A program made the position numbers and the translations under genes. The notes below the pieces were generated by a model that was given only the letters and a program-made list of their open reading frames with translations, was not told the origin of the DNA and did no database searches. DNA of 64,000 bases from Subtercola sp. GTDB lineage: Bacteria > Actinomycetota > Actinomycetes > Actinomycetales > Microbacteriaceae. Positions 1-64,000 of this stretch are shown in pieces. How positions within the stretch are numbered: the stretch's first letter is position 1; every line of letters begins with the position of its first letter. The stretch is from assembly GCA_025463765.1 (NCBI GenBank), contig JAODBC010000004.1, positions 1 through 64,000 on the forward strand, given 5' to 3'.

Positions 1-82
1 TCGACACGAATACCCGACGGCGAATGGTCTTCTGGGAACCGTCGGGCCCGACCTTGACCGATGACTCTTGCACTTTGCTCAT
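1..82 (-). CDS. Start of an unrecognised protein, cut by the window edge
   Basis: Only the first 27 codons of a leftward gene are visible. The ATG at 80-82 is preceded on the reverse strand by AAGGAGG at 88-94 with a 5-nt spacer, so the start is well supported. The peptide begins MSKVQESSVKVG and is polar, with no signal sequence. It is divergent from the IclR regulator at 270, so it may be a target of that regulator. Too little is visible to name a function. Confidence 0.55.
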   Translation of the reverse strand, partial: MSKVQESSVKVGPDGSQKTIRRRVFVS

Positions 83-180
83 ATCTGCCTCCTTGCAGAA
101 TTGGCGCACTATTGCGCTATGAACAGAAACGAATCTGTCGGCTCTCATTGATGCACGCGCCGGGCCATGCCTCAAGCAGC

Positions 181-190
181 TTCTGCAGAA
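181..190. promoter_or_regulatory. Candidate IclR operator, TTCTGCAGAA palindrome
   Basis: A perfect 10-bp palindrome lies in the divergent region between the leftward gene (start 82) and the IclR regulator (start 270). Partial copies ending in TGCAGAA or beginning TTTCTGCAG recur at 94-100, 283-294, 1051-1059 and 1091-1098, on both sides of the regulator gene. The clustering around a DNA-binding protein gene is seen; that it is the IclR binding site is inference. Confidence 0.4.
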
Positions 191-269
191 CAGAAGCACT
201 CCGCTAGCTCATCGACGAGTAGTATCGCCAGAATCGTGCAGCCGTTCGACTGAACGTAGCGCCAGCTCG

Positions 270-1064
270 GTGAGATTGGATTCTTCTGTGCAGAAATCAT
301 CGGTACGCCCGAACTATGCGATCGAATCGGTCGACAACGCCCTGAGACTGATTCAAGTACTTCGCGACGAAGGCACTCTGCGGCTCACAGAGGCGTCGAG
401 TTACCTAGGCGTTGCAAACTCCACCGCCCATCGGCTGCTAGCCATGCTCGTGTACCGGGGCTTTGCGATCAGGAACGATGACCACGCCTACGTTGCCGGC
501 CCCTCGATCGCTCCGAGTTCGAGTGCAGCGAGCGAGAACCGCGAGCTGCGGATGCTGCTCTACCCGCATCTCGAACTGCTCTCGTCCCGCGTGCGTACGA
601 CGGTCACTCTGATGACCCGCATCGGAGTGAGCGTGCGGATGCTCAGCACCATCGAAGACCGGTACCTGTCACGAATCGGTGACCGGCGCGGCGAAGTGTT
701 TCCGGCCCGGTCGACGGCCTGCGGCAAAGCGCTTCTCGCCAACGTGAGTGACCGCACCATCCACTCGCTCTATCGCAGTCCGGCGGCCGAGCAGTCAGGC
801 GACTACCTCGAAGCGCATGAATTCTCAGAACTGATGAAAGAACTCGATCGGGTACGCGACAACGGTTACGCCACGAGCAATGCAGAATCTGAACCGGGGA
901 TCGGGGCAATCGGAATGGCACTACGAGGCACCGAAGACCGCGTTGTCGCGGCGTTCAGCGTTCTCGTGCCCATCGACGAGATACGCGGATCAGTGCCTGA
1001 AACAACCCTTGCCCTCATGCGATTCGCCCGTACCGACATGATTCGAGCATTTTCTGCAGCGTGA
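270..1064 (+). CDS. IclR-family transcriptional regulator
   Basis: This 264-aa protein has the length and layout of an IclR regulator. An N-terminal winged helix-turn-helix spans about residues 18-75 (the ALRLIQVLRDEG and GVANSTAHRLLAMLV stretches), followed by an effector-binding domain carrying the family's STACGKALLA signature near residue 150. IclR proteins bind small aromatic or organic acids and control catabolic operons. The start is a GTG at 270 without a strong ribosome binding site, so an internal start is possible. A dehydrogenase gene follows 57 bp downstream, and palindromic TTCTGCAGAA-like sites flank the gene. It is probably a local regulator of the catabolic genes here, which is inference. 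Confidence 0.9.
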   Translation: MRLDSSVQKSSVRPNYAIESVDNALRLIQVLRDEGTLRLTEASSYLGVANSTAHRLLAMLVYRGFAIRNDDHAYVAGPSIAPSSSAASENRELRMLLYPHLELLSSRVRTTVTLMTRIGVSVRMLSTIEDRYLSRIGDRRGEVFPARSTACGKALLANVSDRTIHSLYRSPAAEQSGDYLEAHEFSELMKELDRVRDNGYATSNAESEPGIGAIGMALRGTEDRVVAAFSVLVPIDEIRGSVPETTLALMRFARTDMIRAFSAA

Positions 1065-1121
1065 AAGCAAACCTTCGAGACGATTCTTGCCTGCAGAAAA
1101 ACCCGGTCGCCACCTGGCTTT

Positions 1122-1922
1122 GTGACTAGCATGCTGAGCATGATCGACAACAAGACCCTCTCACCACGAACTGCCATCGTAACGGGCGCCGCCGGCGCAC
1201 TCGGATCAGCCATCGCACGCCACCTGCACGACGCCGGATTCCACATTGCCATCGTCGATCGTGACGGCGACCGGGCACACGCACTCGCCGACGAACTCGC
1301 GATCGAGAGTAGGCCGAACGCCAGGGCGTACGCCCTCGACCTGGTCGATCGGGCTGCCATCGCGTCGTTCGTCGACGACTTCCACGCCGATTTCGAGTCG
1401 TGCGACGTGCTGGTGAACAACGCCGGCATCAACCTCGCGCATCCCGATGGATCGAAGTTCCCGCTAGAAGAGGTCACCGATGAAGGCTGGGATCTGATGC
1501 TGAGCATCAGCCTGACCGCGCCCTTTCTTCTCTGCCGGGCCTTCGCGCCCGAAATGAAAGCCAAGGGGTGGGGCAGAATCGTCAACATCGCATCCCGCGC
1601 CGGCCGCACCTACGTTCCGGCGAGCAACGTGCACTATTCGGCCGCGAAGGCCGGAATCATCGGGATGACCCGAATGATCGCGGGAGAAGCCGAGGCGACA
1701 GGTCTTACGGCCAACTGTGTGGCGCCTGGGCGTGTCGACTCCGCCCTCTCTTCGACCAACTCGGCCGCCATCGTCGCGGAGTCGATGAAGTCGATCCCGA
1801 TGGCGCGAAGCGGCCAGGCATCTGAGATCGCCACGGTCGTCGGCTTTCTCGCCTCCGACGCCTCGTCATACGTCACGGGAGCAACAATCGACGTCAACGG
1901 CGGGTCATTCATGGCCTCGTGA
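1122..1922 (+). CDS. Short-chain dehydrogenase/reductase (SDR)
   Basis: This classical SDR of 266 aa oxidises or reduces an alcohol/carbonyl with NAD(P). The Rossmann glycine motif TGAAGALG is near the N-terminus, NNAG near residue 104, and the catalytic Tyr-Lys pair in YSAAKAG, preceded by IVNIAS. The C-terminal ASSYVTGATIDVNGG is typical of FabG-like members. The GTG at 1122 is used here, but ATG codons at 1131 and 1140 are equally plausible because no clear ribosome binding site decides. It follows the IclR gene in the same direction and may be its target. The substrate cannot be told from sequence. Confidence 0.85.
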   Translation: MTSMLSMIDNKTLSPRTAIVTGAAGALGSAIARHLHDAGFHIAIVDRDGDRAHALADELAIESRPNARAYALDLVDRAAIASFVDDFHADFESCDVLVNNAGINLAHPDGSKFPLEEVTDEGWDLMLSISLTAPFLLCRAFAPEMKAKGWGRIVNIASRAGRTYVPASNVHYSAAKAGIIGMTRMIAGEAEATGLTANCVAPGRVDSALSSTNSAAIVAESMKSIPMARSGQASEIATVVGFLASDASSYVTGATIDVNGGSFMAS

Positions 1923-2146
1923 ACTCGTCGTGACACCGGCGGCGTCTCAGATTCAGCCTTCTCACTGCATGCGAAATGACCCGGGTACCTTTGGTACAAG
2001 AAAACTCGGCCTCATCAGCTATGCCGTGTAACCCCGACGGATTTTCAATAGCAGGTGGTTCGGTTGTAGATGTGGGCAATTCACAATGGTCGCAACTGCG
2101 ACTCAAGCTGCACAGCCGCCTTGCCGCGACGAGTCCAGCACCTTCA

Positions 2147-3205
2147 TTAGGCGCTCTCGCGAATGTTCGTACTGCTGGATACTCCGTTCCCGGTGCGGAT
2201 AGACGGTGTTGTGTCGCGTGTGACGACTCCACGCCGTCTGCGTACCTCGGCGACTGAGGCGATGATCATGGCGATCAGGATGATTGCGCCGCGTGTTGCC
2301 TGCACCCAGTACGACGAAACGTTGGCAAGCGTCAGCAGGTTGCTCACGATGCCGAGGAGCAAAACACCGCTGACCGCACCATAGATCGAGCCTTTACCGC
2401 CAGTGAGCGCGACGCCGCCGATCACCGCCGCAGCAAAGACATCGAAGATCATGCCATCACCCTGGCTAAGCGGTATGGAGTTCAGTCGCCCCGACAGCAT
2501 CAGCCCCGCGGCCCCCGCAAGCGCCCCTGCCACAATGTAGACCAGCCACAGTGTGCGATCGACGGGGATGCCCGCGGCGCGGGATGCGCTCTCGTTTCCG
2601 CCGATCGCATACAAAGCCCGACCGAACCGATGACGCGTTGTGAGGATGGCCAGCAAGACCACGATGGCAATCGCAAGCCAGGTCGCTGCAAGAACGCCAG
2701 CTATGCGCGTCTGCCCGAACCACATCATGCCATCGAGGTCGCCTGTGTTGTAGACGGCCTTACCCGACGAGATGATCATCATCGCTCCGCGAAGGAGAGT
2801 TAGCATACCGAGGGTCGCGATGAAGGGCTGCAGGTGAACTTTAACGATCAAGAAACCGTTGACGAACCCGACGAGGGCACCGACGATGATGGCGATCGGG
2901 ATTCCGAGAGAACTGGGTATTGCTGCTTTTGTGACCAGCACCGCTGCGGCCATCGGCGCGAACCCCACGATGGATTCCAACGAGAGATCAAAGCGGCCGG
3001 TGAGCAGCACGAGTACCTCTGCGGCCGTCAAGACCGCGAGCACCCCGCTCTGCTCGATAATGTTTCGCAGGTTGTCGGGTGCGGCGAAGTTCGGCACAAC
3101 GAGCGAAGCGACGATGGCCAAGAGAAGAACAAGGGGATACATGCTCCAGTGCACGTGCTTGGCCCGCTCGACCCAGCCGGGCATTCTTACAGAGTCAGAC
3201 ATCAA
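2147..3205 (-). CDS. ABC sugar-type transporter permease (RbsC-like)
   Basis: The 352-aa hydrophobic protein has about eight to ten membrane segments and the BPD_transp_2 signature region (residues about 195-215, FGRALYAIGGNESASRAAGI), typical of RbsC/XylH-type permeases of carbohydrate-uptake class 2 systems. It forms the membrane channel through which the substrate released by the lipoprotein at 4751-5860 is imported. Its start overlaps the stop of the ATPase gene by 4 bp (ATGA), showing translational coupling. The arginine-rich C-terminus is cytoplasmic. The operon order binding protein, ATPase, permease is complete. The substrate may be a non-sugar catabolite given the neighbours. Confidence 0.9.
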   Translation of the reverse strand: MMSDSVRMPGWVERAKHVHWSMYPLVLLLAIVASLVVPNFAAPDNLRNIIEQSGVLAVLTAAEVLVLLTGRFDLSLESIVGFAPMAAAVLVTKAAIPSSLGIPIAIIVGALVGFVNGFLIVKVHLQPFIATLGMLTLLRGAMMIISSGKAVYNTGDLDGMMWFGQTRIAGVLAATWLAIAIVVLLAILTTRHRFGRALYAIGGNESASRAAGIPVDRTLWLVYIVAGALAGAAGLMLSGRLNSIPLSQGDGMIFDVFAAAVIGGVALTGGKGSIYGAVSGVLLLGIVSNLLTLANVSSYWVQATRGAIILIAMIIASVAEVRRRRGVVTRDTTPSIRTGNGVSSSTNIRESA

Positions 3206-4704
3206 ACCGTTCCTTCCATTGCGAGCAGAAGCTCTTCGTGAGTCCAGCGATTCTGCGTGACAACTGCGTCGCCCTCCCGCAAGACGGTGACCGTGCTGGC
3301 AAGCGCGTCTACCTCATCGAGTTCGTCGGTGACGAGAATCAGCAGATTTCCGCGCTTGACGTACGCTCTCAGAAGCTCGTAAATGCTCTCCTTCGCCCCT
3401 ACATCTACGCCGCGTGTCGGGTGAATGGCGACCAGCAGCCGTGGGTTTCGGGCGAGGGCCCTGGCAATCACGACTTTCTGCTGGTTTCCACCCGAGAGCG
3501 AGCCAACGGCCTGCTCGCGGCTGGCAACCTTGATGCAGTAGTCAACGATCGCTCGGTCTGCCAGCGCCGCCTCTGCGCGCCTTTCGACGAATCCCGCTCG
3601 GTTGCTCAGATTGTCGATGCACGAGAGTGCGACGTTTTCCCGTACTCCAAGCACGCCGACGTATCCGTCGGCGTGCCGATCAGCAGGAACGTAGCCGACT
3701 CCCGCGACGACCGACGCCGAGCGATTCTCGAGCGGAAGCGGGCTACCGACGAAACTGACCGTTCCGCCGAACGCCGGGGCCGCGCCTGCGATGATCTGCC
3801 CCAGTCGTTCTGCTCCGCTGCCAAGGATTCCGACCAGCGCATGGGCCTCGCCGCCGCGCATTTCAAGGTCGATACCGCGCGCGTTCGGTTGGATCTTGAG
3901 GTGTTTCAAAGCAAGAAGAATCGGGGTGCGCTGGTCTGCAACATATGTTGGACGATTCAACCGATTGAGTCTGCGGCCGGCCACAAGCGCCACCAGATCT
4001 GACACACCGAGCTCGCCCGCATTCTTTGTCGCGATAACTTCTCCATCTCGGAGAATTGTGGCCCGATCACAGATCTGGGCGACTTCTTCGAGGTGATGCG
4101 AAATGTAGACGAAGGCCATACCCTTCCGTCTCAACGCCCGCAGGCGAGCGAAGAGCAGCTCTGCTTCGGCTATGGGCAAAGCGGCGGTCGGTTCATCCAG
4201 GATGATTACAGACGCGTCGCGGCTCATCGCGCGAGCTATGGCCAACAGCTGTCGCTCAGCTGGACCAAGATCGGCGACAAGTTGCCGGGGGTTCAGCTTC
4301 AAGTCCCAGTGCGCAAGCATGGTCTCGGCTTCACGGTTCAGTCTGCGCCACGACAAGAACCCGTACCGCGAGGGAACAAGTTCAGGCTCGAGGTGCAGAT
4401 TTTCAGCAACAGAGAGTGAGTCCACAAGCGCCGGCGTCTGATGGACAACGGCGACCTTACCGAAGGCGGCCCGTGTCTCCTGACTCGTGCCCTGCCACGC
4501 TGGTGAACCGTCGATCAACACGGCTCCGGAGTCTGGGCGAATCAGACCTGACATCGCGGCGACCAGTGTCGACTTTCCTGCGCCGTTGCGACCGACCAGA
4601 CCATGAACTTCTCCAGCCCCGATGGTCAGGGAGACGTCAGAGAGTGCTCGCGTCGAGGCGAAGACCTTTGTCACTCCGCGCACTTCAACAATGGCGCTAT
4701 TCAT
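3202..4704 (-). CDS. ABC sugar-type transporter ATPase, two fused NBDs (RbsA-like)
   Basis: The 500-aa protein has two ATP-binding cassettes. NBD1 has an intact Walker A (GRNGAGKST, residues about 38-46) and Walker B (VIILDEPTAA) but a degenerate signature (LGPAERQ). NBD2 has an intact signature (LSGGNQQK), while its Walker A is degenerate (GILGSGAERL) and its Walker B reads LLVAIHPTRG, lacking the Asp-Glu pair. Only one composite ATP site, made of NBD1 Walker motifs and the NBD2 signature, should hydrolyse ATP. Such asymmetry is common in RbsA-type proteins. It is encoded between the binding lipoprotein (46 bp upstream) and the permease (4-bp overlap), and energises import. Confidence 0.9.
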   Translation of the reverse strand: MNSAIVEVRGVTKVFASTRALSDVSLTIGAGEVHGLVGRNGAGKSTLVAAMSGLIRPDSGAVLIDGSPAWQGTSQETRAAFGKVAVVHQTPALVDSLSVAENLHLEPELVPSRYGFLSWRRLNREAETMLAHWDLKLNPRQLVADLGPAERQLLAIARAMSRDASVIILDEPTAALPIAEAELLFARLRALRRKGMAFVYISHHLEEVAQICDRATILRDGEVIATKNAGELGVSDLVALVAGRRLNRLNRPTYVADQRTPILLALKHLKIQPNARGIDLEMRGGEAHALVGILGSGAERLGQIIAGAAPAFGGTVSFVGSPLPLENRSASVVAGVGYVPADRHADGYVGVLGVRENVALSCIDNLSNRAGFVERRAEAALADRAIVDYCIKVASREQAVGSLSGGNQQKVVIARALARNPRLLVAIHPTRGVDVGAKESIYELLRAYVKRGNLLILVTDELDEVDALASTVTVLREGDAVVTQNRWTHEELLLAMEGTV

Positions 4705-4750
4705 CGGCGTCTGCTCTCTCTTCGCTTTTTCGGAGTCTCCCCTGCGATTA

Positions 4751-5860
4751 TCAATTCGACTTCACCAGGTTTCCCCACAGCGTTTGGTCGTCGACGTTTT
4801 TCGCCGTAACTGCAATAGCGGGCAGTTGAAAGTCCAGGCCAGACGGGATCTGCACAAAGGTGCCAGCTACGCCGTTGAACGTTGCATCGCCCACCGCCAG
4901 CTGAGTGCCGTCGAGCTGAACTGCCTTGACGATTCCAATCAGACCGTTGACGTAGTCACGCAGAGGCTGCGATGCCGAACCCGTCACGGTGCCCTCTCGA
5001 ATGGCCCCGAGAGTGAACGGAGTTCCATCGACCCCCGCGATTGCAACATGGCCCGGTTCGCCGGCCTTCGCCGTGAGGCCTGCTGAGTTCAGAATGCTGA
5101 TGATGCCCGGATGCACCCACTCGGCAGCCGTGACGATACCTGCGAGGTCTGGATTAGCCGTGACGTAACTCTGAGTCTCGTCCAAAGCCTTCTGCGGATC
5201 CCAGTCTGTGGGGCGGGAGGTCAGCGCGATCTGAGGGTACTTGGCGAAGAACTCCTGTATGCCGCGAGAACGATCATCGGCCGCCGCCGAGCCCAGCCTG
5301 CCCTGCAATTCGAGCACTTTGCAGGTTCCGGCGCCCCAGCAACTCTGCTTCATCACTGAGTCGAGAACGATTTGAGCCGCGATCGCCCCAGCTTGAACGT
5401 TGTCGGTGCGAACGTTGGCCACAACCTTCCCTCCAGCCGCAGGCACATCGACGGTGTATACCGCCACGCCCTGCTTGGTGGCCATCTCGATACCCGGAAC
5501 AACCGCAGCGCTGTCGGCCGCATCAATGATGAGCACGTCAGGCTGCTGTGCCAGAAGGTTTTGAATGTCGCTCAACTGCTTGTCTGGCTTCGACTCAGCA
5601 CTGACGATGGGTATCATCTGCCAGCCCTCGGCCCGTATCTGCTGATCCATGTAGTCGCCAAGTGTGCCCAGAAACTCCGTGTCGCTCTGAGCAATAGACA
5701 TCGCGACTTTGAGTGGATGGTCTCCAGGTGTTGCCCCGACATTGGAACCGGCATCCGCTGACACCGATGAACAGCTCGCGAGCATCAGCGCTGCACTCAC
5801 CACCCCGATGAGCCCTCCCATGGTTCGGCTGGCCCGCCTCATAGCACGCGACTTCTTCAC
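4751..5860 (-). CDS. ABC transporter substrate-binding lipoprotein (periplasmic-binding type 1)
   Basis: The predicted 369-aa lipoprotein captures the substrate outside the membrane for the RbsAC-like pair downstream. The GTG at 5860 is chosen because GAGGAGGTAG precedes it on the reverse strand; the frame stays open further upstream but without such a site. A basic N-terminus, a hydrophobic stretch and the lipobox LASC (lipidated Cys30) form a type II signal. The mature part has the type 1 binding-protein fold, with DVLIIDAADSAAVVPGI and GVAVYTVDVP segments as in ribose-binding proteins. A TTGAC-N6-GTCA palindrome lies about 55 bp upstream. The substrate is unknown. Confidence 0.88.
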   Translation of the reverse strand: MKKSRAMRRASRTMGGLIGVVSAALMLASCSSVSADAGSNVGATPGDHPLKVAMSIAQSDTEFLGTLGDYMDQQIRAEGWQMIPIVSAESKPDKQLSDIQNLLAQQPDVLIIDAADSAAVVPGIEMATKQGVAVYTVDVPAAGGKVVANVRTDNVQAGAIAAQIVLDSVMKQSCWGAGTCKVLELQGRLGSAAADDRSRGIQEFFAKYPQIALTSRPTDWDPQKALDETQSYVTANPDLAGIVTAAEWVHPGIISILNSAGLTAKAGEPGHVAIAGVDGTPFTLGAIREGTVTGSASQPLRDYVNGLIGIVKAVQLDGTQLAVGDATFNGVAGTFVQIPSGLDFQLPAIAVTAKNVDDQTLWGNLVKSN

Positions 5861-5912
5861 AGTTCTACCTCCTCGTAGACCAACGATCGCGTTTGTCGCC
5901 ATCGTCATTTCA

Positions 5913-5927
5913 TTGACATCTACGTCA
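5913..5927. promoter_or_regulatory. Candidate operator TTGAC-N6-GTCA
   Basis: An inverted repeat TTGAC-ATCTAC-GTCA lies upstream of the binding-lipoprotein gene start at 5860. Perfect TTGAC-N6-GTCAA copies occur before the EthD operon (8040-8055) and before the second binding-protein gene (23331-23346). The repetition in three catabolic promoters is seen; the binding protein is unknown. Confidence 0.4.
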
Positions 5928-5999
5928 CCTTGACCCATCGGGCCAGTAAATGTCAAGCCCACATTCCGCGTTTTTTTGTAAGCTGCCGGAGGGCACACC

Positions 6000-6034
6000 G
6001 ATGACACCGTCGCCTATAAGACGACGGTGTCATC
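6000..6034. terminator. 13-bp stem-loop after the SDR gene
   Basis: A perfect 13-bp inverted repeat (GATGACACCGTCG and its complement) with a 9-nt loop lies about 50-85 bp past the stop of the leftward SDR gene (6086-6844) and upstream of the binding-lipoprotein gene. There is no clear T-run, so it is either a weak terminator or an mRNA-stabilising hairpin. Confidence 0.45.
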
Positions 6035-6085
6035 ACCGTGACGCCACAGTCCGCCGCTCAGCCTGTCGCCACGGGCTGCGATTCC

Positions 6086-6844
6086 CTAATGGGCCAAACG
6101 ACCGCCGTCGACGGCAATGGATGCTCCGGTGATGAACGACGAAAGGTCAGATGCCAGCCATACCACCGTGTTTGCAACGTCACGCGGTTGGCCTATTCGC
6201 CCGATGGGATGTTGCTCGACGACCTGATCGATAAAGCCGGGCTGGCGCGCCTCAATGCCCTCCACCAAGGGAGTCTGTATCAGACCGGGAAGCACGGCAT
6301 TCACTCGAACCCCGCGGCCCGAGTACTCGACCGCCGCTGATTTGGTTAGTCCTAGCACAGCGTGCTTGGACGCGATATAGGCCGATTGTCCCGCTGCGGC
6401 AACCACGCCGAATGACGACGACGTGTTGATGATAGACCCTCCGCCTTGTTTCAGCATCTGAGGAATTTCAACCTTCAGACAAAAGAAGACGCCAGTGAAG
6501 TTGACCCGAATCAGTCGCTGAAACTGCTCTTCAGTCGTATCTGCAAGGTCAGGGCCGGCGAGTTCGACACCTGCGTTGTTGTGCGCTATGTCAAGCCGAC
6601 CGTAGGTCTCGACGGTTTGCTGAACGAGGTGTCGCACCGATGCGAGGTCGGACACGTCGGTTTTCACAAACTGAACGTCATGGCCGCCGCCGACATAGTC
6701 CACCGTTTCGCGGCCGTGGTCTTCAGAAATGTCAGCGACCACGACTCGTGCACCGTTTTCAATCATCGCCTTCACCGTTTCTCGACCGATGCCGCCGCCC
6801 GCACCGGTAACGATCGCCACTTTGCCTTCCAGCGTTTCTGACAT
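6086..6844 (-). CDS. Short-chain dehydrogenase/reductase (SDR)
   Basis: The 252-aa classical SDR has TGAGGGIG for cofactor binding (about residue 14), NNAG near residue 90, and YIASKHAVLG with the catalytic Tyr and Lys. Asp in VVVADISEDHG at the end of the second strand suggests NAD(H) preference. The start at 6844 is preceded by CAGGAG with a 6-nt spacer on the reverse strand; an upstream in-frame extension lacks such a site. It lies 43 bp after the metallo-hydrolase gene in the same direction, so the two are probably co-transcribed. The C-terminus ITGASIAVDGG is FabG-like. The substrate is unknown. Confidence 0.88.
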   Translation of the reverse strand: MSETLEGKVAIVTGAGGGIGRETVKAMIENGARVVVADISEDHGRETVDYVGGGHDVQFVKTDVSDLASVRHLVQQTVETYGRLDIAHNNAGVELAGPDLADTTEEQFQRLIRVNFTGVFFCLKVEIPQMLKQGGGSIINTSSSFGVVAAAGQSAYIASKHAVLGLTKSAAVEYSGRGVRVNAVLPGLIQTPLVEGIEARQPGFIDQVVEQHPIGRIGQPRDVANTVVWLASDLSSFITGASIAVDGGRLAH

Positions 6845-6887
6845 GCTTATCTCCTGTTGATTTCTGACTGCGCGTGAATGGAATGGG

Positions 6888-7847
6888 CTAGGACGGTTCG
6901 TTCTCAGCAAGTCGGAAGCCGTCTCCGTCGCTGACGATGTATCCGGCACCCGGGCCCGTGAAATGGGTACCAAGGATCAGCAGGTTCGTGCCAGCACATG
7001 CCTCGAAGAACGCTCGTCGATTTCGACCGGAAGCCTCCGGGCTCCAGTCGCCCTTCGAACTCCATTCAGGACGCGCGATCTGCATGGGGTGATGAATAAA
7101 ATCTCCCGTAACAAAGGCAGATTCACCCTCAGACGTCAGGCGAACACTGTGGTGCGCCGCTGTGTGCCCAAGAGTCTCTTCGTATCGAACGCCAGGAACG
7201 ACTTCACCGTTTGTCGGTACGAGCTCCAGTAGCCCCGCCTCAACGATGGGCTCGAACGTCTCGTGCTGAATGAGTCGGGTCTGCTTCGACAGGCTCACTT
7301 CGTCGGCCATGAAGGCCCGCGCGATAGGGTCTGCGTCGGGCCCCGCTCCGGCGGTCGCCTCTTCCTCCTCTGGGGAGAGCAGCTGTGAGAGATGCCGGTC
7401 ATACTCGGCTTGCACCAACGTGACCCGCGCATTCGGAAAGGTCGGCACCCAGTGGCCCTCATCATTCTTCATGGCGCACCACCCGACGTGATCGAGGTGC
7501 AGATGAGTGCACAGCACGATATCGATGTCTTCTCGGCCATAGCCCGCCTGCTCGAGGCGCTCGAGAAACGGGGTGTCGAGGCCGCTCCAGCTCGGTTGCA
7601 TGGGATAGCTCTTACCATTGCCGCACCCCGCGTCGATCAAGATCACCTGATCGCCCGTGTCAACAACGTAGGAATGCACGTCCCATAAGGTTTGTCCGGA
7701 CTCTGTTGCGTAGTCGGGGTGCATCCAGCCGATGGCGCGAACGACCTCCGGTGTCGCCTCGGCGATCACGCCATCCAACAGCCCGACAGCGATTTGAAAT
7801 TCGGGCACCTCGGTGACGACGAATTTTCCTACTTGCCACTTCTTCAT
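6888..7847 (-). CDS. Metallo-beta-lactamase-fold hydrolase
   Basis: The 319-aa protein carries the zinc-binding motif THLHLDHVGW (HxHxDH, about residues 111-120), a downstream His in GHTAAHHSV, an Asp in FVTGDFIHHPMQ and a late His in LGTHF, so both metal sites of the fold appear complete. The spacing resembles the AHL-lactonase/MBLAC-like group, which hydrolyse lactones or esters. The start at 7847 follows AGGAAGG on the reverse strand. It is first in a two-gene leftward unit with the SDR at 6086. An intramolecular ester or lactone in a catabolic pathway is a plausible substrate, but this is inference. Confidence 0.85.
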   Translation of the reverse strand: MKKWQVGKFVVTEVPEFQIAVGLLDGVIAEATPEVVRAIGWMHPDYATESGQTLWDVHSYVVDTGDQVILIDAGCGNGKSYPMQPSWSGLDTPFLERLEQAGYGREDIDIVLCTHLHLDHVGWCAMKNDEGHWVPTFPNARVTLVQAEYDRHLSQLLSPEEEEATAGAGPDADPIARAFMADEVSLSKQTRLIQHETFEPIVEAGLLELVPTNGEVVPGVRYEETLGHTAAHHSVRLTSEGESAFVTGDFIHHPMQIARPEWSSKGDWSPEASGRNRRAFFEACAGTNLLILGTHFTGPGAGYIVSDGDGFRLAENEPS

Positions 7848-8039
7848 GGCGATCCTTCCTGTCCATCCACTCGACTCTGAAGTGGATTAATCTACGGATT
7901 CGTCTAATCATGAGACAGCATGCAGATGGTGTCAACTCGATGCACGTCTGATTCCAGACGCGAATGCCGACGTTGCGATGCAATTCGGAGCGAATGAGCA
8001 GAGCGACGTTGACAGCGTCGGGGCCGGGGTGTCTAATGA

Positions 8040-8077
8040 TTGACATAATTGTCAATTAACTCTACGCAGACGTAGAG
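8040..8077. promoter_or_regulatory. Two palindromes in the EthD operon promoter region
   Basis: TTGAC-ATAATT-GTCAA (8040-8055) is a perfect copy of the motif near both ABC binding-protein genes. Directly after it, CTCTACG-N4-CGTAGAG (8060-8077) is a second perfect palindrome. Both lie within 75 bp of the EthD start at 8111 and about 200 bp from the divergent metallo-hydrolase start, so they probably control one or both units. Regulator identity is unknown. Confidence 0.45.
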
Positions 8078-8110
8078 CACTGGCGATAGCTACTACGAGA
8101 AAGGGTTGCC

Positions 8111-8542
8111 GTGATCAAACTTCTGGTATTCAACAAGCGCAAAGAGGGCGTTTCGCGGGAGGAGTTTCGTGAGTACTACGAAACGATCCACGCACCGCTA
8201 GCAAAGGGGTACTTTCCAATGGTATTGAAGTACCGCCGCAACTATCTGAATTACGAGCAGTCACTGCTCACCGGGCGCAACGCGGAGGAATATGTTCCCC
8301 TCGCAGATTTCGACTCGATCGCTGAAGTGTTCTTCGAAGATTGGGCCGCATTCGAGGCCTTTCGCGAAAAGAGCGCCCTGCCAGATCTTCGAGCGCAGAT
8401 CAAGAGCGACGAAGAGAACTTTCTCGATGTATCGGCTATACGCCGCTACATCGTCGAAGTCGACGGCGACTCGCCATCCGATCTGACTGACGAGGTCGGT
8501 CGCGACGGATACGCCGCGGTTGAAAGTGGTTCTGTACAGTGA
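8111..8542 (+). CDS. EthD-domain protein
   Basis: The 143-aa protein begins MIKLLVFNKRKEGVSREEFREYYETIHAPLAK, the hallmark of the EthD ferredoxin-like (dimeric alpha/beta barrel) family, with a His in the TIHAPLA stretch that is strongly conserved. Members help in ring or ether degradation and polyketide-type cyclisation, often with unknown chemistry. It starts with a GTG at 8111 and overlaps the next SDR by 4 bp (GTGA), so it is translated together with it. The last 30 residues are acidic and probably disordered. A role in degrading a cyclic or ether-like substrate fits the neighbourhood. Confidence 0.8.
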   Translation: MIKLLVFNKRKEGVSREEFREYYETIHAPLAKGYFPMVLKYRRNYLNYEQSLLTGRNAEEYVPLADFDSIAEVFFEDWAAFEAFREKSALPDLRAQIKSDEENFLDVSAIRRYIVEVDGDSPSDLTDEVGRDGYAAVESGSVQ

Positions 8543-9297
8543 CGAACGCGGGAAAGCTCTCTGGAATGGTGGCGATCGTCACCGGTGCTGCACGCGGAAT
8601 GGGCAAAGCAGAGGCAACCTTGTTCATTGAGGAGGGTGCAACGGTCATTCTGACGGACATCAACGATGCTGAGGGTGCCGCGCTGGCCGACTCGCTCGGC
8701 GACCGCGCAGAGTACGTACAGCACGACGTGGGCGACGAAGAGGAATGGGCCGAGCTCGTCAGGCACGTTGAACAGACCCACGGGCGTGTCGATGTTCTCG
8801 TGAACAATGCGGGCATATCGATCGCCGGACTGATTGAGGATTTTCCGCTCGAAGACTTCGACCTGATGGTGCGGGTGAATCAGCGCGGCGTTCTGCTCGG
8901 AATGCGCTCGGTCATTGCGCCGATGAGACGGGCCGGGGGAGGAAGCATCATCAATATCGCCTCTGACGCCGCCATGCGGGCCGAGCCCGAACACGTCGTC
9001 TACTCGGGCACAAAGTTCGCCGTGCGCGGCATGACCCAGGTGGCCGCTGGTGAACTCGCGGCAGACGGCATCCGAGTGAACGTCATCCACCCGGGCGGCG
9101 CCGACACACCGATGCTGCAGCAGTCGAATTCGGCGGAGCGAACTGCGTGGCTTGTTGACCGGATCCCCCTGAAAAGGCTCGCAGAGCCGAGAGAGATCGC
9201 AGAGATGGCCCTCTTTCTGGCGTCGAAATCTGCCTCGTACATCACCGGCGCGGACTTCGTCGTCGACGGTGGTCTGCTGTTGAACGCTCGCAACTGA
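8539..9297 (+). CDS. Short-chain dehydrogenase/reductase (SDR)
   Basis: The 252-aa classical SDR has TGAARGMG as cofactor loop, Asp-Ile in VILTDIND favouring NAD(H), NNAGIS, and catalytic Ser, Tyr and Lys in NIASDAAM and YSGTKFAV. It is translationally coupled to the EthD gene by a GTGA overlap, implying that the two act on consecutive intermediates. A strong bidirectional terminator closes the unit at 9307-9358. The HPGGADTPML segment after the active site is usual for the family. The substrate is unknown. Confidence 0.88.
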   Translation: MTNAGKLSGMVAIVTGAARGMGKAEATLFIEEGATVILTDINDAEGAALADSLGDRAEYVQHDVGDEEEWAELVRHVEQTHGRVDVLVNNAGISIAGLIEDFPLEDFDLMVRVNQRGVLLGMRSVIAPMRRAGGGSIINIASDAAMRAEPEHVVYSGTKFAVRGMTQVAAGELAADGIRVNVIHPGGADTPMLQQSNSAERTAWLVDRIPLKRLAEPREIAEMALFLASKSASYITGADFVVDGGLLLNARN

Positions 9298-9306
9298 CGA
9301 GCGAGG

Positions 9307-9358
9307 AGATAGCACGAGGCCCGGGTCGGGATTCACCGACCCGGGCCTCGTGCTATCT
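9307..9358. terminator. Strong bidirectional terminator, 23-bp stem
   Basis: The arms 9307-9329 and 9336-9358 are perfectly complementary over 23 bp around a 6-nt loop (9330-9335), placed between the convergent SDR genes ending at 9297 and 9373. It should stop transcripts from both sides. Confidence 0.85.
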
Positions 9359-9372
9359 GGGGATCCGCGCTC

Positions 9373-10218
9373 TCAGTGATGCGGAATCTTGAAGGGAGCT
9401 AAGGAGCCCGCGTCGACGGCGATCGTGGAGCCCGTGACATACCTGGCCTCATCAGAGGCGAGCCACAACACCGCCTGGCTGACATCACTCGGTTCGACCC
9501 AAGGAACGTTAAGAATGTGCATCGCCGACATGACGCGAACGACTTCTTCGTCGGAGGCGTTTTCATCACCGGTCCACACTTTGCGAATTGCCGGGTTGCG
9601 AATCATGGGAGTGTTGACGTTCGACGAAGCGACCGCATTGACCCGAATATCGTAGGGGCCGAACTCGATCGCACACGCCTTCATCAATCCCACGACCCCG
9701 TGCTTTGCCGCGACGTAGTGCGCCATGTTCGCGACGCCCACCAGCCCTGACGTCGAAGAGATGAGCACAATCGATCCTCCACGACCAGCAGCGATCATGT
9801 GCGGGGCCACGGCGCGAACAGTGCGCCACGTGCTCGTCAAGAATCGGTCGACCGTTCCTGTGAAGTCTTCCTCGCTCATCTCGTGCACGACTCCAGGCGA
9901 GGCGGCACCAGCGTTTGCCACCACGATGTCGATATGGCCGAACTCCTCGACACCGTGGGCGGTTACCTCGTGCAGGCGCTGCAGATCGCGATTGTCGGCC
10001 TTCTCGAAGATGATACGTCGACCGAGCGCCTCTACCGCGGCAACGGTCTCGTCGCGATCAGCCAGCGACGCCATCGAGTACCCGAACCCCGTAATGTCTT
10101 CGAGAATGTCGATCGCCAGAATGTCGGCGCCCTCTTCGGCGAGCCTGATGGCGTGCGCGCGCCCTTGACCGCGCCCGGCTCCCGTGATGAACGCTACTTT
10201 TCCGTCAAGTCTTCCCAT
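9373..10218 (-). CDS. Mycofactocin-type SDR oxidoreductase
   Basis: The 281-aa protein has the glycine loop TGAGRGQGRAHAIRLAEEGA and AIDI, the signature of the SDR subfamily that uses a non-exchangeable NAD and passes electrons to the peptide-derived cofactor mycofactocin in actinobacteria. The catalytic Tyr/Lys lie in YVAAKHGVVG, and an extended segment after the second strand (about residues 40-60, DITGFGYSMASL) is characteristic. It probably oxidises an alcohol in the degradative pathway. The gene ends against the 23-bp terminator and lies 41 bp after the ABC ATPase in the same direction. No mycofactocin synthesis genes are in this window. Confidence 0.87.
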   Translation of the reverse strand: MGRLDGKVAFITGAGRGQGRAHAIRLAEEGADILAIDILEDITGFGYSMASLADRDETVAAVEALGRRIIFEKADNRDLQRLHEVTAHGVEEFGHIDIVVANAGAASPGVVHEMSEEDFTGTVDRFLTSTWRTVRAVAPHMIAAGRGGSIVLISSTSGLVGVANMAHYVAAKHGVVGLMKACAIEFGPYDIRVNAVASSNVNTPMIRNPAIRKVWTGDENASDEEVVRVMSAMHILNVPWVEPSDVSQAVLWLASDEARYVTGSTIAVDAGSLAPFKIPHH

Positions 10219-10259
10219 CAGTCAAGCTCCTTACGTTGAAGTGGTCTAGTGAGCGTCAG

Positions 10260-11816
10260 CTACTGGCTTGTCGCGATCGAGTAGCTGGCTTCGGCGAGCC
10301 TGTTCGCGTCGATCTCGGTCGCATCGGCGAACTCTTCGGCAACTTCACCGTGCGCGAGAACGAGTACCCGATCTGACTGCGCGGCAACTTCTTCGAAGTC
10401 AGTGCTGATGAGCACAACGGCGGTGCCAGCGTGCGCTGCCTCATGCATCAGTTCGTACAAAACGGCACGGGAACCGATATCGACTCCTGCTGTGGGGTCT
10501 TCGAGCACGGCAACAGAGGGATGATCGGCGAGGGCTCTGGCGAACACGATCTTCTGCTGATTCCCGCCGCTGAATTCGGCAACATCCCGATCGGCCCAGT
10601 CGCGCGGGACAACACCGAACTTTTCAGCGATGTTGAGTACTGCGTGCGTCTCATTGCGAGGGCTTCGGAAGCCGAGTCGTGTCCACGCACCGAAATTGCG
10701 CCGAGTGGGTAGCAGGTTTTCTCGAAGACCGAGACCGGTGATCACACCCTCGCGTTGCCGATCACCCGGAACGACGGTACAGCCCCGCCGCGACATCCCT
10801 TCGGGATTACCAAGCGGAAGGGCCTCGCCCCGGAGAGAAGCAGAACCACCCGTGGGTTTGCTTGCGCCGGCCAGAGCTTGAGCAAGTTCCCTGGTGCCAC
10901 TGCCGACGAGCCCGCAGATTCCAAGCACTTCTCCGGCATTGACGGAGAAGGATATCGGCTGCGCTAGAGCATTGGTTTTCAGCTCGCTGACGACAAGGTA
11001 GTCGCGGGCGTCTGCAATTCGCTCTCGGTCGCGTACGCGCGGCACGGGTTGCTGGGCGCGTGAAGTGCCGCCGACGATGTAGTTGACCAATTCGTCGTGC
11101 GAAATGTCGGCCAGCGGGGCAGTGACCACTTTTTTGCCGTTGCGGAGCACGGTGACTGTATCCACGAGCCCGGGTAGCTCGTCGAGCCTGTGCGTCACGT
11201 AGATGAAGGCGACCCCACCACGGCGCATGCGCTTTAAAGCCGTCACGAGGCGGTCGACTTCGGGTTTGGGCAGACTTGCACTCACTTCGTCGAGAACGAG
11301 GATGCTCGGGTTCAGCGCCAGAGCGCGTGCAACGGCACACAGTACTTGCTCGTCTCTCGTCAGCGAGTTCACGAGCTGGTCTGGAGCGAAGTCTGCCCCT
11401 ACAGAGGCCAGTACACCTGCCACGCGCGTTGCCGTGGCCCGGTCATCCACCAGTCCGAACCTTTTTTCGAAGCCCAGTTGGAGGGCGATGTTGTCGGCGA
11501 CGCTAATGTCATCGACTAGCCCGAGATCCTGGTGAACGAAGGCGATGCCGGCAGCACGCGCCGCCGCAGAACCGTGGCCTGCCTCCAGCGGTTCGCCGTG
11601 CACTTCGATAGTGCCTGAGTCGAGGCGGTGTACGCCGGCGAGGATTTTGATGAGTGTCGACTTTCCGGCGCCATTTGCGCCCAGAAGAGCGTGAATTTCG
11701 CCGGGCTCAACGTCGAAAGTCACATTCTGCAGAACGGCGCTCTGGCCGAACTTCTTCGACACGTCAGAGAACCGAAGAGCTGGACTCGCTTTTTCGGCCT
11801 CACTCTGTACATCCAT
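10260..11816 (-). CDS. ABC sugar-type transporter ATPase, second system
   Basis: The protein is about 518 aa with two ATP-binding cassettes. NBD1 has an intact Walker A (GANGAGKST) and Walker B (ILVLDEVSAS) with a degenerate signature (LTRDEQ). NBD2 has signature FSGGNQQK, a degenerate Walker A (GLVGSGTREL) and Walker B VAVLEDPTAG, where the usual Asp-Glu order is reversed. The ATG at 11816 is preferred because GAGAAGGG sits 8 nt upstream; the frame extends 8 codons further. No permease or binding protein adjoins; the matching partners are probably those at 21036-23277. A TTGACA/TACTAT promoter lies just upstream. Confidence 0.88.
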   Translation of the reverse strand: MDVQSEAEKASPALRFSDVSKKFGQSAVLQNVTFDVEPGEIHALLGANGAGKSTLIKILAGVHRLDSGTIEVHGEPLEAGHGSAAARAAGIAFVHQDLGLVDDISVADNIALQLGFEKRFGLVDDRATATRVAGVLASVGADFAPDQLVNSLTRDEQVLCAVARALALNPSILVLDEVSASLPKPEVDRLVTALKRMRRGGVAFIYVTHRLDELPGLVDTVTVLRNGKKVVTAPLADISHDELVNYIVGGTSRAQQPVPRVRDRERIADARDYLVVSELKTNALAQPISFSVNAGEVLGICGLVGSGTRELAQALAGASKPTGGSASLRGEALPLGNPEGMSRRGCTVVPGDRQREGVITGLGLRENLLPTRRNFGAWTRLGFRSPRNETHAVLNIAEKFGVVPRDWADRDVAEFSGGNQQKIVFARALADHPSVAVLEDPTAGVDIGSRAVLYELMHEAAHAGTAVVLISTDFEEVAAQSDRVLVLAHGEVAEEFADATEIDANRLAEASYSIATSQ

Positions 11817-11862
11817 TGGTGCCGCCCTTCTCTTCGCCAAGCATCATCGCTCCGCTTTCTAT

Positions 11863-11890
11863 ATAGTAAAGTTTCAAACGCAAATGTCAA
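11863..11890 (-). promoter_or_regulatory. Predicted sigma70-type promoter for the second ABC ATPase
   Basis: Reading leftward, TTGACA (11885-11890) and TACTAT (11863-11868) are separated by 16 bp, about 50 bp before the ATPase start. The -35 box overlaps the 3' end of the hydroxyacyl-CoA dehydrogenase gene. Confidence 0.5.
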
Positions 11891-12791
11891 CGCTGATACT
11901 GTCGATCATCGATTCGGCCTGAACTCTCTTCCCTCGAACCTCGGGGTAGTCGAAGAAGCCTCTGCCCACGGTGCGGCCGGTAAGACCTGCTTCGACCATG
12001 CGCGTGAGAAGCTGCGGTGCGGCGAAGTGCGGCTCTCCGTTTTCGGCGAACAGCACATCGGCAAGGATCTTGGCCCTGTCGAGCCCTATGAGGTCGAGCA
12101 TCGCCAGCGGGCCGATCGAATGACCGCAGCCCTGCACCATTCCCGCGTCGATGTCTTCCCTTGTCGCGAAACCGCTCTCGAGCATCCGGACGGCCGACAG
12201 AAGATACGGCACGAGAAGAGCATTGACGACGAAGCCTGCTCTGTCTTTCGCGTAGATCACGTTCTTGCCGAGCGGGCCCCATGCCAGCCGATCGACCATA
12301 GCAATCGTCTCTGAAGACGTGATCAGCGACGGAACGAGTTCGACGAGTGGATGGGTCGGCACCGGTGAAAAGAAGTGCATTCCCATCACCCGGTCGGCAC
12401 GCTTCGTGGCGGATGCGAGATGGGCGATCGATATCGAGGAGGTGGTCGTGACGAGAAGCGATTCCGGTCGCACCGCCTCGTCTAAGGCGCGAAAGATGGC
12501 GAGCTTGACCGGCTCATCTTCTGTGGCGGCCTCTATGACAAGATCGACGTCGGAAAGTTCTGCACAGTCGGTCGTCGCCGCGACTCGCTCCAGAATGGCC
12601 TCAGCCTCGACATGATCGAGCGTGCCGCTCACGACAGCCCTCATGACGGATACTCGCAGCCGGCTCAGCCCGATGTCTACCGCCTGCTCGCTTTGTTCGA
12701 CGGCCCTGACGTCGAGCCCCGACCTGGCGCACAGCTCGGCGATTCCGCTGCCCATCGGGCCGAGGCCGACGACCCCGACCGTGCCGATCAT
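11874..12791 (-). CDS. 3-hydroxyacyl-CoA dehydrogenase
   Basis: The 305-aa protein matches the 3-hydroxybutyryl/3-hydroxyacyl-CoA dehydrogenase family in length and fold. An NAD-binding GLGPMGSGIAE comes first, then the family segments LVTTTSSISIAHLA, VMGMHFFSPVPTHPLVELVP with the catalytic His, and KDRAGFVVNALLVPYL. The later GHSIGPLAMLDLIGLD is also typical. It oxidises a 3-hydroxyacyl-CoA to the 3-keto form before thiolytic cleavage, for which a thiolase is encoded at 17166. The start at 12791 overlaps the upstream stop as TGATG, showing coupling in a five-gene operon. Substrate chain type is unknown. Confidence 0.9.
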   Translation of the reverse strand: MIGTVGVVGLGPMGSGIAELCARSGLDVRAVEQSEQAVDIGLSRLRVSVMRAVVSGTLDHVEAEAILERVAATTDCAELSDVDLVIEAATEDEPVKLAIFRALDEAVRPESLLVTTTSSISIAHLASATKRADRVMGMHFFSPVPTHPLVELVPSLITSSETIAMVDRLAWGPLGKNVIYAKDRAGFVVNALLVPYLLSAVRMLESGFATREDIDAGMVQGCGHSIGPLAMLDLIGLDRAKILADVLFAENGEPHFAAPQLLTRMVEAGLTGRTVGRGFFDYPEVRGKRVQAESMIDSISVDICV

Positions 12792-14044
12792 CACGAGGCC
12801 TCTGCGAACCGTGACTCCAGCCACTGCCGCATTTTCTCGGCAGCCGATACAGCTCCCGGCACACCGCCCGCACGCAACGGCCCGCCGAAGTGGGTTCCTT
12901 CTACCGCCAGAACGGTCACGTCGTCACCACCTAGCGCGCGCGACATTGCTTCGATGTCTGCGGGAAACGAGGCTTGATCTCCAGTGAATTCGACGAGCAG
13001 GCTCGGCACCGTGACGCCGCGGGCGCACCTCAGAAAATCTGCGTTCGTCGTTGTTGCCGACCATGTCGACAGCCACGCTTCAGCAGTGGAGATTCTCCCG
13101 AACCCGACCAGTCCGTAGTTGGTGAGGTCAGGGCGGCGGCCGAACAATGAACCGTACGGTCGCTGGTTCGCATCGATCGACAGATCCACATTTCGCAGGT
13201 CGGCGTCGGTGCGGTGCACCACTATTAGTCGAGGCGACAGAGCGCGACGTCTATCGCTCGGATCGGCAGTCGCCTGGAAGGCTTTGTTCGCTGCCTGAGC
13301 CTCATCGAGATACTCGCGCGCGCGCTGGTCGATTCGATGCACTCTGGCGACCTGCGCCGCGCGATATCGCTCGATAAATTCCGCGCTATAGGAGCTTGAC
13401 GTGCCCGGCTCTGCAAAACCATTGCGCGTATCGAAGGGGTCAAGCTGCGGATCGATCGACATGCCATCGAACTCGTCGACTACTGACGGATCGATGACGC
13501 GCTGCAACAGCGCACCTTGCCCAGGATGGGGCGCAAGAAAAGTGACTCCATCGGGAAGCGGCATTTCGGCATCCGCGAGCGGCACGGGTCGTCCAGACGG
13601 CGTCGACGTCAGTCGATCGGCGGGCGGCAACGCAGCCTGCGAGCAGTAGAACGCGGTGAGCGTACCGCCGCCCGAGTGGCCGAGCATCACGACGTTCGCG
13701 AAACTCTGCTCGCGCAGAAAGACCTGACCGGCGGCAACATCGAGAAGCGTCTGCTCATGCACGAGTGCCAGGTCGTTGTTCGGGGAACGCGAGCCTTGCG
13801 TGAACACAGCAAATCCGGCGGCTAGAAGCAGCGGCACAAGTGCATGATGCGTGACATCCTGACGTGGATGCATTATCCAGACCACGGTGTGTGCGCCTGC
13901 CGGGGTGCGCAATACTCCCCCGACCTTCGCGCGGTCGACTGTTGAGAGCTCGTGCACAGATACCGTCACAGCGGCGGTCGCATGGAGCTGGTCCGTTTCG
14001 AAGTACCTGTCCGCTCCGAGCCTCGTCGACGACGTAGCGCTCAT
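12791..14044 (-). CDS. Alpha/beta-hydrolase-fold protein
   Basis: The 417-aa protein has a nucleophile elbow GHSGGG (within VVMLGHSGGGTLTAFYC) preceded by HPRQDVTHHALVPLLLAAGFAV, as in serine hydrolases of the alpha/beta fold. Late in the sequence, VEGTHFGGPL supplies a candidate catalytic His. It is longer than typical esterases because of a roughly 100-residue insert between the elbow and the C-terminal strands. ATGA overlap with the 82-aa gene upstream and TGATG overlap with the hydroxyacyl-CoA dehydrogenase downstream place it in one tightly coupled operon. It may open a lactone or ester, or cleave a C-C bond; the substrate is unknown. Confidence 0.8.
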   Translation of the reverse strand: MSATSSTRLGADRYFETDQLHATAAVTVSVHELSTVDRAKVGGVLRTPAGAHTVVWIMHPRQDVTHHALVPLLLAAGFAVFTQGSRSPNNDLALVHEQTLLDVAAGQVFLREQSFANVVMLGHSGGGTLTAFYCSQAALPPADRLTSTPSGRPVPLADAEMPLPDGVTFLAPHPGQGALLQRVIDPSVVDEFDGMSIDPQLDPFDTRNGFAEPGTSSSYSAEFIERYRAAQVARVHRIDQRAREYLDEAQAANKAFQATADPSDRRRALSPRLIVVHRTDADLRNVDLSIDANQRPYGSLFGRRPDLTNYGLVGFGRISTAEAWLSTWSATTTNADFLRCARGVTVPSLLVEFTGDQASFPADIEAMSRALGGDDVTVLAVEGTHFGGPLRAGGVPGAVSAAEKMRQWLESRFAEAS

Positions 14045-14289
14045 CGCGGCACCAGTCGGAACGCGTCGCGATCCCACTGTTCTATCTGCCACCCCTCGAG
14101 GCCGCCGACCCAGCTGTACCAGACCGCGTGTCGCACCCCTGTCGACCGTCGATCGACGGTCACGTTACTCTCGGCGGCGAGCACAAAGTACGGCCCGACC
14201 TTCTCGAGGCTTACCCCTGGATACCCGCGGGCGATCTCGACGATGGGCACGTTTTCGGGCACATCGAGTACGAAAAGGCGAGCCGTCAC
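14041..14289 (-). CDS. Small conserved-looking protein of unknown function (82 aa)
   Basis: An 82-aa protein starts at a GTG (14289) that overlaps the stop of the VOC gene as GTGA and ends overlapping the hydrolase start as ATGA, so it is certainly part of the coupled operon. It reads VTARLFVLDVPENVPIVEIA at the start and ends in EQWDRDAFRLVPR. There is no signal or membrane segment. A small helper or subunit of the neighbouring hydrolase or dioxygenase-like protein is plausible. I do not recognise the family. Confidence 0.65.
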   Translation of the reverse strand: MTARLFVLDVPENVPIVEIARGYPGVSLEKVGPYFVLAAESNVTVDRRSTGVRHAVWYSWVGGLEGWQIEQWDRDAFRLVPR

Positions 14290-14963
14290 CGCCGCACCGG
14301 CCCTTCGGGGCTCGGAATGAGCTCGCGCTCGGCCTCCTGCTCGTCTTGCCAATTTTCGGCGCGCTCCATGATGAGCTCCGCCTTACGAACCAACAACGCA
14401 TCCATAGACGCTCCGGGCTGTTGCAGAATGTCGACCAGAGCATCGATGGTCAGGTTCGCATCGAGATCCTCCTGCGGCGTCACCGGCCGGAGAGCCCGGG
14501 TGATCTCGAAGAAGTAGCCGTTAGGGTCGTGCGTGTAGATCGATTCGATCGTCTCGTGCTGAATCTGCATCTCGACGGGCCAATCGCTGGCGTCGAGTCT
14601 GCGTCGGTATTCGAGCAGATGCTCTTCAGAATTGACGTGCAGGGCGATGTGACGCGATCGCACGAAAAACTCGGGCGTGTCGGAGCCGAAGCGGGCATAG
14701 ACATCGCCCTTGCCCCGACTTGTCTCTGGCGCCTCGAGCCCGAAATAGTAGAAGAACGCGATGCGATCGTCGTTACCGATGTCGAAGAAGAAATGAATGA
14801 AATCGGGATGATCGTCTGGACCCCATCCCGCTGCGCAAATCGAGTGCACAACAGGGAACCCCAGCGTATCCCTGTAGAACCGAACGGTGGCTACCGGGTC
14901 GAACGTTGGGAAGGCGGCGTGATCGACCCCGCTCACGAGGTGCTTGGCAGAGAGTTCAGACAT
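14286..14963 (-). CDS. VOC-family (glyoxalase/extradiol dioxygenase-like) protein
   Basis: The 225-aa protein contains the vicinal-oxygen-chelate fold. SGVDHAAFPTFDPVATVRFYRDTLGF opens the first module with a metal-ligand His at about residue 15, and HIALHVNSEEHLLEYRRRL plus GYFFEITR supply further ligand His and Glu residues. Such proteins isomerise, oxygenate or lyse small carbonyl or aromatic compounds at a metal centre. The C-terminal 50 residues are helical and acidic and lie outside the fold. It is coupled by TGATG to the isomerase gene upstream and by GTGA to the 82-aa gene downstream. A dioxygenase or isomerase role on a ring-derived product is inferred. Confidence 0.8.
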   Translation of the reverse strand: MSELSAKHLVSGVDHAAFPTFDPVATVRFYRDTLGFPVVHSICAAGWGPDDHPDFIHFFFDIGNDDRIAFFYYFGLEAPETSRGKGDVYARFGSDTPEFFVRSRHIALHVNSEEHLLEYRRRLDASDWPVEMQIQHETIESIYTHDPNGYFFEITRALRPVTPQEDLDANLTIDALVDILQQPGASMDALLVRKAELIMERAENWQDEQEAERELIPSPEGPVRR

Positions 14964-15748
14964 CAGATGGCTCCTTCGATTGTGGTTGGGCTGTTGCTTT
15001 CTGGTCGTGTCGAATCGGCTCGCAGTAGTGAGCCAGCCCCCGGAATGTCGACAGGCAAGCCGGCCGAACGCAGGATGGAATACGCGCCTGCTGTGGCGGC
15101 TGAGAGCACCGGAATGCCGAACTCCTGCTCGGCCGCGTCGACCAGGTCAAGCGACGGCATCTGAACGCAGGCCGAGATGATCAGGGCATTGGCCTTGCTC
15201 AGATCCAGAGACCGAGCGGCGTCGAGTACGCGTTCACCTGGGATACGACCGACCTCGTAGTTGTCTTCGACCTCGAGCGCACGCCAGTCGACAACTTCGA
15301 AGCCCTCCGCCTCGAGATACCCCACAACCTGCTCGGCGAGGGGCCGCATGTACGGAGTGACGAGAGCAATTCGTTTGACTCCGAGTGCGTTGATCGCTTC
15401 GACGAGTGCGCCGGCACTTGAGCGCACGACTGCCGACGATCCGCCTGTGGCGAGTTGTTCGGCTACGAGGCTTTCGACACGGCGATGTTCGCCGATGCCC
15501 GACGCCATGATCGCCACGAGGCACGCGTAAAGAATGACGTCGGGTCGAGCATCCCCCAACTCGATGATGCAGCGCTCACGCTGAGCATTCATTGCAGCGA
15601 GTTGGGCAGGCGACACCTTCGCCATGCGCATACGGCTGGCGTGAAAGGTGAACTCCGCCGATTCATGACGGCCGAGGATGGCAGGCATCTCGGTCTCTAC
15701 TGTGGTGTTCGAACTAGGCACAACCAGGCCAATACGTGTTTGCGACAT
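14963..15748 (-). CDS. Maleate isomerase / arylmalonate decarboxylase-like (Asp/Glu racemase fold)
   Basis: The 261-aa protein belongs to the Asp/Glu racemase superfamily. The N-terminal PSSNTTVETEM is the maleate-isomerase variant of the substrate loop, and the two catalytic cysteines lie at residues 76 (LYACLVAI) and 194 (ISACVQMP), the positions known for bacterial maleate cis-trans isomerases. It probably isomerises maleate or a substituted cis-dicarboxylate to the trans form, or decarboxylates a related malonate. The start at 15748 follows AAGGGAAG on the reverse strand. As first gene of the five-gene coupled operon it suggests a ring-cleavage pathway giving a dicarboxylic intermediate. 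Confidence 0.85.
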   Translation of the reverse strand: MSQTRIGLVVPSSNTTVETEMPAILGRHESAEFTFHASRMRMAKVSPAQLAAMNAQRERCIIELGDARPDVILYACLVAIMASGIGEHRRVESLVAEQLATGGSSAVVRSSAGALVEAINALGVKRIALVTPYMRPLAEQVVGYLEAEGFEVVDWRALEVEDNYEVGRIPGERVLDAARSLDLSKANALIISACVQMPSLDLVDAAEQEFGIPVLSAATAGAYSILRSAGLPVDIPGAGSLLRADSTRPESNSPTTIEGAI

Positions 15749-15828
15749 TTCACTTCCCTTCGCTTCAATGATCTGACGCTTAGGATGATTTGTCAACGCT
15801 TACGTCAATTCAACGACGAAAGAGTTCA

Positions 15829-16275
15829 CTATTCGGGCAAACGCCTGCGAATATACGAATCGAAGACGACTGTCAGCACAAGAGAGTCTGTTGTCCGCAG
15901 CCGCCCTGTCGTCGTCAGAAGCGCTCGGTCTGAATGAGTGAAGACGACCTCGTCGATCGTCAGCTCGCCGAAGAGCGCCGCGCCAGGCCGCACCGGACTG
16001 GTCAGCTGAACGTCCCTCATCGCGCGACCGGCGACGACATCCCAAGACAGATAGGCACCACGTACGGCCAGGCGCTGAAAGACGGCGAGAGTGTGAACTC
16101 CGCTCGCGATGATCTCGCCGAAGAAGCCTGCCGACGCAGCGACGGGGTCGATGTGAAAAGGCTGGGGATCCCACTGCTGTGAGAACTGAACCATTTCGTC
16201 AAGCGTCACCACATAGCTGCCGAGATTGACCGTCGAGCCGACGACCAGGTCGTCGGCCATAAGAAGGCGGCTCAC
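15829..16275 (-). CDS. MaoC-like enoyl-CoA hydratase/dehydratase
   Basis: The 148-aa single hotdog-domain protein has the MaoC pattern: VTLDEMVQFSQQWDPQPFHIDPVAA carries the catalytic Asp and His, followed by FFGEIIASGVHTLAV. It would add water to an enoyl-CoA or the reverse. The exact start is uncertain (GTG 16275 or ATG 16260), since neither has a clear ribosome binding site. It lies 84 bp after the leftward SDR gene and before the maleate-isomerase-like operon. With the SDR and thiolase upstream it supplies a beta-oxidation-type set. Confidence 0.85.
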   Translation of the reverse strand: MSRLLMADDLVVGSTVNLGSYVVTLDEMVQFSQQWDPQPFHIDPVAASAGFFGEIIASGVHTLAVFQRLAVRGAYLSWDVVAGRAMRDVQLTSPVRPGAALFGELTIDEVVFTHSDRALLTTTGRLRTTDSLVLTVVFDSYIRRRLPE

Positions 16276-16359
16276 GGCGGCTACCGTGCCCGACGGTAAA
16301 GAGAGGTATCGGGTGACCCCGCCATTCGACTCACACCGACATCCGCGTCACGTCGAGGT

Positions 16360-17169
16360 TCACGACAATTCACTGGCCGGCCCACCTGCTACATAGAGCA
16401 GTTGCCCAGAGACATAACCGGATTGTTCGCTGACGAAAAACGAGACAGCATTTGCGATGTCATCGGGCTGGCCGATGCTGCCTACCGATGTGTGGCTCGC
16501 CCATTCTTCGAGCATTACGTCGAACGGAATCCCCATGCGTTCCGCCGTCGCCAGCGTCATCTCCGTCTCGATATAACCAGGCGCGACGGCATTGACAGTG
16601 ACGCCGAAGCTGCCGAGCTCCATCGCGAGAGTTCGCGTGAAACCCAGAAGGCCGGCTTTGGCTGCCGAGTAGTTCGCCTGTCCCCGATTGCCCAGAGACG
16701 ACGTGCTCGAAATGTTCACGATTCGGCCGAACCCAGCTGCGACCATGTACCGCTGTGCTGACCGGCTCATGAGAAAAGCCCCTCGCAGATGAACACCGAT
16801 CACCTGATCCCAGTCTTCGACTGTCATCTTGAAAAGAAGGTTGTCGCGAATGATGCCGGCGTTGTTGATCAGGATGCACGGCGCGCCGAGCTCGTTTTCT
16901 ATAGTGTCAAACGCCGCCGCGACCGCATCTTCATCAGCGACATCGGCACCAACCGCCACTGCAGTGCCCCCGCCAGTCTGGATCGCCCTCACCGTCTCGG
17001 CGCCGCGCGCCACCGTCAGATCAAGCACTGCGACGGCGTGCCCTTCGCGAGCAAGACGTCTGGCAATCGCAGCACCAATACCCCGGGCAGCGCCCGTCAC
17101 AACCGCAACCCGCTGCTGCGACAGGTCTTCTCGCTGATTGGCCCCGAGGTCGCCTGCCGTTTCTGTCAT
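16360..17169 (-). CDS. SDR, 3-oxoacyl reductase-like (FabG family)
   Basis: The 269-aa SDR has TGAARGIGAAIARRLAREG, Asp in VAVLDLTVARG indicating NAD(H) use, NNAGIIRDNLLFKM, and catalytic YSAAKAGLLG. The NNAGIIRDNLL motif and C-terminal GQLLYVAGG are typical of acetoacetyl-CoA or 3-oxoacyl reductases. The start at 17169 overlaps the thiolase stop (ATGA), which fixes it and shows coupling. A 3-hydroxyacyl-CoA/3-ketoacyl interconversion just before thiolysis is the likely step. Confidence 0.88.
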   Translation of the reverse strand: MTETAGDLGANQREDLSQQRVAVVTGAARGIGAAIARRLAREGHAVAVLDLTVARGAETVRAIQTGGGTAVAVGADVADEDAVAAAFDTIENELGAPCILINNAGIIRDNLLFKMTVEDWDQVIGVHLRGAFLMSRSAQRYMVAAGFGRIVNISSTSSLGNRGQANYSAAKAGLLGFTRTLAMELGSFGVTVNAVAPGYIETEMTLATAERMGIPFDVMLEEWASHTSVGSIGQPDDIANAVSFFVSEQSGYVSGQLLYVAGGPASELS

Positions 17170-18413
17170 GAGAGTCGCTCCAGCACCATCGCCATACCCA
17201 TTCCGCCGCCGACGCACATCGACTCAACGCCAAACTGCTTGTCGTGCCACTGCAACGAGTTGATCAACGTCGTCGCAATGCGGGCCCCGGTCATGCCGAA
17301 GGGGTGGCCAACAGCAATGGCTCCCCCGTTCACATTGAGTTTGTCGATGGGTATGCCGAGCCGTTGGGCAGAGCCGAGCGCCTGCACTGCAAATGCCTCG
17401 TTTATTTCAAACAGGTCGATATCGCTGAGCCCGAGTCCAGCGTTTCGCAGGGCCGCCGGAATGGCCTCCACCGGGCCCAGCCCCATGATCTCTGGCGACA
17501 AACCCGTGACCGCGGTCGAAACGATGCGAGCCAGTGGCGTCAGCCCCAGATCGCGCGCTTTGGCGTCGCTCATCACGACGAGCGCGGCAGCACCATCGTT
17601 GAGCGGGCAGGCATTGCCTGCGGTAACCGTTCCGTCTGGCCTGAACACCGGTTTGAGCTGACTCACCGACTCCATGGTCACTCCCGCGCGCGGGCCGTCG
17701 TCTGACGACACGACCGTTCCGTCAGGCAGTGTCACTGGAGTGATTTCTCGCGCCCAGAAACCGGTGGCAATCTGTGCTTCCGCCAGATTCTGGCTGCGCA
17801 CAGCGAATTCATCCTGCTCAGTCCGGCTCATTCCGATGAGCTGCTGCACGTTTTCTGCTGTCTGGCCCATCGAGATGTACACGTCGGGCAGCTGTGCATC
17901 TTCGCGCGGATCACGCCAGGCCGGGCTGCCAGCGACACTGCGGCTGGCGCTCCTCTTCAGCGCCTCATCGAACGCAGGATTCAGGATGCTCTGATGTCCG
18001 GTCAAGTCAGAGGTTCCTTTATGGAACCTGCTCACCGTCTCGACTCCCGCTGAGATGAAGGCATCACCCTCGCCCGCCTTGATGGCATGGAAAGCCATGC
18101 GGGTTGTCTGCAGTGACGACGAGCAGTACCTGGTCACCGTTGTGCCGGGCAGATGATCGTAACCGAGCAGCACCGCTACATTGCGGCCCATATTGAAGCC
18201 CTGTTCACCTCCTGGCAGCCCACAACCGAGCATCAGGTCTGAGATATCTCTCGGGTCGAGTTCGGGCACCGCATCTAGCGCGGCGCGCACCATCTGCACA
18301 GTCAGCTCGTCTGGCCGCATCTGCGTCAGCGAACCCTTGTTGGCGCGACCAATCGGCGAGCGCGCCGTCGAAACGATCACAGCCTCGACTGCGGAACTAC
18401 CCTGAGTTGCCAT
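17166..18413 (-). CDS. Thiolase (acetyl-CoA C-acyltransferase)
   Basis: The 415-aa protein carries all thiolase signatures. The acyl-accepting Cys is in VTRYCSSSLQTTRMA (about residue 96), the substrate His in NEAFAVQA..., the VNGGAIAVGHPFGMTGARI motif is complete, and the second catalytic Cys is in SMCVGGGMGMAM. GNACPLNDGAAALV is also present. It cleaves a 3-ketoacyl-CoA with CoA to give acetyl-CoA or a similar product. It is first in a leftward unit with the FabG-like SDR and MaoC, and divergent from an AMP ligase at 18524, so activation and beta-oxidation genes face each other across one control region. Confidence 0.93.
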   Translation of the reverse strand: MATQGSSAVEAVIVSTARSPIGRANKGSLTQMRPDELTVQMVRAALDAVPELDPRDISDLMLGCGLPGGEQGFNMGRNVAVLLGYDHLPGTTVTRYCSSSLQTTRMAFHAIKAGEGDAFISAGVETVSRFHKGTSDLTGHQSILNPAFDEALKRSASRSVAGSPAWRDPREDAQLPDVYISMGQTAENVQQLIGMSRTEQDEFAVRSQNLAEAQIATGFWAREITPVTLPDGTVVSSDDGPRAGVTMESVSQLKPVFRPDGTVTAGNACPLNDGAAALVVMSDAKARDLGLTPLARIVSTAVTGLSPEIMGLGPVEAIPAALRNAGLGLSDIDLFEINEAFAVQALGSAQRLGIPIDKLNVNGGAIAVGHPFGMTGARIATTLINSLQWHDKQFGVESMCVGGGMGMAMVLERLS

Positions 18414-18523
18414 TACTGCACTCCATCGTCATCGTGAACCTCGGTTGCCTTACTATAGTGTCTAAGACTTGACGATGTCGATGGTTGAACGTATCATAAC
18501 TGCGGTGCGTTCGGTCATACCGG

Positions 18524-20227
18524 GTGCCAGAGACGATGAGCATGACCGGGTCGACGTTGACAGGAGCTTCAGTGATTAATTGGGATGGAAGGGTTACCGC
18601 CTATCCTTCAGACGCGGTAGAGCGGTACCGGTCGGCAGGAGCGTGGGGGTCGCTGACTATCGCTGAGCAGTTTCACGGCGTCGCTCAACGAGATTCTGCC
18701 CGGATCGCTGTTGTCGCCGAAGAAGGATCGCTGACTTACGGCGAGCTTGACGAACTCACCGACAGACTCGGGGCAGGTCTCGCTGAGCTGGGATTGAACC
18801 CAGGCGACCGCGTGATCGTGCAACTGACGAATCGACTTCAGTCGGTTGTTGCCTGGTACGGCCTTCTCAAAGCGGGCCTCATTCCGGTGTGTACCCTGGC
18901 AGCGCATCGTGCGCACGAAATTAATGCGATCAGCCGCAAAGTCGCTGCTGCCGCACATCTCGTCGAGTCGACAAGCTCGACCTTTGACCTGATATCGTTT
19001 GCCATCGACGTTCAGGCTGGCCATCCGTCGCTGCGGTACGTTCTGACCACCGGCGCTTCAAAGAATGCGCCCGGGGTGCAGATCGAACAGATCATCGCCG
19101 ATATGGATGCCGCGACCGCCCGCGAACGGATTGTGCAGATTCAGCGAAAGATCGACCCAGATGACGTCGTCTGCTTTCAATTGTCTGGTGGCACAACCGG
19201 CATCCCGAAACTCATCCCACGGCTTCATGCGGAGTACTGGTACAACGCCTTCGAATTCGCGCGAGCCAGTGGCTGGAATGAATCGACGCGGGCCGCTCAC
19301 CTCATTCCCATCATTCACAACGCCGGAATCACCTGCGCCCTTCACGCCGTTCACAGCGTCGGAGGAACGCTTATCCTTGCCACGGCGGTGCTTGATCAAG
19401 CCCTGCCCCTACTCGCTCGAGAAAGGGCCACAGATGCGCTGATCGGCCACGGGCACTTCTCCATCGTCGATCATGCCGGGTTCTCTGATGCTGCAGTCTC
19501 GCTGAAACGAGTCTTGCTTTCTGGCGCCAAGGTACCTCCCCGAGTTTTCGAGGCGTTCGAGCGACGTGGCGTCTGGGTCGGGCAGACCTTCGGCATGGGC
19601 GAGGGGTTCTTCACCATGTCGACGCCTGACTCAAGTCGGCAAAGCCGACTGACCACTGTCGGTGTTCCAATGTCTCCCCTCGACGAATTCCGCGTACTCG
19701 AGCCGGGCACCGAAGACGAGGTCGGCGACGGCGTTGTCGGCGAGTTGGCGTGCCGGGGTCCGTACACGATCCCTGGGTATTTCGACGCACCCGACATCAA
19801 TGCAACCTCGTTCACCTCAGACGGGTTCTACCGCACGGGCGATCTAGTAGCGGTTCGCGTCATCGATGGTCAGAGATGCATCTCGATTGAGGGGCGACTG
19901 AAAGACCTCATCAATCGCGGCGGCGAGAAGATCAGCGCAGAAGAGGTCGAAGGACTCCTTCTTCGCCATTCCGGTATCAGTGCAGCGGCAATCGTCGCGA
20001 TGCCCGATGAGCGACTCGGTGAACGAGCCTGCGCCTACCTCGTCGCTGCGGGCGAACCACTCACACTCGATGACATCAGACTTCATTTGCAATCGTTGTC
20101 TGTCGCAAAGTTCAAATGGCCAGAGCGTCTAGAGTGGGTCTCAACTTTGCCGACCACCCCGGTCGGCAAAGTTGACAAAAAGCTCCTCCGGGTGCGGGCT
20201 GCCGAGATGACACTGACTTCTAGCTGA
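18524..20227 (+). CDS. Acyl/aryl-acid AMP-dependent ligase (EntE/DhbE-like)
   Basis: The 567-aa ANL-family enzyme activates a carboxylic acid with ATP. The P-loop is SGGTTGIPKLIPRLHAEYWYN, whose surroundings resemble 2,3-dihydroxybenzoate- and salicylate-AMP ligases. The adenylate motifs YRTGDL and GRLKDLINRGGEKISAEEVE follow, and the C-terminal catalytic Lys is in TTPVGKVDKK. No carrier-protein gene is nearby, so it probably makes a CoA thioester for degradation rather than a siderophore. The ATG at 18536 or 18542 could also start the protein, since no strong ribosome binding site decides. A TetR gene follows in the same direction. Confidence 0.87.
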   Translation: MPETMSMTGSTLTGASVINWDGRVTAYPSDAVERYRSAGAWGSLTIAEQFHGVAQRDSARIAVVAEEGSLTYGELDELTDRLGAGLAELGLNPGDRVIVQLTNRLQSVVAWYGLLKAGLIPVCTLAAHRAHEINAISRKVAAAAHLVESTSSTFDLISFAIDVQAGHPSLRYVLTTGASKNAPGVQIEQIIADMDAATARERIVQIQRKIDPDDVVCFQLSGGTTGIPKLIPRLHAEYWYNAFEFARASGWNESTRAAHLIPIIHNAGITCALHAVHSVGGTLILATAVLDQALPLLARERATDALIGHGHFSIVDHAGFSDAAVSLKRVLLSGAKVPPRVFEAFERRGVWVGQTFGMGEGFFTMSTPDSSRQSRLTTVGVPMSPLDEFRVLEPGTEDEVGDGVVGELACRGPYTIPGYFDAPDINATSFTSDGFYRTGDLVAVRVIDGQRCISIEGRLKDLINRGGEKISAEEVEGLLLRHSGISAAAIVAMPDERLGERACAYLVAAGEPLTLDDIRLHLQSLSVAKFKWPERLEWVSTLPTTPVGKVDKKLLRVRAAEMTLTSS

Positions 20228-20281
20228 GAGAACGACTGGCTAGAAGAAGTCAGCAGTAGAGACAAACCATCAACTCTTCTG

Positions 20282-20309
20282 TAAGAAACATGTGTAAAGT
20301 GATTTCTTA
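20282..20309. promoter_or_regulatory. Candidate TetR autoregulatory operator
   Basis: TAAGAAA (20282-20288) and TTTCTTA (20303-20309) form an inverted repeat ending on the first base of the TetR start codon. A repressor bound here would block its own translation-initiation region. The site is visible; binding is inference. Confidence 0.4.
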
Positions 20310-21022
20310 TGAGCAACAAACCGAATGAGACGTCGCCGGCAAAGGTCGGCGTTCGCCGAGGCCTTGTTGAACAGGAAATCTTCGATCAAGCAACTCGCCT
20401 GTTTGCTCAACGCGGCTTCTCGGGCACGAGTTTTCAAGACATTGCCGACGCTGTCGGGCTCACTCGGCCGGCTCTTTACCATTACGTCAAAAGCAAAGAA
20501 GACCTGCTCGCCAGACTGGTAGCCGAGATCACGGTTGTCGCTGCAACCGACGTGGCATCCATCTCACGCCGAAATGATGTTTCTGCTACAGAACGTCTCC
20601 GCAACATCGTTGAGCACATGGTGCGTCAGCAGGGCGAGCAGGGCGAGCGGTTCCGTCTGCTACTGCGCTCCGAAGCAGACCTGCCGGAATCCGTCTCTGA
20701 CTCCTATGCCGCCAATCGGCGCGCGGTGCTGCGTTCGATCACGAGCGTCGTCGAAGAGGGTGTCGCTCTGGGCGAGTTCCGTACGGTCACGCCGGCTATC
20801 GCGGCTCTCGGCACTCTCGGTATCGTGAACTGGGTGGCCTGGTGGTATCACCCGAATTCTGCGTATGACCTCGACGCCGTCTGCACTGAACTCGCCGAGC
20901 TGGCTGTGCACAGCGTGGCGGCCGAAGACGGGCGTCAGGTGGCGTCAACGCCTCTCGACGTTCTGCGGAGTGTTCGCCGGGACATCGACCGGATCGAGGG
21001 GCTGCTCTCCGACCCCGTGTGA
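20309..21022 (+). CDS. TetR-family transcriptional regulator
   Basis: The 237-aa protein has an N-terminal TetR helix-turn-helix (IFDQATRLFAQRGFSGTSFQDIADAVGLTRPALYHYVKSKEDLL, within residues about 25-70) and a C-terminal ligand-binding domain with a MAVxW-like NWVAWWYHP stretch, as in regulators of acyl-CoA or lipid degradation. It lies 81 bp after the AMP ligase, in the same direction, and has an inverted repeat over its start. It probably senses the CoA ester made by that ligase and controls the divergent thiolase/ligase region. That assignment is inferred from position. Confidence 0.9.
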   Translation: MSNKPNETSPAKVGVRRGLVEQEIFDQATRLFAQRGFSGTSFQDIADAVGLTRPALYHYVKSKEDLLARLVAEITVVAATDVASISRRNDVSATERLRNIVEHMVRQQGEQGERFRLLLRSEADLPESVSDSYAANRRAVLRSITSVVEEGVALGEFRTVTPAIAALGTLGIVNWVAWWYHPNSAYDLDAVCTELAELAVHSVAAEDGRQVASTPLDVLRSVRRDIDRIEGLLSDPV

Positions 21023-21035
21023 GCCGGGCCTCGCT

Positions 21036-22100
21036 TCAGCCGCGCGCCCGACGACGACGCGCGATCGTCGCGATCGTGAGTGCGATGAGCAACGCGGCTC
21101 CGTTGAAGACATCTTGAACGAAAACATCAGCACCGAGCTGCTGTAATCCGGTAATGCCGACTCCGATGACATAGACGGCCACGATCGTACCGAGAACGTT
21201 GTATCGCCCTGGCCGAATGCAGGTGGCACCCAAGAATGCCGCAGCGAACGCCGGAAGCAGTGAACCGAGACCAATGACCGGAGACGAGCCTCCTAGGCTC
21301 ATCATCGAGATCGAACCCGCGAGCGCACAGAGAAATCCGGTGATCGCGAACGATTGGCGCACTTGCTTGTCAGCGGCGATGCCCGAGAGTCGTGCCGCGA
21401 CGACGTTGGCGCCGATGGCATAGGCTCGCCGGCCCCACACCGTGTATTCGAGCAGCACGAACAGAACGGCTGCAACGATCGCCAAGTACAGAAATGGCAA
21501 GGGAATGCCAGCGACACTTTGCCGGCCGAGGTCGAAGAACCATGCGGCAGCGGTTCCTGTAATGACCTGGTTCTTCGTCAGCCACTCCGTAAGCCCGAGC
21601 ACCAGCATTCCGGTACCGAGCGTCGTGGTGAATGAGGGAAGACCCAGTCGAGTGATGAGCTGACCATTGACGACGCCGATCACGACCCCGACGAGAAGAA
21701 CGAGCAGCAATGCGATCAACGGCGGCCAGTGCTCCCGAAGCACCAGAACGGCGCACAGGCTTTGGGCCAGCCCGAGCTGGAATCCCGTAGACAGATCGAA
21801 GTGACCCGCGACGAGCGGAACGACCACCGCAAGCGCCAACAATCCCGTTGTCGCCTGCACCGAGAGGATGGTCTGCAGGTTAGAAACCGTCGCAAACACA
21901 GACGGGTTCAGCAAGCTGAAGATCACCCACAACAGCACCAATACACCGATGAGTGCGAACTTCGAGGTGAAATCACTGATCCCACGATTTGCTCCGAGCT
22001 TTCGGCCCGAGGTCTGCGGCGGCGGGGTCTTCCCCGGCACCACGACCTGCTCACCCACAGGGCGCGGGGCCCGCTGAGGCGACTCCTTTACTCCAGTCAT
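21036..22100 (-). CDS. ABC sugar-type transporter permease, second system
   Basis: The 354-aa RbsC-like permease has a 45-residue polar, proline-rich N-terminus followed by about nine membrane segments and the family segment WGRRAYAIGANVVAARLSGI. The ATG at 22100 is chosen because AAAGGAA precedes it on the reverse strand; the open frame continues upstream inside the next gene but without support. It lies 40 bp after the binding-lipoprotein gene. No ATPase adjoins, and the orphan ATPase at 10260 is the only candidate here. The 3' end converges with the TetR gene 13 bp away. Confidence 0.88.
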   Translation of the reverse strand: MTGVKESPQRAPRPVGEQVVVPGKTPPPQTSGRKLGANRGISDFTSKFALIGVLVLLWVIFSLLNPSVFATVSNLQTILSVQATTGLLALAVVVPLVAGHFDLSTGFQLGLAQSLCAVLVLREHWPPLIALLLVLLVGVVIGVVNGQLITRLGLPSFTTTLGTGMLVLGLTEWLTKNQVITGTAAAWFFDLGRQSVAGIPLPFLYLAIVAAVLFVLLEYTVWGRRAYAIGANVVAARLSGIAADKQVRQSFAITGFLCALAGSISMMSLGGSSPVIGLGSLLPAFAAAFLGATCIRPGRYNVLGTIVAVYVIGVGITGLQQLGADVFVQDVFNGAALLIALTIATIARRRRARG

Positions 22101-22140
22101 GCCAATTCCTTTCTCGATGCTCGAACTTCCGACGAAGCGA

Positions 22141-23277
22141 TCACTGCTTACCCCACAGCTTTTTGAACATCGACTGATAGTCGAAGTCCAGGTTCCATCC
22201 AGAAGTGAAGACCTCTTGAGGTGCCTCGCCAATGTTCGCCGTCGTCCAGAGACGTTGAGGCATGGCCCAGAATTTCTCCGTCGGCAGGCCTGCCATGAGG
22301 CGGCCAAGACTGTCGATAGACAACCAGGACTCATAGAGGAGCGGCGTCGCCTGGTCGGCCGCGAGTGTGCCTGCGGCGATGTTCGCCAGTTGGTCAGGGA
22401 ATCCCTGCTCCGACACAACCTTGATGCTCGAGGTCTTGTTTGCCTGCTGAATTCCCTGATCGATGAAACTCAGGCAGCAGTCGTCTGGCGACACCACATA
22501 ATCGGTGTTCGGGTTCTGCTGCAGTCGGGAGGTCACGAGCGGGGCCAGACTCGTGCCCATCGTCTGTACGGGAATGTCTGCCTCCTGTACGACGCATCCG
22601 GAGCAGTCACTCTTCAACTTCTCGGCAATAGTCGCTGTTCTGGTTTCGGCCGAGTAGTACCCCGGCAGGTTGAGAAGAAGCACATTGGCTTTGCCGTTCG
22701 AGTCCGCGGCGATCCAGTTCGCTAGGTCCTTCCCTCCGCTGACGGGATCTGCCCCGAGGTAGGTATCTACCCCTGCGACGTCTTTGTCGGTGGGCACCTG
22801 TGCGGTGAGCACGAAGGGAATGTTCTTCGCCTGAACCACCGCCATCGCGTCTGCCATGAGATTCGGATCGGCTGAGATATCGATGATTCCGTCAACGCCC
22901 GTCTGTGCGGCCTGTTTCAGCAGCTGGTTTGAAACCGTGGGGTCGAGTTTTCCATCGAGCATGTCGACTTTCCAGCCCAGCGACTCGGCGACCGCCTTCG
23001 TCTCGTTCGCTTCTGCAACGCACCCCTGACCTGAGCTGCCGCAGTACAAGATCAGAATGTGTTTGTCGGTCGGTTGAGCGAAAGCCTCGGTGGGTGCCTT
23101 CACCTGGGTGACCGGGTTCATTGCGTCGACGACCACCGTGGAGTTGCTGGCAGTTGGTCCAGCGGCTCCGACGCTGCCGGTGCACCCAGCAAGGGACAGA
23201 GTTGCGATTGCTATCGCGGCCCCGAGCACGACGCCCCGGCGACCGTCGATGATCCTGTTTGATGCTCGTCTCTTCAC
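22141..23277 (-). CDS. ABC transporter substrate-binding lipoprotein, second system
   Basis: The 378-aa lipoprotein has a basic N-terminus (MKRRASNRIIDGRRG), a hydrophobic stretch and the lipobox LAGC. The mature domain is of the type 1 periplasmic-binding class (LLKQAAQTGVDGIIDISADP). It has an unusual pair of cysteines in DDCCLSF and further Cys in CGSSGQGC and CSGC, which may form disulfides outside the membrane. The GTG at 23277 follows AAGGAGG; the start context is almost identical to that of the first binding protein (4751-5860), suggesting a shared origin or shared control. A TTGACA/TACATT promoter and an operator-like palindrome lie upstream. Confidence 0.88.
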   Translation of the reverse strand: MKRRASNRIIDGRRGVVLGAAIAIATLSLAGCTGSVGAAGPTASNSTVVVDAMNPVTQVKAPTEAFAQPTDKHILILYCGSSGQGCVAEANETKAVAESLGWKVDMLDGKLDPTVSNQLLKQAAQTGVDGIIDISADPNLMADAMAVVQAKNIPFVLTAQVPTDKDVAGVDTYLGADPVSGGKDLANWIAADSNGKANVLLLNLPGYYSAETRTATIAEKLKSDCSGCVVQEADIPVQTMGTSLAPLVTSRLQQNPNTDYVVSPDDCCLSFIDQGIQQANKTSSIKVVSEQGFPDQLANIAAGTLAADQATPLLYESWLSIDSLGRLMAGLPTEKFWAMPQRLWTTANIGEAPQEVFTSGWNLDFDYQSMFKKLWGKQ

Positions 23278-23330
23278 AGTTTTACCTCCTTGTAGAACCT
23301 TGAAGCCAAATTGTCACTAATGTCGTTAGT

Positions 23331-23375
23331 TTGACTCGTTCGTCAAAATGTACGACTTGCATGCCGTCTTGTCAA
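23331..23375 (-). promoter_or_regulatory. Promoter with overlapping TTGAC-N6-GTCAA operator
   Basis: Leftward, TTGACA (23370-23375) and TACATT (23347-23352) are spaced by exactly 17 bp. Directly downstream of the -10 box lies the perfect palindrome TTGAC-N6-GTCAA (23331-23346), then a smaller ACTAA-N5-TTAGT (23316-23330). Operators just after a -10 box normally mean repression. The rest of the 23376-23667 gap holds nothing I can support. Confidence 0.5.
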
Positions 23376-23667
23376 GCCACACCTCGCGCCCAAGCCATCG
23401 GTACTTGGCATTGAGTACAGGAACCCAGGATTGACGAGCCCACCGTACAGCCCACCTCTTGACGAACACGTTAAGGAAATGACGGATAGGACCAGTCTTG
23501 ATGCTGATGTGAAACGATCCCTACGAGGGCCTCCGACGCCGCTTGGGCATCTTTCAAGTCGGGCTGCCGAAGAATGCCGAAATAATCCTCGACGCGTGGC
23601 ACTTCTATCGGGCTGGCTCCAGCTCAGAACTGCTCGCACCAGTACCCGGGGAATTACTCCAAATACT

Positions 23668-24528
23668 TCAGCTCGCTGATGCGAGCAAGGTCAGCTCCTC
23701 TCGTGTCAACTCGAGATCAGCTGCCAGAACAGAGTCTTGGATGCTGGCCGGTCGAGACGCGCCGGGGATCGGAACGACGGTCGGTGACAGTGCGAGCTCC
23801 CAAGCCAGAGCGACTTGTTGGGAGCTGATACCACGTGCGTCAGCAACCGATTGGAACGCCGAGTACTCGCTGCCAAGCTCGCCGGCGCGCTGAATGCCGC
23901 CGAGGGGCGACCAAGGTAGGAACGCGATGTCGAGCTTCGCGCAATGATGGAGTTCTGCGAGGCTTGACCGAAATGCTGGAGAGAACTGGTTCTGCACACA
24001 CGCCAGGCGCCCGCCGAGAACCTCGTTGGCGATATCGATCTGCTCGACTGTCGCATTAGAAATTCCAGCCATTCGAATCACACCTTCGTCGAGCAACTCT
24101 CGGAGCGCTCCGATCGAGTCGGCGTAGGGCACATCCGGGTCTGGGCGATGAAACTGATAGAGGCCAATGGCATCGATGCCGAGCCTCTCTGCGGAGGCCC
24201 TCGCAGCGAGTTTGAGATATTCTGGGCGGCCGTTCAAGGTCCACGTGCCATCGCCGGGTCGCAGGTGCCCGCCCTTGGTTGCGACCAGAACCTCGCTCGC
24301 ATTCCCGTCGTACGATTTAAGGGCCTCCGCTATGAGTTCTTCGTTGTGGCCCGCCCGCGCACCGACATGATAAGCGTCTGCCGTGTCGATCAACGTCACT
24401 CCCGCGTCAAGCGCCGCATGAACGGTTGCGATCGAACGCTCACGGTCGGGGCGGCCTTCGATCGACATCGGCATTGCGCCGAGCCCGATTGCGCTGACGC
24501 CGGTTGCGCCTATCGTGCGGCGCTTCAC
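23668..24528 (-). CDS. Aldo/keto reductase
   Basis: The 286-aa AKR has VTLIDTADAYHVG (catalytic Asp and Tyr), LVATKGGHLR (Lys), and IGLYQFHRPDPDVP (His), so the full tetrad is present. PIPGASRPASI near the C-terminus is the NADPH phosphate-binding site. It reduces an aldehyde or ketone. The GTG start at 24528 overlaps the stop of the monooxygenase-like gene (GTGA), which fixes it over longer in-frame options. With the ABM protein and the SDR at 24885 it forms a leftward three-gene unit. Confidence 0.9.
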   Translation of the reverse strand: MKRRTIGATGVSAIGLGAMPMSIEGRPDRERSIATVHAALDAGVTLIDTADAYHVGARAGHNEELIAEALKSYDGNASEVLVATKGGHLRPGDGTWTLNGRPEYLKLAARASAERLGIDAIGLYQFHRPDPDVPYADSIGALRELLDEGVIRMAGISNATVEQIDIANEVLGGRLACVQNQFSPAFRSSLAELHHCAKLDIAFLPWSPLGGIQRAGELGSEYSAFQSVADARGISSQQVALAWELALSPTVVPIPGASRPASIQDSVLAADLELTREELTLLASAS

Positions 24529-24848
24529 GGGGCGGGGCGCAACGGTCGCAGGAACTGAAGGTGATCTTCGATCGTTCCGACTATGAGTTTGAGAAGGGGA
24601 GGAATCACCTCGGGAATCCAGCTGGATTCGGTGTGCGCTCTGAGCGCGTCTTTGCTGACCCATCGTTCGTATACAACGAACGTTCCTAATCGATTTTCGT
24701 CTTCATGTACCTCGTAGGCAATGTTCCCCGGGTCGTTGCGCGATGGAGTGACCACGCGGGAGATGAGATCCCTCACCTCCGACTCCTTTCCCTGCTTTGC
24801 GCGAGCCACCCAGAGTGCGGCCACAGCGGTGTCGTTGGTATCGATCAT
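24525..24848 (-). CDS. Antibiotic-biosynthesis-monooxygenase (ABM) domain protein
   Basis: The protein is about 107 aa with one ferredoxin-like ABM domain. AALWVARAKQGKESEVRDLISRVV opens the first strand-helix unit, and DPGNIAYEVHEDENRLGTFVVYERWVSKDALRAHTES is the diagnostic middle. Members range from cofactor-free quinol monooxygenases (YgiN) to small stress proteins. The ATG at 24848 follows AGAGGAA; one codon set upstream is open but unsupported. It lies 36 bp after the SDR and is coupled to the aldo/keto reductase. Confidence 0.85.
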   Translation of the reverse strand: MIDTNDTAVAALWVARAKQGKESEVRDLISRVVTPSRNDPGNIAYEVHEDENRLGTFVVYERWVSKDALRAHTESSWIPEVIPPLLKLIVGTIEDHLQFLRPLRPAP

Positions 24849-24884
24849 CCTTGTTCCTCTCATAATGTGCGCGTCGTTCGCCGA

Positions 24885-25583
24885 TCAGCGCAAGGTGGTT
24901 CCGCCGTTGACGACGAGAACCTGCCCCGTCATGGCCTCTGCACCCTCTGAAGCGAGGAAGGCAACCGCATTTGCCGTATCTTCGGGTACGAGTTGTTGTT
25001 TCATGGCCTGGGTGGCGACAACTGCGTCGAATTGTGCCGGATCGTTGACGCTCTGCGCAATGGGCGTGTCTGTCAGTCCGGGGGCAACCATCGTCACGGC
25101 AATGCCGTTGGCGCCGAGTTCGACGGCGAGCGCACGCACGATGCCCAGCAGCGCCCCCTTCGCTGCGACGTATGGTAAGAACTGGGCTCCGGGTGGCGAC
25201 CAGAGCGTGTCAGACCCGATCATGATGATGCGCCCGTAGTGACGCTCGATCATGCCCGGGGTGAACGCCTGGGTGAGCCAGATCGCCGCCTCGACGTTCA
25301 CTGCCAGAAGTCTGTGCCAACGCTCGGCGTCAAACTCGTGGAGGGTCATCGGGTCGATGATGGCAGCCGAGTGCACAAGGACGTCGACCCGCCCGTACCG
25401 GTGAAGCACTTCTTCTGCTGCTTCTTTGGTCGTCGACTCCGAGTTCAAGTCTGCGCGCACGTCTCCGCCTCGCCGCCCCAGAATGACCGTCTGATAGCCG
25501 TCGGCGCGCAGGGTCTCAGCGATGGCGCTTCCAATTGCTCCTGTGCCGCCCGTGATGACGGCAACACGCTTTTCGTTTTTCAT
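24885..25583 (-). CDS. Short-chain dehydrogenase/reductase (SDR)
   Basis: The 232-aa SDR is compact. TGGTGAIGSAIAETLRADG binds the cofactor, Arg-Arg in VILGRRGGDV suggests NADP(H), the usual NNAG is replaced by HSAA, and the catalytic Tyr/Lys are in YVAAKGALLG. The altered NNAG motif is also found in some active SDRs. AGGGGATT precedes the ATG at 25583. It heads the unit with the ABM protein and the aldo/keto reductase, suggesting a small carbonyl-processing operon. Confidence 0.86.
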   Translation of the reverse strand: MKNEKRVAVITGGTGAIGSAIAETLRADGYQTVILGRRGGDVRADLNSESTTKEAAEEVLHRYGRVDVLVHSAAIIDPMTLHEFDAERWHRLLAVNVEAAIWLTQAFTPGMIERHYGRIIMIGSDTLWSPPGAQFLPYVAAKGALLGIVRALAVELGANGIAVTMVAPGLTDTPIAQSVNDPAQFDAVVATQAMKQQLVPEDTANAVAFLASEGAEAMTGQVLVVNGGTTLR

Positions 25584-25603
25584 GTAATCCCCTGTCTATC
25601 GTT

Positions 25604-26485
25604 TCACCGGTGATCAGTCTGAGATCGAATTGATGGCCGGCGGTCTGGTCCGGTACCGGCGGCTGCTTCGAGCGACGATGAGGCAAGTAGAGCCAGCCTT
25701 TCGGCATCTGTCGTTCCCGGTTCGGGGTGATAAAGCACGAGCGTCATGCCGTCTGTTCCACTAATTGACAAGCGCTCACGATGCAAGGTCAGTTCGCCGA
25801 CCTGAGGATGGTCGAACAGTACGGGCGCGCCACGTTGAGTTCTCACGTCGTGACGGTTCCACAGGTCGCGAAATTGCGAACTGGCGAGCGAGAGTCTGCC
25901 GACGAGTTCGACGAACCGATAGTCATCAGTGTCGGGGCCGATTGCGTGGCGCAAACTCGAGACGTAGCACTGCAGTGTGCCCTCCCAGTCGACAAACAGC
26001 TCCTTGTCTGCGGGGTCGAGGAACACGTCCAGAAGCTGGTTGCCGCCCTCGGAGAAGCGCGGCGATAAAGTGGTTGCCATCACGTTTGCCGCCAAAATGT
26101 CGAAGAAGCGACCTTCGACGAAGGCCGGGTATGGCAGCGTCGACACGAGACTCCTGGTGGCGCTCGGCACGGTCTCTATGCGGGATTTTCGTCGCGCCCG
26201 GCGCGGTCTGACTGAGGCAAGGCTCAAAAGATAAGCAAGATGCTCTTCGTCGAGCTGGAGCACTCGTGCAATGGACTCGAGAACCGGCACAGATGGATTG
26301 AGATCTCGCCCCCGTTCCAGACGCAGATAATATTCCACGCTGATGCCAGCGAGCATGGCGACTTCCTCTCGCCGCAGGCCCGGAACCCGGCGCTTGCCCT
26401 GGTCGGTGACACCCGCCTGTGCTGGCGTCACGAGGTCGCGGCGAGCCCGGAGGTAATCACCCAGTGCGTTCGGCTTTTCCGTCAT
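25604..26485 (-). CDS. XRE-family regulator with MmyB-like ligand domain
   Basis: The 293-aa regulator has an N-terminal helix-turn-helix (RVPGLRREEVAMLAGISVEYYLRLERGRDLNPSVPVLESIARVL, within residues about 32-75) and a C-terminal MmyB-type PAS-like ligand-binding domain (VEGRFFDILAANVMATTL...). The ATG at 26485 fits the family start MTEKPNALGDYLRARRDLV. It is divergent from the oxidoreductase at 26620 with about 135 bp between, an arrangement very common for this family, so it probably controls that gene. The leftward SDR operon may also be under its control. Confidence 0.9.
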   Translation of the reverse strand: MTEKPNALGDYLRARRDLVTPAQAGVTDQGKRRVPGLRREEVAMLAGISVEYYLRLERGRDLNPSVPVLESIARVLQLDEEHLAYLLSLASVRPRRARRKSRIETVPSATRSLVSTLPYPAFVEGRFFDILAANVMATTLSPRFSEGGNQLLDVFLDPADKELFVDWEGTLQCYVSSLRHAIGPDTDDYRFVELVGRLSLASSQFRDLWNRHDVRTQRGAPVLFDHPQVGELTLHRERLSISGTDGMTLVLYHPEPGTTDAERLALLASSSLEAAAGTGPDRRPSIRSQTDHR

Positions 26486-26619
26486 ACCAATACCGTAGGA
26501 CCGGCTTGCGCGCATAAGGAGTGCCCTGTCACTACAGGGGATATCAGGGGTACTGGTTGCCCTGTATGAAGCGAGATTGTCTGGATGACACGTCCCGACG
26601 TTTCCCGAAAGGAACACTC

Positions 26620-27648
26620 ATGAGCTCGCACCCTAACCGACAAATCATTCTTGTTGCCCGACCGAACGGAGATCCAAAGCCGAGCGATTTCGAAATCGTT
26701 GAACGACCGGCGCCTGTTGCCGGCGCGGGGCAGGTTCTCGTGCGTAATACCCTCGTTTCGTTGGACCCCTTCAACCGGATCCTCATGGGCAACGCGAACA
26801 GCGATCAGGCCCCGATTGAGCTCGGCGACACGATGTTCGGATTTACCGTAGGCATCATCGAACACAGTAACAACGCTGCATTCAGTGTCGGGGATCACGT
26901 GACTGGTTTTCTCGGCACAACGGGATGGCAGGATTTCGCCGTGTCTGACGGATCCGACCTCCGCATTGTCGACCCAGCGATTGTGCCGCTCTCCTCATAC
27001 CTCGGCACCCTGGGTGTCACCGGGCTGACCGCCTGGGTCGGCCTGACCAAGATACTCGACCCGAAACCCGGCGGAACCCTCCTCGTCACCGCGGCAGCGG
27101 GTGCTGTCGGGTCAGCGGCGGCTCAGATCGGAAAGCTGCGCGGCTACCGGGTCGTAGGAGTTGCCGGCGGCCCGGAAAAGACACGCCACCTGATCGATGA
27201 TCTCGGTCTGGATGCCGCGGCCGACTACAAGGCTGACGATTTCGAGGCGCAGCTCGCACGAGCGGTACCCGAGGGAATCGACACAATCTATGAAAACGTC
27301 GGCGCCTCGCAGTTCCCGATACTGTTGCCTCACGTGAACATCGGAGCTCAAATCGCCGTAGGCGGCGTCATGTCTCAGATCACCACCACAGACGGGCTAG
27401 CCGGCCCGAACCGACTGCCCGAGGTTCTGCGAGCGATCTTCTACAAAGACCTCACCGTTCGGGGGTTCAACGTCACGAAATTCTATGAGTTCTACCCCGA
27501 GTTCCTAGCCGACGTCACTCCGGCTGTTGCGGAGAAGAAGATTCTCTCTACCACTCATTTCATCGACGGGCTCGAAAATATCCCATCCGCCTTCCCCGAG
27601 ATGTTTACCGGCCGGGGAGCAGGAAAGATGATTGCAAAGATCGCCTAA
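26620..27648 (+). CDS. NADP-dependent MDR oxidoreductase (2-alkenal reductase-like)
   Basis: The 342-aa zinc-free medium-chain reductase starts MSSHPNRQIILVARPNGDPKPSDFEIVE, the leukotriene B4 dehydrogenase/CurA-type N-terminus. TAAAGAVGSAAAQIGKLRG is the AAxGxxG NADP motif, and GAQIAVGGVMSQI and NIPSAFPEMFTGRGAGKMI complete the fold. It reduces an activated double bond or quinone with NADPH. AAAGGAACACTC before the ATG at 26620 fixes the start. It is divergent from the XRE/MmyB regulator that probably represses it. Confidence 0.9.
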   Translation: MSSHPNRQIILVARPNGDPKPSDFEIVERPAPVAGAGQVLVRNTLVSLDPFNRILMGNANSDQAPIELGDTMFGFTVGIIEHSNNAAFSVGDHVTGFLGTTGWQDFAVSDGSDLRIVDPAIVPLSSYLGTLGVTGLTAWVGLTKILDPKPGGTLLVTAAAGAVGSAAAQIGKLRGYRVVGVAGGPEKTRHLIDDLGLDAAADYKADDFEAQLARAVPEGIDTIYENVGASQFPILLPHVNIGAQIAVGGVMSQITTTDGLAGPNRLPEVLRAIFYKDLTVRGFNVTKFYEFYPEFLADVTPAVAEKKILSTTHFIDGLENIPSAFPEMFTGRGAGKMIAKIA

Positions 27649-27689
27649 GCCGCGGGTCGACCGGTCAACTCGCCCCGGTAGAAATGGCA

Positions 27690-27858
27690 AGGAGTTACCG
27701 GCGATCAGCTCACGGAGCTTGGACTCTTCGTTCTGCAGGGCCTTATCCAAAAGGATCCTCCCCGCCCGGTCAACAGCGACCGCGTGATGCTAGCCTTTGC
27801 CAACATCGCCACCGATGAACACGTCAACATCGTCGTGTCCGGTGATACTCGTTCCCAT
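27690..27858 (-). pseudogene. IS110-family transposase, N-terminal fragment with internal stop
   Basis: Reading leftward from an ATG at 27858 with GGGAGGAACCAGGA before it, the frame gives VDVFIGGDVGKG, a TAG stop (27790-27792), then in the same frame HHAVAVDRAGRILLDKALQN and EESKLRELIAG. This is the N-terminal DEDD-nuclease region of IS110 transposases (F-I-G-x-D-V-G-K-G-x-H-H-A-V-A). Homology fades at about 27690, and the oxidoreductase gene ends at 27648. The rest of the enzyme is missing, so this is a dead remnant. The adjacent 27859-28128 stretch shows no gene; part may be the element's left end. Confidence 0.75.
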
Positions 27859-28128
27859 TCCTGGTTCCTCCCGTTCGTTCCGATCCGAACGTCGACCTGA
27901 ACCACAAGCGGCTACTCTCGCCATCCACGTTACGAACGGCACTCAGCACCAGCCGGGCCCTGTCCCTATCTGCGATCACACGCCGCCAGACCAAACCCGG
28001 TGACAACACCCCAGATCATACGAACGACAGGGGGCAGAACATCGTGCCGGACCCAGCATGCCAAGACCCTTCAAGGATCCCTCCTCAAGCGGGTACAAAC
28101 AAAGTAAGGGGGCAGGACTGAATCCGGC

Positions 28129-28773
28129 TTACTCAACCGTGAGGTGAAGTGCGGCGAGCACGACGTCGTCGATCACAGCAACGAAGAAGTCTCGTTGCAC
28201 GTGCTCGCCGCCGGAGCTCAAACGGTGGGTACTCATCGCTGGAATCACGTCGGCTAGAACGGGGATGCTCGCGGCGAAGTTCGCGGAAACTTCACCCCTC
28301 TCGATAGCGCGGTACAAAAGGCGCCGGTAGATTTCGACGTACGGCTCGGTGACCTCGGAGCGAACGACGACGGTAAGCGCCGGTGAGCTTCGGGTCGCCG
28401 AAGTCAGGCCTGCGAAGATGTTCAGCCGACGGCGCGGACTGCCGAGCCACGAGGAGTCGATGACGGCAAGCAAATCCGCGCGAAGTGTTCCGTGGTCAGG
28501 CAATTCGTCGAGTTCTGGGGGTCGTCCGGCGGCACGGATCGCTGCGAGGACGAGATCTTCCTTCGTAGCCCATCGTCGGTAGAGCGTCGATTTCGGTTTT
28601 CCGGTGCGAAGTGCGACCTCATCCAATGTGACACGCTCGTAGTCCCGCTCAGCGAGAAGATCGAGCGTGATGGCCAAGATCTGCTCATCACTCGAGTGGT
28701 CGTAGGGCCGGCCAGTTCGCGCACCCCGCGTACGGGCCGAGTCGACCGACGAGGCGGCGTCAGAGATATTCAT
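28129..28773 (-). CDS. TetR-family transcriptional regulator
   Basis: The protein is about 214 aa with a TetR helix-turn-helix (ILAITLDLLAERDYERVTLDEVALRTGKPKSTLYRRWATKEDLV) after a 20-residue polar leader, and a TetR_C_16-like C-terminal domain. The ATG at 28773 is preferred because the longer frame runs through the divergent promoter. It is transcribed away from the SDR at 28870, and a palindromic operator (28803-28826) lies between the two starts. It very likely represses both itself and the SDR. Confidence 0.88.
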   Translation of the reverse strand: MNISDAASSVDSARTRGARTGRPYDHSSDEQILAITLDLLAERDYERVTLDEVALRTGKPKSTLYRRWATKEDLVLAAIRAAGRPPELDELPDHGTLRADLLAVIDSSWLGSPRRRLNIFAGLTSATRSSPALTVVVRSEVTEPYVEIYRRLLYRAIERGEVSANFAASIPVLADVIPAMSTHRLSSGGEHVQRDFFVAVIDDVVLAALHLTVE

Positions 28774-28802
28774 CCAGCTCAGAATACGCCCACATGAATC
28801 AT

Positions 28803-28826
28803 TTACGCTACCGAGTAGTATCGTAA
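28803..28826. promoter_or_regulatory. Candidate TetR operator between TetR and SDR genes
   Basis: TTACGCTAC-N6-GTATCGTAA is an inverted repeat with 8 of 9 arm positions matching. It sits midway between the divergent starts at 28773 and 28870, the usual place for a TetR site. Confidence 0.6.
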
Positions 28827-28869
28827 GTCGTGACGGACGTAGATCTACCGTCGTCGAGAAGGAGTAACA

Positions 28870-29595
28870 GTGCAAATCCAAGATTCAGTGGTCGTGATCA
28901 CCGGGGCGTCATCCGGGATCGGTGCTGCAACGGCGCGAGCTGCCTCCCGGGCCGGCGCCCGACTTGTTCTGGCCGCCCGCCGCGAGGATCGCATCACGGC
29001 GCTGGCCGACGAGCTCGGTCAGGCGATCGCTGTTCGATGCGATGTCACCGACCAGTCCCAGGTCGAATTGCTTGTACAAGCGGCCCTGGATGCGTTCGGG
29101 CGAATCGACATTGTCGTGAATAACGCCGGCCAAGGCCTGCAGGCCACCACCGAGCAGATCGCGCTCGACGACTTCCGTGCTGTTCTGGAACTGAATGTGC
29201 TGGCGCCCTCGGCGGTCATGCAGGCAGTTCTGCCGACGATGCGTCGGCAGAACGCTGGCAGCATCATCAATGTCAGCTCGGGGACGACTTTCGTGGATGT
29301 TCCCGGTACGGGCGGTTATGTCGCATCGAAAATCGCACTCGAGCGGCTTTCCGCGATCGCTCGCAATGAACTCGATGACACCGGGATCTCGGTATCGATC
29401 ATGATCCCATTCGCGACCAGCACCGAGTTCCTCACCTCCATCCGTGCCGGCCGCGCCGATGCCGAGGCGATGACGGCGGGAGCAGAGTTCGACACGCCCG
29501 AGCAGGTTGCCGACGCTATCCTCCACCTGATCAGCACGGGCGAGCCCCGAATGGACCTTGTTCCGGTGGCCTATGGTGGCACGCGCTCAGAATGA
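28870..29595 (+). CDS. Short-chain dehydrogenase/reductase (SDR)
   Basis: The 241-aa SDR has TGASSGIGAATARAA, Arg-Arg in LAARREDRI indicating NADP(H), NNAGQG, NVSSGTTF and catalytic YVASKIALERLS. The overall pattern (short, FVDVPGTGGYVASK) is that of YdfG/serine-dehydrogenase-like reductases. The GTG at 28870 follows AGAAGGAG. It is divergent from the TetR regulator across a palindromic operator, forming a self-contained inducible unit. The inducer and substrate are unknown. Confidence 0.88.
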   Translation: MQIQDSVVVITGASSGIGAATARAASRAGARLVLAARREDRITALADELGQAIAVRCDVTDQSQVELLVQAALDAFGRIDIVVNNAGQGLQATTEQIALDDFRAVLELNVLAPSAVMQAVLPTMRRQNAGSIINVSSGTTFVDVPGTGGYVASKIALERLSAIARNELDDTGISVSIMIPFATSTEFLTSIRAGRADAEAMTAGAEFDTPEQVADAILHLISTGEPRMDLVPVAYGGTRSE

Positions 29596-29818
29596 CGGCT
29601 CGGTCATTTCGCGCGGGGTTCGGCCATGGTGGCCATGAGTAGTTCCTGGTTCTCCTGATACGTCGGAGTTAGTTTGCCTAGCGGCGTGACACCTTGGCCG
29701 ATCGCAGCGAACGGGTCTGTGGCGATTTCGGTGTAAGGAGTTAGTCGCGTTCGAGGACACCCGGCCGTTTGTAGGAGTCGTCGATGAGGCGTTCCGGGGA
29801 TACCGCCGACTTGGGCGG
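29596..29818 (-). other. Short gap with a possible coding remnant
   Basis: No intact gene. On the reverse strand one frame reads about 50 residues, including RTRLTPYTEIATDPFAAIG and ENQELLMATMAEPRAK before a stop near 29603, with gene-like composition but no start. It may be the tail of a lost gene. I cannot assign a family. Confidence 0.25.
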
Positions 29819-30580
29819 TTAGAAGAGCTCAACAAGGGTCTGGCCCCCGTCAACAATCAAGCTTTGTCCCGTGATGTATGAGCTTGCCGGCGAGGCGAAA
29901 AACTGTATCGCGTTCGCGATGTCCCCCGGAGCTCCAATCCGGTGAGCCGGGATTTTATCGATTGCCATCGCTAAGCCATCATCTCCGAACGCTTTGGCCA
30001 GTCCCTCGGTGAGTATTGTGCCCGGGGATACGGCGTTGACGGTTATTCCTTCGGACGCAAGCTCCATCCCGGCCGCCCGAACGAATGCCTCGAGGCCACC
30101 CTTTGAGGATGCGTAGGCGCTGAGGCCGGGAAGCGCTGTTTTCGGGCCGGTAATTGACGACACCATCACGATGCGTGCGTCCGTGGCCTGACGGAGGTGG
30201 GGAAGCGACGCCTGAACCACCAGCATGGCGCTCGTGAGGTTCACCTGAAGTGACGCTTGCCAATCATCCAGAGGCTGTCGATCGATCGGGGAGGTAGGAA
30301 AGATGGCGGCGCAGTGGACGACCACATCGATGCCGCCCAAGAGACGAGCGGCCGCGGCCACTAGTTCGGCGGGGGCGGCGAGGCTTGCCAAGTCGCTCTT
30401 CACGAAGTGCGCTCGACCGGTGGCCTCAAACGCGGCTCCCTGCTCTGAGGCAGATCGTCCGCAAAAGGCGACGTGGGCCCCCTGATCGAGAAACGCTTGT
30501 ACTATTCCCGCGCCGATCCCCCGCGTACCACCGGTAACGAGAACTTTGCGATCTGAGGAATGAGTATCTGTCTGTGTCAT
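29819..30580 (-). CDS. SDR near the amine module
   Basis: The 253-aa SDR has TGGTRGIGAGIVQAFLDQG, an Arg in VAFCGRSASEQ suggesting NADP(H), an HCAAIF variant in place of NNAG, and catalytic YASSKGGLEAFV. The start at 30580 lies 14 bp downstream of the APC permease stop in the same leftward direction, so it is probably co-transcribed with permease, kinase and PLP enzyme. In the Mycobacterium aminoacetone pathway an SDR makes 1-amino-2-propanol before phosphorylation; a similar role is possible here but is only inferred. Confidence 0.85.
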   Translation of the reverse strand: MTQTDTHSSDRKVLVTGGTRGIGAGIVQAFLDQGAHVAFCGRSASEQGAAFEATGRAHFVKSDLASLAAPAELVAAAARLLGGIDVVVHCAAIFPTSPIDRQPLDDWQASLQVNLTSAMLVVQASLPHLRQATDARIVMVSSITGPKTALPGLSAYASSKGGLEAFVRAAGMELASEGITVNAVSPGTILTEGLAKAFGDDGLAMAIDKIPAHRIGAPGDIANAIQFFASPASSYITGQSLIVDGGQTLVELF

Positions 30581-30593
30581 TGGTTCTGTTCTT

Positions 30594-32099
30594 TCATTCG
30601 GACGAGAGTTCAGCGAAAACAGCCGGTCGACGCGACCGGAGGACGAGCGCTCCGACGATGCCGGCGAGGAACGCAGCGAGGGTGAGCAGTCCGAGAATGA
30701 CCGCCGCGTCAACGCCGCCAGTCAGTGTCGAGAAGTTGCTGATGACCAGCACGAGTATCGCTATCAGCCCCACGAGCGCCGTACCGGGTGCAATCACGGT
30801 TTTCCAGGCCGAATGGTTTGAGCGGGGGTGTGAGCGTCTGAAGTAGACGATCACTGCGAGGCTCGTGAGGGCCATCAGTGCCACGATTCCCAGGGTGGAC
30901 GCTCCGGTGAGCCAGGTATAGATCATAATCGGGTCGAGCCCTGTAAGAACGAGAGCGATCGTGATAATCGCCGTTGCTGCGCTCAATGTCAGCGAGGCGG
31001 TTGAGGGCGAGTTGTGCTTGTGGCTAATGCGTGCGAGTGAGCGGGAGAGGACGCCTTGGTTTGCAAGCGTGACTTCGTATCTGGTGATGACGTTGTGGAA
31101 GGCAAGGACGCAGGCGAAGACGCTCGTGAGGAGTAGGACTTGCATGACATCGGCGACAACCGGCGACACATACCGCATCGCGAGATCGATCACCATCGTT
31201 GCCGGATTCGTCGTTGCTGCCTGAACGACCGTGCCGGTTCCCACGCCGATGATCACTACCCACGCTGAGAGTGCGTAGAAGATGCCTATGCCGATGACTG
31301 CGACGAAGGTGGCGCGCGGGATGGTGCGGTCGGGGTCTTTTGCTTCGCCTCGGAAAACGGCGGTGGCTTCGAATCCAAAGAATCCAAAAAAGGCGAACAT
31401 CAGTCCGAGTGCTGGCTCGCCGACGCCTAGTTCCGCGGGGTCGAAGGGCGACAGGCTGAGTCCTGCAGCACCCCCTGATGCGATGACGCTGACATTCAGG
31501 ATGATCACGACGAGGGTTTCGGCAACGAGAAGCACGCCGAGCACTCGCGAGCTCAGCTCAATATCTCGGTAGGCGAAGAAGGCGACCATCCCGAGGGAGG
31601 CGAGGGAATAGACCCACCAGGGTGCGTCCACCCCGCTCACACGGAGTACGAAGGCGTTCAGAATTACACCGAGGTATGCATTGACGGCGAGAAGAAGCAG
31701 ACCGTACGCCCCGATCGCGAGGGTTGCCGCGCCCAGCCCAGTGACCCTTCCGAGGCCGGCGAGAACGTAGGAATAGAAAGCTCCTGCGTTGCGGACGTGT
31801 CCAGACATTGTGGTGAAGCCCACGGAGAAGAGAAGCAGAATAACAGCAGCGACGACGAAGTACTGAGGCACAGCGATGCTCTGACTCACACTGATCACGA
31901 TGGGGATAGATCCCGCTACGAACCCGAGCGGAGCTGCGGCAGCAACCACCATGAGCACGATCCCTCCCACCCCGAGTTTTCGGGTATGGGGGCTGCGTGT
32001 TGTGGCAGCACTGAGCATGTCTGGGTCTGCGGCGGAGCGATGCGGCGGTGTGCCGTGTGGACCGGAGTCGATCGGGGTGAGGTCTTGGAAGCGTGTCAT
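30594..32099 (-). CDS. APC-family amino acid/amine permease
   Basis: The 501-aa protein has about 12 membrane segments after a 40-residue cytoplasmic leader. KLGVGGIVLMVVAAAAPLGFV opens TM1 as in APC transporters, and FAFFGFFGFEATAVFRGEAKDPDRTIPRA is the family's conserved loop between TM6 and TM7. It imports an amino acid, amine or amino alcohol. GAAAGG precedes the ATG at 32099. It lies downstream of a kinase and a class III PLP enzyme and upstream of an SDR, so the cluster probably takes up and degrades an amine. Confidence 0.9.
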   Translation of the reverse strand: MTRFQDLTPIDSGPHGTPPHRSAADPDMLSAATTRSPHTRKLGVGGIVLMVVAAAAPLGFVAGSIPIVISVSQSIAVPQYFVVAAVILLLFSVGFTTMSGHVRNAGAFYSYVLAGLGRVTGLGAATLAIGAYGLLLLAVNAYLGVILNAFVLRVSGVDAPWWVYSLASLGMVAFFAYRDIELSSRVLGVLLVAETLVVIILNVSVIASGGAAGLSLSPFDPAELGVGEPALGLMFAFFGFFGFEATAVFRGEAKDPDRTIPRATFVAVIGIGIFYALSAWVVIIGVGTGTVVQAATTNPATMVIDLAMRYVSPVVADVMQVLLLTSVFACVLAFHNVITRYEVTLANQGVLSRSLARISHKHNSPSTASLTLSAATAIITIALVLTGLDPIMIYTWLTGASTLGIVALMALTSLAVIVYFRRSHPRSNHSAWKTVIAPGTALVGLIAILVLVISNFSTLTGGVDAAVILGLLTLAAFLAGIVGALVLRSRRPAVFAELSSE

Positions 32100-32171
32100 C
32101 GGAAGTGCCTTTCGGTGCGTAGGAGGGGTGACGTGGTGCGAAAGGACGTGCGGTGGGGCGACTGGGGCAGA

Positions 32172-33158
32172 TCAGGTGTTTCTAGGGACAGCCAATTCGA
32201 GGAGTTCGCCGCGGAGGTATCGTTCGCCGAACTCGGCGACGACGTCGGCGTAGTCGCTGGCCTGGTTGTCGGGGAAGGTGTGGCGGTGCGTTTCCATCCA
32301 GCCGATTACCATGATCAGCCGCAGCATGATGAGGGGTGCAGCGGTGGCGAGTTGCGCGGTTCCGAGGTCGCGGATGCTTTCGTAGCCCTCCAATCATTCG
32401 GCGGCAAAACGGAGGTCCAGCGAATCGCCGACCATTGCACAGGCGAGGTCCCAGAGTGGCCAGCTCAAGCCACAGTCGTCAAAATCGAGCAGAATGAGGT
32501 TTCCCTCAGAGACGAGCACATTGCCGGGATGCAGGTCAGCGTGCACGAGTAGGTCTGGTAATGGTGTACCAGGAGACGACAGACGCTGTCGGATATCAGA
32601 TTCAACATCCTCGAATAGGGCTTCCGTGTCGGGAGTGATATGGCGAGATTTCCGCCAGTCGCCCCACCGCGCGTTGGGGCCGGTCAAAGCGTCGAGATCC
32701 CAGCGCGGCCGCGACCAACCTGCGGGTCGGGGCCACCGGGCGGCGTGATCATGAAGGCGGGCGGTCTGAGCACCCAATTGACGAAAAACGGTACCTCGAT
32801 TCACGATTGAAGGGGCCTCTCCGGTCACAAACTCTGTGAGAACGGCCGTTTGTTCAATGCAGTTAGCGCGGAAGACATGAACCAATTCGCCTGCGAGGTC
32901 GGGCCAGAATGCTGGCACACGCACAACGCTCTCGTCACACAGAGCGCGCACCCACTCCGCTTCACTCGTGAGCTCCTCAACGCTGCGATAACCAGGGCGA
33001 CACAGCCGCAGGGCTCGCACGTCTCCAGATGGCGAGGTGACTCGGAAGACAGCGTTCTCGCGCAGACTGAGCAACTCGACCGACGAGCCCTCGTACCCAT
33101 AACCTGCCAGCGCACTGTCGGTGTCGCGGGCCCAATCCGGAATGACGTCGTCGCTCAT
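32172..33158 (-). pseudogene. Aminoglycoside-phosphotransferase-fold kinase, interrupted by in-frame TGA
   Basis: The first 254 codons encode an APH-fold small-molecule kinase with the catalytic loop VHADLHPGNVLV (HxDxxxxN) and metal-binding LLDFDDCG. A TGA at 32394-32396 then stops translation, but the same frame continues for 73 codons (LEGYESIRDLG... to ELLELAVPRNT) that match the usual C-terminal helices of this family. A single TGG-to-TGA change at the expected Trp would explain this. The full length would be about 328 aa. The start overlaps the PLP-enzyme stop (ATGA). The truncated form keeps all catalytic motifs, so residual activity or readthrough cannot be excluded. Confidence 0.75.
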
Positions 33159-34420
33159 CCGAGTGCCCTCAGAGTCTTATCTACGATATTGACGATGGTG
33201 TCTGCCTCTTCTGAACTGAGTAGGAGGCCGGGCTTGAATTGCAACACGCTCAGGTCGTAAGACGCAGCGATCGCCCAGATACCCTGCCGGTAGAGTTCGC
33301 GCATCACCGCGACAGCTCCGCGCGGCCCGTCGAAGCGCAACCCGATCACGAGCCCGTCTTGCCGAATCTCGCGCAACATCGAGTGGCGGTCCTTGATGGC
33401 AGCGAGACCGTCGGAGAACTGCCCGGTAAGCGAAAGTACGTTGGTCTTCGTCGCAGGGTCGGAGGTGATTCGCAGCACCTCCGTTGCGACTGCGCACCCG
33501 AGTTCGGCGCCGGCGAAGGTACCGTTGTGTGCCATGCCGTCTTGCAACAGCCAGCCTGCGGCGCGGTCGTTGAGAATTGCAGCTGCGATGGGATAAAGGC
33601 CGCCGCCCAGTCCCTTGCCGGTGACCACAATATCGGGTGTGACGTTGTGTTTCGCGAAAGCCCATATCGAACCGGTGCGCCCCAGCCCGACTTGGACCTC
33701 GTCTGCGATGTACAGTGCGCCATGAGCTGCCGCAGCATCAGCTACGGCGGCAAGGTAGCCGGTCTCGGGCATGGGGAATCCAGCAGTAGCGGGAATGGTC
33801 TCGATCATGACGGCGGCAACGTCGTCTTTTGCCAGCTCGTTCTGCAGTGCGAGAAGGTCATTCAACGGCACCTGCGTGAATTCTTCCGGGCGATCCGAGA
33901 GGAAGAATGCGGAGTTCTTGGGATCCCCCGCTGCAACAGAGAGGCCCGTATTGCCGTGGTAGGCGCTGACCAGTGTGACGATGCGGCGGCGCCCCGTTGC
34001 CCAGCGCGCACTTTTGATCGCCACATCGATGGCCTCACCGCCAGCGGAGGCAAATACGACTTTCGACATCGGGGCCGACACCGATTCGACCAGTGCGCGC
34101 GATAACGCAGCACGGCCGGCCGAAGGAAAATGGTGGTTACCCACGTCGATAATCTCAAGCGCATCGGTCAAGCGTTTAACGAGCTGCGGGTTTCGATGCC
34201 CGAGGTTGTATGTTCCGCCGTTGAGATGCACATCGATAACGCGGTGGCCGTCGACGTCGACGAGTTCGTAGCCGTTGCGTTCCCCAATCATCATCGGGAT
34301 CCCGTTTTCGAGCCACCAATCGACCTTGTACGGGTTCCAGTACGTGCGTGCCGCTTCGAGCGCGTCTTCCTTGGAATCGAATCCGAAAAGGTCCAGAACC
34401 GATTTCGTTGCGAGCTGCAT
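33155..34420 (-). CDS. Class III PLP-dependent aminotransferase or phospho-lyase
   Basis: The 421-aa fold-type I PLP enzyme has IADEVQVGLGRTG (cofactor Asp), IVVTGKGLGGGLYP with the Schiff-base Lys, and NGTFAGAELGCAVA. The N-terminal NGGTYNLGHRNPQLV and GNHHFPSAGRA are typical of a class III subgroup often encoded beside APH-type kinases. With such a kinase, members can act as amino-alcohol O-phosphate phospho-lyases, giving an aldehyde, ammonia and phosphate; a plain transaminase is the alternative. GGGGAGAGG before the ATG at 34420 fixes the start. It is divergent from a GntR regulator and heads the amine operon. Confidence 0.87.
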   Translation of the reverse strand: MQLATKSVLDLFGFDSKEDALEAARTYWNPYKVDWWLENGIPMMIGERNGYELVDVDGHRVIDVHLNGGTYNLGHRNPQLVKRLTDALEIIDVGNHHFPSAGRAALSRALVESVSAPMSKVVFASAGGEAIDVAIKSARWATGRRRIVTLVSAYHGNTGLSVAAGDPKNSAFFLSDRPEEFTQVPLNDLLALQNELAKDDVAAVMIETIPATAGFPMPETGYLAAVADAAAAHGALYIADEVQVGLGRTGSIWAFAKHNVTPDIVVTGKGLGGGLYPIAAAILNDRAAGWLLQDGMAHNGTFAGAELGCAVATEVLRITSDPATKTNVLSLTGQFSDGLAAIKDRHSMLREIRQDGLVIGLRFDGPRGAVAVMRELYRQGIWAIAASYDLSVLQFKPGLLLSSEEADTIVNIVDKTLRALG

Positions 34421-34599
34421 GGTAAATCCTCTCCCCGGCGCCGCATCTGTCAGCGGGCCGTCGATGGGGTAAACCATTTCAGTTCGTCGGCGCTAGCACA
34501 ATTGGTCCTTTTGAGCCCATTTGGCATTATGTGCCGTGTTTACACCCTCGTAACACCGATTGGGATCATGGATCAGCGCGTATTGGGCAGGAGCGGTGT

Positions 34600-34631
34600 A
34601 CCATTTAGCCAGAAAAAGAACCATTAAGCCA
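34600..34631. promoter_or_regulatory. Direct repeats ACCATTWAGCCA, candidate GntR operators
   Basis: ACCATTTAGCCA (34600-34611) and ACCATTAAGCCA (34620-34631) are spaced exactly 20 nt apart, two helical turns, within the 250-bp divergent region between the PLP enzyme (34420) and the GntR gene (34671). A related CCATTTGGCA is at 34518-34527. This is the natural site for the adjacent regulator. Confidence 0.5.
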
Positions 34632-34670
34632 AATGTAAAGAGTTTGTTTCCACACCAACGAGGGAGCCCC

Positions 34671-35456
34671 ATGAGTCTCGGCCGCGCGCGCGATGTGGGT
34701 GCGATGATCAACGCTCTCATCGAAGAACGAGGGCTCGGCATCGGAGATCGACTGCCGCCCGAACGGGAACTCGCAGCCCGGCTCCAGCTCAGCCGGACTA
34801 CCCTGAGGCGGGCTCTGGATGGCATGGCGCGCAGTGGCCTAATTGCCCGACAGGTGGGCCGGGGTGGGGGTACCTTCGTTTCCGATCCCACGGCGCAGCA
34901 GACCAGCGTAAAGATCGATCGAAGCACAGCCGAGTCTGTTCCCGAGTTGCTCAGCAGACAGGGCTTTCGTGCCCAGACGCGGGTGCTGAGCGCGTCGTTA
35001 GTCGAATTCGATGCCGTCATGGCCACCCGGTTGGACGTGGAAGGTTCGGGTCTTGTCATCAAGCTCCGCCGACTACGCCTCGCCGACAGTGTGCCGATTT
35101 CACTCGAGACGATGTACCTTCCGGAAAGCCTGTTTCCGGGGCTAATAGAAGGCAAACTCAGCGGCTCTTTGCGGCAATTACTGCAGGAAACCTACGGCGT
35201 GGTGCCTGCTCGCATCGTCGAGACCGTCGAAGTCGTTGCTTCGCCGCGACAAATGGCGGCAATACTGCAGATTGGTGTGGGCGATCCGCTCCTTGGTGTT
35301 ACTCGCGTGTCGTCTGATTCAAATGGCCGACGCATCGAGTACTCGGTCGACTATTTCCGTGCCGACCGCACAAGACTGTCTATAGAGAGTCACCCGGGTA
35401 CAGCCCGCGCCCAGCTCGAAGCGATCCCTACCTTCGCCGACGCCCTAGCTCGCTGA
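34671..35456 (+). CDS. GntR-family regulator, HutC/UTRA type
   Basis: The 261-aa regulator has an N-terminal GntR winged helix (IGDRLPPERELAARLQLSRTTLRRALDGMARSGLIARQVGRGGGTFV) and a C-terminal UTRA effector domain (SASLVEFDAVMATRLDVEGSGLVIKLRRLRLADSVPISLETMYLP). UTRA regulators sense sugars, amines or histidine-pathway metabolites. The ATG at 34671 follows GAGGGA. It is divergent from the PLP enzyme and amine operon, with direct repeats in between, and is very likely their regulator. Confidence 0.9.
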   Translation: MSLGRARDVGAMINALIEERGLGIGDRLPPERELAARLQLSRTTLRRALDGMARSGLIARQVGRGGGTFVSDPTAQQTSVKIDRSTAESVPELLSRQGFRAQTRVLSASLVEFDAVMATRLDVEGSGLVIKLRRLRLADSVPISLETMYLPESLFPGLIEGKLSGSLRQLLQETYGVVPARIVETVEVVASPRQMAAILQIGVGDPLLGVTRVSSDSNGRRIEYSVDYFRADRTRLSIESHPGTARAQLEAIPTFADALAR

Positions 35457-36312
35457 CCAAGAGTTGCGGTCGTAACCATTTGAACTCCATCGCCTCAGTT
35501 GATGACGTCGACGTTGATGGGTTTGTGCTCGTGCCCATCGCAATATCAATTCCGAGGTGCCTTGGTGCTTGCATCTACGGAACCACCGATTGTGGCCCGC
35601 TTTCGTGGCTAGGGACGGGGGCATTGAGCGGGGGCGCTTGACTTGCTGCGAGCCGCCTGGGTTAGTCACGCGCGACTATAGGGGCCACCTGAATGCAGGG
35701 CCGTTTAGTTCCGTTAGTGGGTGCCGTCGGTGCGGCCAGCGCCATTCTGGTTGCCCAACTCGTAGCTGGCGCTGAAACCTTGGATGCCAGCAACCGAGGA
35801 GAGTAGAGAACAGTCGGGCTCACCGAACGCCGGCGCCCGCAACATCCATCGAATTACCTCCGAGTAGGACTCGACCGACTGCCAGACGTCGACCTCAAGC
35901 TCATCATTATCATCAACGTGACATCTGTAGCCTGAATACGTCAGTGAACCGCTGGGCACCGCCAGCCAATTCGCCTCATCTCGCACTACCTCGGCGACAC
36001 GGCCGGTGTCCCGAAGGCTACAGCGAGAAGAGCCCGATCTTGCTCGGAATTAAGACGGGCGAATTCTCAACACCGGACCGTTGAACCGGTTGCTTTCGGA
36101 CACAGCTCCTGCCGCGCTGTAAGCGCACCCCGCGATAACGGATCCCATACATGCATCGCTCAGAGTGGGCGACTACATAGACCGTGATCCTGGAAATCGT
36201 CTCCTTACTGACCGAGGCGCCGTAGCACCTTCCCCGCCAAATATGAGCTCAGCGTGTCGGGCCAGAAACATCGTTTAAGAGACAGCCCCCCGTGCGCATC
36301 CGTTGGTGGGAT
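35457..36312. other. Gene-poor stretch, possibly decayed DNA
   Basis: About 850 bp without a convincing gene. The best candidate is a 90-codon leftward frame at 35714-35986 with GAGGTAG before its ATG (MRDEANWLAVPSGSLTYSGY...), which resembles no family I know and could be a small or broken gene. The remainder has stops in all frames and no repeat or RNA gene that I can support. Confidence 0.35.
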
Positions 36313-36702
36313 CTATTGCAGGTATTGGTTGTACGCCGATACGTCTGAGATGTAGCCGGTGACGTCGATCACCAATTGGTCGGTGATTTTCAGAGCGAGA
36401 GCGACTTGGGCGTCGAGGGTTCGACCTTCGTGGGTTCCTGATTCGTGGAGCAGCGCGAGAACTCCATCACGTCCGACGAGGATGTTCTCGACGGTTACTA
36501 CGACCCCGTGGTCGCGAACGGTTCTGGCGACGGCGACCAGAGCTGGCACTCCCCGATGCACCCCGGCGATGCGGCCTGTGCCGGCGATGCTCCAAGAGAC
36601 ATCAGTAGCGCTCACTTTCGCCAGCGCGTCCGGATTGAGAGAAAGGAGCGCGGCAGCAAACCGTTGGGCGACTTCAAGGACGTTTTGTGTGTTGTCTGTC
36701 AT
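36313..36702 (-). CDS. SnoaL-like / NTF2-fold protein
   Basis: The 129-aa protein of the nuclear-transport-factor-2 fold has VLEVAQRFAAALLSLNPDALAKVSATDVSWSIAGTG at the N-terminus and HRGVPALVAVARTV after it, as in SnoaL-like ketosteroid-isomerase relatives. Such small proteins are isomerases, cyclases or ligand-binding domains. The ATG at 36702 is preceded by TGGAG at a rather long spacing. It lies 82 bp after the antiporter gene in the same direction. Function is unknown beyond the fold. Confidence 0.75.
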   Translation of the reverse strand: MTDNTQNVLEVAQRFAAALLSLNPDALAKVSATDVSWSIAGTGRIAGVHRGVPALVAVARTVRDHGVVVTVENILVGRDGVLALLHESGTHEGRTLDAQVALALKITDQLVIDVTGYISDVSAYNQYLQ

Positions 36703-36784
36703 GGTCGTAATGCTCCATCTTCGTATCTGTTTGACACGTCGGTCACAGGGTTTGATCCGTTGGTCAGAGATGCCGAAGTGCGGA

Positions 36785-38407
36785 TCACGGTTCCTGGGCG
36801 AAGCCGGCAAGTCGGATTTCTTCGATGTCGATGTTGGTTTCTTCGCTTCTGAGCACCGCGTCATCGATCTTGTGTTGTGATCGCAATCGCATCAGCGCCG
36901 CCCGTTTGACAGGGATCAGGGCGAGCTGCAGTTGTGTTTCTTGTAGCACGGCTTCCTTCTGCTCTGAAACAGCGTCATCGCTGGTGTCGGCAGCTCGGCC
37001 TGGAATAGTGCCCGGATTCTGGCTTCTGATCCTTCCGAGGCGTTTCTGATAGTCCGCTCGCATGTTGGCCTGCGTTTCGAGCGGGAGTCCCAGCCGGTCA
37101 GAGACTTCGCTGAGCGAATCGAGCGCAGTCTCCAGAGGCACGGTCGACGCGAGTATCCGCTCATCCGATTCGGCCGGATCTTCTTCGAGCTGGGCCCGTC
37201 TGACAATCATTGGCATAGTGAGCCCTTGGATGAGAAGGGTGAGCACGATGACGATGAAGGTGACGGCGATGAGGATCGGGCGTTCGGGAAGCGCCTTGCC
37301 GGAGGTCGTCACGATCGGCAGCGCAAGGGCAGCGGCCAGAGACACCGCCCCTCGAAAGCCAGCCCACGCCAACGGCGTGCGCTGCCGTCCGCGGACTCGG
37401 CGGGTGGTGCGGTCGTTTACGTTGCTGAAGAGCCCTCTCAGGTAGGGCGCCGTATGGATCCACACCCACCGCACGCCGATGACGGCCACGGTGCACGACA
37501 GCCCGAATTCCAGCACCATCGCGGCGTCAGACATGCTGAAATCCCAGATGGTATGCAGCTGCAGACCGACGAGAACGAAGAGCGCTCCGTTCAGAAGATG
37601 AGCAGTGAGCGCCCAGAACGAGCTCACCTGGATGCGGGCTGTAGCGCTGACATTTTTGGAGTCCAGCTGGCTGAGTACCAGCCCGCAGGTCACGACGGCG
37701 ATTACGCCGGAGATGCCGAGATACTGCGCGGGTAAGAAGGCCAGGAATGGTGTCAGAACGCTGAGAGAGTTCGTCAGGAGCGGATTGCCGATCTTCCGAC
37801 GTACGCACAGCACCAGAAGCGCCACCGCTGCACCGATGAGCGCTCCGCCGATGTACGAGCCGATGAAAAGCAGGACAGCTTCGCCGCCGTTGATTTCTTT
37901 GTCGGCCAGAATTGCTGCGACAGCAACGCTATAGAGCACCAGAGCGGTGCCGTCGTTGATGAGGCTCTCGCCACGCAAGATGGCGAGCATCCGCCTCGGC
38001 ATCCTGCCGGCAACAGATGCGACGGCAGTCGCGTCCGTTGGCGCAAGGATGGCGCCGATGACAATCGAGTACGTCCACGAGACGCCGAACGTGTGAGCGA
38101 CGACAGCGACCACCGCCGCGGTGAGCAGAACGAGCCCTGTGGCGAGCATGCTTATCGCGCGGGAGTTGGCGCGAATCTCGCGGAACGATGTGTTTAGCGA
38201 TTCCCAATACAGCAGAGCGGGAAGAAACAAGTAGAGCACGACGCTAGGCGGAAGGGCGATGTCTCCAATGCCGGGAACGAAGCCGAGGGAGGCGCCGATC
38301 GCGAGCAACACAATGGGTTCGGCGACCTTGGTCTTCGATGAGATGGCGCCGCCAACGAGGATGCTGAGACCGATGAGCACGACGATCTCGAGGTCGGTGA
38401 TATTCAC
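36785..38407 (-). CDS. Na+/H+ antiporter, CPA1 family
   Basis: The 540-aa protein has about 12 membrane segments in residues 1-410 and a 130-residue cytoplasmic tail. The CPA1 motifs AILAPTDATAVASVAGRMPRR (ion-binding Asp) and LRGESLINDGTALVLY are intact. It exchanges Na+ (or K+) for protons in pH and salt homeostasis. The GTG at 38407 overlaps the stop of the LuxR-type gene (GTGA), so the two are coupled and the regulator probably responds to ionic or redox stress. The tail resembles that of YjcE-type antiporters. Confidence 0.92.
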   Translation of the reverse strand: MNITDLEIVVLIGLSILVGGAISSKTKVAEPIVLLAIGASLGFVPGIGDIALPPSVVLYLFLPALLYWESLNTSFREIRANSRAISMLATGLVLLTAAVVAVVAHTFGVSWTYSIVIGAILAPTDATAVASVAGRMPRRMLAILRGESLINDGTALVLYSVAVAAILADKEINGGEAVLLFIGSYIGGALIGAAVALLVLCVRRKIGNPLLTNSLSVLTPFLAFLPAQYLGISGVIAVVTCGLVLSQLDSKNVSATARIQVSSFWALTAHLLNGALFVLVGLQLHTIWDFSMSDAAMVLEFGLSCTVAVIGVRWVWIHTAPYLRGLFSNVNDRTTRRVRGRQRTPLAWAGFRGAVSLAAALALPIVTTSGKALPERPILIAVTFIVIVLTLLIQGLTMPMIVRRAQLEEDPAESDERILASTVPLETALDSLSEVSDRLGLPLETQANMRADYQKRLGRIRSQNPGTIPGRAADTSDDAVSEQKEAVLQETQLQLALIPVKRAALMRLRSQHKIDDAVLRSEETNIDIEEIRLAGFAQEP

Positions 38408-38835
38408 TGGGAAATGTTCGCTTTCGTCAGGAGCTTTGCGATTAGTTGCGTGCGCGAATGCACGTCGGCCTTGCGGTAGATCGCAGACAGGTGCGCCTCG
38501 ACCGTGCGGATACTCATGAACTCACTGAGCGCGATGTCGCTGTTGCGAGAGCCCGACAGCACGGCAGCTGCCACGCGTCTCTCCGTGGCTGTGAAGCCAT
38601 TCGGTGAATTCGATCGGCCGAGGCGATCGAGTTCGCGTTGCACACGAGAGAGAAGGAGGCGATCGTTGTTGGCATCACTGTCGGGATCACTATCGGGATC
38701 GCTGTCACGTTTTGCCTCGAGCTGCACCAGGACGACCAGCAGCTGTCCACCGTGTGTGGTCGCGGACGTCGAGGCGATGATTTCTGCCAGCGACGTCCGC
38801 GCGTTGAAAGTGTGGGTTTGAGGTGTCGAGGACAT
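38404..38835 (-). CDS. LuxR-type helix-turn-helix regulator
   Basis: The protein is about 143 aa. The C-terminal half is a LuxR/GerE DNA-binding domain (GFTATERRVAAAVLSGSRNSDIALSEFMSIRTVEAHLSAIYRKADVHSR). The N-terminal half has a short helical stretch and an Asp-Ser-Asp-Pro repeat (DSDPDSDPDSDANND) encoded by imperfect tandem 12-bp units near 38680-38706. There is no receiver domain. It is coupled by GTGA overlap to the CPA1 antiporter. It looks like an orphan or truncated member of the large AAA-LuxR family. Confidence 0.82.
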   Translation of the reverse strand: MSSTPQTHTFNARTSLAEIIASTSATTHGGQLLVVLVQLEAKRDSDPDSDPDSDANNDRLLLSRVQRELDRLGRSNSPNGFTATERRVAAAVLSGSRNSDIALSEFMSIRTVEAHLSAIYRKADVHSRTQLIAKLLTKANISQ

Positions 38836-38967
38836 ATTCCGAGTCAATCGGAGCGCCCCGTGGTGTACATCCGCAGAACGACTGGTGCCGTACTTAAGCA
38901 TCGGCGCGGGCCTAAGTATCAGGACTGCTTCAGCATCAGTACGTCTGCGGGTGTGGCCGCGGCTGCT

Positions 38968-40359
38968 TCAGCCTTCGGTGAGGGTGTCGCGCACGGGTGA
39001 TACGTCGCCCGCGAACATGCCCATCGGGTCCATCGCGAGCCGGATGCGCGCAACCCGTGCACCGTCAGCATCGCTCAGGGTGCGTTGCGGGTCGCCGAAG
39101 TTCTCCACGAAGGTGGGGGCGGTGTAGCCGGTGTCCCAACGGTGCAGGTACTCGCGGAGCACGCTGAGGCGCGTGTCGATGGAAACGCGAGCATCTTCGC
39201 TGAAGATCGCACCGGCACCCAGATAAAGGAACTTGGCCGGCGTGCGGTCAAACGCCCCGCCGGGGCGGAGAGGCTCGGCGAAGCGTCCGCCGAGCTGTCG
39301 CAGCTCGAAGACGGCCAGCGTGGTGTCTTGAGCAGCGAGCGTGATGATGTGCATCAGCGCTTCGTCGTCGAGGTCGGTCAGCAGTAGGTGGTCACCGATG
39401 CCGGGGATGGGTTCGCGCGGGTCCATGTGGGTCTGCGGCAGCGTGGATGGCAGGGCGCGGGTCCACGTGTTCATCAGAGGGGGTGCCGCTTCCAGCAGCG
39501 GATTCAGCAGGGCATCAAGAATGGCCTGCGAAGCGTCTTCTTCGGCGGCAGCCGCGACGGCGATGGCGCCGTCGAGCACCAGCACTGGCCCTGCCGTGAG
39601 TACTGCAGGGATACCGGGAACTGGCGGCAGATTCATCACCCGCAGGTTCGTCGTCGCTTCGAGCGGGGCGGTTTCGGTCCACGCTCTCCAGAGGGGTGCG
39701 ATAACGGCGGCGTCGGCCGCCGGCCAGAACGCGGCACCGGTGATGACCTCGTACATGTCGTAGAGCTGCACCTCGATGTCAGTTACGACACCGAAACCTC
39801 CGCCACCACCGCGGAGTGCCCAGAACAGCTCGGGCTGGTTCTCGTCGCTGGTGACGACGCTCACTCCGGAGGCAAGCGTGATCGTGATCGAGCGCACCGA
39901 GTTGGCCGAGACGCCGAACTTTCGGCCGTAGAAGCTGAGCCCGCCGCGCAACAGAAAGCCGATGGCGCCGACCGTTGGGGAGGAGCCGTGGATGGCGACG
40001 AGGCGGTACGGCGCGGCGGCTTCCACGACCGCACCCCAGAGGGTGCCTGCCGGAATGTGTGCCGTTTTCAGGTCAGGATCGATGACAACCGGGCCAGCGA
40101 TGCGGGTGCGTATCAGCGCATCACCGCGCATCGACGAGGCGGTCTTGGCGGCGTGCCCCGTGGACTGCGTCCGCACGCGAAGACCCCGCTCCCGGGCCTC
40201 GCGGATGGCGTCGGCGACCTCGCCCGGTGTCGTCGCCACGACGGCGAGGGCTGGCTCGAGGTGGGCGTCGAGATTGAAGGAGGCGACAGCGTCGGCGTAC
40301 GACGTCTCCCCTGGTTCGGCAAGAATGGCAATGGGCTGGGTGATCGTTGTAGGTGTCAT
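38968..40359 (-). CDS. FAD-linked oxidase/oxidoreductase (PCMH-type, BBE-like)
   Basis: The 463-aa flavoprotein has the PCMH FAD domain with RTQSTGHAAK (His that can link FAD covalently), HGSSPTVGAIGFLLRGGLSFYGRKFG and LFWALRGGGGGFGVVT. The C-terminal PMGMFAGDVSPV recalls berberine-bridge-like oxidases, although the second linking Cys is not evident. It would oxidise a sugar, alcohol or amine with O2. It is downstream of a TetR gene in the same direction (65 bp), which probably controls it. Confidence 0.87.
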   Translation of the reverse strand: MTPTTITQPIAILAEPGETSYADAVASFNLDAHLEPALAVVATTPGEVADAIREARERGLRVRTQSTGHAAKTASSMRGDALIRTRIAGPVVIDPDLKTAHIPAGTLWGAVVEAAAPYRLVAIHGSSPTVGAIGFLLRGGLSFYGRKFGVSANSVRSITITLASGVSVVTSDENQPELFWALRGGGGGFGVVTDIEVQLYDMYEVITGAAFWPAADAAVIAPLWRAWTETAPLEATTNLRVMNLPPVPGIPAVLTAGPVLVLDGAIAVAAAAEEDASQAILDALLNPLLEAAPPLMNTWTRALPSTLPQTHMDPREPIPGIGDHLLLTDLDDEALMHIITLAAQDTTLAVFELRQLGGRFAEPLRPGGAFDRTPAKFLYLGAGAIFSEDARVSIDTRLSVLREYLHRWDTGYTAPTFVENFGDPQRTLSDADGARVARIRLAMDPMGMFAGDVSPVRDTLTEG

Positions 40360-40424
40360 ATTCTGACGGTACGAGCGGCGCGCGCAACCGGCATCCGTGG
40401 TTCTACGACTCCTGATGCGACGGG

Positions 40425-41003
40425 TTACGTAGACGGGTCAGCGACGATCGATTTCGGGTCGGTGAGCCAGGCTGGCAAAAGCGCGCTCATGTGGCCGGCA
40501 ACCACGTGGCCCTCTGCGGGCAGTTCACCCAGCACCCACGCGGCGACCATCGCCGCAAGACCGTGGCCGACGTAGTGCGCTGCGCCGGCCAGGAACGACG
40601 AATCGATCTGGCGAAACCCCGGGTAGGCTGCGAAGTACGCCGCAGCACGGCGGTGGATCGCCTCACCGATCGCCAGCTGCACCGCTGCGCGATGGTTTGC
40701 GATCCCTACGCTGACCGGCACCCAGGCGTCGGCGACCCTGGCGACGATGTCATCGCAGATCGACCGTGCGGCGTCGGGGCCGAAGTTACCCTCGTCGAGG
40801 CGCCTCGGCATGTTGGAGCCCTGCAGCATCCAGAGCATCTCCTCGAGCGCGCCGAGCGAGACATCCTGCAACGTACCGAAATGTTCGGAGAATTGTTGCC
40901 GTGTGACGCCGGCGCGCGCGAGCACGACGCTCAACTCGGGTTCTCCGGCGCTCTGGGCTGCGAGATGCAGGTAGCTCTCGGTGATCGCCCGCTGTACGTT
41001 CAC
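40425..41003 (-). CDS. TetR-family-like regulator
   Basis: The 192-aa protein has a weak TetR-type helix-turn-helix (AITESYLHLAAQSAGEPELSVVLARAGVTRQQFSEHFGTLQDV) and an all-helical C-terminus. The GTG at 41003 follows GGGGAGAGAG. It lies between the large LuxR regulator (20 bp upstream) and the FAD oxidase in the same direction, so all three may be one operon. The recognition helix is atypical, which lowers confidence in DNA binding. Confidence 0.75.
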   Translation of the reverse strand: MNVQRAITESYLHLAAQSAGEPELSVVLARAGVTRQQFSEHFGTLQDVSLGALEEMLWMLQGSNMPRRLDEGNFGPDAARSICDDIVARVADAWVPVSVGIANHRAAVQLAIGEAIHRRAAAYFAAYPGFRQIDSSFLAGAAHYVGHGLAAMVAAWVLGELPAEGHVVAGHMSALLPAWLTDPKSIVADPST

Positions 41004-41022
41004 GGTATTTCTCTCTCCCCGG

Positions 41023-43767
41023 TCATCCGGCGCTCAGTTTCTGGTGCAGTGCAGCGCGTGATGTGACGCCGACTTTGGGAAAAATCTTGTACAAATGCGA
41101 TGCGACAGTGCGCGGGGAGAGAAAAAGAACGGCGGCGATGTCCCGGTTGCTTCGGCCTTCGGCCGCCAGGATCGCGATTCTCGTCTCCTGCGGGGTGAGC
41201 AGCGCGAAAACGCCGGCGGGGGAATCACCGGTCTCGGGCTCTGCGGCCTTCGCAATCTCCTCTGCGGCTCGCTCGCGCCACGGAAAGGCACCGAGACGGT
41301 CGAAGACCCGAGAGGCAGCTCGCAGCTGTATGCGTGCTGCAGCCAGGTCGCCCTCCGACCGGAGCCACGAGCCATAGAAGAGTCGGATGCGGGCCTCATC
41401 GAACGGCCACTCTGACAGACCGTTCAGAGTCAGGGCATCGAGAAAAAGGGCGTTCTTGACTGACGAGTCCGACACGATCGCGTCACTGGCCGCCAGGTGG
41501 AACGCAAGCCGGGGTGACACCTGTTCGAGGTGAGCCGCATGACCGGCAGCGAGATGCTGCCGGGCTTCGTCGTGCCGCCCCGATTTCCAGGCGGCCGTGA
41601 CTGTCTCCATGAAAGCCATCAGCGCAACCGGCTGGAACGGAGCCAGTCGCCCGGCCGGGCTGATCTCGATGAGCAGACCGTACGCCTCGTCGTAGTTGTT
41701 CTGCGCCATCTCGACTTGCGCCTCGGCGTACAGGGCCCACGCCCGGTTGTGGCGAAACCCGTGAGGCAGCGCCCACTCCCGCACTTGGGCGAGCTCTGCC
41801 GAGGCCGCCTCGTAGTCGCCCTGGCGGGCTGAGATCGTTGCGAGAATCGACCGATAATCGCCCACATTCGCCCAGAACGACAACCGGCCGGCGGTTTCGA
41901 GGCCCCGCTCGGCATGTTCGCGGGAGCTCTGCCACTCCCCCGACGCAAGCCCGTCGAGGGAGGACAGCACCAACGCGGTCATGAAACTCGCCAGCGAGCC
42001 GCCGAGTTCTTCCTCGGTCACGACCCGATTCAGCTCACTACGCCACGACGGCAGATCATCGACGTACACCGCACACGCCGCCACCCACGTCAGCTGCCAT
42101 GGTGACAAGTCACGCGATTTCTCCCGAAAAGCTCGCGCACGGTTCGCGAACCGATGGGCGGTGCGCGCGGGGTCTCCCAAGGCGTCGCGCGTCATGACAA
42201 CCGACTCCGGAGCATCGGGCCCGAGCTCGCTGAGTACACCGTTCAGCTGCTCCCACAGGTCGGCCCGGCCCGTTCGAACGCACAGCAGCACAAAAAGGTC
42301 GAAGAGTTCGAGAACCCATTGGTCTGTGACGTTGCCGGTGCCGCGCAGAGCCTGAAGAAGAAGCGTGGATGCGCCGCCGACATCCCCATCCTGCACGAGA
42401 AGCCAGTACGCCATCGAGGCCGCGATGTAGCCTTCCGACTCGTCAAGATACCCGTTTGTGTTGCCGAAGACATGCGTCTTCGAACGGAACGGAAGAATGC
42501 GTCTGGCGACATCCGTCTGACCACTCACCGTCGCAAGGAACGACGCCCTAGCCGAACGTTGTTCACGCACCTCCCCGCCGGGGGTCAAGTCGATGGCCTT
42601 CAAGATCACCCGGAGAGCACCCCGTGAATCACCATTGATGAACGCACGCCGCGCCATGGCCGCCAACGCGTCGGCGACAGCCGCATCCGGACCCTTCGAC
42701 GCAGCCGCGCTGTGCCACGCCCACGCTTCGGGCTCGTCGATGAGCGCCTCGGCCAAATGCCGGTTCGCGCGTCTCTGGTTGTCTCGGCTCGCGCCCTGCA
42801 CGACAGCCGAACGCGCGAGCGGATGCCGGAATCCGACCAGATCACCATCAACCTCGAGCACCCCAGCTTCATGGGCTGCGACGAGGTCGGCGAACCACCA
42901 ACTGTCTCCGGCGGCACGTTTGATTGTCGCGACGCGCCCGCTTCTGTCGAGTGCACAGAGCAACAGTAACCAGCGCGAGTTCTCGCTCAACTCGCCCAGC
43001 CGGGCTCCGAACACCTTCTCGAGACGCTCGGAGAGATTCCGGTTCTCGTCAAGCGAATCGTCTCCGTTGCGTTGACCGGCCGTCAGAGTCTTCGGCAGCT
43101 CGACCAGAGCGAGAGGGTTGCCGGCAGACTCTGCGAGCAAGTGCTGCCGCGTGGCCGCGTCCAAGGTACCCGGCGCGCGGTCGAGCAGTTCGAGAGAGTG
43201 CGCAGCCGAGAGTGGTTCGATGACCAGCTCATCAAGGCCCGCTACGGCGAGGGGCGAATCGAAGCCCGATCGCAGCGCAACGATCACGGTGACTGCGGGG
43301 TTCACGATACGACGCACGAGAAACGCCAGCATCACTCCGCTGGCACCGTCGATCCACTGCACATCGTCGATCACCAGCAGAACCCGGCTACGGGCAGCCG
43401 CCCGATCGAGGATGCCCAGCACGGCGTTCGAGAGCGCGAACGCGGTCACCGGCTTGTCGCCGACCGGCTCGAACGTCTGCTTCAGGTCGTCTGCCCACTC
43501 GGCCGGATACTCCCCCACTGCCCGCATGATGGGCTGCACCAGTTGATGCAAGGCGGAATAGTCGATTCCCGACTCAGTCTGAACGCCGGTGCTGCGAAAG
43601 ATCAGGGCACCAAGCGCACGGGCATCCTCAACGGCGCCCTGCAGCAGGGCCGACTTGCCCACACCCGAAACGCCACGAAGCAAAAGCACCCGCTGGCTAC
43701 CCGACGCAGCCGACATCACCCCAGCGATGACAGCCCGTTCGCTGTCACGCCCGACGAGACTCACCAC
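41023..43767 (-). CDS. Large ATP-binding LuxR-family regulator (LAL)
   Basis: The protein is about 914 aa: an N-terminal AAA ATPase with Walker A LLRGVSGVGKSALL and Walker B VLLVIDDVQWIDGAS, a long helical TPR-like middle (about residues 380-820), and a C-terminal LuxR helix-turn-helix (LTPQETRIAILAAEGRSNRDIAAVLFLSPRTVASHLYKIFPKVGV). The GTG at 43767 is chosen because GGAGGG lies 8 nt upstream; 17 further codons are open. LAL proteins are MalT-like activators of catabolic or secondary-metabolism genes. Its target may be the TetR/FAD-oxidase genes downstream. Confidence 0.9.
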   Translation of the reverse strand: MVSLVGRDSERAVIAGVMSAASGSQRVLLLRGVSGVGKSALLQGAVEDARALGALIFRSTGVQTESGIDYSALHQLVQPIMRAVGEYPAEWADDLKQTFEPVGDKPVTAFALSNAVLGILDRAAARSRVLLVIDDVQWIDGASGVMLAFLVRRIVNPAVTVIVALRSGFDSPLAVAGLDELVIEPLSAAHSLELLDRAPGTLDAATRQHLLAESAGNPLALVELPKTLTAGQRNGDDSLDENRNLSERLEKVFGARLGELSENSRWLLLLCALDRSGRVATIKRAAGDSWWFADLVAAHEAGVLEVDGDLVGFRHPLARSAVVQGASRDNQRRANRHLAEALIDEPEAWAWHSAAASKGPDAAVADALAAMARRAFINGDSRGALRVILKAIDLTPGGEVREQRSARASFLATVSGQTDVARRILPFRSKTHVFGNTNGYLDESEGYIAASMAYWLLVQDGDVGGASTLLLQALRGTGNVTDQWVLELFDLFVLLCVRTGRADLWEQLNGVLSELGPDAPESVVMTRDALGDPARTAHRFANRARAFREKSRDLSPWQLTWVAACAVYVDDLPSWRSELNRVVTEEELGGSLASFMTALVLSSLDGLASGEWQSSREHAERGLETAGRLSFWANVGDYRSILATISARQGDYEAASAELAQVREWALPHGFRHNRAWALYAEAQVEMAQNNYDEAYGLLIEISPAGRLAPFQPVALMAFMETVTAAWKSGRHDEARQHLAAGHAAHLEQVSPRLAFHLAASDAIVSDSSVKNALFLDALTLNGLSEWPFDEARIRLFYGSWLRSEGDLAAARIQLRAASRVFDRLGAFPWRERAAEEIAKAAEPETGDSPAGVFALLTPQETRIAILAAEGRSNRDIAAVLFLSPRTVASHLYKIFPKVGVTSRAALHQKLSAG

Positions 43768-43869
43768 GGTGACGCGCCCTCCGAAACGGCGAAGAGATTT
43801 TCCGCCTGATCGCATCATGTCACGCTGGTTCGAAGCCGCGATACTCGGCCGTGAGTCTCAGCCGACCCA

Positions 43870-44868
43870 TCAGCTGAGAATTCGGGTCACCGCTTCGAGC
43901 AGATCCTCGGATGTTCGAGAGAAGGCCGGATTGGGTCGAACCGATCCGGCAGGCGCTGAGGCCGAATCTGCCGCCGAGGTGGCTGCGACGACGTCGCAAC
44001 CGCAAGAACCGCCGGGCGAAGGTAGAAGCGCGATCGTCGGCACTCGCAGAGGCTGTTGGCCGGTTGAGACGAGGCGACGGTTGCGCCGAATGGATGCAGA
44101 AAGCTCCGAAGGGGTAAAGGTTCGTGCGGGCTGAGCCGTCGAGCAAGACGCGCTTGCTTCGGATTCGTCGCTGGGCGACTTCAAGTACGACACCAGCTCC
44201 TGCGGCCAGAAGGCCACAAACTCGGCACCCGCCGCAGTCAGTTGAGCAGCCGAGTGCATGCCCCAGCTGACACCAACCGCTCGGACACCTGCCGCTGTGG
44301 CGGCTTCCACGTCTCCGGCAGTGTCGGTGACCAGAACCGTCTGGCCACCGGCCAGAGACCGCGGTGCGCTGGCTTCGTCGTAGAACGGTGAGCACCGACG
44401 ACCAGCCCCTTGCGCGGCGTCGGCGACGAACCGCCGAATACCGTCTGCCTTGTCAGGTTCCACATCTCCACCGAAGACGTGGGCGAAGCAAAACTCGATC
44501 CCGTTTTCGACTAAGACACGCCTGATCACAGAGGTGAGGTTCGACGACAGGACGGCGAGGGTCGACACCGGGGCCAGCGCATGAACAACATCGACCATCC
44601 CTGGAATCATGGTCGGAAAGTAGTCGTTGCCCAGCTTGCCCATGAAAGATTCGATGACCGCGTCGGCTTGCGCCTTGCTGCGACACAACTGTCGAATCCG
44701 TTCGAAGAGATTGCCGTTCAGTAGCGCGAAATACTTCGTCTCGTCATCGATCCCGAGATCGAACTCGGCGTTGACCTCCTGAAAGACAGCCCACGAAGCG
44801 ACCCTCGTCTGCACGAGAGTCCCATCGAGATCGAAAATGATCTGGCGTGCCGGCTTCGACGTCGTCAT
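43870..44868 (-). CDS. HAD-family phosphatase with long C-terminal tail
   Basis: Residues 1-230 form a HAD phosphatase of the phosphoglycolate-phosphatase type. Motif I is IIFDLDGTL (nucleophile Asp at about 13), motif II VLSSN, a Lys follows in VEPDK, and motif IV is LVTDTAGDVEAA. Residues 231-332 are an extra Ser/Ala/Pro-rich linker ending in an amphipathic helix, TSEDLLEAVTRILS. That linker-plus-helix layout is how cargo enzymes are addressed to microcompartments, and shell genes start 1.2 kb away. The start overlaps the lipocalin-like gene (TGATG). It may dephosphorylate an intermediate within the compartment; the substrate is unknown. Confidence 0.85.
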   Translation of the reverse strand: MTTSKPARQIIFDLDGTLVQTRVASWAVFQEVNAEFDLGIDDETKYFALLNGNLFERIRQLCRSKAQADAVIESFMGKLGNDYFPTMIPGMVDVVHALAPVSTLAVLSSNLTSVIRRVLVENGIEFCFAHVFGGDVEPDKADGIRRFVADAAQGAGRRCSPFYDEASAPRSLAGGQTVLVTDTAGDVEAATAAGVRAVGVSWGMHSAAQLTAAGAEFVAFWPQELVSYLKSPSDESEASASCSTAQPARTFTPSELSASIRRNRRLVSTGQQPLRVPTIALLPSPGGSCGCDVVAATSAADSASAPAGSVRPNPAFSRTSEDLLEAVTRILS

Positions 44869-45848
44869 CAGAGCCGGGTGTAGATCGCGGCAAGGTTCTG
44901 AGGCCCGACGAAGTCTTGTATTTCGCCCCAGCCCGTGAGGTCACCGCATTGCCATTCGGCGAGAACGTTGAAACCGACGGTTCCTGGTCCGGCCTGCCAG
45001 GGAAAGCTCGTGCGCCCAGAACCGCGAAGAGTCCACTCTCGGCCTGCGCTATCGACCACGTCGATCTCGACCGATTTCGCGTAATACCCCTCCCGAATCG
45101 TGCGGCTGGTGCCGGAAGCCAGCCCGAACACCTCGCCATGATCGAGTACATACCCGTGCAACACTGGCGCAACGGTCACCGCATCTGGGCCCCCCGTGTG
45201 ATCGAAGTCGAAGATCGCGTGGATAGCGAAGTCCTGAGAGAAGTGGGCGTGCAGCCAGCTCATATTGTGATCCTGATGTTCGGCCCGCAGCCCCCAGCTG
45301 TGATCCATCGTCGATACACAGTCGATCGGGTAGGTGGTGCCGTTGAACGTCAGTTCGCCTTCATAGTGCCCGGTCTGGTCGAAGTGCCCCTTGTATGCCT
45401 CTCCCCAGGCAAAGGTCTCTGACCCCTGTTGGGCTTTGACGATCGGATCCTGATCAGGATCGGAGATATCGAAGGCCTCACCCAATGCGGTGTATCGGAA
45501 GTGCATCGATACGTTCTTGCCGTTGTCGAACTCGACCTGCCACACGCGGTTGGGTTCGACCGAGACAACCTTCAGGCCGTTTCGCAATTCGTAATTGCGG
45601 AGGTCAGCCGGCTGCGGGATGGGCAGGTGATGCTGAGGGTCCCAGTAATCCGCCTCCCACGGCTTGTCGACGAAGCGGGAATTGATGGCGATGGTGGAGA
45701 TGACAACCCCGACATTCTGGCGAAAGAGGGCGTAGACGCCGACGTTGAGCGGAACCTCGGGAATATAGAAGCCGAAGAAGTTCGTCTCCGCCCAGGTGGG
45801 GTCGTCGCTCGTCGGCGTATGGAAGTCGGCGTCTTCAGGCTTGATCAC
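44868..45848 (-). CDS. Lipocalin-like DUF7064/DUF7065-type protein
   Basis: A 326-aa soluble protein starts at a GTG (45848) with GAGGAG 8 nt upstream; the frame continues 59 codons further but without support. The sequence (FGFYIPEVPLNVGVYALFRQ, STMDHSWGLRAEHQDHNMSW) resembles DUF7064/7065 and AttH-like double-lipocalin proteins found near terpenoid and alicyclic degradation genes. I am moderately sure of this family. It is divergent from the BMC operon, with a perfect 19-bp palindrome midway, and coupled to the HAD gene. It may bind or hydrate the hydrophobic substrate. Confidence 0.65.
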   Translation of the reverse strand: MIKPEDADFHTPTSDDPTWAETNFFGFYIPEVPLNVGVYALFRQNVGVVISTIAINSRFVDKPWEADYWDPQHHLPIPQPADLRNYELRNGLKVVSVEPNRVWQVEFDNGKNVSMHFRYTALGEAFDISDPDQDPIVKAQQGSETFAWGEAYKGHFDQTGHYEGELTFNGTTYPIDCVSTMDHSWGLRAEHQDHNMSWLHAHFSQDFAIHAIFDFDHTGGPDAVTVAPVLHGYVLDHGEVFGLASGTSRTIREGYYAKSVEIDVVDSAGREWTLRGSGRTSFPWQAGPGTVGFNVLAEWQCGDLTGWGEIQDFVGPQNLAAIYTRL

Positions 45849-45938
45849 GGCAGATTCTCCTCGTTGAGTGTCATCACCCACTGTCCCGCCCGGCGCCCCG
45901 GCTAGGTACGACATTCGCAGACAGCCGAACGGCACCAT

Positions 45939-45957
45939 GTTATCCCGCAGAGATAAC
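45939..45957. promoter_or_regulatory. Perfect palindrome GTTATC-N7-GATAAC before the BMC operon
   Basis: The 19-bp inverted repeat lies almost equally far from the divergent starts at 45848 and 46055. A sister site, ACTATC-N7-GATAGT, is found at 59562-59580 in the control region of the dikinase-like operon. A TTGACA hexamer at 45984-45989 may be the -35 box of the BMC promoter, though no good -10 is visible, as often in activator-dependent promoters. Confidence 0.6.
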
Positions 45958-46054
45958 GCGGCTTCGTGGCGTGTGCGCCTTACTTGACAGTGGCAACGCA
46001 ACACGATGGGGTGCCGAGTTGGCACTCCGTTCTATCACGAAAGGAGTGATCCAC

Positions 46055-46342
46055 ATGCGACTTGGAACAGTCGTCGGACAGGTTGTTTCGACAGCCAAAG
46101 ACCCGGCGTTAGCCGGCTTCACGCTCCTTCTCATCGAAGATGTGGACGGTCCTGCAGCACATGCAGGTTCGGTTTACGTCGCGATAGACCTTGTTGGCGC
46201 GGGCGACGGAGAAGTCGTCCTCGTGGCAACGGGGAGCGCAGCGCGTATCAGCCAGGCCGCCGGCCAGGCGCCCGTCGATTGTGCGGTGGTGGCTATTGCC
46301 GACACTGTCATTCGGCGCGGCGACATCACGTATAGCAAGTAA
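46055..46342 (+). CDS. BMC vertex shell protein (EutN/CcmL family, BMC-P)
   Basis: The 95-aa pentamer-forming shell protein caps the vertices of a bacterial microcompartment. [30 protein letters not shown] and [24 protein letters not shown] match the family closely, including the GAGxGExVLV loop, and it ends [13 protein letters not shown]. The ATG at 46055 follows AAGGAG with an 8-nt spacer. It is the first gene of the BMC operon, 19 bp before the hexameric shell gene. Most metabolosome loci put this gene late, so the order here is slightly unusual. Confidence 0.95.
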
Positions 46343-46361
46343 CGATTCTCGGAGGAATGAC

Positions 46362-46679
46362 ATGGCTGAAACACAGCCCGGTGGAACGCGCAGTGCTGGC
46401 GCTCTCGGCTTGATCGAAACGAAAGGTCTGGTCGGAGCGATCGAGGCCGCAGATGCGATGGTAAAGGCAGCCAACGTGCGCGTTGTCGGCTCAAAAGAGA
46501 TCGGCGGCGGTCTGGTGACCATCCTGATCCGCGGCGACGTCGGTGCCGTCAAAGCGGCCACCGATGCGGGAGCGGTTGCAGCTGCCAAGGCCGGCGAGGT
46601 CATCTCGGTGCACGTCATCCCTCGCCCGCACGAAGAGACAGAAGAGATGCTCACCAATCTCGTGCGCCCCAAGGCGTGA
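46362..46679 (+). CDS. BMC hexameric shell protein (BMC-H, PduA/EutM-like)
   Basis: The 105-aa single-BMC-domain protein forms hexamers that tile the facets. [20 protein letters not shown] and [17 protein letters not shown] are near-consensus. The pore-facing loop reads KEIGGGLVT where PduA-type proteins have a KIGSGLV-like loop, so the pore lacks the usual Ser hydroxyl and should be slightly wider and less polar. GGAGGA precedes the ATG at 46362. It is the only BMC-H gene in the window, so this one protein would have to form most of the shell. A 70-90-bp gap with a weak hairpin (46712-46717 with 46741-46746) follows. Confidence 0.96.
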
Positions 46680-46769
46680 GTGCGACCTTTCTCACATGAC
46701 GATGCTTCCAGCGGTCTGCCGGACGCACCTGTGAACCGTTAGACCGAAGTGAATAGAGAGGTAAAAACG

Positions 46770-48146
46770 GTGACACTCACACTTGATGCAGACCTCGCCG
46801 CGCTTGCAGATGTGCGAGCAAAGGCAGACGCGGGCAGCCGTGCTGCGCGAGAGATCGAGAACGCCGATCAGGCGTGGCTCGACGAGATCATCCGGGCGAT
46901 GTCGAAGGCGGGGTACGCGGCGTCAGAAGAACTCGCACGCCTCGCCGTCGACGAAACCGGCTACGGCGTTTATGAAGACAAGATCGTCAAGAACCGCTTC
47001 AACACAGGATTCGTCGCCGACTGGATGCTCGAACGGCGCGCTGTCGGCGTGCTCTGGGTCGACGAAGAACACAAAGTGACGGCAATCGGCTCGCCGATGG
47101 GGCTGATCGCCGCGATCATCCCCGTGACCAATCCGACTGCGACGATCTTGTTCAAGTCGTTGGCCGCAGTCAAAGCGGGCAACGCGATAGTGCATGCACC
47201 GCACCCGCGAGCGGCACGATGCTCCAACCTCGCTGCCGAGATCATGGCTGAGGCGGCGGTGAAAGCCGGCGCGCCGGAGGGCCTCATCGCTTGCCTATCC
47301 AATCCGACGCTGGAAGCAACGCAAGCGCTGATGAAGCACCGCGCGGTCAGATTGGTGATGGCCACAGGTGGACCAGCGATGGTAGCGGCCGCTTACTCCA
47401 GCGGCAAGCCGACCATCGCGGTCGGAGCAGGAAACGTGCCCGCGTACGTCGACTCGAGCGTCGAGGATGTGCACGAGGCAGCGACGATGATCATCGCCTC
47501 GAAGTCGTTCGACAATGGCACTGCTTGTGTCGCTGAGCAGTCCGTTGTCGTCGCGGAGTCGGTAGCTGAGAAGTTCTTCCAGCACTTCGAGGCAGAAGGT
47601 GCGGCCTGGCTCAACGCTGAGCAGCAAAAGGCGCTGACCAACACGCTGTTCGACGAACGAGGCGCGTTGCGCCCCGATTCCGTCGGACAATCCCCCGCAC
47701 GATTGGCTGAATTGTCGGGATTCTCCGTGCCTACCGGAACGAAGGTTCTCGCAGTTCAGCTTTCTCGCGTCGGACGCGAAGAGCCTCTGTCGAGGGAGAT
47801 TCTCGGACCGGTGCTCTCTGTTTATCGAGTCGCCGACAGCGATGCCGGCTGGAGCAGATGCCGCGAAGTTCTCGCCTTTGGAGGCGAGGGCCACACGGTA
47901 GCCGTGCATGCCTCGGATGCGGCCGTCATCGCGAAGTTCAGCAGCCTGCCCGCCGGCCGTATCGTGATCAACACGCCTGCGCTATTCGGCGGGATGGGCT
48001 ACTCGGCGGAGGTGGACCCCTCATTCCAGCTCGGCACAGGAACCTGGAGCGGATCCATCTGCTCCGACAACGTCACTCCCCTGCACCTCGTGAACATCAA
48101 AAGAGTCGCTCACGAGGTTCGCCCGTGGCGCGGGGTCTACGCGTGA
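46770..48146 (+). CDS. CoA-acylating aldehyde dehydrogenase (PduP/EutE-like)
   Basis: The 458-aa metabolosome aldehyde dehydrogenase oxidises an aldehyde with NAD+ and CoA to acyl-CoA. The catalytic Cys is residue 253 in SFDNGTACVAEQSV. The NAD/CoA segments GSPMGLIAAIIPVTNPTATILFKSL and AVGAGNVPAYVD are typical, as is the C-terminal TPLHLVNIKRVAHEVRPW. The GTG at 46770 is chosen for GAGAGG at 46756-46761. No clear N-terminal encapsulation helix precedes the core, unlike PduP. It sits between shell genes, so it is the core enzyme of this compartment. The next gene overlaps as GTGA. Confidence 0.94.
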   Translation: MTLTLDADLAALADVRAKADAGSRAAREIENADQAWLDEIIRAMSKAGYAASEELARLAVDETGYGVYEDKIVKNRFNTGFVADWMLERRAVGVLWVDEEHKVTAIGSPMGLIAAIIPVTNPTATILFKSLAAVKAGNAIVHAPHPRAARCSNLAAEIMAEAAVKAGAPEGLIACLSNPTLEATQALMKHRAVRLVMATGGPAMVAAAYSSGKPTIAVGAGNVPAYVDSSVEDVHEAATMIIASKSFDNGTACVAEQSVVVAESVAEKFFQHFEAEGAAWLNAEQQKALTNTLFDERGALRPDSVGQSPARLAELSGFSVPTGTKVLAVQLSRVGREEPLSREILGPVLSVYRVADSDAGWSRCREVLAFGGEGHTVAVHASDAAVIAKFSSLPAGRIVINTPALFGGMGYSAEVDPSFQLGTGTWSGSICSDNVTPLHLVNIKRVAHEVRPWRGVYA

Positions 48147-48976
48147 CCACGACGATGACACTTTCAGAACCAACCCTCTCTGTAGACAAGCGACTCAGAC
48201 GAGCCGCGCAGGTCTACCGAAAAGTGGGCAAAGACTACGCCGGCTCCCTGAGCGTCGGAATCGACCTCGGAACCGCGACCTGTGTGATCGTCGTCGTCGA
48301 CGAACAGGGAACACCCGTCTGGGTCGACTCCCGCGCCACCGCAGCTATTCGAGACGGTGTCGTCGTCGACTACTGGGGCGCGAGAGATGCCACAGCTTCC
48401 CTCAAAGCCGATGCTGAATCGGCACTGGGGGTCGAGCTCCCCCGGGCGGCAACCGCGTTCCCGCCCGGGGTCGACAGCTCCGACAGCCGCGCCTGTCAAT
48501 ACGTACTCGAGGCCGCAGGATTCGAAGATGTTCGCCTGCTCGACGAAGTCACCGCCGCGAACCTCACGCTCGGCATCGTCGACGGCGTCGTAGTCGACGT
48601 CGGCGGCGGCTCGACGGGAGTCGGCGTCTTTCGAGACGGTACGCTCGTGGCCCTCGACGACAAACCCGGTGGCGGTCATCACCTCGACCTCATCCTCGCC
48701 GGCTCTCTGGGCATTCCGATCGAAGAGGCAGAGAAGCTGAAGCGCACTCACGCGGAGGACTACCTGGGCATCCTCAGGCCCGGACTCGAGCGAGTAGCGG
48801 AATCGATCCGGTCGCTGACCCGGGGGGCCGAAGAACTCGATGTACATCTCGCAGGTGGCGCCTTGATGATCAAGGGCGCCGACCAGGTGATCGGTGCCTA
48901 TCTCAAACGATCCGTGCGCTCCTACCCCAACGCTCTATACATCACTCCATTAGGAATCGCGAGGCACTCTTCATGA
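48143..48976 (+). CDS. eutJ: EutJ-like actin-fold ATPase
   Basis: The 277-aa protein has the actin/Hsp70 ATPase fold: phosphate-1 GIDLGTATCVIVVVD, phosphate-2 VVDVGGGSTGVGVF, and adenosine motif VHLAGGALMIKGADQV. EutJ proteins are encoded in many metabolosome loci and are thought to help cofactor reactivation or enzyme folding, though their function is not settled. The GTG at 48143 overlaps the aldehyde-dehydrogenase stop (GTGA), and the end overlaps the BMC-T start (ATGA). No B12-dependent or glycyl-radical enzyme is in the window, so its client here is unclear. Confidence 0.9.
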   Translation: MTTTMTLSEPTLSVDKRLRRAAQVYRKVGKDYAGSLSVGIDLGTATCVIVVVDEQGTPVWVDSRATAAIRDGVVVDYWGARDATASLKADAESALGVELPRAATAFPPGVDSSDSRACQYVLEAAGFEDVRLLDEVTAANLTLGIVDGVVVDVGGGSTGVGVFRDGTLVALDDKPGGGHHLDLILAGSLGIPIEEAEKLKRTHAEDYLGILRPGLERVAESIRSLTRGAEELDVHLAGGALMIKGADQVIGAYLKRSVRSYPNALYITPLGIARHSS

Positions 48977-49605
48977 GTTCACCGTCACTACGAACATATG
49001 CCTTTCTCGACCGGATGCAGCCGCAATGCGCGGCCCACGTTGCAGCGACGAGCCCGGGCGATGTGCCCCTCGCGGGCATGGCCGAGCTCTTCATCGAATT
49101 GGCTCCCGGGAACGAGGTGTTTCGAGCGGCCGACATCGCTCTCAAGGCCGCCGGCGTACGCCCCGCGCTTCAGATCATCGAACGCGAGTTCGGTCTTCTC
49201 GAGATTCATTCCGAGCAACAAGCCGAAGTGCTCGCCGCTGGGCAAGCCGTGCTCGACGCCCTCGGTCTCAAAGAAGAAGATCGAATCAAGCCGCGCATCG
49301 AGTCGACGCAGTTCATCACCAACGTGCATCCGTACCAGGCGCAGCTGCTGAACAAGTGGCGAAAAGGGTCGTTGCTCATGCCGGGATCCAGTCTCTTCGT
49401 CATGGAGGTGGCGCCAGCCGCCTACGTCACCCTCGCGGCCAACGAAGCCGAGAAGGCTGCCGACATCAGCGTCATCGAGATCAGGGCAGTCGGCAGATTT
49501 GGCAGGATGTTTCTTTCCGGCTCCGAATCCGACGTGCAGACTGCGCGAGAAGCAGCCGTCGCGGCCCTCGAAGACCTTACTGGAGTCGATGAGGCCCGGA
49601 AATGA
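48973..49605 (+). CDS. BMC tandem-domain shell protein (BMC-T)
   Basis: The 210-aa protein has two BMC domains forming trimeric pseudohexamers. Domain one spans about residues 30-100 (LAGMAELFIELAPGNEVFRAADIALKAAGVRPALQIIEREFG) and domain two about 125-205 (SLLMPGSSLFVMEVAPAAYVTLAANEAEKAADISVIEIRAVG). Both are divergent from the canonical ETKG form. BMC-T proteins usually provide larger or gated pores for cofactors. The start overlaps eutJ by ATGA and the end overlaps the MDH-fusion gene by ATGA, so the operon is fully coupled. It is the third shell type, completing a minimal P/H/T set. Confidence 0.88.
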   Translation: MSSPSLRTYAFLDRMQPQCAAHVAATSPGDVPLAGMAELFIELAPGNEVFRAADIALKAAGVRPALQIIEREFGLLEIHSEQQAEVLAAGQAVLDALGLKEEDRIKPRIESTQFITNVHPYQAQLLNKWRKGSLLMPGSSLFVMEVAPAAYVTLAANEAEKAADISVIEIRAVGRFGRMFLSGSESDVQTAREAAVAALEDLTGVDEARK

Positions 49606-50894
49606 CCGTCTACGGGGTCGATTCGATTGACGCTGCCATCGCTGCTGCGGCGGGCGGATCAGCGGTTCTGAACGTTGGTCGCCGTGACGTCGTGACGCCG
49701 CTGGCTCGAGACCATGCGCTGGAGAACAATGTCGAGATCGTGGTCAGCGAGTCGGCTCGCTCTGTCACAGGTTCAGAGCCAAGACCAGCTGCGCTCTCGC
49801 TGACTGCATCTCCACCGCCCGCACAGATCTCCCCCTCGCCGGCCCTGTACCGGCGAGGGGCGCCGCTCGCGGCCCGTTTTCTGCCGCGCTCCCGTCAGAA
49901 AGTCGCGTCGTCCCCCGCAGGGCGCTTCGATTCTCCGTCTCGATCGCGGCGGGTCCCCCGCGTCGTCGTTGTGGGCTCAGGTCGGGTCGGGATGATCGCC
50001 GCCATGCGCCTGGCCGAATCAGACCTCATCGATGAAGTCGTGCTCGTCGACGTTGCGGATGGTTTGGCAGCGGGCACCGCGCTCGACATCAGCCACTCGG
50101 CCGGCCTTCTCGGGTTCAGTACGGCTCTTCGAGGAGAGGTCACGGTCGAAGCAGCCGGCCCCGCCGACTTCACGGTGATCACTGCGGGGCGGGCTCGCCA
50201 GCCCGGAATGAGCCGCAGCGATCTCACCGAGGTCAACGCCGCCATCGTCGGCGGTCTGGCCCGATCGGTCGCTAGGGTATCCCCGGCGGGAGTGATCGTG
50301 GTGGTGACGAACCCGCTCGACGAGATGACCGCTCACGTATGGAAGATGTCAGAACTGCCTTCCAGCCGAGTCATCGGCATGGCCGGAGTGCTCGACACCG
50401 CCCGATTCACCAGTCTGCTCGGCGGCACGGGCCTCGCCAAGCCATCGCAGATCGAAGGGATGGCTCTGGGCAGCCACGGCGAGGAGATGTTCATCCCGCG
50501 GTCACTGATGAGTGCAAACGGTAAGCCTGTCACGGGCCAGATCGATAATGAGGCGCTGGAAGCGGTCGTCGCTCGCACTCGTGATTCTGGAGCTGAGGTC
50601 GTTGCCCTTCTCAAAACGGGAAGCGCATTCATCACACCAGGGCTGGCGGCCGCCCGAATGGTCATCACGATGATTCTCGACGACGACCGCGTCATCGCGG
50701 CCACCGTGCGACCATCTGGTGAATACGGAATCGATGGCACCTATGTCGGCCTTCCTGTACGTCTCGGCCGGAACGGTCTCAAATCGATCGCAATGCTCGA
50801 CCTCGACCCAACCGAGCAGCGTGCACTCACCCAGGCCGCGGCCCGGATCGCCGAACGCGTCGCATCCGCACCCAAGATCGTCGTGCACGCATGA
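49602..50894 (+). CDS. Malate/lactate-dehydrogenase-type enzyme fused to a BMC-associated N-terminal segment
   Basis: The 430-aa protein has three parts. Residues 1-50 (DVVTPLARDHALENNVEIVV) match the short TPLARDxA segment found at the N-terminus of EutQ and other BMC-associated proteins. Residues 51-118 are a Pro/Ser/Arg-rich linker. Residues 119-430 are a complete MDH: NAD motif VVVVGSGRVG, active-site loop TAGRARQPGMSRSDL with the malate-specific Arg, VVTNPLDEMTAHVWKMS, Asp/Arg in GVLDTARF, and catalytic His in GSHGEEM. It probably recycles the NADH made by the aldehyde dehydrogenase, or oxidises a 2-hydroxy acid. I know of no usual metabolosome with this fusion. It is ATGA-coupled on both sides. 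Confidence 0.87.
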   Translation: MTVYGVDSIDAAIAAAAGGSAVLNVGRRDVVTPLARDHALENNVEIVVSESARSVTGSEPRPAALSLTASPPPAQISPSPALYRRGAPLAARFLPRSRQKVASSPAGRFDSPSRSRRVPRVVVVGSGRVGMIAAMRLAESDLIDEVVLVDVADGLAAGTALDISHSAGLLGFSTALRGEVTVEAAGPADFTVITAGRARQPGMSRSDLTEVNAAIVGGLARSVARVSPAGVIVVVTNPLDEMTAHVWKMSELPSSRVIGMAGVLDTARFTSLLGGTGLAKPSQIEGMALGSHGEEMFIPRSLMSANGKPVTGQIDNEALEAVVARTRDSGAEVVALLKTGSAFITPGLAAARMVITMILDDDRVIAATVRPSGEYGIDGTYVGLPVRLGRNGLKSIAMLDLDPTEQRALTQAAARIAERVASAPKIVVHA

Positions 50895-51940
50895 CACGCG
50901 CAACGATGAAAGCCGTTGTGTACGACGGGCCCGAGCGAGTGAAAATCGCGACCGTCCCGGCCGCCGAAATCACCGGTCCCGACGACGTTCTCGTCAGAAT
51001 CACTCGAACAGCGATCTGCGGCACCGACCTGGGTCTACTCCGACACCCCGGCGATCTGCCGACAGGCACAATCCTCGGTCACGAATATGTCGGTGTGGTC
51101 GAGGCCATCGGTTCGAGCGTGCGCGGCTTTCGGCCCGGAGATCGCGTTTCAGGCTCGGACTTCACGGCCTGCGGTCGATGCTGGTGGTGCCGACGCGGCG
51201 ACCACTGGGAATGCAAGAGCCGAGCATTCTTTGGAACGGGTACTTCCTTCGGGCGAGCCCTCGATGGCGCTCAAGCCGAGTTGCTTCGCGTGCCGTTCGC
51301 CGACGTCGTTTTGCAGCACCTACCCGACGCCGTCTCTGACGACGCCGGCATCTTCTTCGGCGATGTCTTGGCGACCGCGTACGCCGCCATCAGCCGAGCC
51401 GACATTCTGCCCGGAGATACCGTGGCGATCGTGGGTGGCGGCCCCGTCGGCCTCGTAACGAGCATGGTCGCGGGGGCGCGAAGTGCCGGCCCTGTCGTAC
51501 TCGTAGAGCCTCTCGAGGCGAGAAGAGCACGTGCGACGAGCCTCGGAGCCCTCGCGGTCGACCCCGTCGGCGCCAGCTCCCTCGTACGGTCACTCACCGA
51601 CGGCCGCGGGGCGGACGCGGTGATCGATGCCATCGGCGGGGGCCTTGGCCTCAGCGCGTCGTTCGGTCTGATCCGCAAACGCGGCACCATTGTCTCCGTC
51701 GGGGTGCACCATGACGACAGTTCAGCCTTTCCCACTCGCCGCGCATTCGCCGAGGAGCTCACACTTCGGTTCGTCATCGGAGACTCCATGCGCGACCGCG
51801 ATCAGTTCACGGCTCTGGTGAGCACAGGACTTCTCGATCTCGACGCCGTCATCACTCGTGTCGTTCCGTTCGATGACGCAGTCGGCGCGTACGCCGACCT
51901 CCTTGCACAGCGAGCGATGAAAATCGTGCTCGCGTTGTAA
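50891..51940 (+). CDS. Zinc-dependent alcohol dehydrogenase (MDR family)
   Basis: The 349-aa enzyme has a catalytic zinc site in ICGTDLGLLRH and GHEYVGVVE, and a structural zinc lobe with four cysteines in CGRCWWCRRGDHWEC. The NAD motif is VAIVGGGPVGLV. The pattern is near threonine/sorbitol and secondary-alcohol dehydrogenases. It would oxidise the alcohol substrate or reduce the aldehyde to regenerate NAD+. The start overlaps the MDH-fusion stop (ATGA); ATG at 50906 is an alternative. It is the last enzyme gene before the regulator, 21 bp further on. Confidence 0.9.
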   Translation: MTRATMKAVVYDGPERVKIATVPAAEITGPDDVLVRITRTAICGTDLGLLRHPGDLPTGTILGHEYVGVVEAIGSSVRGFRPGDRVSGSDFTACGRCWWCRRGDHWECKSRAFFGTGTSFGRALDGAQAELLRVPFADVVLQHLPDAVSDDAGIFFGDVLATAYAAISRADILPGDTVAIVGGGPVGLVTSMVAGARSAGPVVLVEPLEARRARATSLGALAVDPVGASSLVRSLTDGRGADAVIDAIGGGLGLSASFGLIRKRGTIVSVGVHHDDSSAFPTRRAFAEELTLRFVIGDSMRDRDQFTALVSTGLLDLDAVITRVVPFDDAVGAYADLLAQRAMKIVLAL

Positions 51941-51961
51941 CCTAGAGATAGTAGGAGGTCA

Positions 51962-54259
51962 ATGGTGACCCTGACAGAAGAAACCGTGCGCACGCGCACT
52001 CAGACGCCCGAAACGTTCCCTTCCGCGCCGATCGGTTCCCCGCCGGTCGCTTCCGCGCCTATCGCTTCCCCGCCTATCGCTTCCCCGCCTATCGCGTCCC
52101 CGCCGGCCGACTCCCCCGCCGACGAGTTCAGAGCGCTCCTCGCGCAGCATCCGGCAAGCGCGACGGCACTGGCGGCTGCATCAAAAGTATTCCAACGACT
52201 CAACCCGGAATACACCATTCTTCGACGCGACGGTCTCCAGTGGAACCCTGTGCTGAATTCCGGGCCGCCCGACTCCTCGGTCGCACTGGCTCTCAGTGTT
52301 CGTAACGACCGCCAATCAGCCCATCGGGTGATTCTTGCCGGCAGCATCGCAATCGTGACTCGTTCATCGACCACACCAGATATAGATGTGCGAACCCTCC
52401 GCGAGGTAGCGCAATGGTTGGCGGTGACGATCGCGCTGGAAGACGCTGCCATGAAGGTGACAATGGCCGATGAAGAAGCGGCCGTTCAGCGTCTTGTCGC
52501 CGCAGAGATTCTCACAGTGCGAGATCTTGACCAAGTTCTTCTCTCGATCGCAACCCAGACGTTGAACCTCCTGGATTCCGACATCTGCGGCGTCCTGCTC
52601 CGCGAAGGCGATCTGGTACAGATGCGATCGTGCGTCGGTCATCGCATGATCGAAACAGCCAATCTCAGAATGAAGCGCGGCCAAGGAGTCGCCGGACTCG
52701 TCTTCGAAACCGGCGAAATCGGCCGGGTAGACAGCTATCTCACCGATCAGACGATCAGCGATGACTTTCTCTCTCTCGCCGAACAAGAAGCCACCCGATC
52801 TGCCCTTGCGGTGCCGTTACGGGCGCACGGAGACCTCATCGGAGTGCTCGAGGTGTGGCGCCGCCGCGACTCGATCTTCACCGATTCCGACGTCAGGCGC
52901 CTGGTCGCCCTCGCAGACCTCGCCACCATCGCCATTGAGAATGCGCGTCTCTACCACGATCAGCGTGTTCTCGTCGACCAGCTTCGCGAAACACATGGTG
53001 CCATGGAACACCAGGTTGGCCTTCTGCGTCAGTCCGCACGCCTACAGAGCTCGCTGTTGAAAGTCATCCTGGAGGGCCCAGGAGCATACGGCGGGATCAT
53101 CAAAACGGTCGCAGTCGAACTGGGCTGCACCGTCGTGTATTCCACCGCCGCCGGCGATGTTCAGTCGATGGAGCCTACCGATGCGGATGCGCAGGAGATC
53201 GTGGCGAGCGTGCGCGAGGTCTCCCAGCTGCGCCACCGATCATCCCACTCGGCGCTCAGACGAGAACTGCCCTCGGGCAGGCGATGGTGGACTCATCCCG
53301 TGATCGCCGGAGACAACGAAATCGGCATGGTCAGTCTCATCGGTGGCGTCGAGACAGACGAAGCGATGGAGGTCTCAGCGGGCCAGGCGGCAATGGCCTG
53401 TTCGTTGGCCCATCTTGAGCAGCGCGCGGCAAGCCAGGCCCGCAATGCCGCGTTCGACCAGATCGTTTGGGACCTGATGGATGGCCCGGTAGAACACCGA
53501 ACCGCCGCCCTCGGCCGCGCCCAGGAAATGGGAATTCAGCTCACCGCACCGCACCGCATCATCCATGGTTCCTTCGCCAATCTTGACGACCTTGCCCGAG
53601 AACAAGAGTGGGACACCTCTACGGTCGACAAAGCCAAACGAACCGTCATGCGCGCCCTGAAAGGGTGCTCATCCGGCCCCGCTCTCACGCTCGTGAGTCT
53701 GCGAGGCGATTGGATTGTCGCTGTGGTCGATGTTGAAAGCCGCAGCAACGCGCGAGAAGTGATGTCTGCGCTCACCACGGCCGCCCGCGAAAGTCTCCCC
53801 GGTATTCAGATGTACTGGGGAATGAGCAGCCCCTATGACAAGCCTTTGGAGTACCCTTCCGCATTCCGGGAAGCGCAGACCGCGCTCAGCGGTGCACGAC
53901 GGCTGCGAATCGGAGCATTCTCCCTCTATGACGAACTCGGCATTGTGCGACTGCTGCTCGGCCCGGCCGGCGAAAGCCCCGACCTGCAACGATTCGTCGA
54001 TGATGTGACAGCGCCTCTTGCAGAATACGACCTGCAGCATAACGGCTCACTGATTGCCACGCTGCGTGCGTTTTTCGACAGTGACTGCTCGCAAAAACGT
54101 GCAGCCGAAATGCTTTTCGTGCACCCGAAAACGCTCCGCTATCGTCTTGACCAGATCTCACAGCTCTCCGATCTCGACCTTGCCGTTCACGCCGACCGGA
54201 TGCGCGCAGATCTCGCTTTGCGCCTGCTCGAAGTCTCTGAAAGCAATACCGAGAACTGA
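51962..54259 (+). CDS. GAF-domain PucR/CdaR-type transcriptional regulator
   Basis: The 765-aa regulator has a repetitive Pro/Ser/Ala-rich leader (residues 19-55), a GAF sensor domain (about 180-330, MKRGQGVAGLVFETGEIGRV), a short coiled segment, a middle CdaR-like domain (about 500-650), and a C-terminal PucR helix-turn-helix (CSQKRAAEMLFVHPKTLRYRLDQISQL). AGGAGG precedes the ATG at 51962. It closes the BMC operon and probably activates it when the GAF domain binds the substrate or aldehyde, through the TATC-N7-GATA sites at 45939 and 59562. Regulation of those sites is inference. A half site GATAGT occurs at its own start region. Confidence 0.9.
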   Translation: MVTLTEETVRTRTQTPETFPSAPIGSPPVASAPIASPPIASPPIASPPADSPADEFRALLAQHPASATALAAASKVFQRLNPEYTILRRDGLQWNPVLNSGPPDSSVALALSVRNDRQSAHRVILAGSIAIVTRSSTTPDIDVRTLREVAQWLAVTIALEDAAMKVTMADEEAAVQRLVAAEILTVRDLDQVLLSIATQTLNLLDSDICGVLLREGDLVQMRSCVGHRMIETANLRMKRGQGVAGLVFETGEIGRVDSYLTDQTISDDFLSLAEQEATRSALAVPLRAHGDLIGVLEVWRRRDSIFTDSDVRRLVALADLATIAIENARLYHDQRVLVDQLRETHGAMEHQVGLLRQSARLQSSLLKVILEGPGAYGGIIKTVAVELGCTVVYSTAAGDVQSMEPTDADAQEIVASVREVSQLRHRSSHSALRRELPSGRRWWTHPVIAGDNEIGMVSLIGGVETDEAMEVSAGQAAMACSLAHLEQRAASQARNAAFDQIVWDLMDGPVEHRTAALGRAQEMGIQLTAPHRIIHGSFANLDDLAREQEWDTSTVDKAKRTVMRALKGCSSGPALTLVSLRGDWIVAVVDVESRSNAREVMSALTTAARESLPGIQMYWGMSSPYDKPLEYPSAFREAQTALSGARRLRIGAFSLYDELGIVRLLLGPAGESPDLQRFVDDVTAPLAEYDLQHNGSLIATLRAFFDSDCSQKRAAEMLFVHPKTLRYRLDQISQLSDLDLAVHADRMRADLALRLLEVSESNTEN
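52047..52105 (+). repeat. Tandem 15-bp coding repeat (Ile-Ala-Ser-Pro-Pro)
   Basis: The regulator's N-terminus contains about four near-identical 15-bp units coding I-A-S-P-P (units of the type ATCGCTTCCCCGCCT). Such arrays change copy number by slippage, in whole-codon steps here, so the linker length may vary between strains. Confidence 0.8.
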
Positions 54260-54280
54260 CCGGAATGCCAGCTCTCGGTA
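54247..54280. terminator. Weak stem-loop between convergent operons
   Basis: TACCGAGA (54247-54254) pairs with TCTCGGTA (54273-54280), an 8-bp stem overlapping the end of the regulator gene and lying before the convergent dikinase-like gene end at 54302. There is no T-run, so termination strength is doubtful. Confidence 0.35.
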
Positions 54281-54301
54281 GTGCTTAGCTACGTGAATTG
54301 C

Positions 54302-56848
54302 TCAGGTTGCCGCGCCGACGGCCTTACCGAGTGCGAGACGAGCGGGAGACGCTTCCCCGGAGTCGACGGCAAAGCGGCGGAATCCTTGCGCATACAACTC
54401 ACCGATCAGTCGCTCTGAGATTTCACCAGACACCCTGATTCCGATGCGACTGGCTGGTCGTTCGCTGATCGATCGAGCGACGGCGGCAAGCAGGGGCGTG
54501 ACGGATGGGTCGACGGAATCCCTCGGGTTGACGCTGAGCAGCCCGCGAGAGCTGTAACGGTCAAGAGGCTCCCGAGTGAGCAGGTAATCGGCCGGGAGGC
54601 CGAACATTGCCGCCTGAAGCAGACGCAGCTCAAGCCACACAACATTTACCTCGTCGGCCAAATCGCACGCGGCCAAGGCGCCTCTCGCACTGGTCAGATA
54701 GACACCGACACCGATGTCTTCCGCGCCCTCCAGCTCGCCCTTGATTCGTGCAAGAGCACGAGCTTCCGCCGCATCAGACACGTTCCGCGGACACAAACTG
54801 ACGCGCGTGGTGGATCCGGCCGCTTGGGCTGCGCGGCTGATCCCGCGTAGTTGTGCGCGTATGCACTCCGTGGAGCCTAAGGGCATCGCGAGATAGGGGT
54901 ATTCCACAGCGATTGTTCTGGTGTCGAGCACGTCAGAGATTTTGTCCGTCAGAAAATCGACTGCTCTGATGCTGAACTCGAGATCTCCGGCCGCGGCGAA
55001 CAGCGGCGTGAATTGCTCGGCCAGCACGTCTTCCAACAGCGAAAAACTACTCGCCTGATCCTCCGGCGCGCTCAGCGAGGCCATGACATCAGAGAACCGA
55101 CGGCTCGTCGCCAGAACCTCTGCCGCTGCGGCCACTACGCCTGCGAGGCCGTCGGCCTTTGCGGCGGAGACCTGCTCAACGGTAGTGGCACGAACCAGAA
55201 CCTGCGCGCCAGACCTTTCAGAGGCGAGCTTCAAGAGTCTTTCGAGTTGCTTGTCGGCTGCCGCTGGGCGAGTCAACGTCAGTGTTCCTGTGAAAACCTC
55301 GCCGGTCGCCCCGTCCAACGAGATCGCGTCGCCCTCGCGAATCACGACGTCACCGACCCGAAGAGTCTTCAGTGTCGAGTCGATGACCACATCCGAGCAT
55401 CCAACCACACACGACTTGCCCAATGCCCGCGCGACCACTGCGGCGTGACTCGTCGCTCCGCCGGTCGCGGTCATGATGCCGTCGGCGGCGATCATCCCAT
55501 GCAGATCGGTGGGGCTGGTCACTTGCCGGGCGAGGATGACGTGTTGCCCGGTCTTTGCTGCCGCTACAGCTCGATCTGGGTCGAGGCTCAAAAAGCCAGT
55601 CACCTGTCCAGGGGATGCACCGATTCCTTCGGCAACCCGTTGGCCTCCGTCGCGGGCCTCACGCACTTCTGCCGGATCGAATCCGGGTCGCTGAACCTGA
55701 CGCACCTGCTCGACCGACAGCATCTGCAATGCTGCGTGGTCGGAGACGGTTCCCTCATCAAGAAAATCGGTGGCGATGCGAATCGCGGCCGGCGCCGTGC
55801 GCTTCGCGCTTCGAACCTGAAGAAAGTACAGCACCCCGCGTTCGATGGTGAACTCGATATCCAGCACGTCCTGGCTCGTGCGCTCCAGGCGTGCAACCGT
55901 TGAAGTGAGGTCTTCGAATGTTGCGGGGAGCACCTTCTCGAGACGAGCAATCGGGTCGGGCGTGCGAGTGCCGGCCACGACATCTTCGCCTTGGCTTGCA
56001 GACAGGAACTCGCCGAACAGCCCAGGTTCACCCGTCACGGGGTCTCGACTGAAAACGACACCGGAACCGGACTGCTGGTCGAGGTTGCCGAAAACCATGG
56101 ATTGAACGACCACTGCGGTTCCCATCTCGTGAGGAATCCGGTGCAGCTCACGGTAGGTGATCGCCCGCCGAGTGTTCCAGGATCGGAAGACCGCTTCGAT
56201 GGCCCGAACAAGCTGCTCCCGCGGTTCTTGAGGAACCTCTTCCTCACCCATGTCGGCAAGACGGCTCTGGCAGAAATCCCACACCGCGTCATAGACCGCA
56301 GCCGGGTCGGGGTTGTCGCCGAGAGGCTCGAGCACAACGTCGAGCTCAGCCGAATCGGGAATATCGAGAACGTCGAGAACGATCTCTGAGTACATCGAAT
56401 GAAAACGAAACAACACATCAGCCATGAACCGGGTGTTACCAGTGAGGGTGGCCAGAGCGATCGCCGCGGCCTTATTCAGGCCGAGGTTCAACACCGTGTC
56501 CATCATCCCGGGCATCGAGACGGGCGCGCCCGACCGCACCGAAAGCAGCAAAGGAGTAGGACCTGCCCCGAATTGCTTGCCCGTCTGGGCTTCTAAGGCG
56601 GTGAGGCGCGCTTCGATCTCCTTCAGCAGGTTCGACGGCATCGCGCCGGCAAGAAAGTATTCGTGGCAGCAGGCGGTTGAGAGAATATACCCCGGCGGAA
56701 CCCGGATGCCACTGCGGGTCATCGAGACCAGGCCCGCCCCTTTCCCGCCCAGCACTGCTTTGTCGCCGGTCGATGCGTCATCGAACGCGAACGTGAATGA
56801 GGCAACCGACTGAGCTGTGGTGTCGGTCACTTCAGGCTGGCCTGTCAT
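54302..56848 (-). CDS. Pyruvate-phosphate-dikinase-like phosphotransferase with degenerate C-terminal domain
   Basis: In this 848-aa protein, residues 1-370 are a PPDK ATP-grasp domain with GGKGAGLVSMTRSGI, SVRSGAPVSMPGMMDTVLNLG and FGEFLSASQGEDVVAG. Residues 405-525 are the swivelling domain with phosphohistidine His468 in GGATSHAAVVARALGKSCVVG. Residues 530-848 should be the PEP/pyruvate barrel, but the canonical acid and CGExGG catalytic motifs are not recognisable. ATP-driven histidine phosphorylation should work; the final acceptor is probably not pyruvate. Phenylphosphate synthase and rifampin phosphotransferase are precedents for such reuse. The start overlaps the 206-aa gene (ATGA), and it is last in a four-gene leftward operon. 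Confidence 0.85.
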   Translation of the reverse strand: MTGQPEVTDTTAQSVASFTFAFDDASTGDKAVLGGKGAGLVSMTRSGIRVPPGYILSTACCHEYFLAGAMPSNLLKEIEARLTALEAQTGKQFGAGPTPLLLSVRSGAPVSMPGMMDTVLNLGLNKAAAIALATLTGNTRFMADVLFRFHSMYSEIVLDVLDIPDSAELDVVLEPLGDNPDPAAVYDAVWDFCQSRLADMGEEEVPQEPREQLVRAIEAVFRSWNTRRAITYRELHRIPHEMGTAVVVQSMVFGNLDQQSGSGVVFSRDPVTGEPGLFGEFLSASQGEDVVAGTRTPDPIARLEKVLPATFEDLTSTVARLERTSQDVLDIEFTIERGVLYFLQVRSAKRTAPAAIRIATDFLDEGTVSDHAALQMLSVEQVRQVQRPGFDPAEVREARDGGQRVAEGIGASPGQVTGFLSLDPDRAVAAAKTGQHVILARQVTSPTDLHGMIAADGIMTATGGATSHAAVVARALGKSCVVGCSDVVIDSTLKTLRVGDVVIREGDAISLDGATGEVFTGTLTLTRPAAADKQLERLLKLASERSGAQVLVRATTVEQVSAAKADGLAGVVAAAAEVLATSRRFSDVMASLSAPEDQASSFSLLEDVLAEQFTPLFAAAGDLEFSIRAVDFLTDKISDVLDTRTIAVEYPYLAMPLGSTECIRAQLRGISRAAQAAGSTTRVSLCPRNVSDAAEARALARIKGELEGAEDIGVGVYLTSARGALAACDLADEVNVVWLELRLLQAAMFGLPADYLLTREPLDRYSSRGLLSVNPRDSVDPSVTPLLAAVARSISERPASRIGIRVSGEISERLIGELYAQGFRRFAVDSGEASPARLALGKAVGAAT

Positions 56849-57465
56849 TCGTTTCTCTCCCGACCCAAGGTGCGAAGCAGATCCTCGTGAAATTCGAACC
56901 AGATATTGTGCACCGACTCGATGGTCGGTGATGAGACGTACGCGAGATTCCCGGCCACAACCTGATCGTTAGCGCGTGCGAACCGCACCGCGTATCGATC
57001 GAAGCGAATATCTCGTTCGCTCAACACGTCAATGAGCTGGATCAATCGCGCGACGAGCTTGTCGAGTCGGCTGAGAATTTTGTCGTCGTATTCGGAATCA
57101 GTGTGATCGTTGGTGATCTTGCGGCCCCCGACGTCGATCTGCTGCCACGACGAGATCACAGTGAGGAATTGCCCGTTCACCACCTCGAATTTGTCGGCCA
57201 TTTCACGCACCGCTGGATCGATGCGCAGAGCCGCATAGCGCTCATTCGAGGTCGCCACGAGAGCTGGCACCGCATCGTCCATCGGCAACGACTGGTCACC
57301 GATCGTCGCCACCAAGCCCAGCGACTGGAGGGCGGAGAGAGCGCTCATGACATCACCCTGCGCGACACCCGTCGCGTCGACGATGCCTTGGGCTGACGCC
57401 ATCTTCTTCAGAGCAATAGTGTTGAGTACGTCGTACTGGGTTGTGTCTAGCACTGTGTCAGTCAT
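56845..57465 (-). CDS. Unrecognised 206-aa protein of the dikinase-like operon
   Basis: I do not recognise this family. Residues 8-70 (YDVLNTIALKKMASAQGIVDATGVAQGDVMSALSALQSLGLV) look like a winged helix-turn-helix of MarR/ArsR type, but without an obvious basic recognition surface. Residues 75-206 are helical with many charged residues. GGAGGAAACT precedes the ATG at 57465. The stop overlaps the PPDK-like start (ATGA), and 69 bp with a strong hairpin separate it from the 479-aa gene. Strict coupling to the dikinase suggests an accessory or substrate-presenting subunit rather than a regulator; this is inference. Confidence 0.8.
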   Translation of the reverse strand: MTDTVLDTTQYDVLNTIALKKMASAQGIVDATGVAQGDVMSALSALQSLGLVATIGDQSLPMDDAVPALVATSNERYAALRIDPAVREMADKFEVVNGQFLTVISSWQQIDVGGRKITNDHTDSEYDDKILSRLDKLVARLIQLIDVLSERDIRFDRYAVRFARANDQVVAGNLAYVSSPTIESVHNIWFEFHEDLLRTLGRERNE

Positions 57466-57486
57466 AGTTTCCTCCGCTGCATGGAA

Positions 57487-57519
57487 GCGGAGACAGCCGC
57501 GGGTTGCAGCTGTCTCCGC
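57487..57519. terminator. Intergenic 11-bp hairpin inside the dikinase-like operon
   Basis: GCGGAGACAGC (57487-57497) and its exact complement (57509-57519) enclose an 11-nt loop, between the stop of the 479-aa gene and the ribosome binding site of the 206-aa gene. No T-run follows, so it is more likely an mRNA processing or stabilising element, or an attenuator setting different subunit amounts, than a full terminator. Confidence 0.5.
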
Positions 57520-57534
57520 CTTGAGTGGTTCTGC

Positions 57535-58974
57535 TTAGAACAGCCAACTCGCCTTGGAGTTACGAATGTCAGCATCCGCGCCGAACGGCAGATAACCCGA
57601 CCCCGAGAAGATCTTCTGCGGAACCGTCTCCTGAGCAAAGCCGCGCTTCTGGATGTCGTAGTAGTAATTCGCGATTCTCTGATCGACCTCCTTCAGCTGC
57701 AGGTCTTGCACCGCCTTGTCCCAGGTGCCCGCACGCCGAAGGTGCGGGAGGATCATGCCCTGGTAGTAGACATCATGCCCAGCCCAGATCAACTCGCGCT
57801 TGGACATCTTCGACATCTTCGTGTACAGCTTCAACGTCGCCTGCTGCACCTTGCCCAGTTGTTCGGGCAGGTCACTGATTTTGATGGTCTGGATGTTCGC
57901 CATCGGTGTGTCCCACTTCTCGCGAGCGAACACCGCACCTCCGACAATCGCCGGAATGTAGTTCTTCGGCCGGGTGAAAGTGGTCGAGATGTCGTTGACC
58001 CGAATCTCCTGCAGGCCCATGGCGTTCGGGTCTATCTCGATCGCCAGTGTGTAGACGTGCGGCAGACCCGCATCACCGCAGACGTCGCTCCAGTGGTACT
58101 CCTCCTCGTTCACGAAGAGGTCGCGGATGATGACGATGTTTCCGTTGGGCAGCTCGTACGGACCGGTGTCGCCGAGCCCGAGCCGACAGTCGAAGTGATC
58201 GAGGAACGCGAGCAGTTCGGCGGCAGCGTTGAAGCGGGTGAACTGGTCGTGCTTCGGACTACCCTCCTCGAGCGGTTCGATCTGGTCGATGATCGTCTGC
58301 AAGAAATCCTTGTCATGGATCTGCGCACGATAACGGTCTTGCGAGTTCAGCATGTAACCGTCTTGGCGCTTGCCGACGAGTACGCGCTGCATGAACTTCA
58401 GAATCTCGTTGCTCTCCTCGACGTAGTCGTTCGGCTTGATCGCGTCGAGTGCGAGCAGACCGCACCGACCCATGCCGAACCCGACCGCGCCGATCGACCA
58501 GTCATGCACACCGTTGACCTTGGTGCCGATTTCTCGCCGTGACTGCGCGCCGATATCCATGACGCCCTGCGCACCCACCTCGTCGGTGGTCATGCGCAAG
58601 AACTCGGGCCACCGGTAGAACTGGTGCATGAACGCGAGGATCTCGTACTCCTGGCGGGGAATCATGCCCGAGACGCCCTCGGTCGCTCGCATGACCAGCA
58701 CATCCCAGACGTTCCAGGCCAGGTAGTTGTTCAAGTCGTTCAACTCGGGAACGGTGAACTGGTCTTTCAGCGCGTCTTCGTTGGTGACTCGCTCGAGCAC
58801 CTTGGTAGTCGCTCGTTCTTTCTGAACCTTGTCGCCCAGAATCCCGTCTTTCAGCGGTGGCAGGCCAGTGAAGTTACCGACGAACTCCAGGTCTTGAAAC
58901 CTGAGCCCATCGTCTTCGTCACGGTATCGGTCTTTATAACTCGCCCGATTGCTGACTTCAGTTTCTATCGTCAT
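57535..58974 (-). CDS. Unrecognised 479-aa protein of the dikinase-like operon
   Basis: This large soluble protein belongs to no family I can name. The start at 58974 (MTIETEVSNRAS) has GAGGAG about 7 nt upstream, better than the frame extension of five codons. It is rich in Asp, Arg, Trp and Tyr, has no signal or membrane segment, and carries potential ligand clusters such as NEEEYHWSDVCGDAG, DHFDCRLGLG and WAGHDVYYQG. Its size and position between the swivel-domain protein and the PPDK-like protein suggest the catalytic or substrate-binding subunit of a multi-subunit phosphotransferase. It could replace the missing barrel domain of the PPDK-like partner. That is inference. Confidence 0.8.
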   Translation of the reverse strand: MTIETEVSNRASYKDRYRDEDDGLRFQDLEFVGNFTGLPPLKDGILGDKVQKERATTKVLERVTNEDALKDQFTVPELNDLNNYLAWNVWDVLVMRATEGVSGMIPRQEYEILAFMHQFYRWPEFLRMTTDEVGAQGVMDIGAQSRREIGTKVNGVHDWSIGAVGFGMGRCGLLALDAIKPNDYVEESNEILKFMQRVLVGKRQDGYMLNSQDRYRAQIHDKDFLQTIIDQIEPLEEGSPKHDQFTRFNAAAELLAFLDHFDCRLGLGDTGPYELPNGNIVIIRDLFVNEEEYHWSDVCGDAGLPHVYTLAIEIDPNAMGLQEIRVNDISTTFTRPKNYIPAIVGGAVFAREKWDTPMANIQTIKISDLPEQLGKVQQATLKLYTKMSKMSKRELIWAGHDVYYQGMILPHLRRAGTWDKAVQDLQLKEVDQRIANYYYDIQKRGFAQETVPQKIFSGSGYLPFGADADIRNSKASWLF

Positions 58975-59022
58975 CTGTGTTCTCCTCACAACGTTGTGAT
59001 CGTGTAAAACTTTTTGTGTCGA

Positions 59023-59439
59023 CTAATCGACGAGTACGACGCGGCCGACCTCTGAATCGGTGACGTCGAGACGAACCTTTTTGCCCTCAAGCTGCGCGGC
59101 CATCTCTTCGAAGTGCGACTCGTCGGCATCGCCGACGATGTAGCGGGAATCGCTCGACGTCAAGTGCGCCGTCATCACGCACGGGGTCTGGAATTCTCGC
59201 GACAGAATTCCCAAGTGAGACTCTGGGGCGCCCGACATCGTGATGATGCCGATAGCACCCATGCTCAACGCGGGAGAGAGAAACGTTGTGGTCCCTCCGC
59301 GCACGAGCAGAATGTGATCCGCGAGTTTGCCGCTAGAGAGCAGCTTGATCACATCCTGCGGTGAGCCCAGATACTTGACTGTTCCTTCCGGGCTCTTCTT
59401 GGTTTCAAAAGCATTGAAACCTTCGGCGAGTACTGTCAT
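59023..59439 (-). CDS. Stand-alone phosphohistidine swivel-domain protein
   Basis: The 138-aa protein consists of one PEP-utiliser mobile domain, normally found only inside PPDK, PEP synthase or enzyme I. SPQDVIKLLSSGKLADHILLVRGGTTTFLSPALSMGAIGIITMSG is followed by APESHLGILSREFQTPCVM with His75 as the candidate phosphocarrier. AAGGAGG lies 6 nt before the ATG at 59439; longer in-frame starts enter the control region. It is first in the operon. A separate swivel protein could shuttle phosphate from the PPDK-like protein to an acceptor on the 479-aa protein. Confidence 0.85.
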   Translation of the reverse strand: MTVLAEGFNAFETKKSPEGTVKYLGSPQDVIKLLSSGKLADHILLVRGGTTTFLSPALSMGAIGIITMSGAPESHLGILSREFQTPCVMTAHLTSSDSRYIVGDADESHFEEMAAQLEGKKVRLDVTDSEVGRVVLVD

Positions 59440-59844
59440 GCCAATCCTCCTTGAGTGGTCTGCGTGCCGCCGCAACTCTGCAATGAGATTGCGTCTAGCG
59501 ATATGTTCGTCGCAATACGCTCCGACTCGGACTAGCAGGAGAGATAACAACCGGCCGGGTAACTATCGCGTCGAGATAGTCGGTTGGCCCTCGGGCGCGA
59601 GCAGCCACCGCAGAGTCGTGTGCGTTTGCCAGGCCGAGGTCTGGACGTGACAGACGAACGCATTAAGAGCCCGCGTCGTGACAAGACCGATTATCCTCTC
59701 TACCGGTTGTCGCTGGTAGATAGCGCCGCGGCGTTACGCTGTCTCGTTCGCCCGTAGTCGGGGGGAATAGCTGCGACGATTCTGCTCTTGTGGGTCGGCG
59801 TCCAATGGTGGGCTCCGTGCGTGCCCTATCTGCAAGGAGGCAGA
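59440..59844. promoter_or_regulatory. Divergent control region with TATC-N7-GATA palindrome
   Basis: This 405-bp gene-free region separates the leftward dikinase-like operon (start 59439) from the rightward membrane-protein gene (start 59845). It contains the perfect palindrome ACTATC-N7-GATAGT at 59562-59580, an adjacent GATAAC half site at 59543-59548, and TTATC/GATAG half sites between about 59691 and 59735. The first site is nearly identical in arms and spacing to the palindrome before the BMC operon (45939-45957). Confidence 0.6.
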
Positions 59845-61038
59845 ATGACGATTTCACAGGATAGTTCCGAGTCCGCCGAGGTTACTTCGCAAGAGCCAGC
59901 CGGCACCGAACCCGCTGCCCGAATCCCTCGCTTCGGCGCCGCCACACCCATCATCGTGACCGTCGCTATTTTCGTCGTCGCAATCGTGACGTGGTGGTTG
60001 ATCGGTGACCCGCAGTGGAGCTTTTTCGGAGCACGCGCAGGCGCATCCGACTACGCACAAAAATCCGCGATAGTGGGCTGTCTCCTGTTCTGGACCATCT
60101 TCGGGCACATCTTCACAGGATTCACGTTTGCGAACTGGCCGTTCTCCAAGCTCTCCCAGCCTCTCGCGGGCGTCGTTCAGATCATCGTCGACATTCTGAT
60201 CGGAATCGTCGGCACCGTTGTACTCACACGCGGGCTCGGCTCCTGGGATCCAACATTCTCCCCAGACGCACCCGGAGGAGCGGGATACACGGCAGCTGCC
60301 TTCATCGTGCTGGTCGGGTTCTACGCCTATGCCTTCGCAGCGACCGGAATCGGCGGATACCCCTTCGAATCGGTAGCAGCACCTGTCTCCAGCGTCGCCC
60401 AGTGGTTCTTCGCAGCGTTCATCACCACGGTAGGCGTCATTGTTCTGGTCTATCCCAACTTCAATGTGAACCTGGCGGCGGCCGCCCCGGTACCGTTGCC
60501 TACTGCGGCGGGCTGGGTCTACTCGAGCATCGTGATCGTCATCGTCGCAGCAATGCAGTGGGGCAACTGGCCCTGGGCCGGCATCCGCAACAAGCATCTC
60601 CGAGCGCTGACCGCCTTCGTCGTATCGTTGGGCGGCGGCTACCTGCTGATGTTGGTGCTCGAGGGTCTGCTGCAGCTCATCGTGCCGAGCGACATCCGCG
60701 GCGGTGCTACCTTCGCTCTCGGCCTCGAAGCCGCAGAACTGGGGGTCTGCATCAGCTTGTGGGCGTTGATCGTGGGGCTGATCTTCGGCCCGTCGAAGAT
60801 CAAGTCTGTATTCATCTCCCGACTCGTGCGCACGGTGGTGGTGCTCGTGGCGGCAGTGCTCACCTACATGGTGTTCATGCAGTTCTTCGCCACCTCTGTG
60901 TTGCATTTCCCCGCAACGACCGGCAACTACGGCGGCAACCCGCTGACCTGGATGGACTGGGTGATTCTGCTGGTGCTCTGGTACGCGGTCGCCTTCGGCG
61001 GTCACCTGGGAACCCGTCGAGTGCGGTCAGTCGCTTGA
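59845..61038 (+). CDS. Unrecognised polytopic membrane protein, probable transporter
   Basis: The 397-aa protein has about ten predicted membrane segments after a 35-residue polar leader. It has no ATPase, channel or major-facilitator signature that I recognise. The charge pattern and repeated glycine/tryptophan-rich helices (ANWPFSKLSQPL, MQWGNWPWAGIRNKHLR) occur twice with similar context, hinting at an internal duplication. AAGGAGG precedes the ATG at 59845. Sharing a control region with the dikinase-like operon, it is probably the importer for the substrate of this pathway. It has no partner genes, so a secondary carrier is the best guess. Confidence 0.78.
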   Translation: MTISQDSSESAEVTSQEPAGTEPAARIPRFGAATPIIVTVAIFVVAIVTWWLIGDPQWSFFGARAGASDYAQKSAIVGCLLFWTIFGHIFTGFTFANWPFSKLSQPLAGVVQIIVDILIGIVGTVVLTRGLGSWDPTFSPDAPGGAGYTAAAFIVLVGFYAYAFAATGIGGYPFESVAAPVSSVAQWFFAAFITTVGVIVLVYPNFNVNLAAAAPVPLPTAAGWVYSSIVIVIVAAMQWGNWPWAGIRNKHLRALTAFVVSLGGGYLLMLVLEGLLQLIVPSDIRGGATFALGLEAAELGVCISLWALIVGLIFGPSKIKSVFISRLVRTVVVLVAAVLTYMVFMQFFATSVLHFPATTGNYGGNPLTWMDWVILLVLWYAVAFGGHLGTRRVRSVA

Positions 61039-61078
61039 GCACGTCGAACGCTTTTCTTGCTCGAGGGGATCGTAGCTA

Positions 61079-61228
61079 AAAGGCGGCGCTTCTGCTGATG
61101 ACGACTTCTCGGTCGCAGATGACGCCTTAGGGCAGCCATTCCTCGGCGAGCTGGCCAGCGGAGAAATCGTGAAACTCGTCCCGTGGAGCGGAGTCGACGA
61201 GTTTCGGATCACGCTGTACCGTCAATAG
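61079..61228 (+). pseudogene. Possible C-terminal gene fragment
   Basis: In the gap after the membrane-protein gene, a rightward frame without a start codon reads about 49 residues including FLGELASGEIVKLVPWSGVD and EFRITLYRQ before a TAG. It looks like the end of a real protein whose front is lost. A 10-bp inverted repeat (61171-61180 with 61196-61205) lies within it. The family is unknown. The remaining gap to 61322 holds nothing else that I see. Confidence 0.3.
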
Positions 61229-61322
61229 TGCGCAAGGTGGGCGACTCCATGATGGAGAGTTGAGATGTCGCCAAAGAACCTGTTTTGTTGCCGAAAAGGC
61301 TTCCGTTTCGGTAATGCAAAAT

Positions 61323-61356
61323 CGCCCGGTTCCCCTTGTTACGAGGGAACCGGGCG
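61323..61356 (-). terminator. Terminator behind the tRNA-Glu fragment
   Basis: CGCCCGGTTCCC (61323-61334) and its exact complement (61345-61356) form a 12-bp GC-rich stem with a 10-nt loop, followed leftward by ATTTTG. It lies 4 nt beyond the 3' end of the tRNA fragment, as a tRNA terminator would. Confidence 0.75.
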
Positions 61357-61360
61357 TTTG

Positions 61361-61400
61361 TGACCCCAGCCGGATTCGAACCGGTGTTACGCCGTGAGAG
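61361..61400 (-). other. 3' half of a tRNA-Glu(CTC), probable attachment-site remnant
   Basis: Reading leftward the 40 nt comprise the anticodon loop CTCTCAC, the 3' anticodon stem GGCGT, a T-arm around GGTTCGAATCC and the acceptor strand TGGGGTC plus the discriminator A. The sequence upstream (TAGCA instead of ACGCC) cannot pair, so the 5' half is absent. Breakpoints at the anticodon loop are typical of integrase att cores in tRNA genes. One T-stem pair (A:C) is mismatched. It is not a functional tRNA. Confidence 0.7.
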
Positions 61401-61471
61401 TGCTAATCGTGGTGGCGCGAGGCCATCAGATTGGCGTCAGAAGCTGCATCCTCTCGTTGCGTGCATGACGC

Positions 61472-62065
61472 CTATGGGCGGGCAGGTTGAAATCGTCGCA
61501 CTTGATAGTCGAGGAAGAGCCCGAGCACGAGCAGACCGAAAGTAATTCCGATGGTTACCGCAGCGATGAGGGGGACGCCGCTTCCGATAGTTAGGACGAC
61601 TGCGATGCCGGCTCCGCCGAGCACGGAGTTTACGACGGTAATCATGCTTGCTGTGGTGAAGAGTACGGCAGTGCGCCCGTATTTCACGCCCATTGTTCCT
61701 GCCATCGCGGTGTTGTCGGGTTCGAAGTACGCGCCAGCAGCGGGATCGAGGCTGGCGTAGAAACGCCGGATTAGTTCGATCCGGTTTTGAGCGACGACGT
61801 TGGCGATGCTCGTGTCGATGAGACGCACAACAGTGAAGCAGCCGAGGATGAAAATGGTTGGGAAGACGGTGAAGGAGAGCGCTGCAAGGATTCCGGGTGA
61901 GCTGCTGGAGAATCCGACCGCGACGAGGCCGCTCGAAAGCGCCGCCAGGTAGATCGATGCGCGGCTGCCGGATTCGCTGATTGTCGAGCTGGCCGCAGAT
62001 TGCAGAACGAAATGCTCGGTAACGAGCGCGCTCATCAAAGCTGGCGGTACATTCGTCTCCGTCAT
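61472..62065 (-). CDS. Hypothetical membrane protein
   Basis: The 197-aa protein has four to five hydrophobic segments (residues about 40-60, 63-83, 130-150 and 155-185) around a cytoplasmic loop ASLDPAAGAYFEPDNTAMAG. I do not recognise a family. The ATG at 62065 has GAAGGG rather far upstream, and 62035 is an alternative start. It lies just beyond the tRNA fragment and is divergent from the regulator-like gene at 62253. If the tRNA fragment marks an island edge, this gene may be island cargo. Confidence 0.65.
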   Translation of the reverse strand: MTETNVPPALMSALVTEHFVLQSAASSTISESGSRASIYLAALSSGLVAVGFSSSSPGILAALSFTVFPTIFILGCFTVVRLIDTSIANVVAQNRIELIRRFYASLDPAAGAYFEPDNTAMAGTMGVKYGRTAVLFTTASMITVVNSVLGGAGIAVVLTIGSGVPLIAAVTIGITFGLLVLGLFLDYQVRRFQPARP

Positions 62066-62252
62066 GGTGGATGGTGGCCCTTCCTCAAATTGGTGTCGTC
62101 TGGTGCGACAGTTGTGTAGTCATCAACCTAGGTCTGGATCTTCGCCTTCGCGTGGGGGCCGTGTGCCTAGGAGTAGCGGGGTCAGGTGCGGGGTGACGGT
62201 GGGTGCGGCGGGGCCACGCCCCTTCATGAGCCAGGCTCGTAGGCTCGCCGCC

Positions 62253-62735
62253 ATGCACAGAATCGATCCTCTCCTTCGTGCCTGGCTTGAATCCATCGAG
62301 ACGGCACCTGTCTTTGTGCGCAGTCACAACTTCGAAGTGGTCGCCTCCAACCAGTTGGCGCGCGAGCTGACCGCAGCGTTCGATGTCGGCACTAATCTGC
62401 TGCGTGCGACGTTCTTCGATCCGGCCGCCAGAGAATGGCTCCCGGAGTGGGCTGACGCAACAGGTCAGGTTGTTGCGCTGGTGCTGGATGAAGCCCGCGT
62501 GGCGGCACCGAGGGCGGAGCTCCAGCGTCTTGTCGGTGAACTCGCGTCGAAGAGCGACCAGTTCGCCCAAGCACTGGCCGAGGGGCCGGTCGCGCTCACC
62601 CCGGGTATGCCGATGGAGCTCGATCATCCACGGTGGGGACGACTGCGACTGTCTTTCCAGCAACTACGGCTTCCTGGCTCTGAAAGGCAAACCCTCGTCT
62701 TGGTGAACGTCAGTGGTGGGTCATCGTCGAAATGA
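62253..62735 (+). CDS. MmyB-like ligand-binding domain protein lacking its DNA-binding domain
   Basis: The protein is about 160 aa and corresponds only to the C-terminal PAS-like domain of MmyB/XRE regulators: IDPLLRAWLESIETAPVFVRSHNFEVVASNQLARELTAAF, then PMELDHPRWGRLRLSFQQLRLPGSERQTLVLV. The N-terminal helix-turn-helix found in the neighbours at 62788 and 63633 is missing. The upstream frame is open to 62064 but reads as low-quality Arg/Gly/Ser sequence. It may be a truncated regulator or a dominant-negative partner. Start at 62226 is also possible. Confidence 0.6.
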   Translation: MHRIDPLLRAWLESIETAPVFVRSHNFEVVASNQLARELTAAFDVGTNLLRATFFDPAAREWLPEWADATGQVVALVLDEARVAAPRAELQRLVGELASKSDQFAQALAEGPVALTPGMPMELDHPRWGRLRLSFQQLRLPGSERQTLVLVNVSGGSSSK

Positions 62736-62787
62736 GCAGCGTCTGCTCTTGCGGTTCGTTATGGGACAAGCTGCTGAGTACTGACGG

Positions 62788-63585
62788 TTAGGTCAGGAGC
62801 GATTTCAGCGCGCTCTCTTCCCTGCTGCCGGGACGTGCGAAGGTGGTGGTCAGCGCGAGTCGCGGATCGGTTCGGATGCTGAGGAGCTGCCATCTCAGGT
62901 CGACTTGGCCGAACCCGTCGATGGTGTAGCTGCTTGTTCCGTGAGTGTACGTTTTCACGTCGTGACGCGCCCAGATACGCCGGAAGTCCGAGTCGGTTAG
63001 GGAGAGTTGGCCGACTATCTCGTGAAGGCGCGGGTCGTTTGAGTCGGTGCGTTCCCGGGTTGCCGCGAGCATCTCTGACGCCACCGCCTCCCACCCTCGA
63101 ACAGCAGCCTTGGCGGCGTCGGTGAATAGCGAGAGGATCAGGTTTCCGCCCGCTTCGTAGACTCCGGGTACGAGCTTGGCCGCAAGTGAGTTGGCAGCGA
63201 GAACGTCTTGGCATCCGTTTGTCACGTACGCGGCCGCATGGTTCCACCACGTAAGGAAGTCCAGGTCTGCGGCGTCGACATCGACGAGCTTCGGTGCGAA
63301 CGGGTGCGTCGCGGTCGGGCTGACCAAGCGTTGCAGATATGCCGTGGTCTGATCATCCAGCAGCAAAGCTTTCGCTATCGCATTGATGACCTGATCCGAC
63401 GGGTGGGCGTCTTTTCCTTGCTCGAGGCGCAAGTAGTAATCGCTGCTGATGCCGGCGAGCTGAGCAACTTCTTCCCGGCGCAAGCCGCTGACCCGCCGCC
63501 CGGCATCGACATACAGCCCGACGTCTTCGGGCTGCACGGTTTCCCGTCGGGCACGGAGAAACTCACCCACCGGGTTGTTGTCCAT
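62788..63585 (-). CDS. XRE-family regulator with MmyB-like ligand domain
   Basis: The 265-aa protein has an N-terminal helix-turn-helix (RRVSGLRREEVAQLAGISSDYYLRLEQGKDAHPSDQVINAIAKAL) and a C-terminal MmyB domain (YVTNGCQDVLAANSLAAKL, SLTDSDFRRIWARHDVKTYTHGTSSY). ATG 63585 fits the family start MDNNPVGEFLRARRE; a GTG two codons upstream is possible. It is divergent from a second member at 63633 with only 47 bp between, so each may control the other. Confidence 0.9.
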   Translation of the reverse strand: MDNNPVGEFLRARRETVQPEDVGLYVDAGRRVSGLRREEVAQLAGISSDYYLRLEQGKDAHPSDQVINAIAKALLLDDQTTAYLQRLVSPTATHPFAPKLVDVDAADLDFLTWWNHAAAYVTNGCQDVLAANSLAAKLVPGVYEAGGNLILSLFTDAAKAAVRGWEAVASEMLAATRERTDSNDPRLHEIVGQLSLTDSDFRRIWARHDVKTYTHGTSSYTIDGFGQVDLRWQLLSIRTDPRLALTTTFARPGSREESALKSLLT

Positions 63586-63632
63586 GCGCACAGGCTATCG
63601 CTGCGCCAACCGTTCGCCCCTACGATCAAAGA

Positions 63633-64000
63633 ATGAGCGGTGATGGTCTTCTAGCGGGGTACCTCACCGCGCGCCGCCGGCTGGTGACCCCAGAGCAGGT
63701 CGGTCTTCCCGCGCCTACCACGCACCGCCGAGTTGCCGGGCTTCGCCGGGAGGAGGTCGCGATGCTCGCGGGAATCAGCAGCGACTACTACCTACGGATG
63801 GAACAGGGCCGCGAACTCAGCCCCTCGCCGGCGGTCATCGAGGGGTTGGTACGGGCGTTGCGCCTCGACGGGGATGCTGCACTGTACCTGCGTGAAATTG
63901 CTCGCCCTTCGCTTGGCGCGACGCGACAGTCAGACGCTTCGTTGAGCGAAACCACGATGGAACTCGTGGAGTCCATGCGGGGCATGCCGGTGTACGTGGC
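63633..64000 (+). CDS. XRE-family regulator, cut by the window edge
   Basis: The first 122 residues of a further XRE/MmyB regulator run off the right edge. MSGDGLLAGYLTARRRLVTPEQVGL is followed by the helix-turn-helix VAGLRREEVAMLAGISSDYY and LRMEQGRELSPSPAVIEGLV. The visible end (MELVESMRGMPVYVA) enters the ligand domain. The start ATG at 63633 has a weak AAAGA upstream. It is divergent from the paralogue at 62788. Its regulated oxidoreductase, if any, lies outside the window. Confidence 0.88.
   Translation, partial: MSGDGLLAGYLTARRRLVTPEQVGLPAPTTHRRVAGLRREEVAMLAGISSDYYLRMEQGRELSPSPAVIEGLVRALRLDGDAALYLREIARPSLGATRQSDASLSETTMELVESMRGMPVYV

Follow-up and report, generated by a model that had tools for sequence, protein, structure and literature searches.

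What does a protein resembling pyruvate phosphate dikinase (PPDK) do when it is encoded with a separate phosphohistidine swivel protein and two further partners, next to a microcompartment operon? The question is raised by four open reading frames at 54302-59439 on the minus strand of the window (the whole 64,000-nucleotide stretch of Subtercola sp. DNA analysed here), each of which begins with ATG and is preceded by a purine-rich stretch. On balance, and in the absence of biochemical or growth data, we favor the reading that they encode a dual-swivel dikinase that phosphorylates a small tertiary allylic alcohol, most likely 2-methyl-3-buten-2-ol (MBO), with transposition to prenol and oxidation in the compartment.

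Table 1 Features of the cassette and its neighborhood in the window
Feature	Position	Strand	Basis
HAD phosphatase	43870..44868	-	Pfam HAD_2 E 1e-15
DUF7064/DUF7065 protein, proposed tertiary alkyl-phosphate lyase or mutase	44868..45848	-	Pfam; AF2 model and fold match
BMC-P (EutN/CcmL) vertex protein	46055..46342	+	62% identity to EutN protein of relative locus L037
BMC-H shell protein	46362..46679	+	75% identity to BMC-H of relative locus L037
Aldehyde dehydrogenase; acylating type inferred from BMC context	46749..48146	+	Pfam Aldedh
EutJ/MreB-like protein, start uncertain	48224..48976	+	Pfam FtsA/MreB
BMC shell protein (BMC-T-like)	48973..49605	+	Pfam BMC E 1.8e-9
Lactate/malate-dehydrogenase-type oxidoreductase, N-terminal extension	49602..50894	+	Pfam Ldh_1_N, Ldh_1_C
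Zinc-type alcohol dehydrogenase	50891..51940	+	Read from translation, no Pfam scan; R. oxybenzonivorans comparison
GAF/PucR-type regulator, 765 aa	51962..54259	+	Pfam HTH_30, GAF
PPDK-type ATP-grasp and swivel (His468), degenerate PEP barrel, 848 aa	54302..56848	-	Pfam/NCBIfam, residue alignment
Winged-helix-like protein, 206 aa, third part of proposed substrate component	56845..57465	-	MarR_2 E 8e-5, below cut-off
Protein X, 479 aa, proposed substrate-binding component	57535..58974	-	No match found to a family or solved fold
Separate phosphohistidine swivel protein, 138 aa, His75	59023..59439	-	Pfam PEP-utilizers E 1.6e-7; His motif 38/38

The four-gene cassette is conserved

Protein X has 37 relatives that are 64-93% identical. 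The order and strand of the cassette are kept in 33 of them, the other four running off contig ends, and this conservation excludes chance as the origin of the gene set. Neighbors were counted at the 27 loci where sequence extends 8 kb or more to both sides. Genes for DUF7065, HAD and BMC-T proteins were each found at 23 of these, a window-type aldehyde dehydrogenase at 24, and a relative of the GAF/PucR-type regulator was within reach at 10. More distant relatives of X adjoin biotin-carboxylase genes, in one case with a carboxyltransferase of the pyruvate-carboxylase type, and substrates therefore vary across the wider family. The biotin carboxylase beside the distant X of R. pyridinivorans was first taken as support for a terpenoid substrate; this was dropped, as the carboxyltransferase there is of the pyruvate-carboxylase type.

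The dikinase-like protein has lost tested residues of the pyruvate site

The 848-aa protein matches Pfam PPDK_N (E 4e-41) and PEP-utilizers (E 1e-19) and, at 529 bits, clears the cut-off of 456 set for NF004531, a short PPDK model of NCBIfam. That model has 534 positions, so most of the barrel lies outside it. The full-length model TIGR01828 is not passed (598 against a cut-off of 843), and its alignment ends at residue 631. We aligned 33 dikinase-like sequences (31 of set A2 and two of PM1) with four true PPDKs. The swivel histidine (His468 in the window protein) and the equivalents of Lys22, Arg92 and Arg337 are kept in 33/33. Arg617, Glu745, Asn768 and Cys831, positions of the PPDK PEP/pyruvate site, are present in all four true PPDKs; an equivalent of Arg617 occurs in only two of the 33 dikinase-like sequences and equivalents of the other three in none. 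Arg561 and Glu323 of the PPDK site were left out of the scoring. As far as the tested residues go, we infer from sequence alone that the phosphohistidine machinery is intact and the pyruvate site degenerate. The likeness to PPDK lies in the tested ATP-grasp and swivel residues, and in Rhodococcus opacus the corresponding 570-aa protein is without the barrel altogether.

An ordinary PPDK or PEP synthase among unrelated neighbors is all but excluded. The PPDK family matches, one of them above a curated cut-off, speak for it. Against it stand the loss of the Glu745, Asn768 and Cys831 equivalents, the position of the gene after the swivel, X and winged-helix genes wherever the contig reaches (33/37), and the additional, separate PPDK with site motifs that is present in four carriers (L146-L149).

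The remaining three proteins may form one substrate component

In the separate swivel protein, His75 lies within a G-x-P-E/Q-S-H motif that is found in all 37 relatives as well as the window copy. X matches nothing in Pfam at E<=1; a profile search of the PDB likewise came back empty at E<=10, and a PDB sequence search gave no usable match. With its AF2 model (pLDDT 77, pTM 0.84), Foldseek returned nothing under E 0.5 and the VIA comparison nothing above Z 2.7, which does not exclude a likeness to rifampin phosphotransferase (RPH). This lack of a fold match is not proof of a new fold. The 206-aa protein has only a weak MarR-type winged-helix match in Pfam. In R. opacus B4, the swivel, X and winged-helix parts are one 793-aa fusion protein, whose C-terminal part is matched by the 206-aa protein at 28.8% identity. 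Because of this natural fusion, we read the three parts as one component.

An earlier note on this DNA had described a four-gene set, retained ATP-grasp motifs and His468, a barrel without a recognisable catalytic Cys/Glu motif, a separately encoded second swivel with His75, and a 479-aa partner of unknown family. All of these claims held. Its description of the 206-aa partner as likewise of unknown family is refined by the winged-helix match.

The cassette adjoins a microcompartment operon and a gene for a lyase-like protein

The cassette in the window adjoins a HAD phosphatase gene, a DUF7064/7065 gene and a microcompartment operon resembling the orphan type MIC1, a metabolosome with an incomplete core (Axen 2014; PMC4207490). 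In common with MIC1 are the aldehyde dehydrogenase, zinc alcohol dehydrogenase, lactate/malate-type dehydrogenase, phosphatase/hydrolase, MreB-like and shell genes, as well as the absence of PTAC and of a known signature enzyme. No PTAC family was found among the scanned genes at 43.9-61 kb; for the alcohol dehydrogenase and BMC-P/H genes the identification rests on comparison alone, and the gene at the equivalent place in R. oxybenzonivorans is annotated as an alcohol dehydrogenase. The window differs from MIC1 in its dikinase, swivel, X and DUF7064/7065 proteins, which we propose as the missing signature system. An ARO-type microcompartment was also considered and dropped, as the main text of the paper describing it mentions no dikinase, phosphoenolpyruvate, malate or lactate dehydrogenase, or PucR.

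The AF2 model of the DUF7064/7065 protein (pLDDT 91, pTM 0.89) has as its best PDB fold match the 25-phosphosteroid lyase, a name taken from PDB titles (Foldseek E 7e-11; Z 24.3, rmsd 2.9, 265 residues). The fold is shared with AttH, Diels-Alderases and a hydratase, and the match is not specific, because AttH comes next at Z 23.1. No sequence-profile link between DUF7065 and the lyase was found, and identity is about 15%. In Sterolibacterium, elimination from a tertiary phosphate has been described, and dehydration yielded 0.9 ADP and 0.3 AMP (PMC7411048), which means that the kinase there could be something other than a dikinase. Likeness to that system lies in the fold and, as proposed for DUF7064/7065, in tertiary phosphate chemistry; the difference lies in the small alcohol, which is inferred, and in the aldehyde-oxidation operon. 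Together, the lyase-like, phosphatase and aldehyde genes nearby imply a phosphorylated alcohol intermediate.

The 25-phosphosteroid lyase eliminates phosphate to an alkene, and MBO treated likewise would give isoprene, which counts against the prenol reading. An ATP-dependent dehydratase would phosphorylate a saturated tertiary alcohol and turn it into an alkene by elimination (as at C25 of cholesterol), with hydroxylation of the alkene left to another enzyme. This alternative is supported by the fold match and by alkene formation from tertiary alcohols in Aquincola and Methylibium, the title of a cited paper. We consider it unlikely, since no oxygenase or molybdenum hydroxylase was recognised among the 16 gene clusters common to at least 8 loci, whereas alcohol and aldehyde dehydrogenases were.

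Some cassette relatives lie near MdpJ or MCC genes

Linkage to leucine-tail genes and to the tertiary-alcohol oxygenase MdpJ were both set as tests before searching. MdpJ at 79% identity or more occurs in four of 299 Burkholderiaceae genomes, all four with a PM1-type X. The stretch that holds X, MdpJ and PPDK is 13 kb long in G208, 14 kb in G201 and 28 kb in PM1, and in the fourth carrier, G276, X is on a different contig. This linkage rests on few lineages and on a threshold chosen after the data were seen, and among the 37 window-type loci the only MdpJ relative is a weak one (29%) at a single locus.

In Endobacter, a co-directional run begins with genes for an alcohol dehydrogenase (78% to that of Xanthobacter), a CoA ligase (61%), an aldehyde dehydrogenase (80%), 3-methylcrotonyl-CoA carboxylase (MCC) beta, BioB and MCC alpha, and continues with MaoC, a CitE-like protein, CoA-transferase A/B, DUF7065, HAD, the cassette and PucR; from MCC beta onward the intergenic gaps are -8 to 111 bp. 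The carboxyltransferase scores 640-762 bits to chains named MCC, 447 to geranyl-CoA and about 259 to typical propionyl-CoA chains, and three chains in the top band carry names other than MCC. In G573, genes for MCC beta/alpha, MaoC and CitE adjoin the cassette in convergent orientation. Overall, MCC lies beside the cassette at one of the 37 loci (L030) and in two of 20 further contexts, one of which (L117) has only a relative at 50% identity, next to a solitary copy of X. Acyl-CoA dehydrogenases number eight in Endobacter, none of them on contig C27 of that genome, and 40 in G573, with none in 163-195 kb of contig C2; the presence of isovaleryl-CoA dehydrogenase is not decided thereby in either genome.

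These loci also bear on an ATP-dependent diol dehydratase, in which the tertiary hydroxyl of a 1,2-diol (e.g. 2-methylpropane-1,2-diol) is phosphorylated, the DUF7065 lyase yields an enol, and the microcompartment acts on the resulting isobutyraldehyde. A metabolosome usually contains a signature enzyme producing an aldehyde (PMC8217296), MdpJ (Mpe_B0555) is listed as a tert-butyl alcohol hydroxylase (PMC4517660), and the lyase-like fold suits elimination. The MdpJ product from tert-butyl alcohol is a diol. We nevertheless regard this alternative as improbable: the loci of Endobacter and G573 lead towards 3-methylcrotonyl-CoA rather than isobutyryl-CoA, and the HAD phosphatase would be superfluous.

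Comparison with known two-component dikinases

HpeHI, CreHI, PpsAB and RPH likewise have an ATP-grasp part, a phosphohistidine swivel and a separate substrate part, and make an organic phosphate, a product that is inferred for the window system. They differ from it in that the window ATP part is PPDK-type and retains its own swivel and a degenerate barrel. The catalytic-histidine swivel is C-terminal on the substrate chain in HpeHI, CreHI and PpsAB; it is N-terminal to X in R. opacus B4 and a separate gene in the window. Small-molecule dikinases are already known, and the two-swivel, four-gene composition would be a variant of these.

A phenol-type organic-phosphate synthase analogous to PpsAB, CreHI or HpeHI would share this principle (PMC12167813), and the distant X relative in R. 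pyridinivorans adjoins pyruvate-carboxylase-type genes, as might fit a phenolic ketone pathway. We consider it very unlikely. No similarity of X to the rifampin-binding substrate domain of RPH was found (hhalign 0.2%, E 0.26), in a comparison that used a thin three-sequence RPH-family profile and no HpeH, CreH or PpsA sequence, and window-type loci carry aldehyde-to-acyl-CoA and microcompartment genes. The earlier note had proposed a principle like that of phenylphosphate synthase with a different composition, which is supported as far as tested. Its suggestion of an undescribed ATP-dependent organic-phosphate synthase is supported by the degenerate pyruvate site, the intact phosphohistidine machinery and the natural fusion, with no activity shown. 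It missed the microcompartment operon, the phosphosteroid-lyase-like protein and the tertiary-alcohol and 3-methylcrotonyl-CoA links, and this context points away from phenols.

Putative mechanism and implications

In the MBO reading, the four genes would specify a dikinase with two components and two swivels. Its PPDK-like subunit would bind ATP and be charged at His468, and phosphate would reach His75 of the separate swivel either directly from the ATP-grasp or via His468; this route is inferred. The His75 swivel would hand phosphate to a small alcohol bound by X, with the 206-aa protein as a structural part of the substrate component. The substrate, too, is inferred, the tertiary allylic MBO being the most likely. 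DUF7064/7065 may then ionise the tertiary phosphate and shift its oxygen function onto the primary carbon. The product would be prenyl phosphate or, without that intermediate, prenol itself, and the HAD enzyme would strip leftover phosphate. Oxidation of prenol via prenal to 3-methylcrotonyl-CoA is predicted for the microcompartment alcohol and aldehyde dehydrogenases; transposition and encapsulation are both inferences. A search of open-licence PMC literature found no work linking MBO to this dikinase, the sole co-mention of MBO and a dikinase concerning an unrelated selenium enzyme.

A bolder reading, which could as readily prove wrong as right, casts MIC1 as an organelle serving tertiary allylic hemiterpene alcohols: ATP-driven 1,3-hydroxyl transposition (MBO to prenol), carried out by a dual-swivel dikinase together with a phosphate lyase/mutase and a substrate-binding protein whose fold is undescribed, would precede encapsulated prenal oxidation. 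MBO-to-prenol isomerisation has been proposed in PM1, and in 2016 its enzymes were called "so far not characterized" (PMC4791888). If our reading is true, the cassette would supply that missing enzyme, and with it a missing step for soil bacteria feeding on a plant-emitted hemiterpene alcohol. An orphan microcompartment type would gain a function, and phosphate elimination on tertiary alcohols would extend to small volatile alcohols and fuel-oxygenate metabolites. A two-swivel dikinase architecture and a new family of substrate-binding proteins would be defined as well.

Conserved cassette with a degenerate PPDK relative

When the PPDK relative of the window and 32 of its relatives were aligned by residue with four true PPDKs of other genomes, the tested ATP-grasp and swivel residues were kept in all 33 dikinase-like sequences. 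Of the site residues scored, the equivalents of Glu745, Asn768, and Cys831 (PPDK numbering) were kept in none of them, and that of Arg617 in two. Because the barrel can still be aligned to those of PPDKs, we regard it as a degenerate PEP barrel, and this claim of the earlier note held. The protein contains PPDK_N and PEP-utilizers domains (Pfam), and PPDK models are its top-scoring models; it falls above the cutoff of a short 534-position PPDK model and below that of the full-length model. Pfam also gave a PEP-utilizers domain for the swivel protein and a weak MarR signal for the winged-helix-like protein, and recognized no family in the 479-aa protein, here called X.

Features with coordinates in the Subtercola window and in compared stretches
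Feature	Stretch	Coordinates	Strand	Description
Four-gene cassette	Window	54302-59439	minus	138-aa swivel protein, 479-aa X, 206-aa winged-helix-like protein, 848-aa PPDK relative
Membrane-type protein gene	Window	59845-61038	plus	397 aa; adjoins swivel gene; no Pfam match
One-carbon/methyl-transfer gene set	L037 (Pseudonocardia)	1020-9207		MetE-like, MTHFR-like, MetK, PurU, FolD, ribokinase-like gene
X remnant	L048 (PM1 MIC1-like operon)	16448-16762		104 aa, 51% identical to window X, ahead of PPDK-like gene
HIT-family protein gene	L045 (PM1)	9320-9760		Directly adjoins PPDK-like gene

Scanned by pattern with X, a method limited to close relatives, 84,980 species genomes gave 67 matches, 37 of them encoding an X relative. 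The swivel gene adjoins X in all 37, and the four genes have identical order and strand in 33; in the remaining four the last two genes are missing owing to a contig end. Carriers include Pseudonocardia, Amycolatopsis, Actinomycetospora, Rhodococcus jostii, Cryobacterium, Xanthobacter, Methylocella, and Endobacter. Neighbors were counted over the 27 loci having at least 8 kb on either side. The window-type aldehyde dehydrogenase gene was present in 24 of these, and genes for DUF7064/7065, a HAD protein, and a BMC-T microcompartment shell protein in 23 each. Three of the four loci without DUF7064/7065 (L002, L003, and L005) stop within the shell operon, and the fourth (L036) has neither the DUF nor a shell gene.

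Several loci had additional features. One Pseudonocardia endophytica contig carries two cassettes (L019 and L025), both accompanied by shell, DUF7064/7065, and HAD genes. Two alphaproteobacterial genomes (G404 and G513; L114, L115, and L117) have two or three DUF7064/7065 genes at the cassette, as well as a second, lone X copy at another place. Three Pseudonocardia loci (L037, L013, and L021) share a one-carbon/methyl-transfer gene set upstream of the cassette, annotated in L037 only.

Component architecture

Rhodococcus opacus B4 encodes a 793-aa protein in which parts matching the swivel (41% identity), X (38%), and the winged-helix protein (29%) follow one another as in the operon; 7 kb from it, the same cluster encodes a PPDK partner of 570 aa that lacks the barrel. 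The swivel, X, and winged-helix proteins are therefore best taken as one substrate component, and the same fusion leads us to infer that the PPDK-like protein is the ATP component. The histidine is kept in both swivels, which share 31% identity across 55 residues; any path for phosphate from one to the other is conjectural.

In HpeHI, CreHI, and PpsAB, the substrate domain is akin to rifampin phosphotransferase (RPH) and has the swivel C-terminal to it; their ATP part is closer to PEP synthase (PMC12167813). The PPDK-like partner in the window scores best with PPDK models. A profile built from 12 diverse X sequences showed no similarity to the RPH substrate domain (hhalign 0.2%; the RPH profile was thin, with 3 sequences) or to PDB sequences, and no close structural relative of the predicted X structure was found. 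These are failures of detection, and a new fold is not proven.

A distant second class of cassettes (L041, L042, L111, L112, L118-L120, and L123-L125), with X 20-27% identical to that of the window, also has winged-helix and PPDK-like genes and in most cases one for a swivel; nine of the ten stretches contain a biotin-carboxylase gene. These are likely dikinases for other substrates. Carboxylase genes accompany distant X relatives in Rhodococcus, Mycobacteriales, Alphaproteobacteria, and Burkholderiaceae (in R. pyridinivorans the nearby carboxyltransferase is of pyruvate-carboxylase type), and thus the wider X family probably has other substrates.

Microcompartment and lyase-like neighbors

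The window cassette and a PucR-type regulator gene adjoin a microcompartment operon encoding BMC-P, BMC-H, aldehyde dehydrogenase, EutJ/MreB-like, BMC-T-like, lactate/malate-type dehydrogenase, and alcohol dehydrogenase proteins, from which the HAD and DUF7064/7065 genes diverge. The operon fits the published description of MIC1, an orphan microcompartment type without PTAC or a signature enzyme (PMC4207490). In Xanthobacter, Methylocella, Endobacter, Paraburkholderia, and genome G573, the cassette occurs with alcohol dehydrogenase, AMP-binding CoA ligase, and a different aldehyde dehydrogenase; the stretches examined yielded no shell gene. Gene content suggests a common logic for both arrangements, alcohol to aldehyde to acyl-CoA. 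Weak tblastn relatives (28-31%) of the 397-aa membrane-type protein occur within or close to PM1-type clusters (L040, L107, L109, L110, and L155); the protein may be linked to alcohol uptake.

The predicted DUF7064/7065 structure is of high confidence (pLDDT 91, pTM 0.89), and its best match among 350,542 PDB chains was 25-phosphosteroid lyase (Foldseek E 7e-11; Z 24.3, 265 residues, rmsd 2.9). The fold is shared with AttH (Z 23.1), Diels-Alderases, and kievitone hydratase. A sequence-profile search from DUF7064/7065 did not find the lyase, so the link is structural only. In Sterolibacterium, a cholesterol derivative receives phosphate from ATP on its tertiary C25 hydroxyl and subsequently loses it by elimination, and the authors suggest a possible extension to further tertiary alcohols such as tert-butanol (PMC7411048).

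Gene neighbors bearing on the substrate

Tests were fixed beforehand: genes of the lower leucine pathway, or that of MdpJ, a tertiary-alcohol oxygenase, were to be found among the cassette neighbors. The oxygenase and oxidoreductase genes of the PM1 cluster were matched by gene order to Mpe_B0555 and Mpe_B0554, given as tert-butyl alcohol hydroxylase and oxidoreductase in PMC4517660 (table 7), which we take to be MdpJ and MdpK. The PM1 plasmid bearing them also has a MIC1-like operon. MdpJ at 79% identity or more occurred in 4 of 299 Burkholderiaceae genomes, exactly the four with PM1-type X. X of any type occurred in eight; in the remaining four, X is window-type or distant and MdpJ is absent at that threshold. 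A hypergeometric calculation puts the probability of four in four against eight at 2e-7, a figure that ignores shared ancestry and the post hoc choice of threshold; PM1 and G276 are nearly identical in this region. Five Burkholderiaceae genomes with MdpJ at 52-60% identity had no X. G208 and G201 have the X, MdpJ, and PPDK genes within 13 and 14 kb, respectively, and PM1 within 28 kb; in G276 X is on a different contig from the other two. The X remnant leaves it possible that the PM1 MIC1-like operon had its own X, swivel, and winged-helix genes deleted. The HIT-family gene is placed as in PM1 in G208 and G201 (L154 and L155).

The leucine linkage was seen in Endobacter medicaginis, where a co-directional run encodes alcohol dehydrogenase, CoA ligase, aldehyde dehydrogenase, 3-methylcrotonyl-CoA carboxylase (MCC) beta, BioB, carboxylase alpha, MaoC-type hydratase, CitE-like lyase, CoA-transferase A and B, DUF7064/7065, HAD, swivel, X, winged-helix, PPDK-like, and PucR proteins. 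Against PDB chains, its carboxyltransferase scored 640-762 bits with named MCCs, 447 with geranyl-CoA carboxylase, and about 259 with most propionyl-CoA carboxylases; other names in the top band were a propionyl chain (762), acetyl-/propionyl AccD1 (761), and an unnamed carboxyl transferase (772). It is the sole match at E<=1e-50 in its genome. In G573, MCC beta, alpha, MaoC, and CitE genes are convergent with the cassette. No acyl-CoA dehydrogenase domain was found in the Endobacter or G573 stretch. Among the 37 loci MCC beta lies near X in one, and among 20 further contexts in two; of these two, L117 has a relative merely 50% identical, adjoining a lone X.

Proposed pathway

In the proposal for PM1, MdpJ turns tert-amyl alcohol into 2-methyl-3-buten-2-ol (MBO), which an uncharacterized enzyme converts to prenol (PMC4791888); Schuster 2012, cited there, reportedly bears on this. 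In our scheme, the cassette dikinase would phosphorylate MBO, the lyase-like DUF7064/7065 protein would carry out allylic transposition, and the HAD protein would then dephosphorylate the product, giving prenol that alcohol and aldehyde dehydrogenases would oxidize toward 3-methylcrotonyl-CoA. Transposition is the weakest step, because the known relative, 25-phosphosteroid lyase, eliminates to an alkene. Activity is inferred throughout, without measurements. The more general reading, that the complex phosphorylates a tertiary alcohol, is likely. For the full MBO pathway, with a substrate that rests on gene neighbors in few lineages, the balance of evidence is only modestly favorable. The scheme from MBO through prenol to 3-methylcrotonyl-CoA would assign a role to every conserved enzyme gene.
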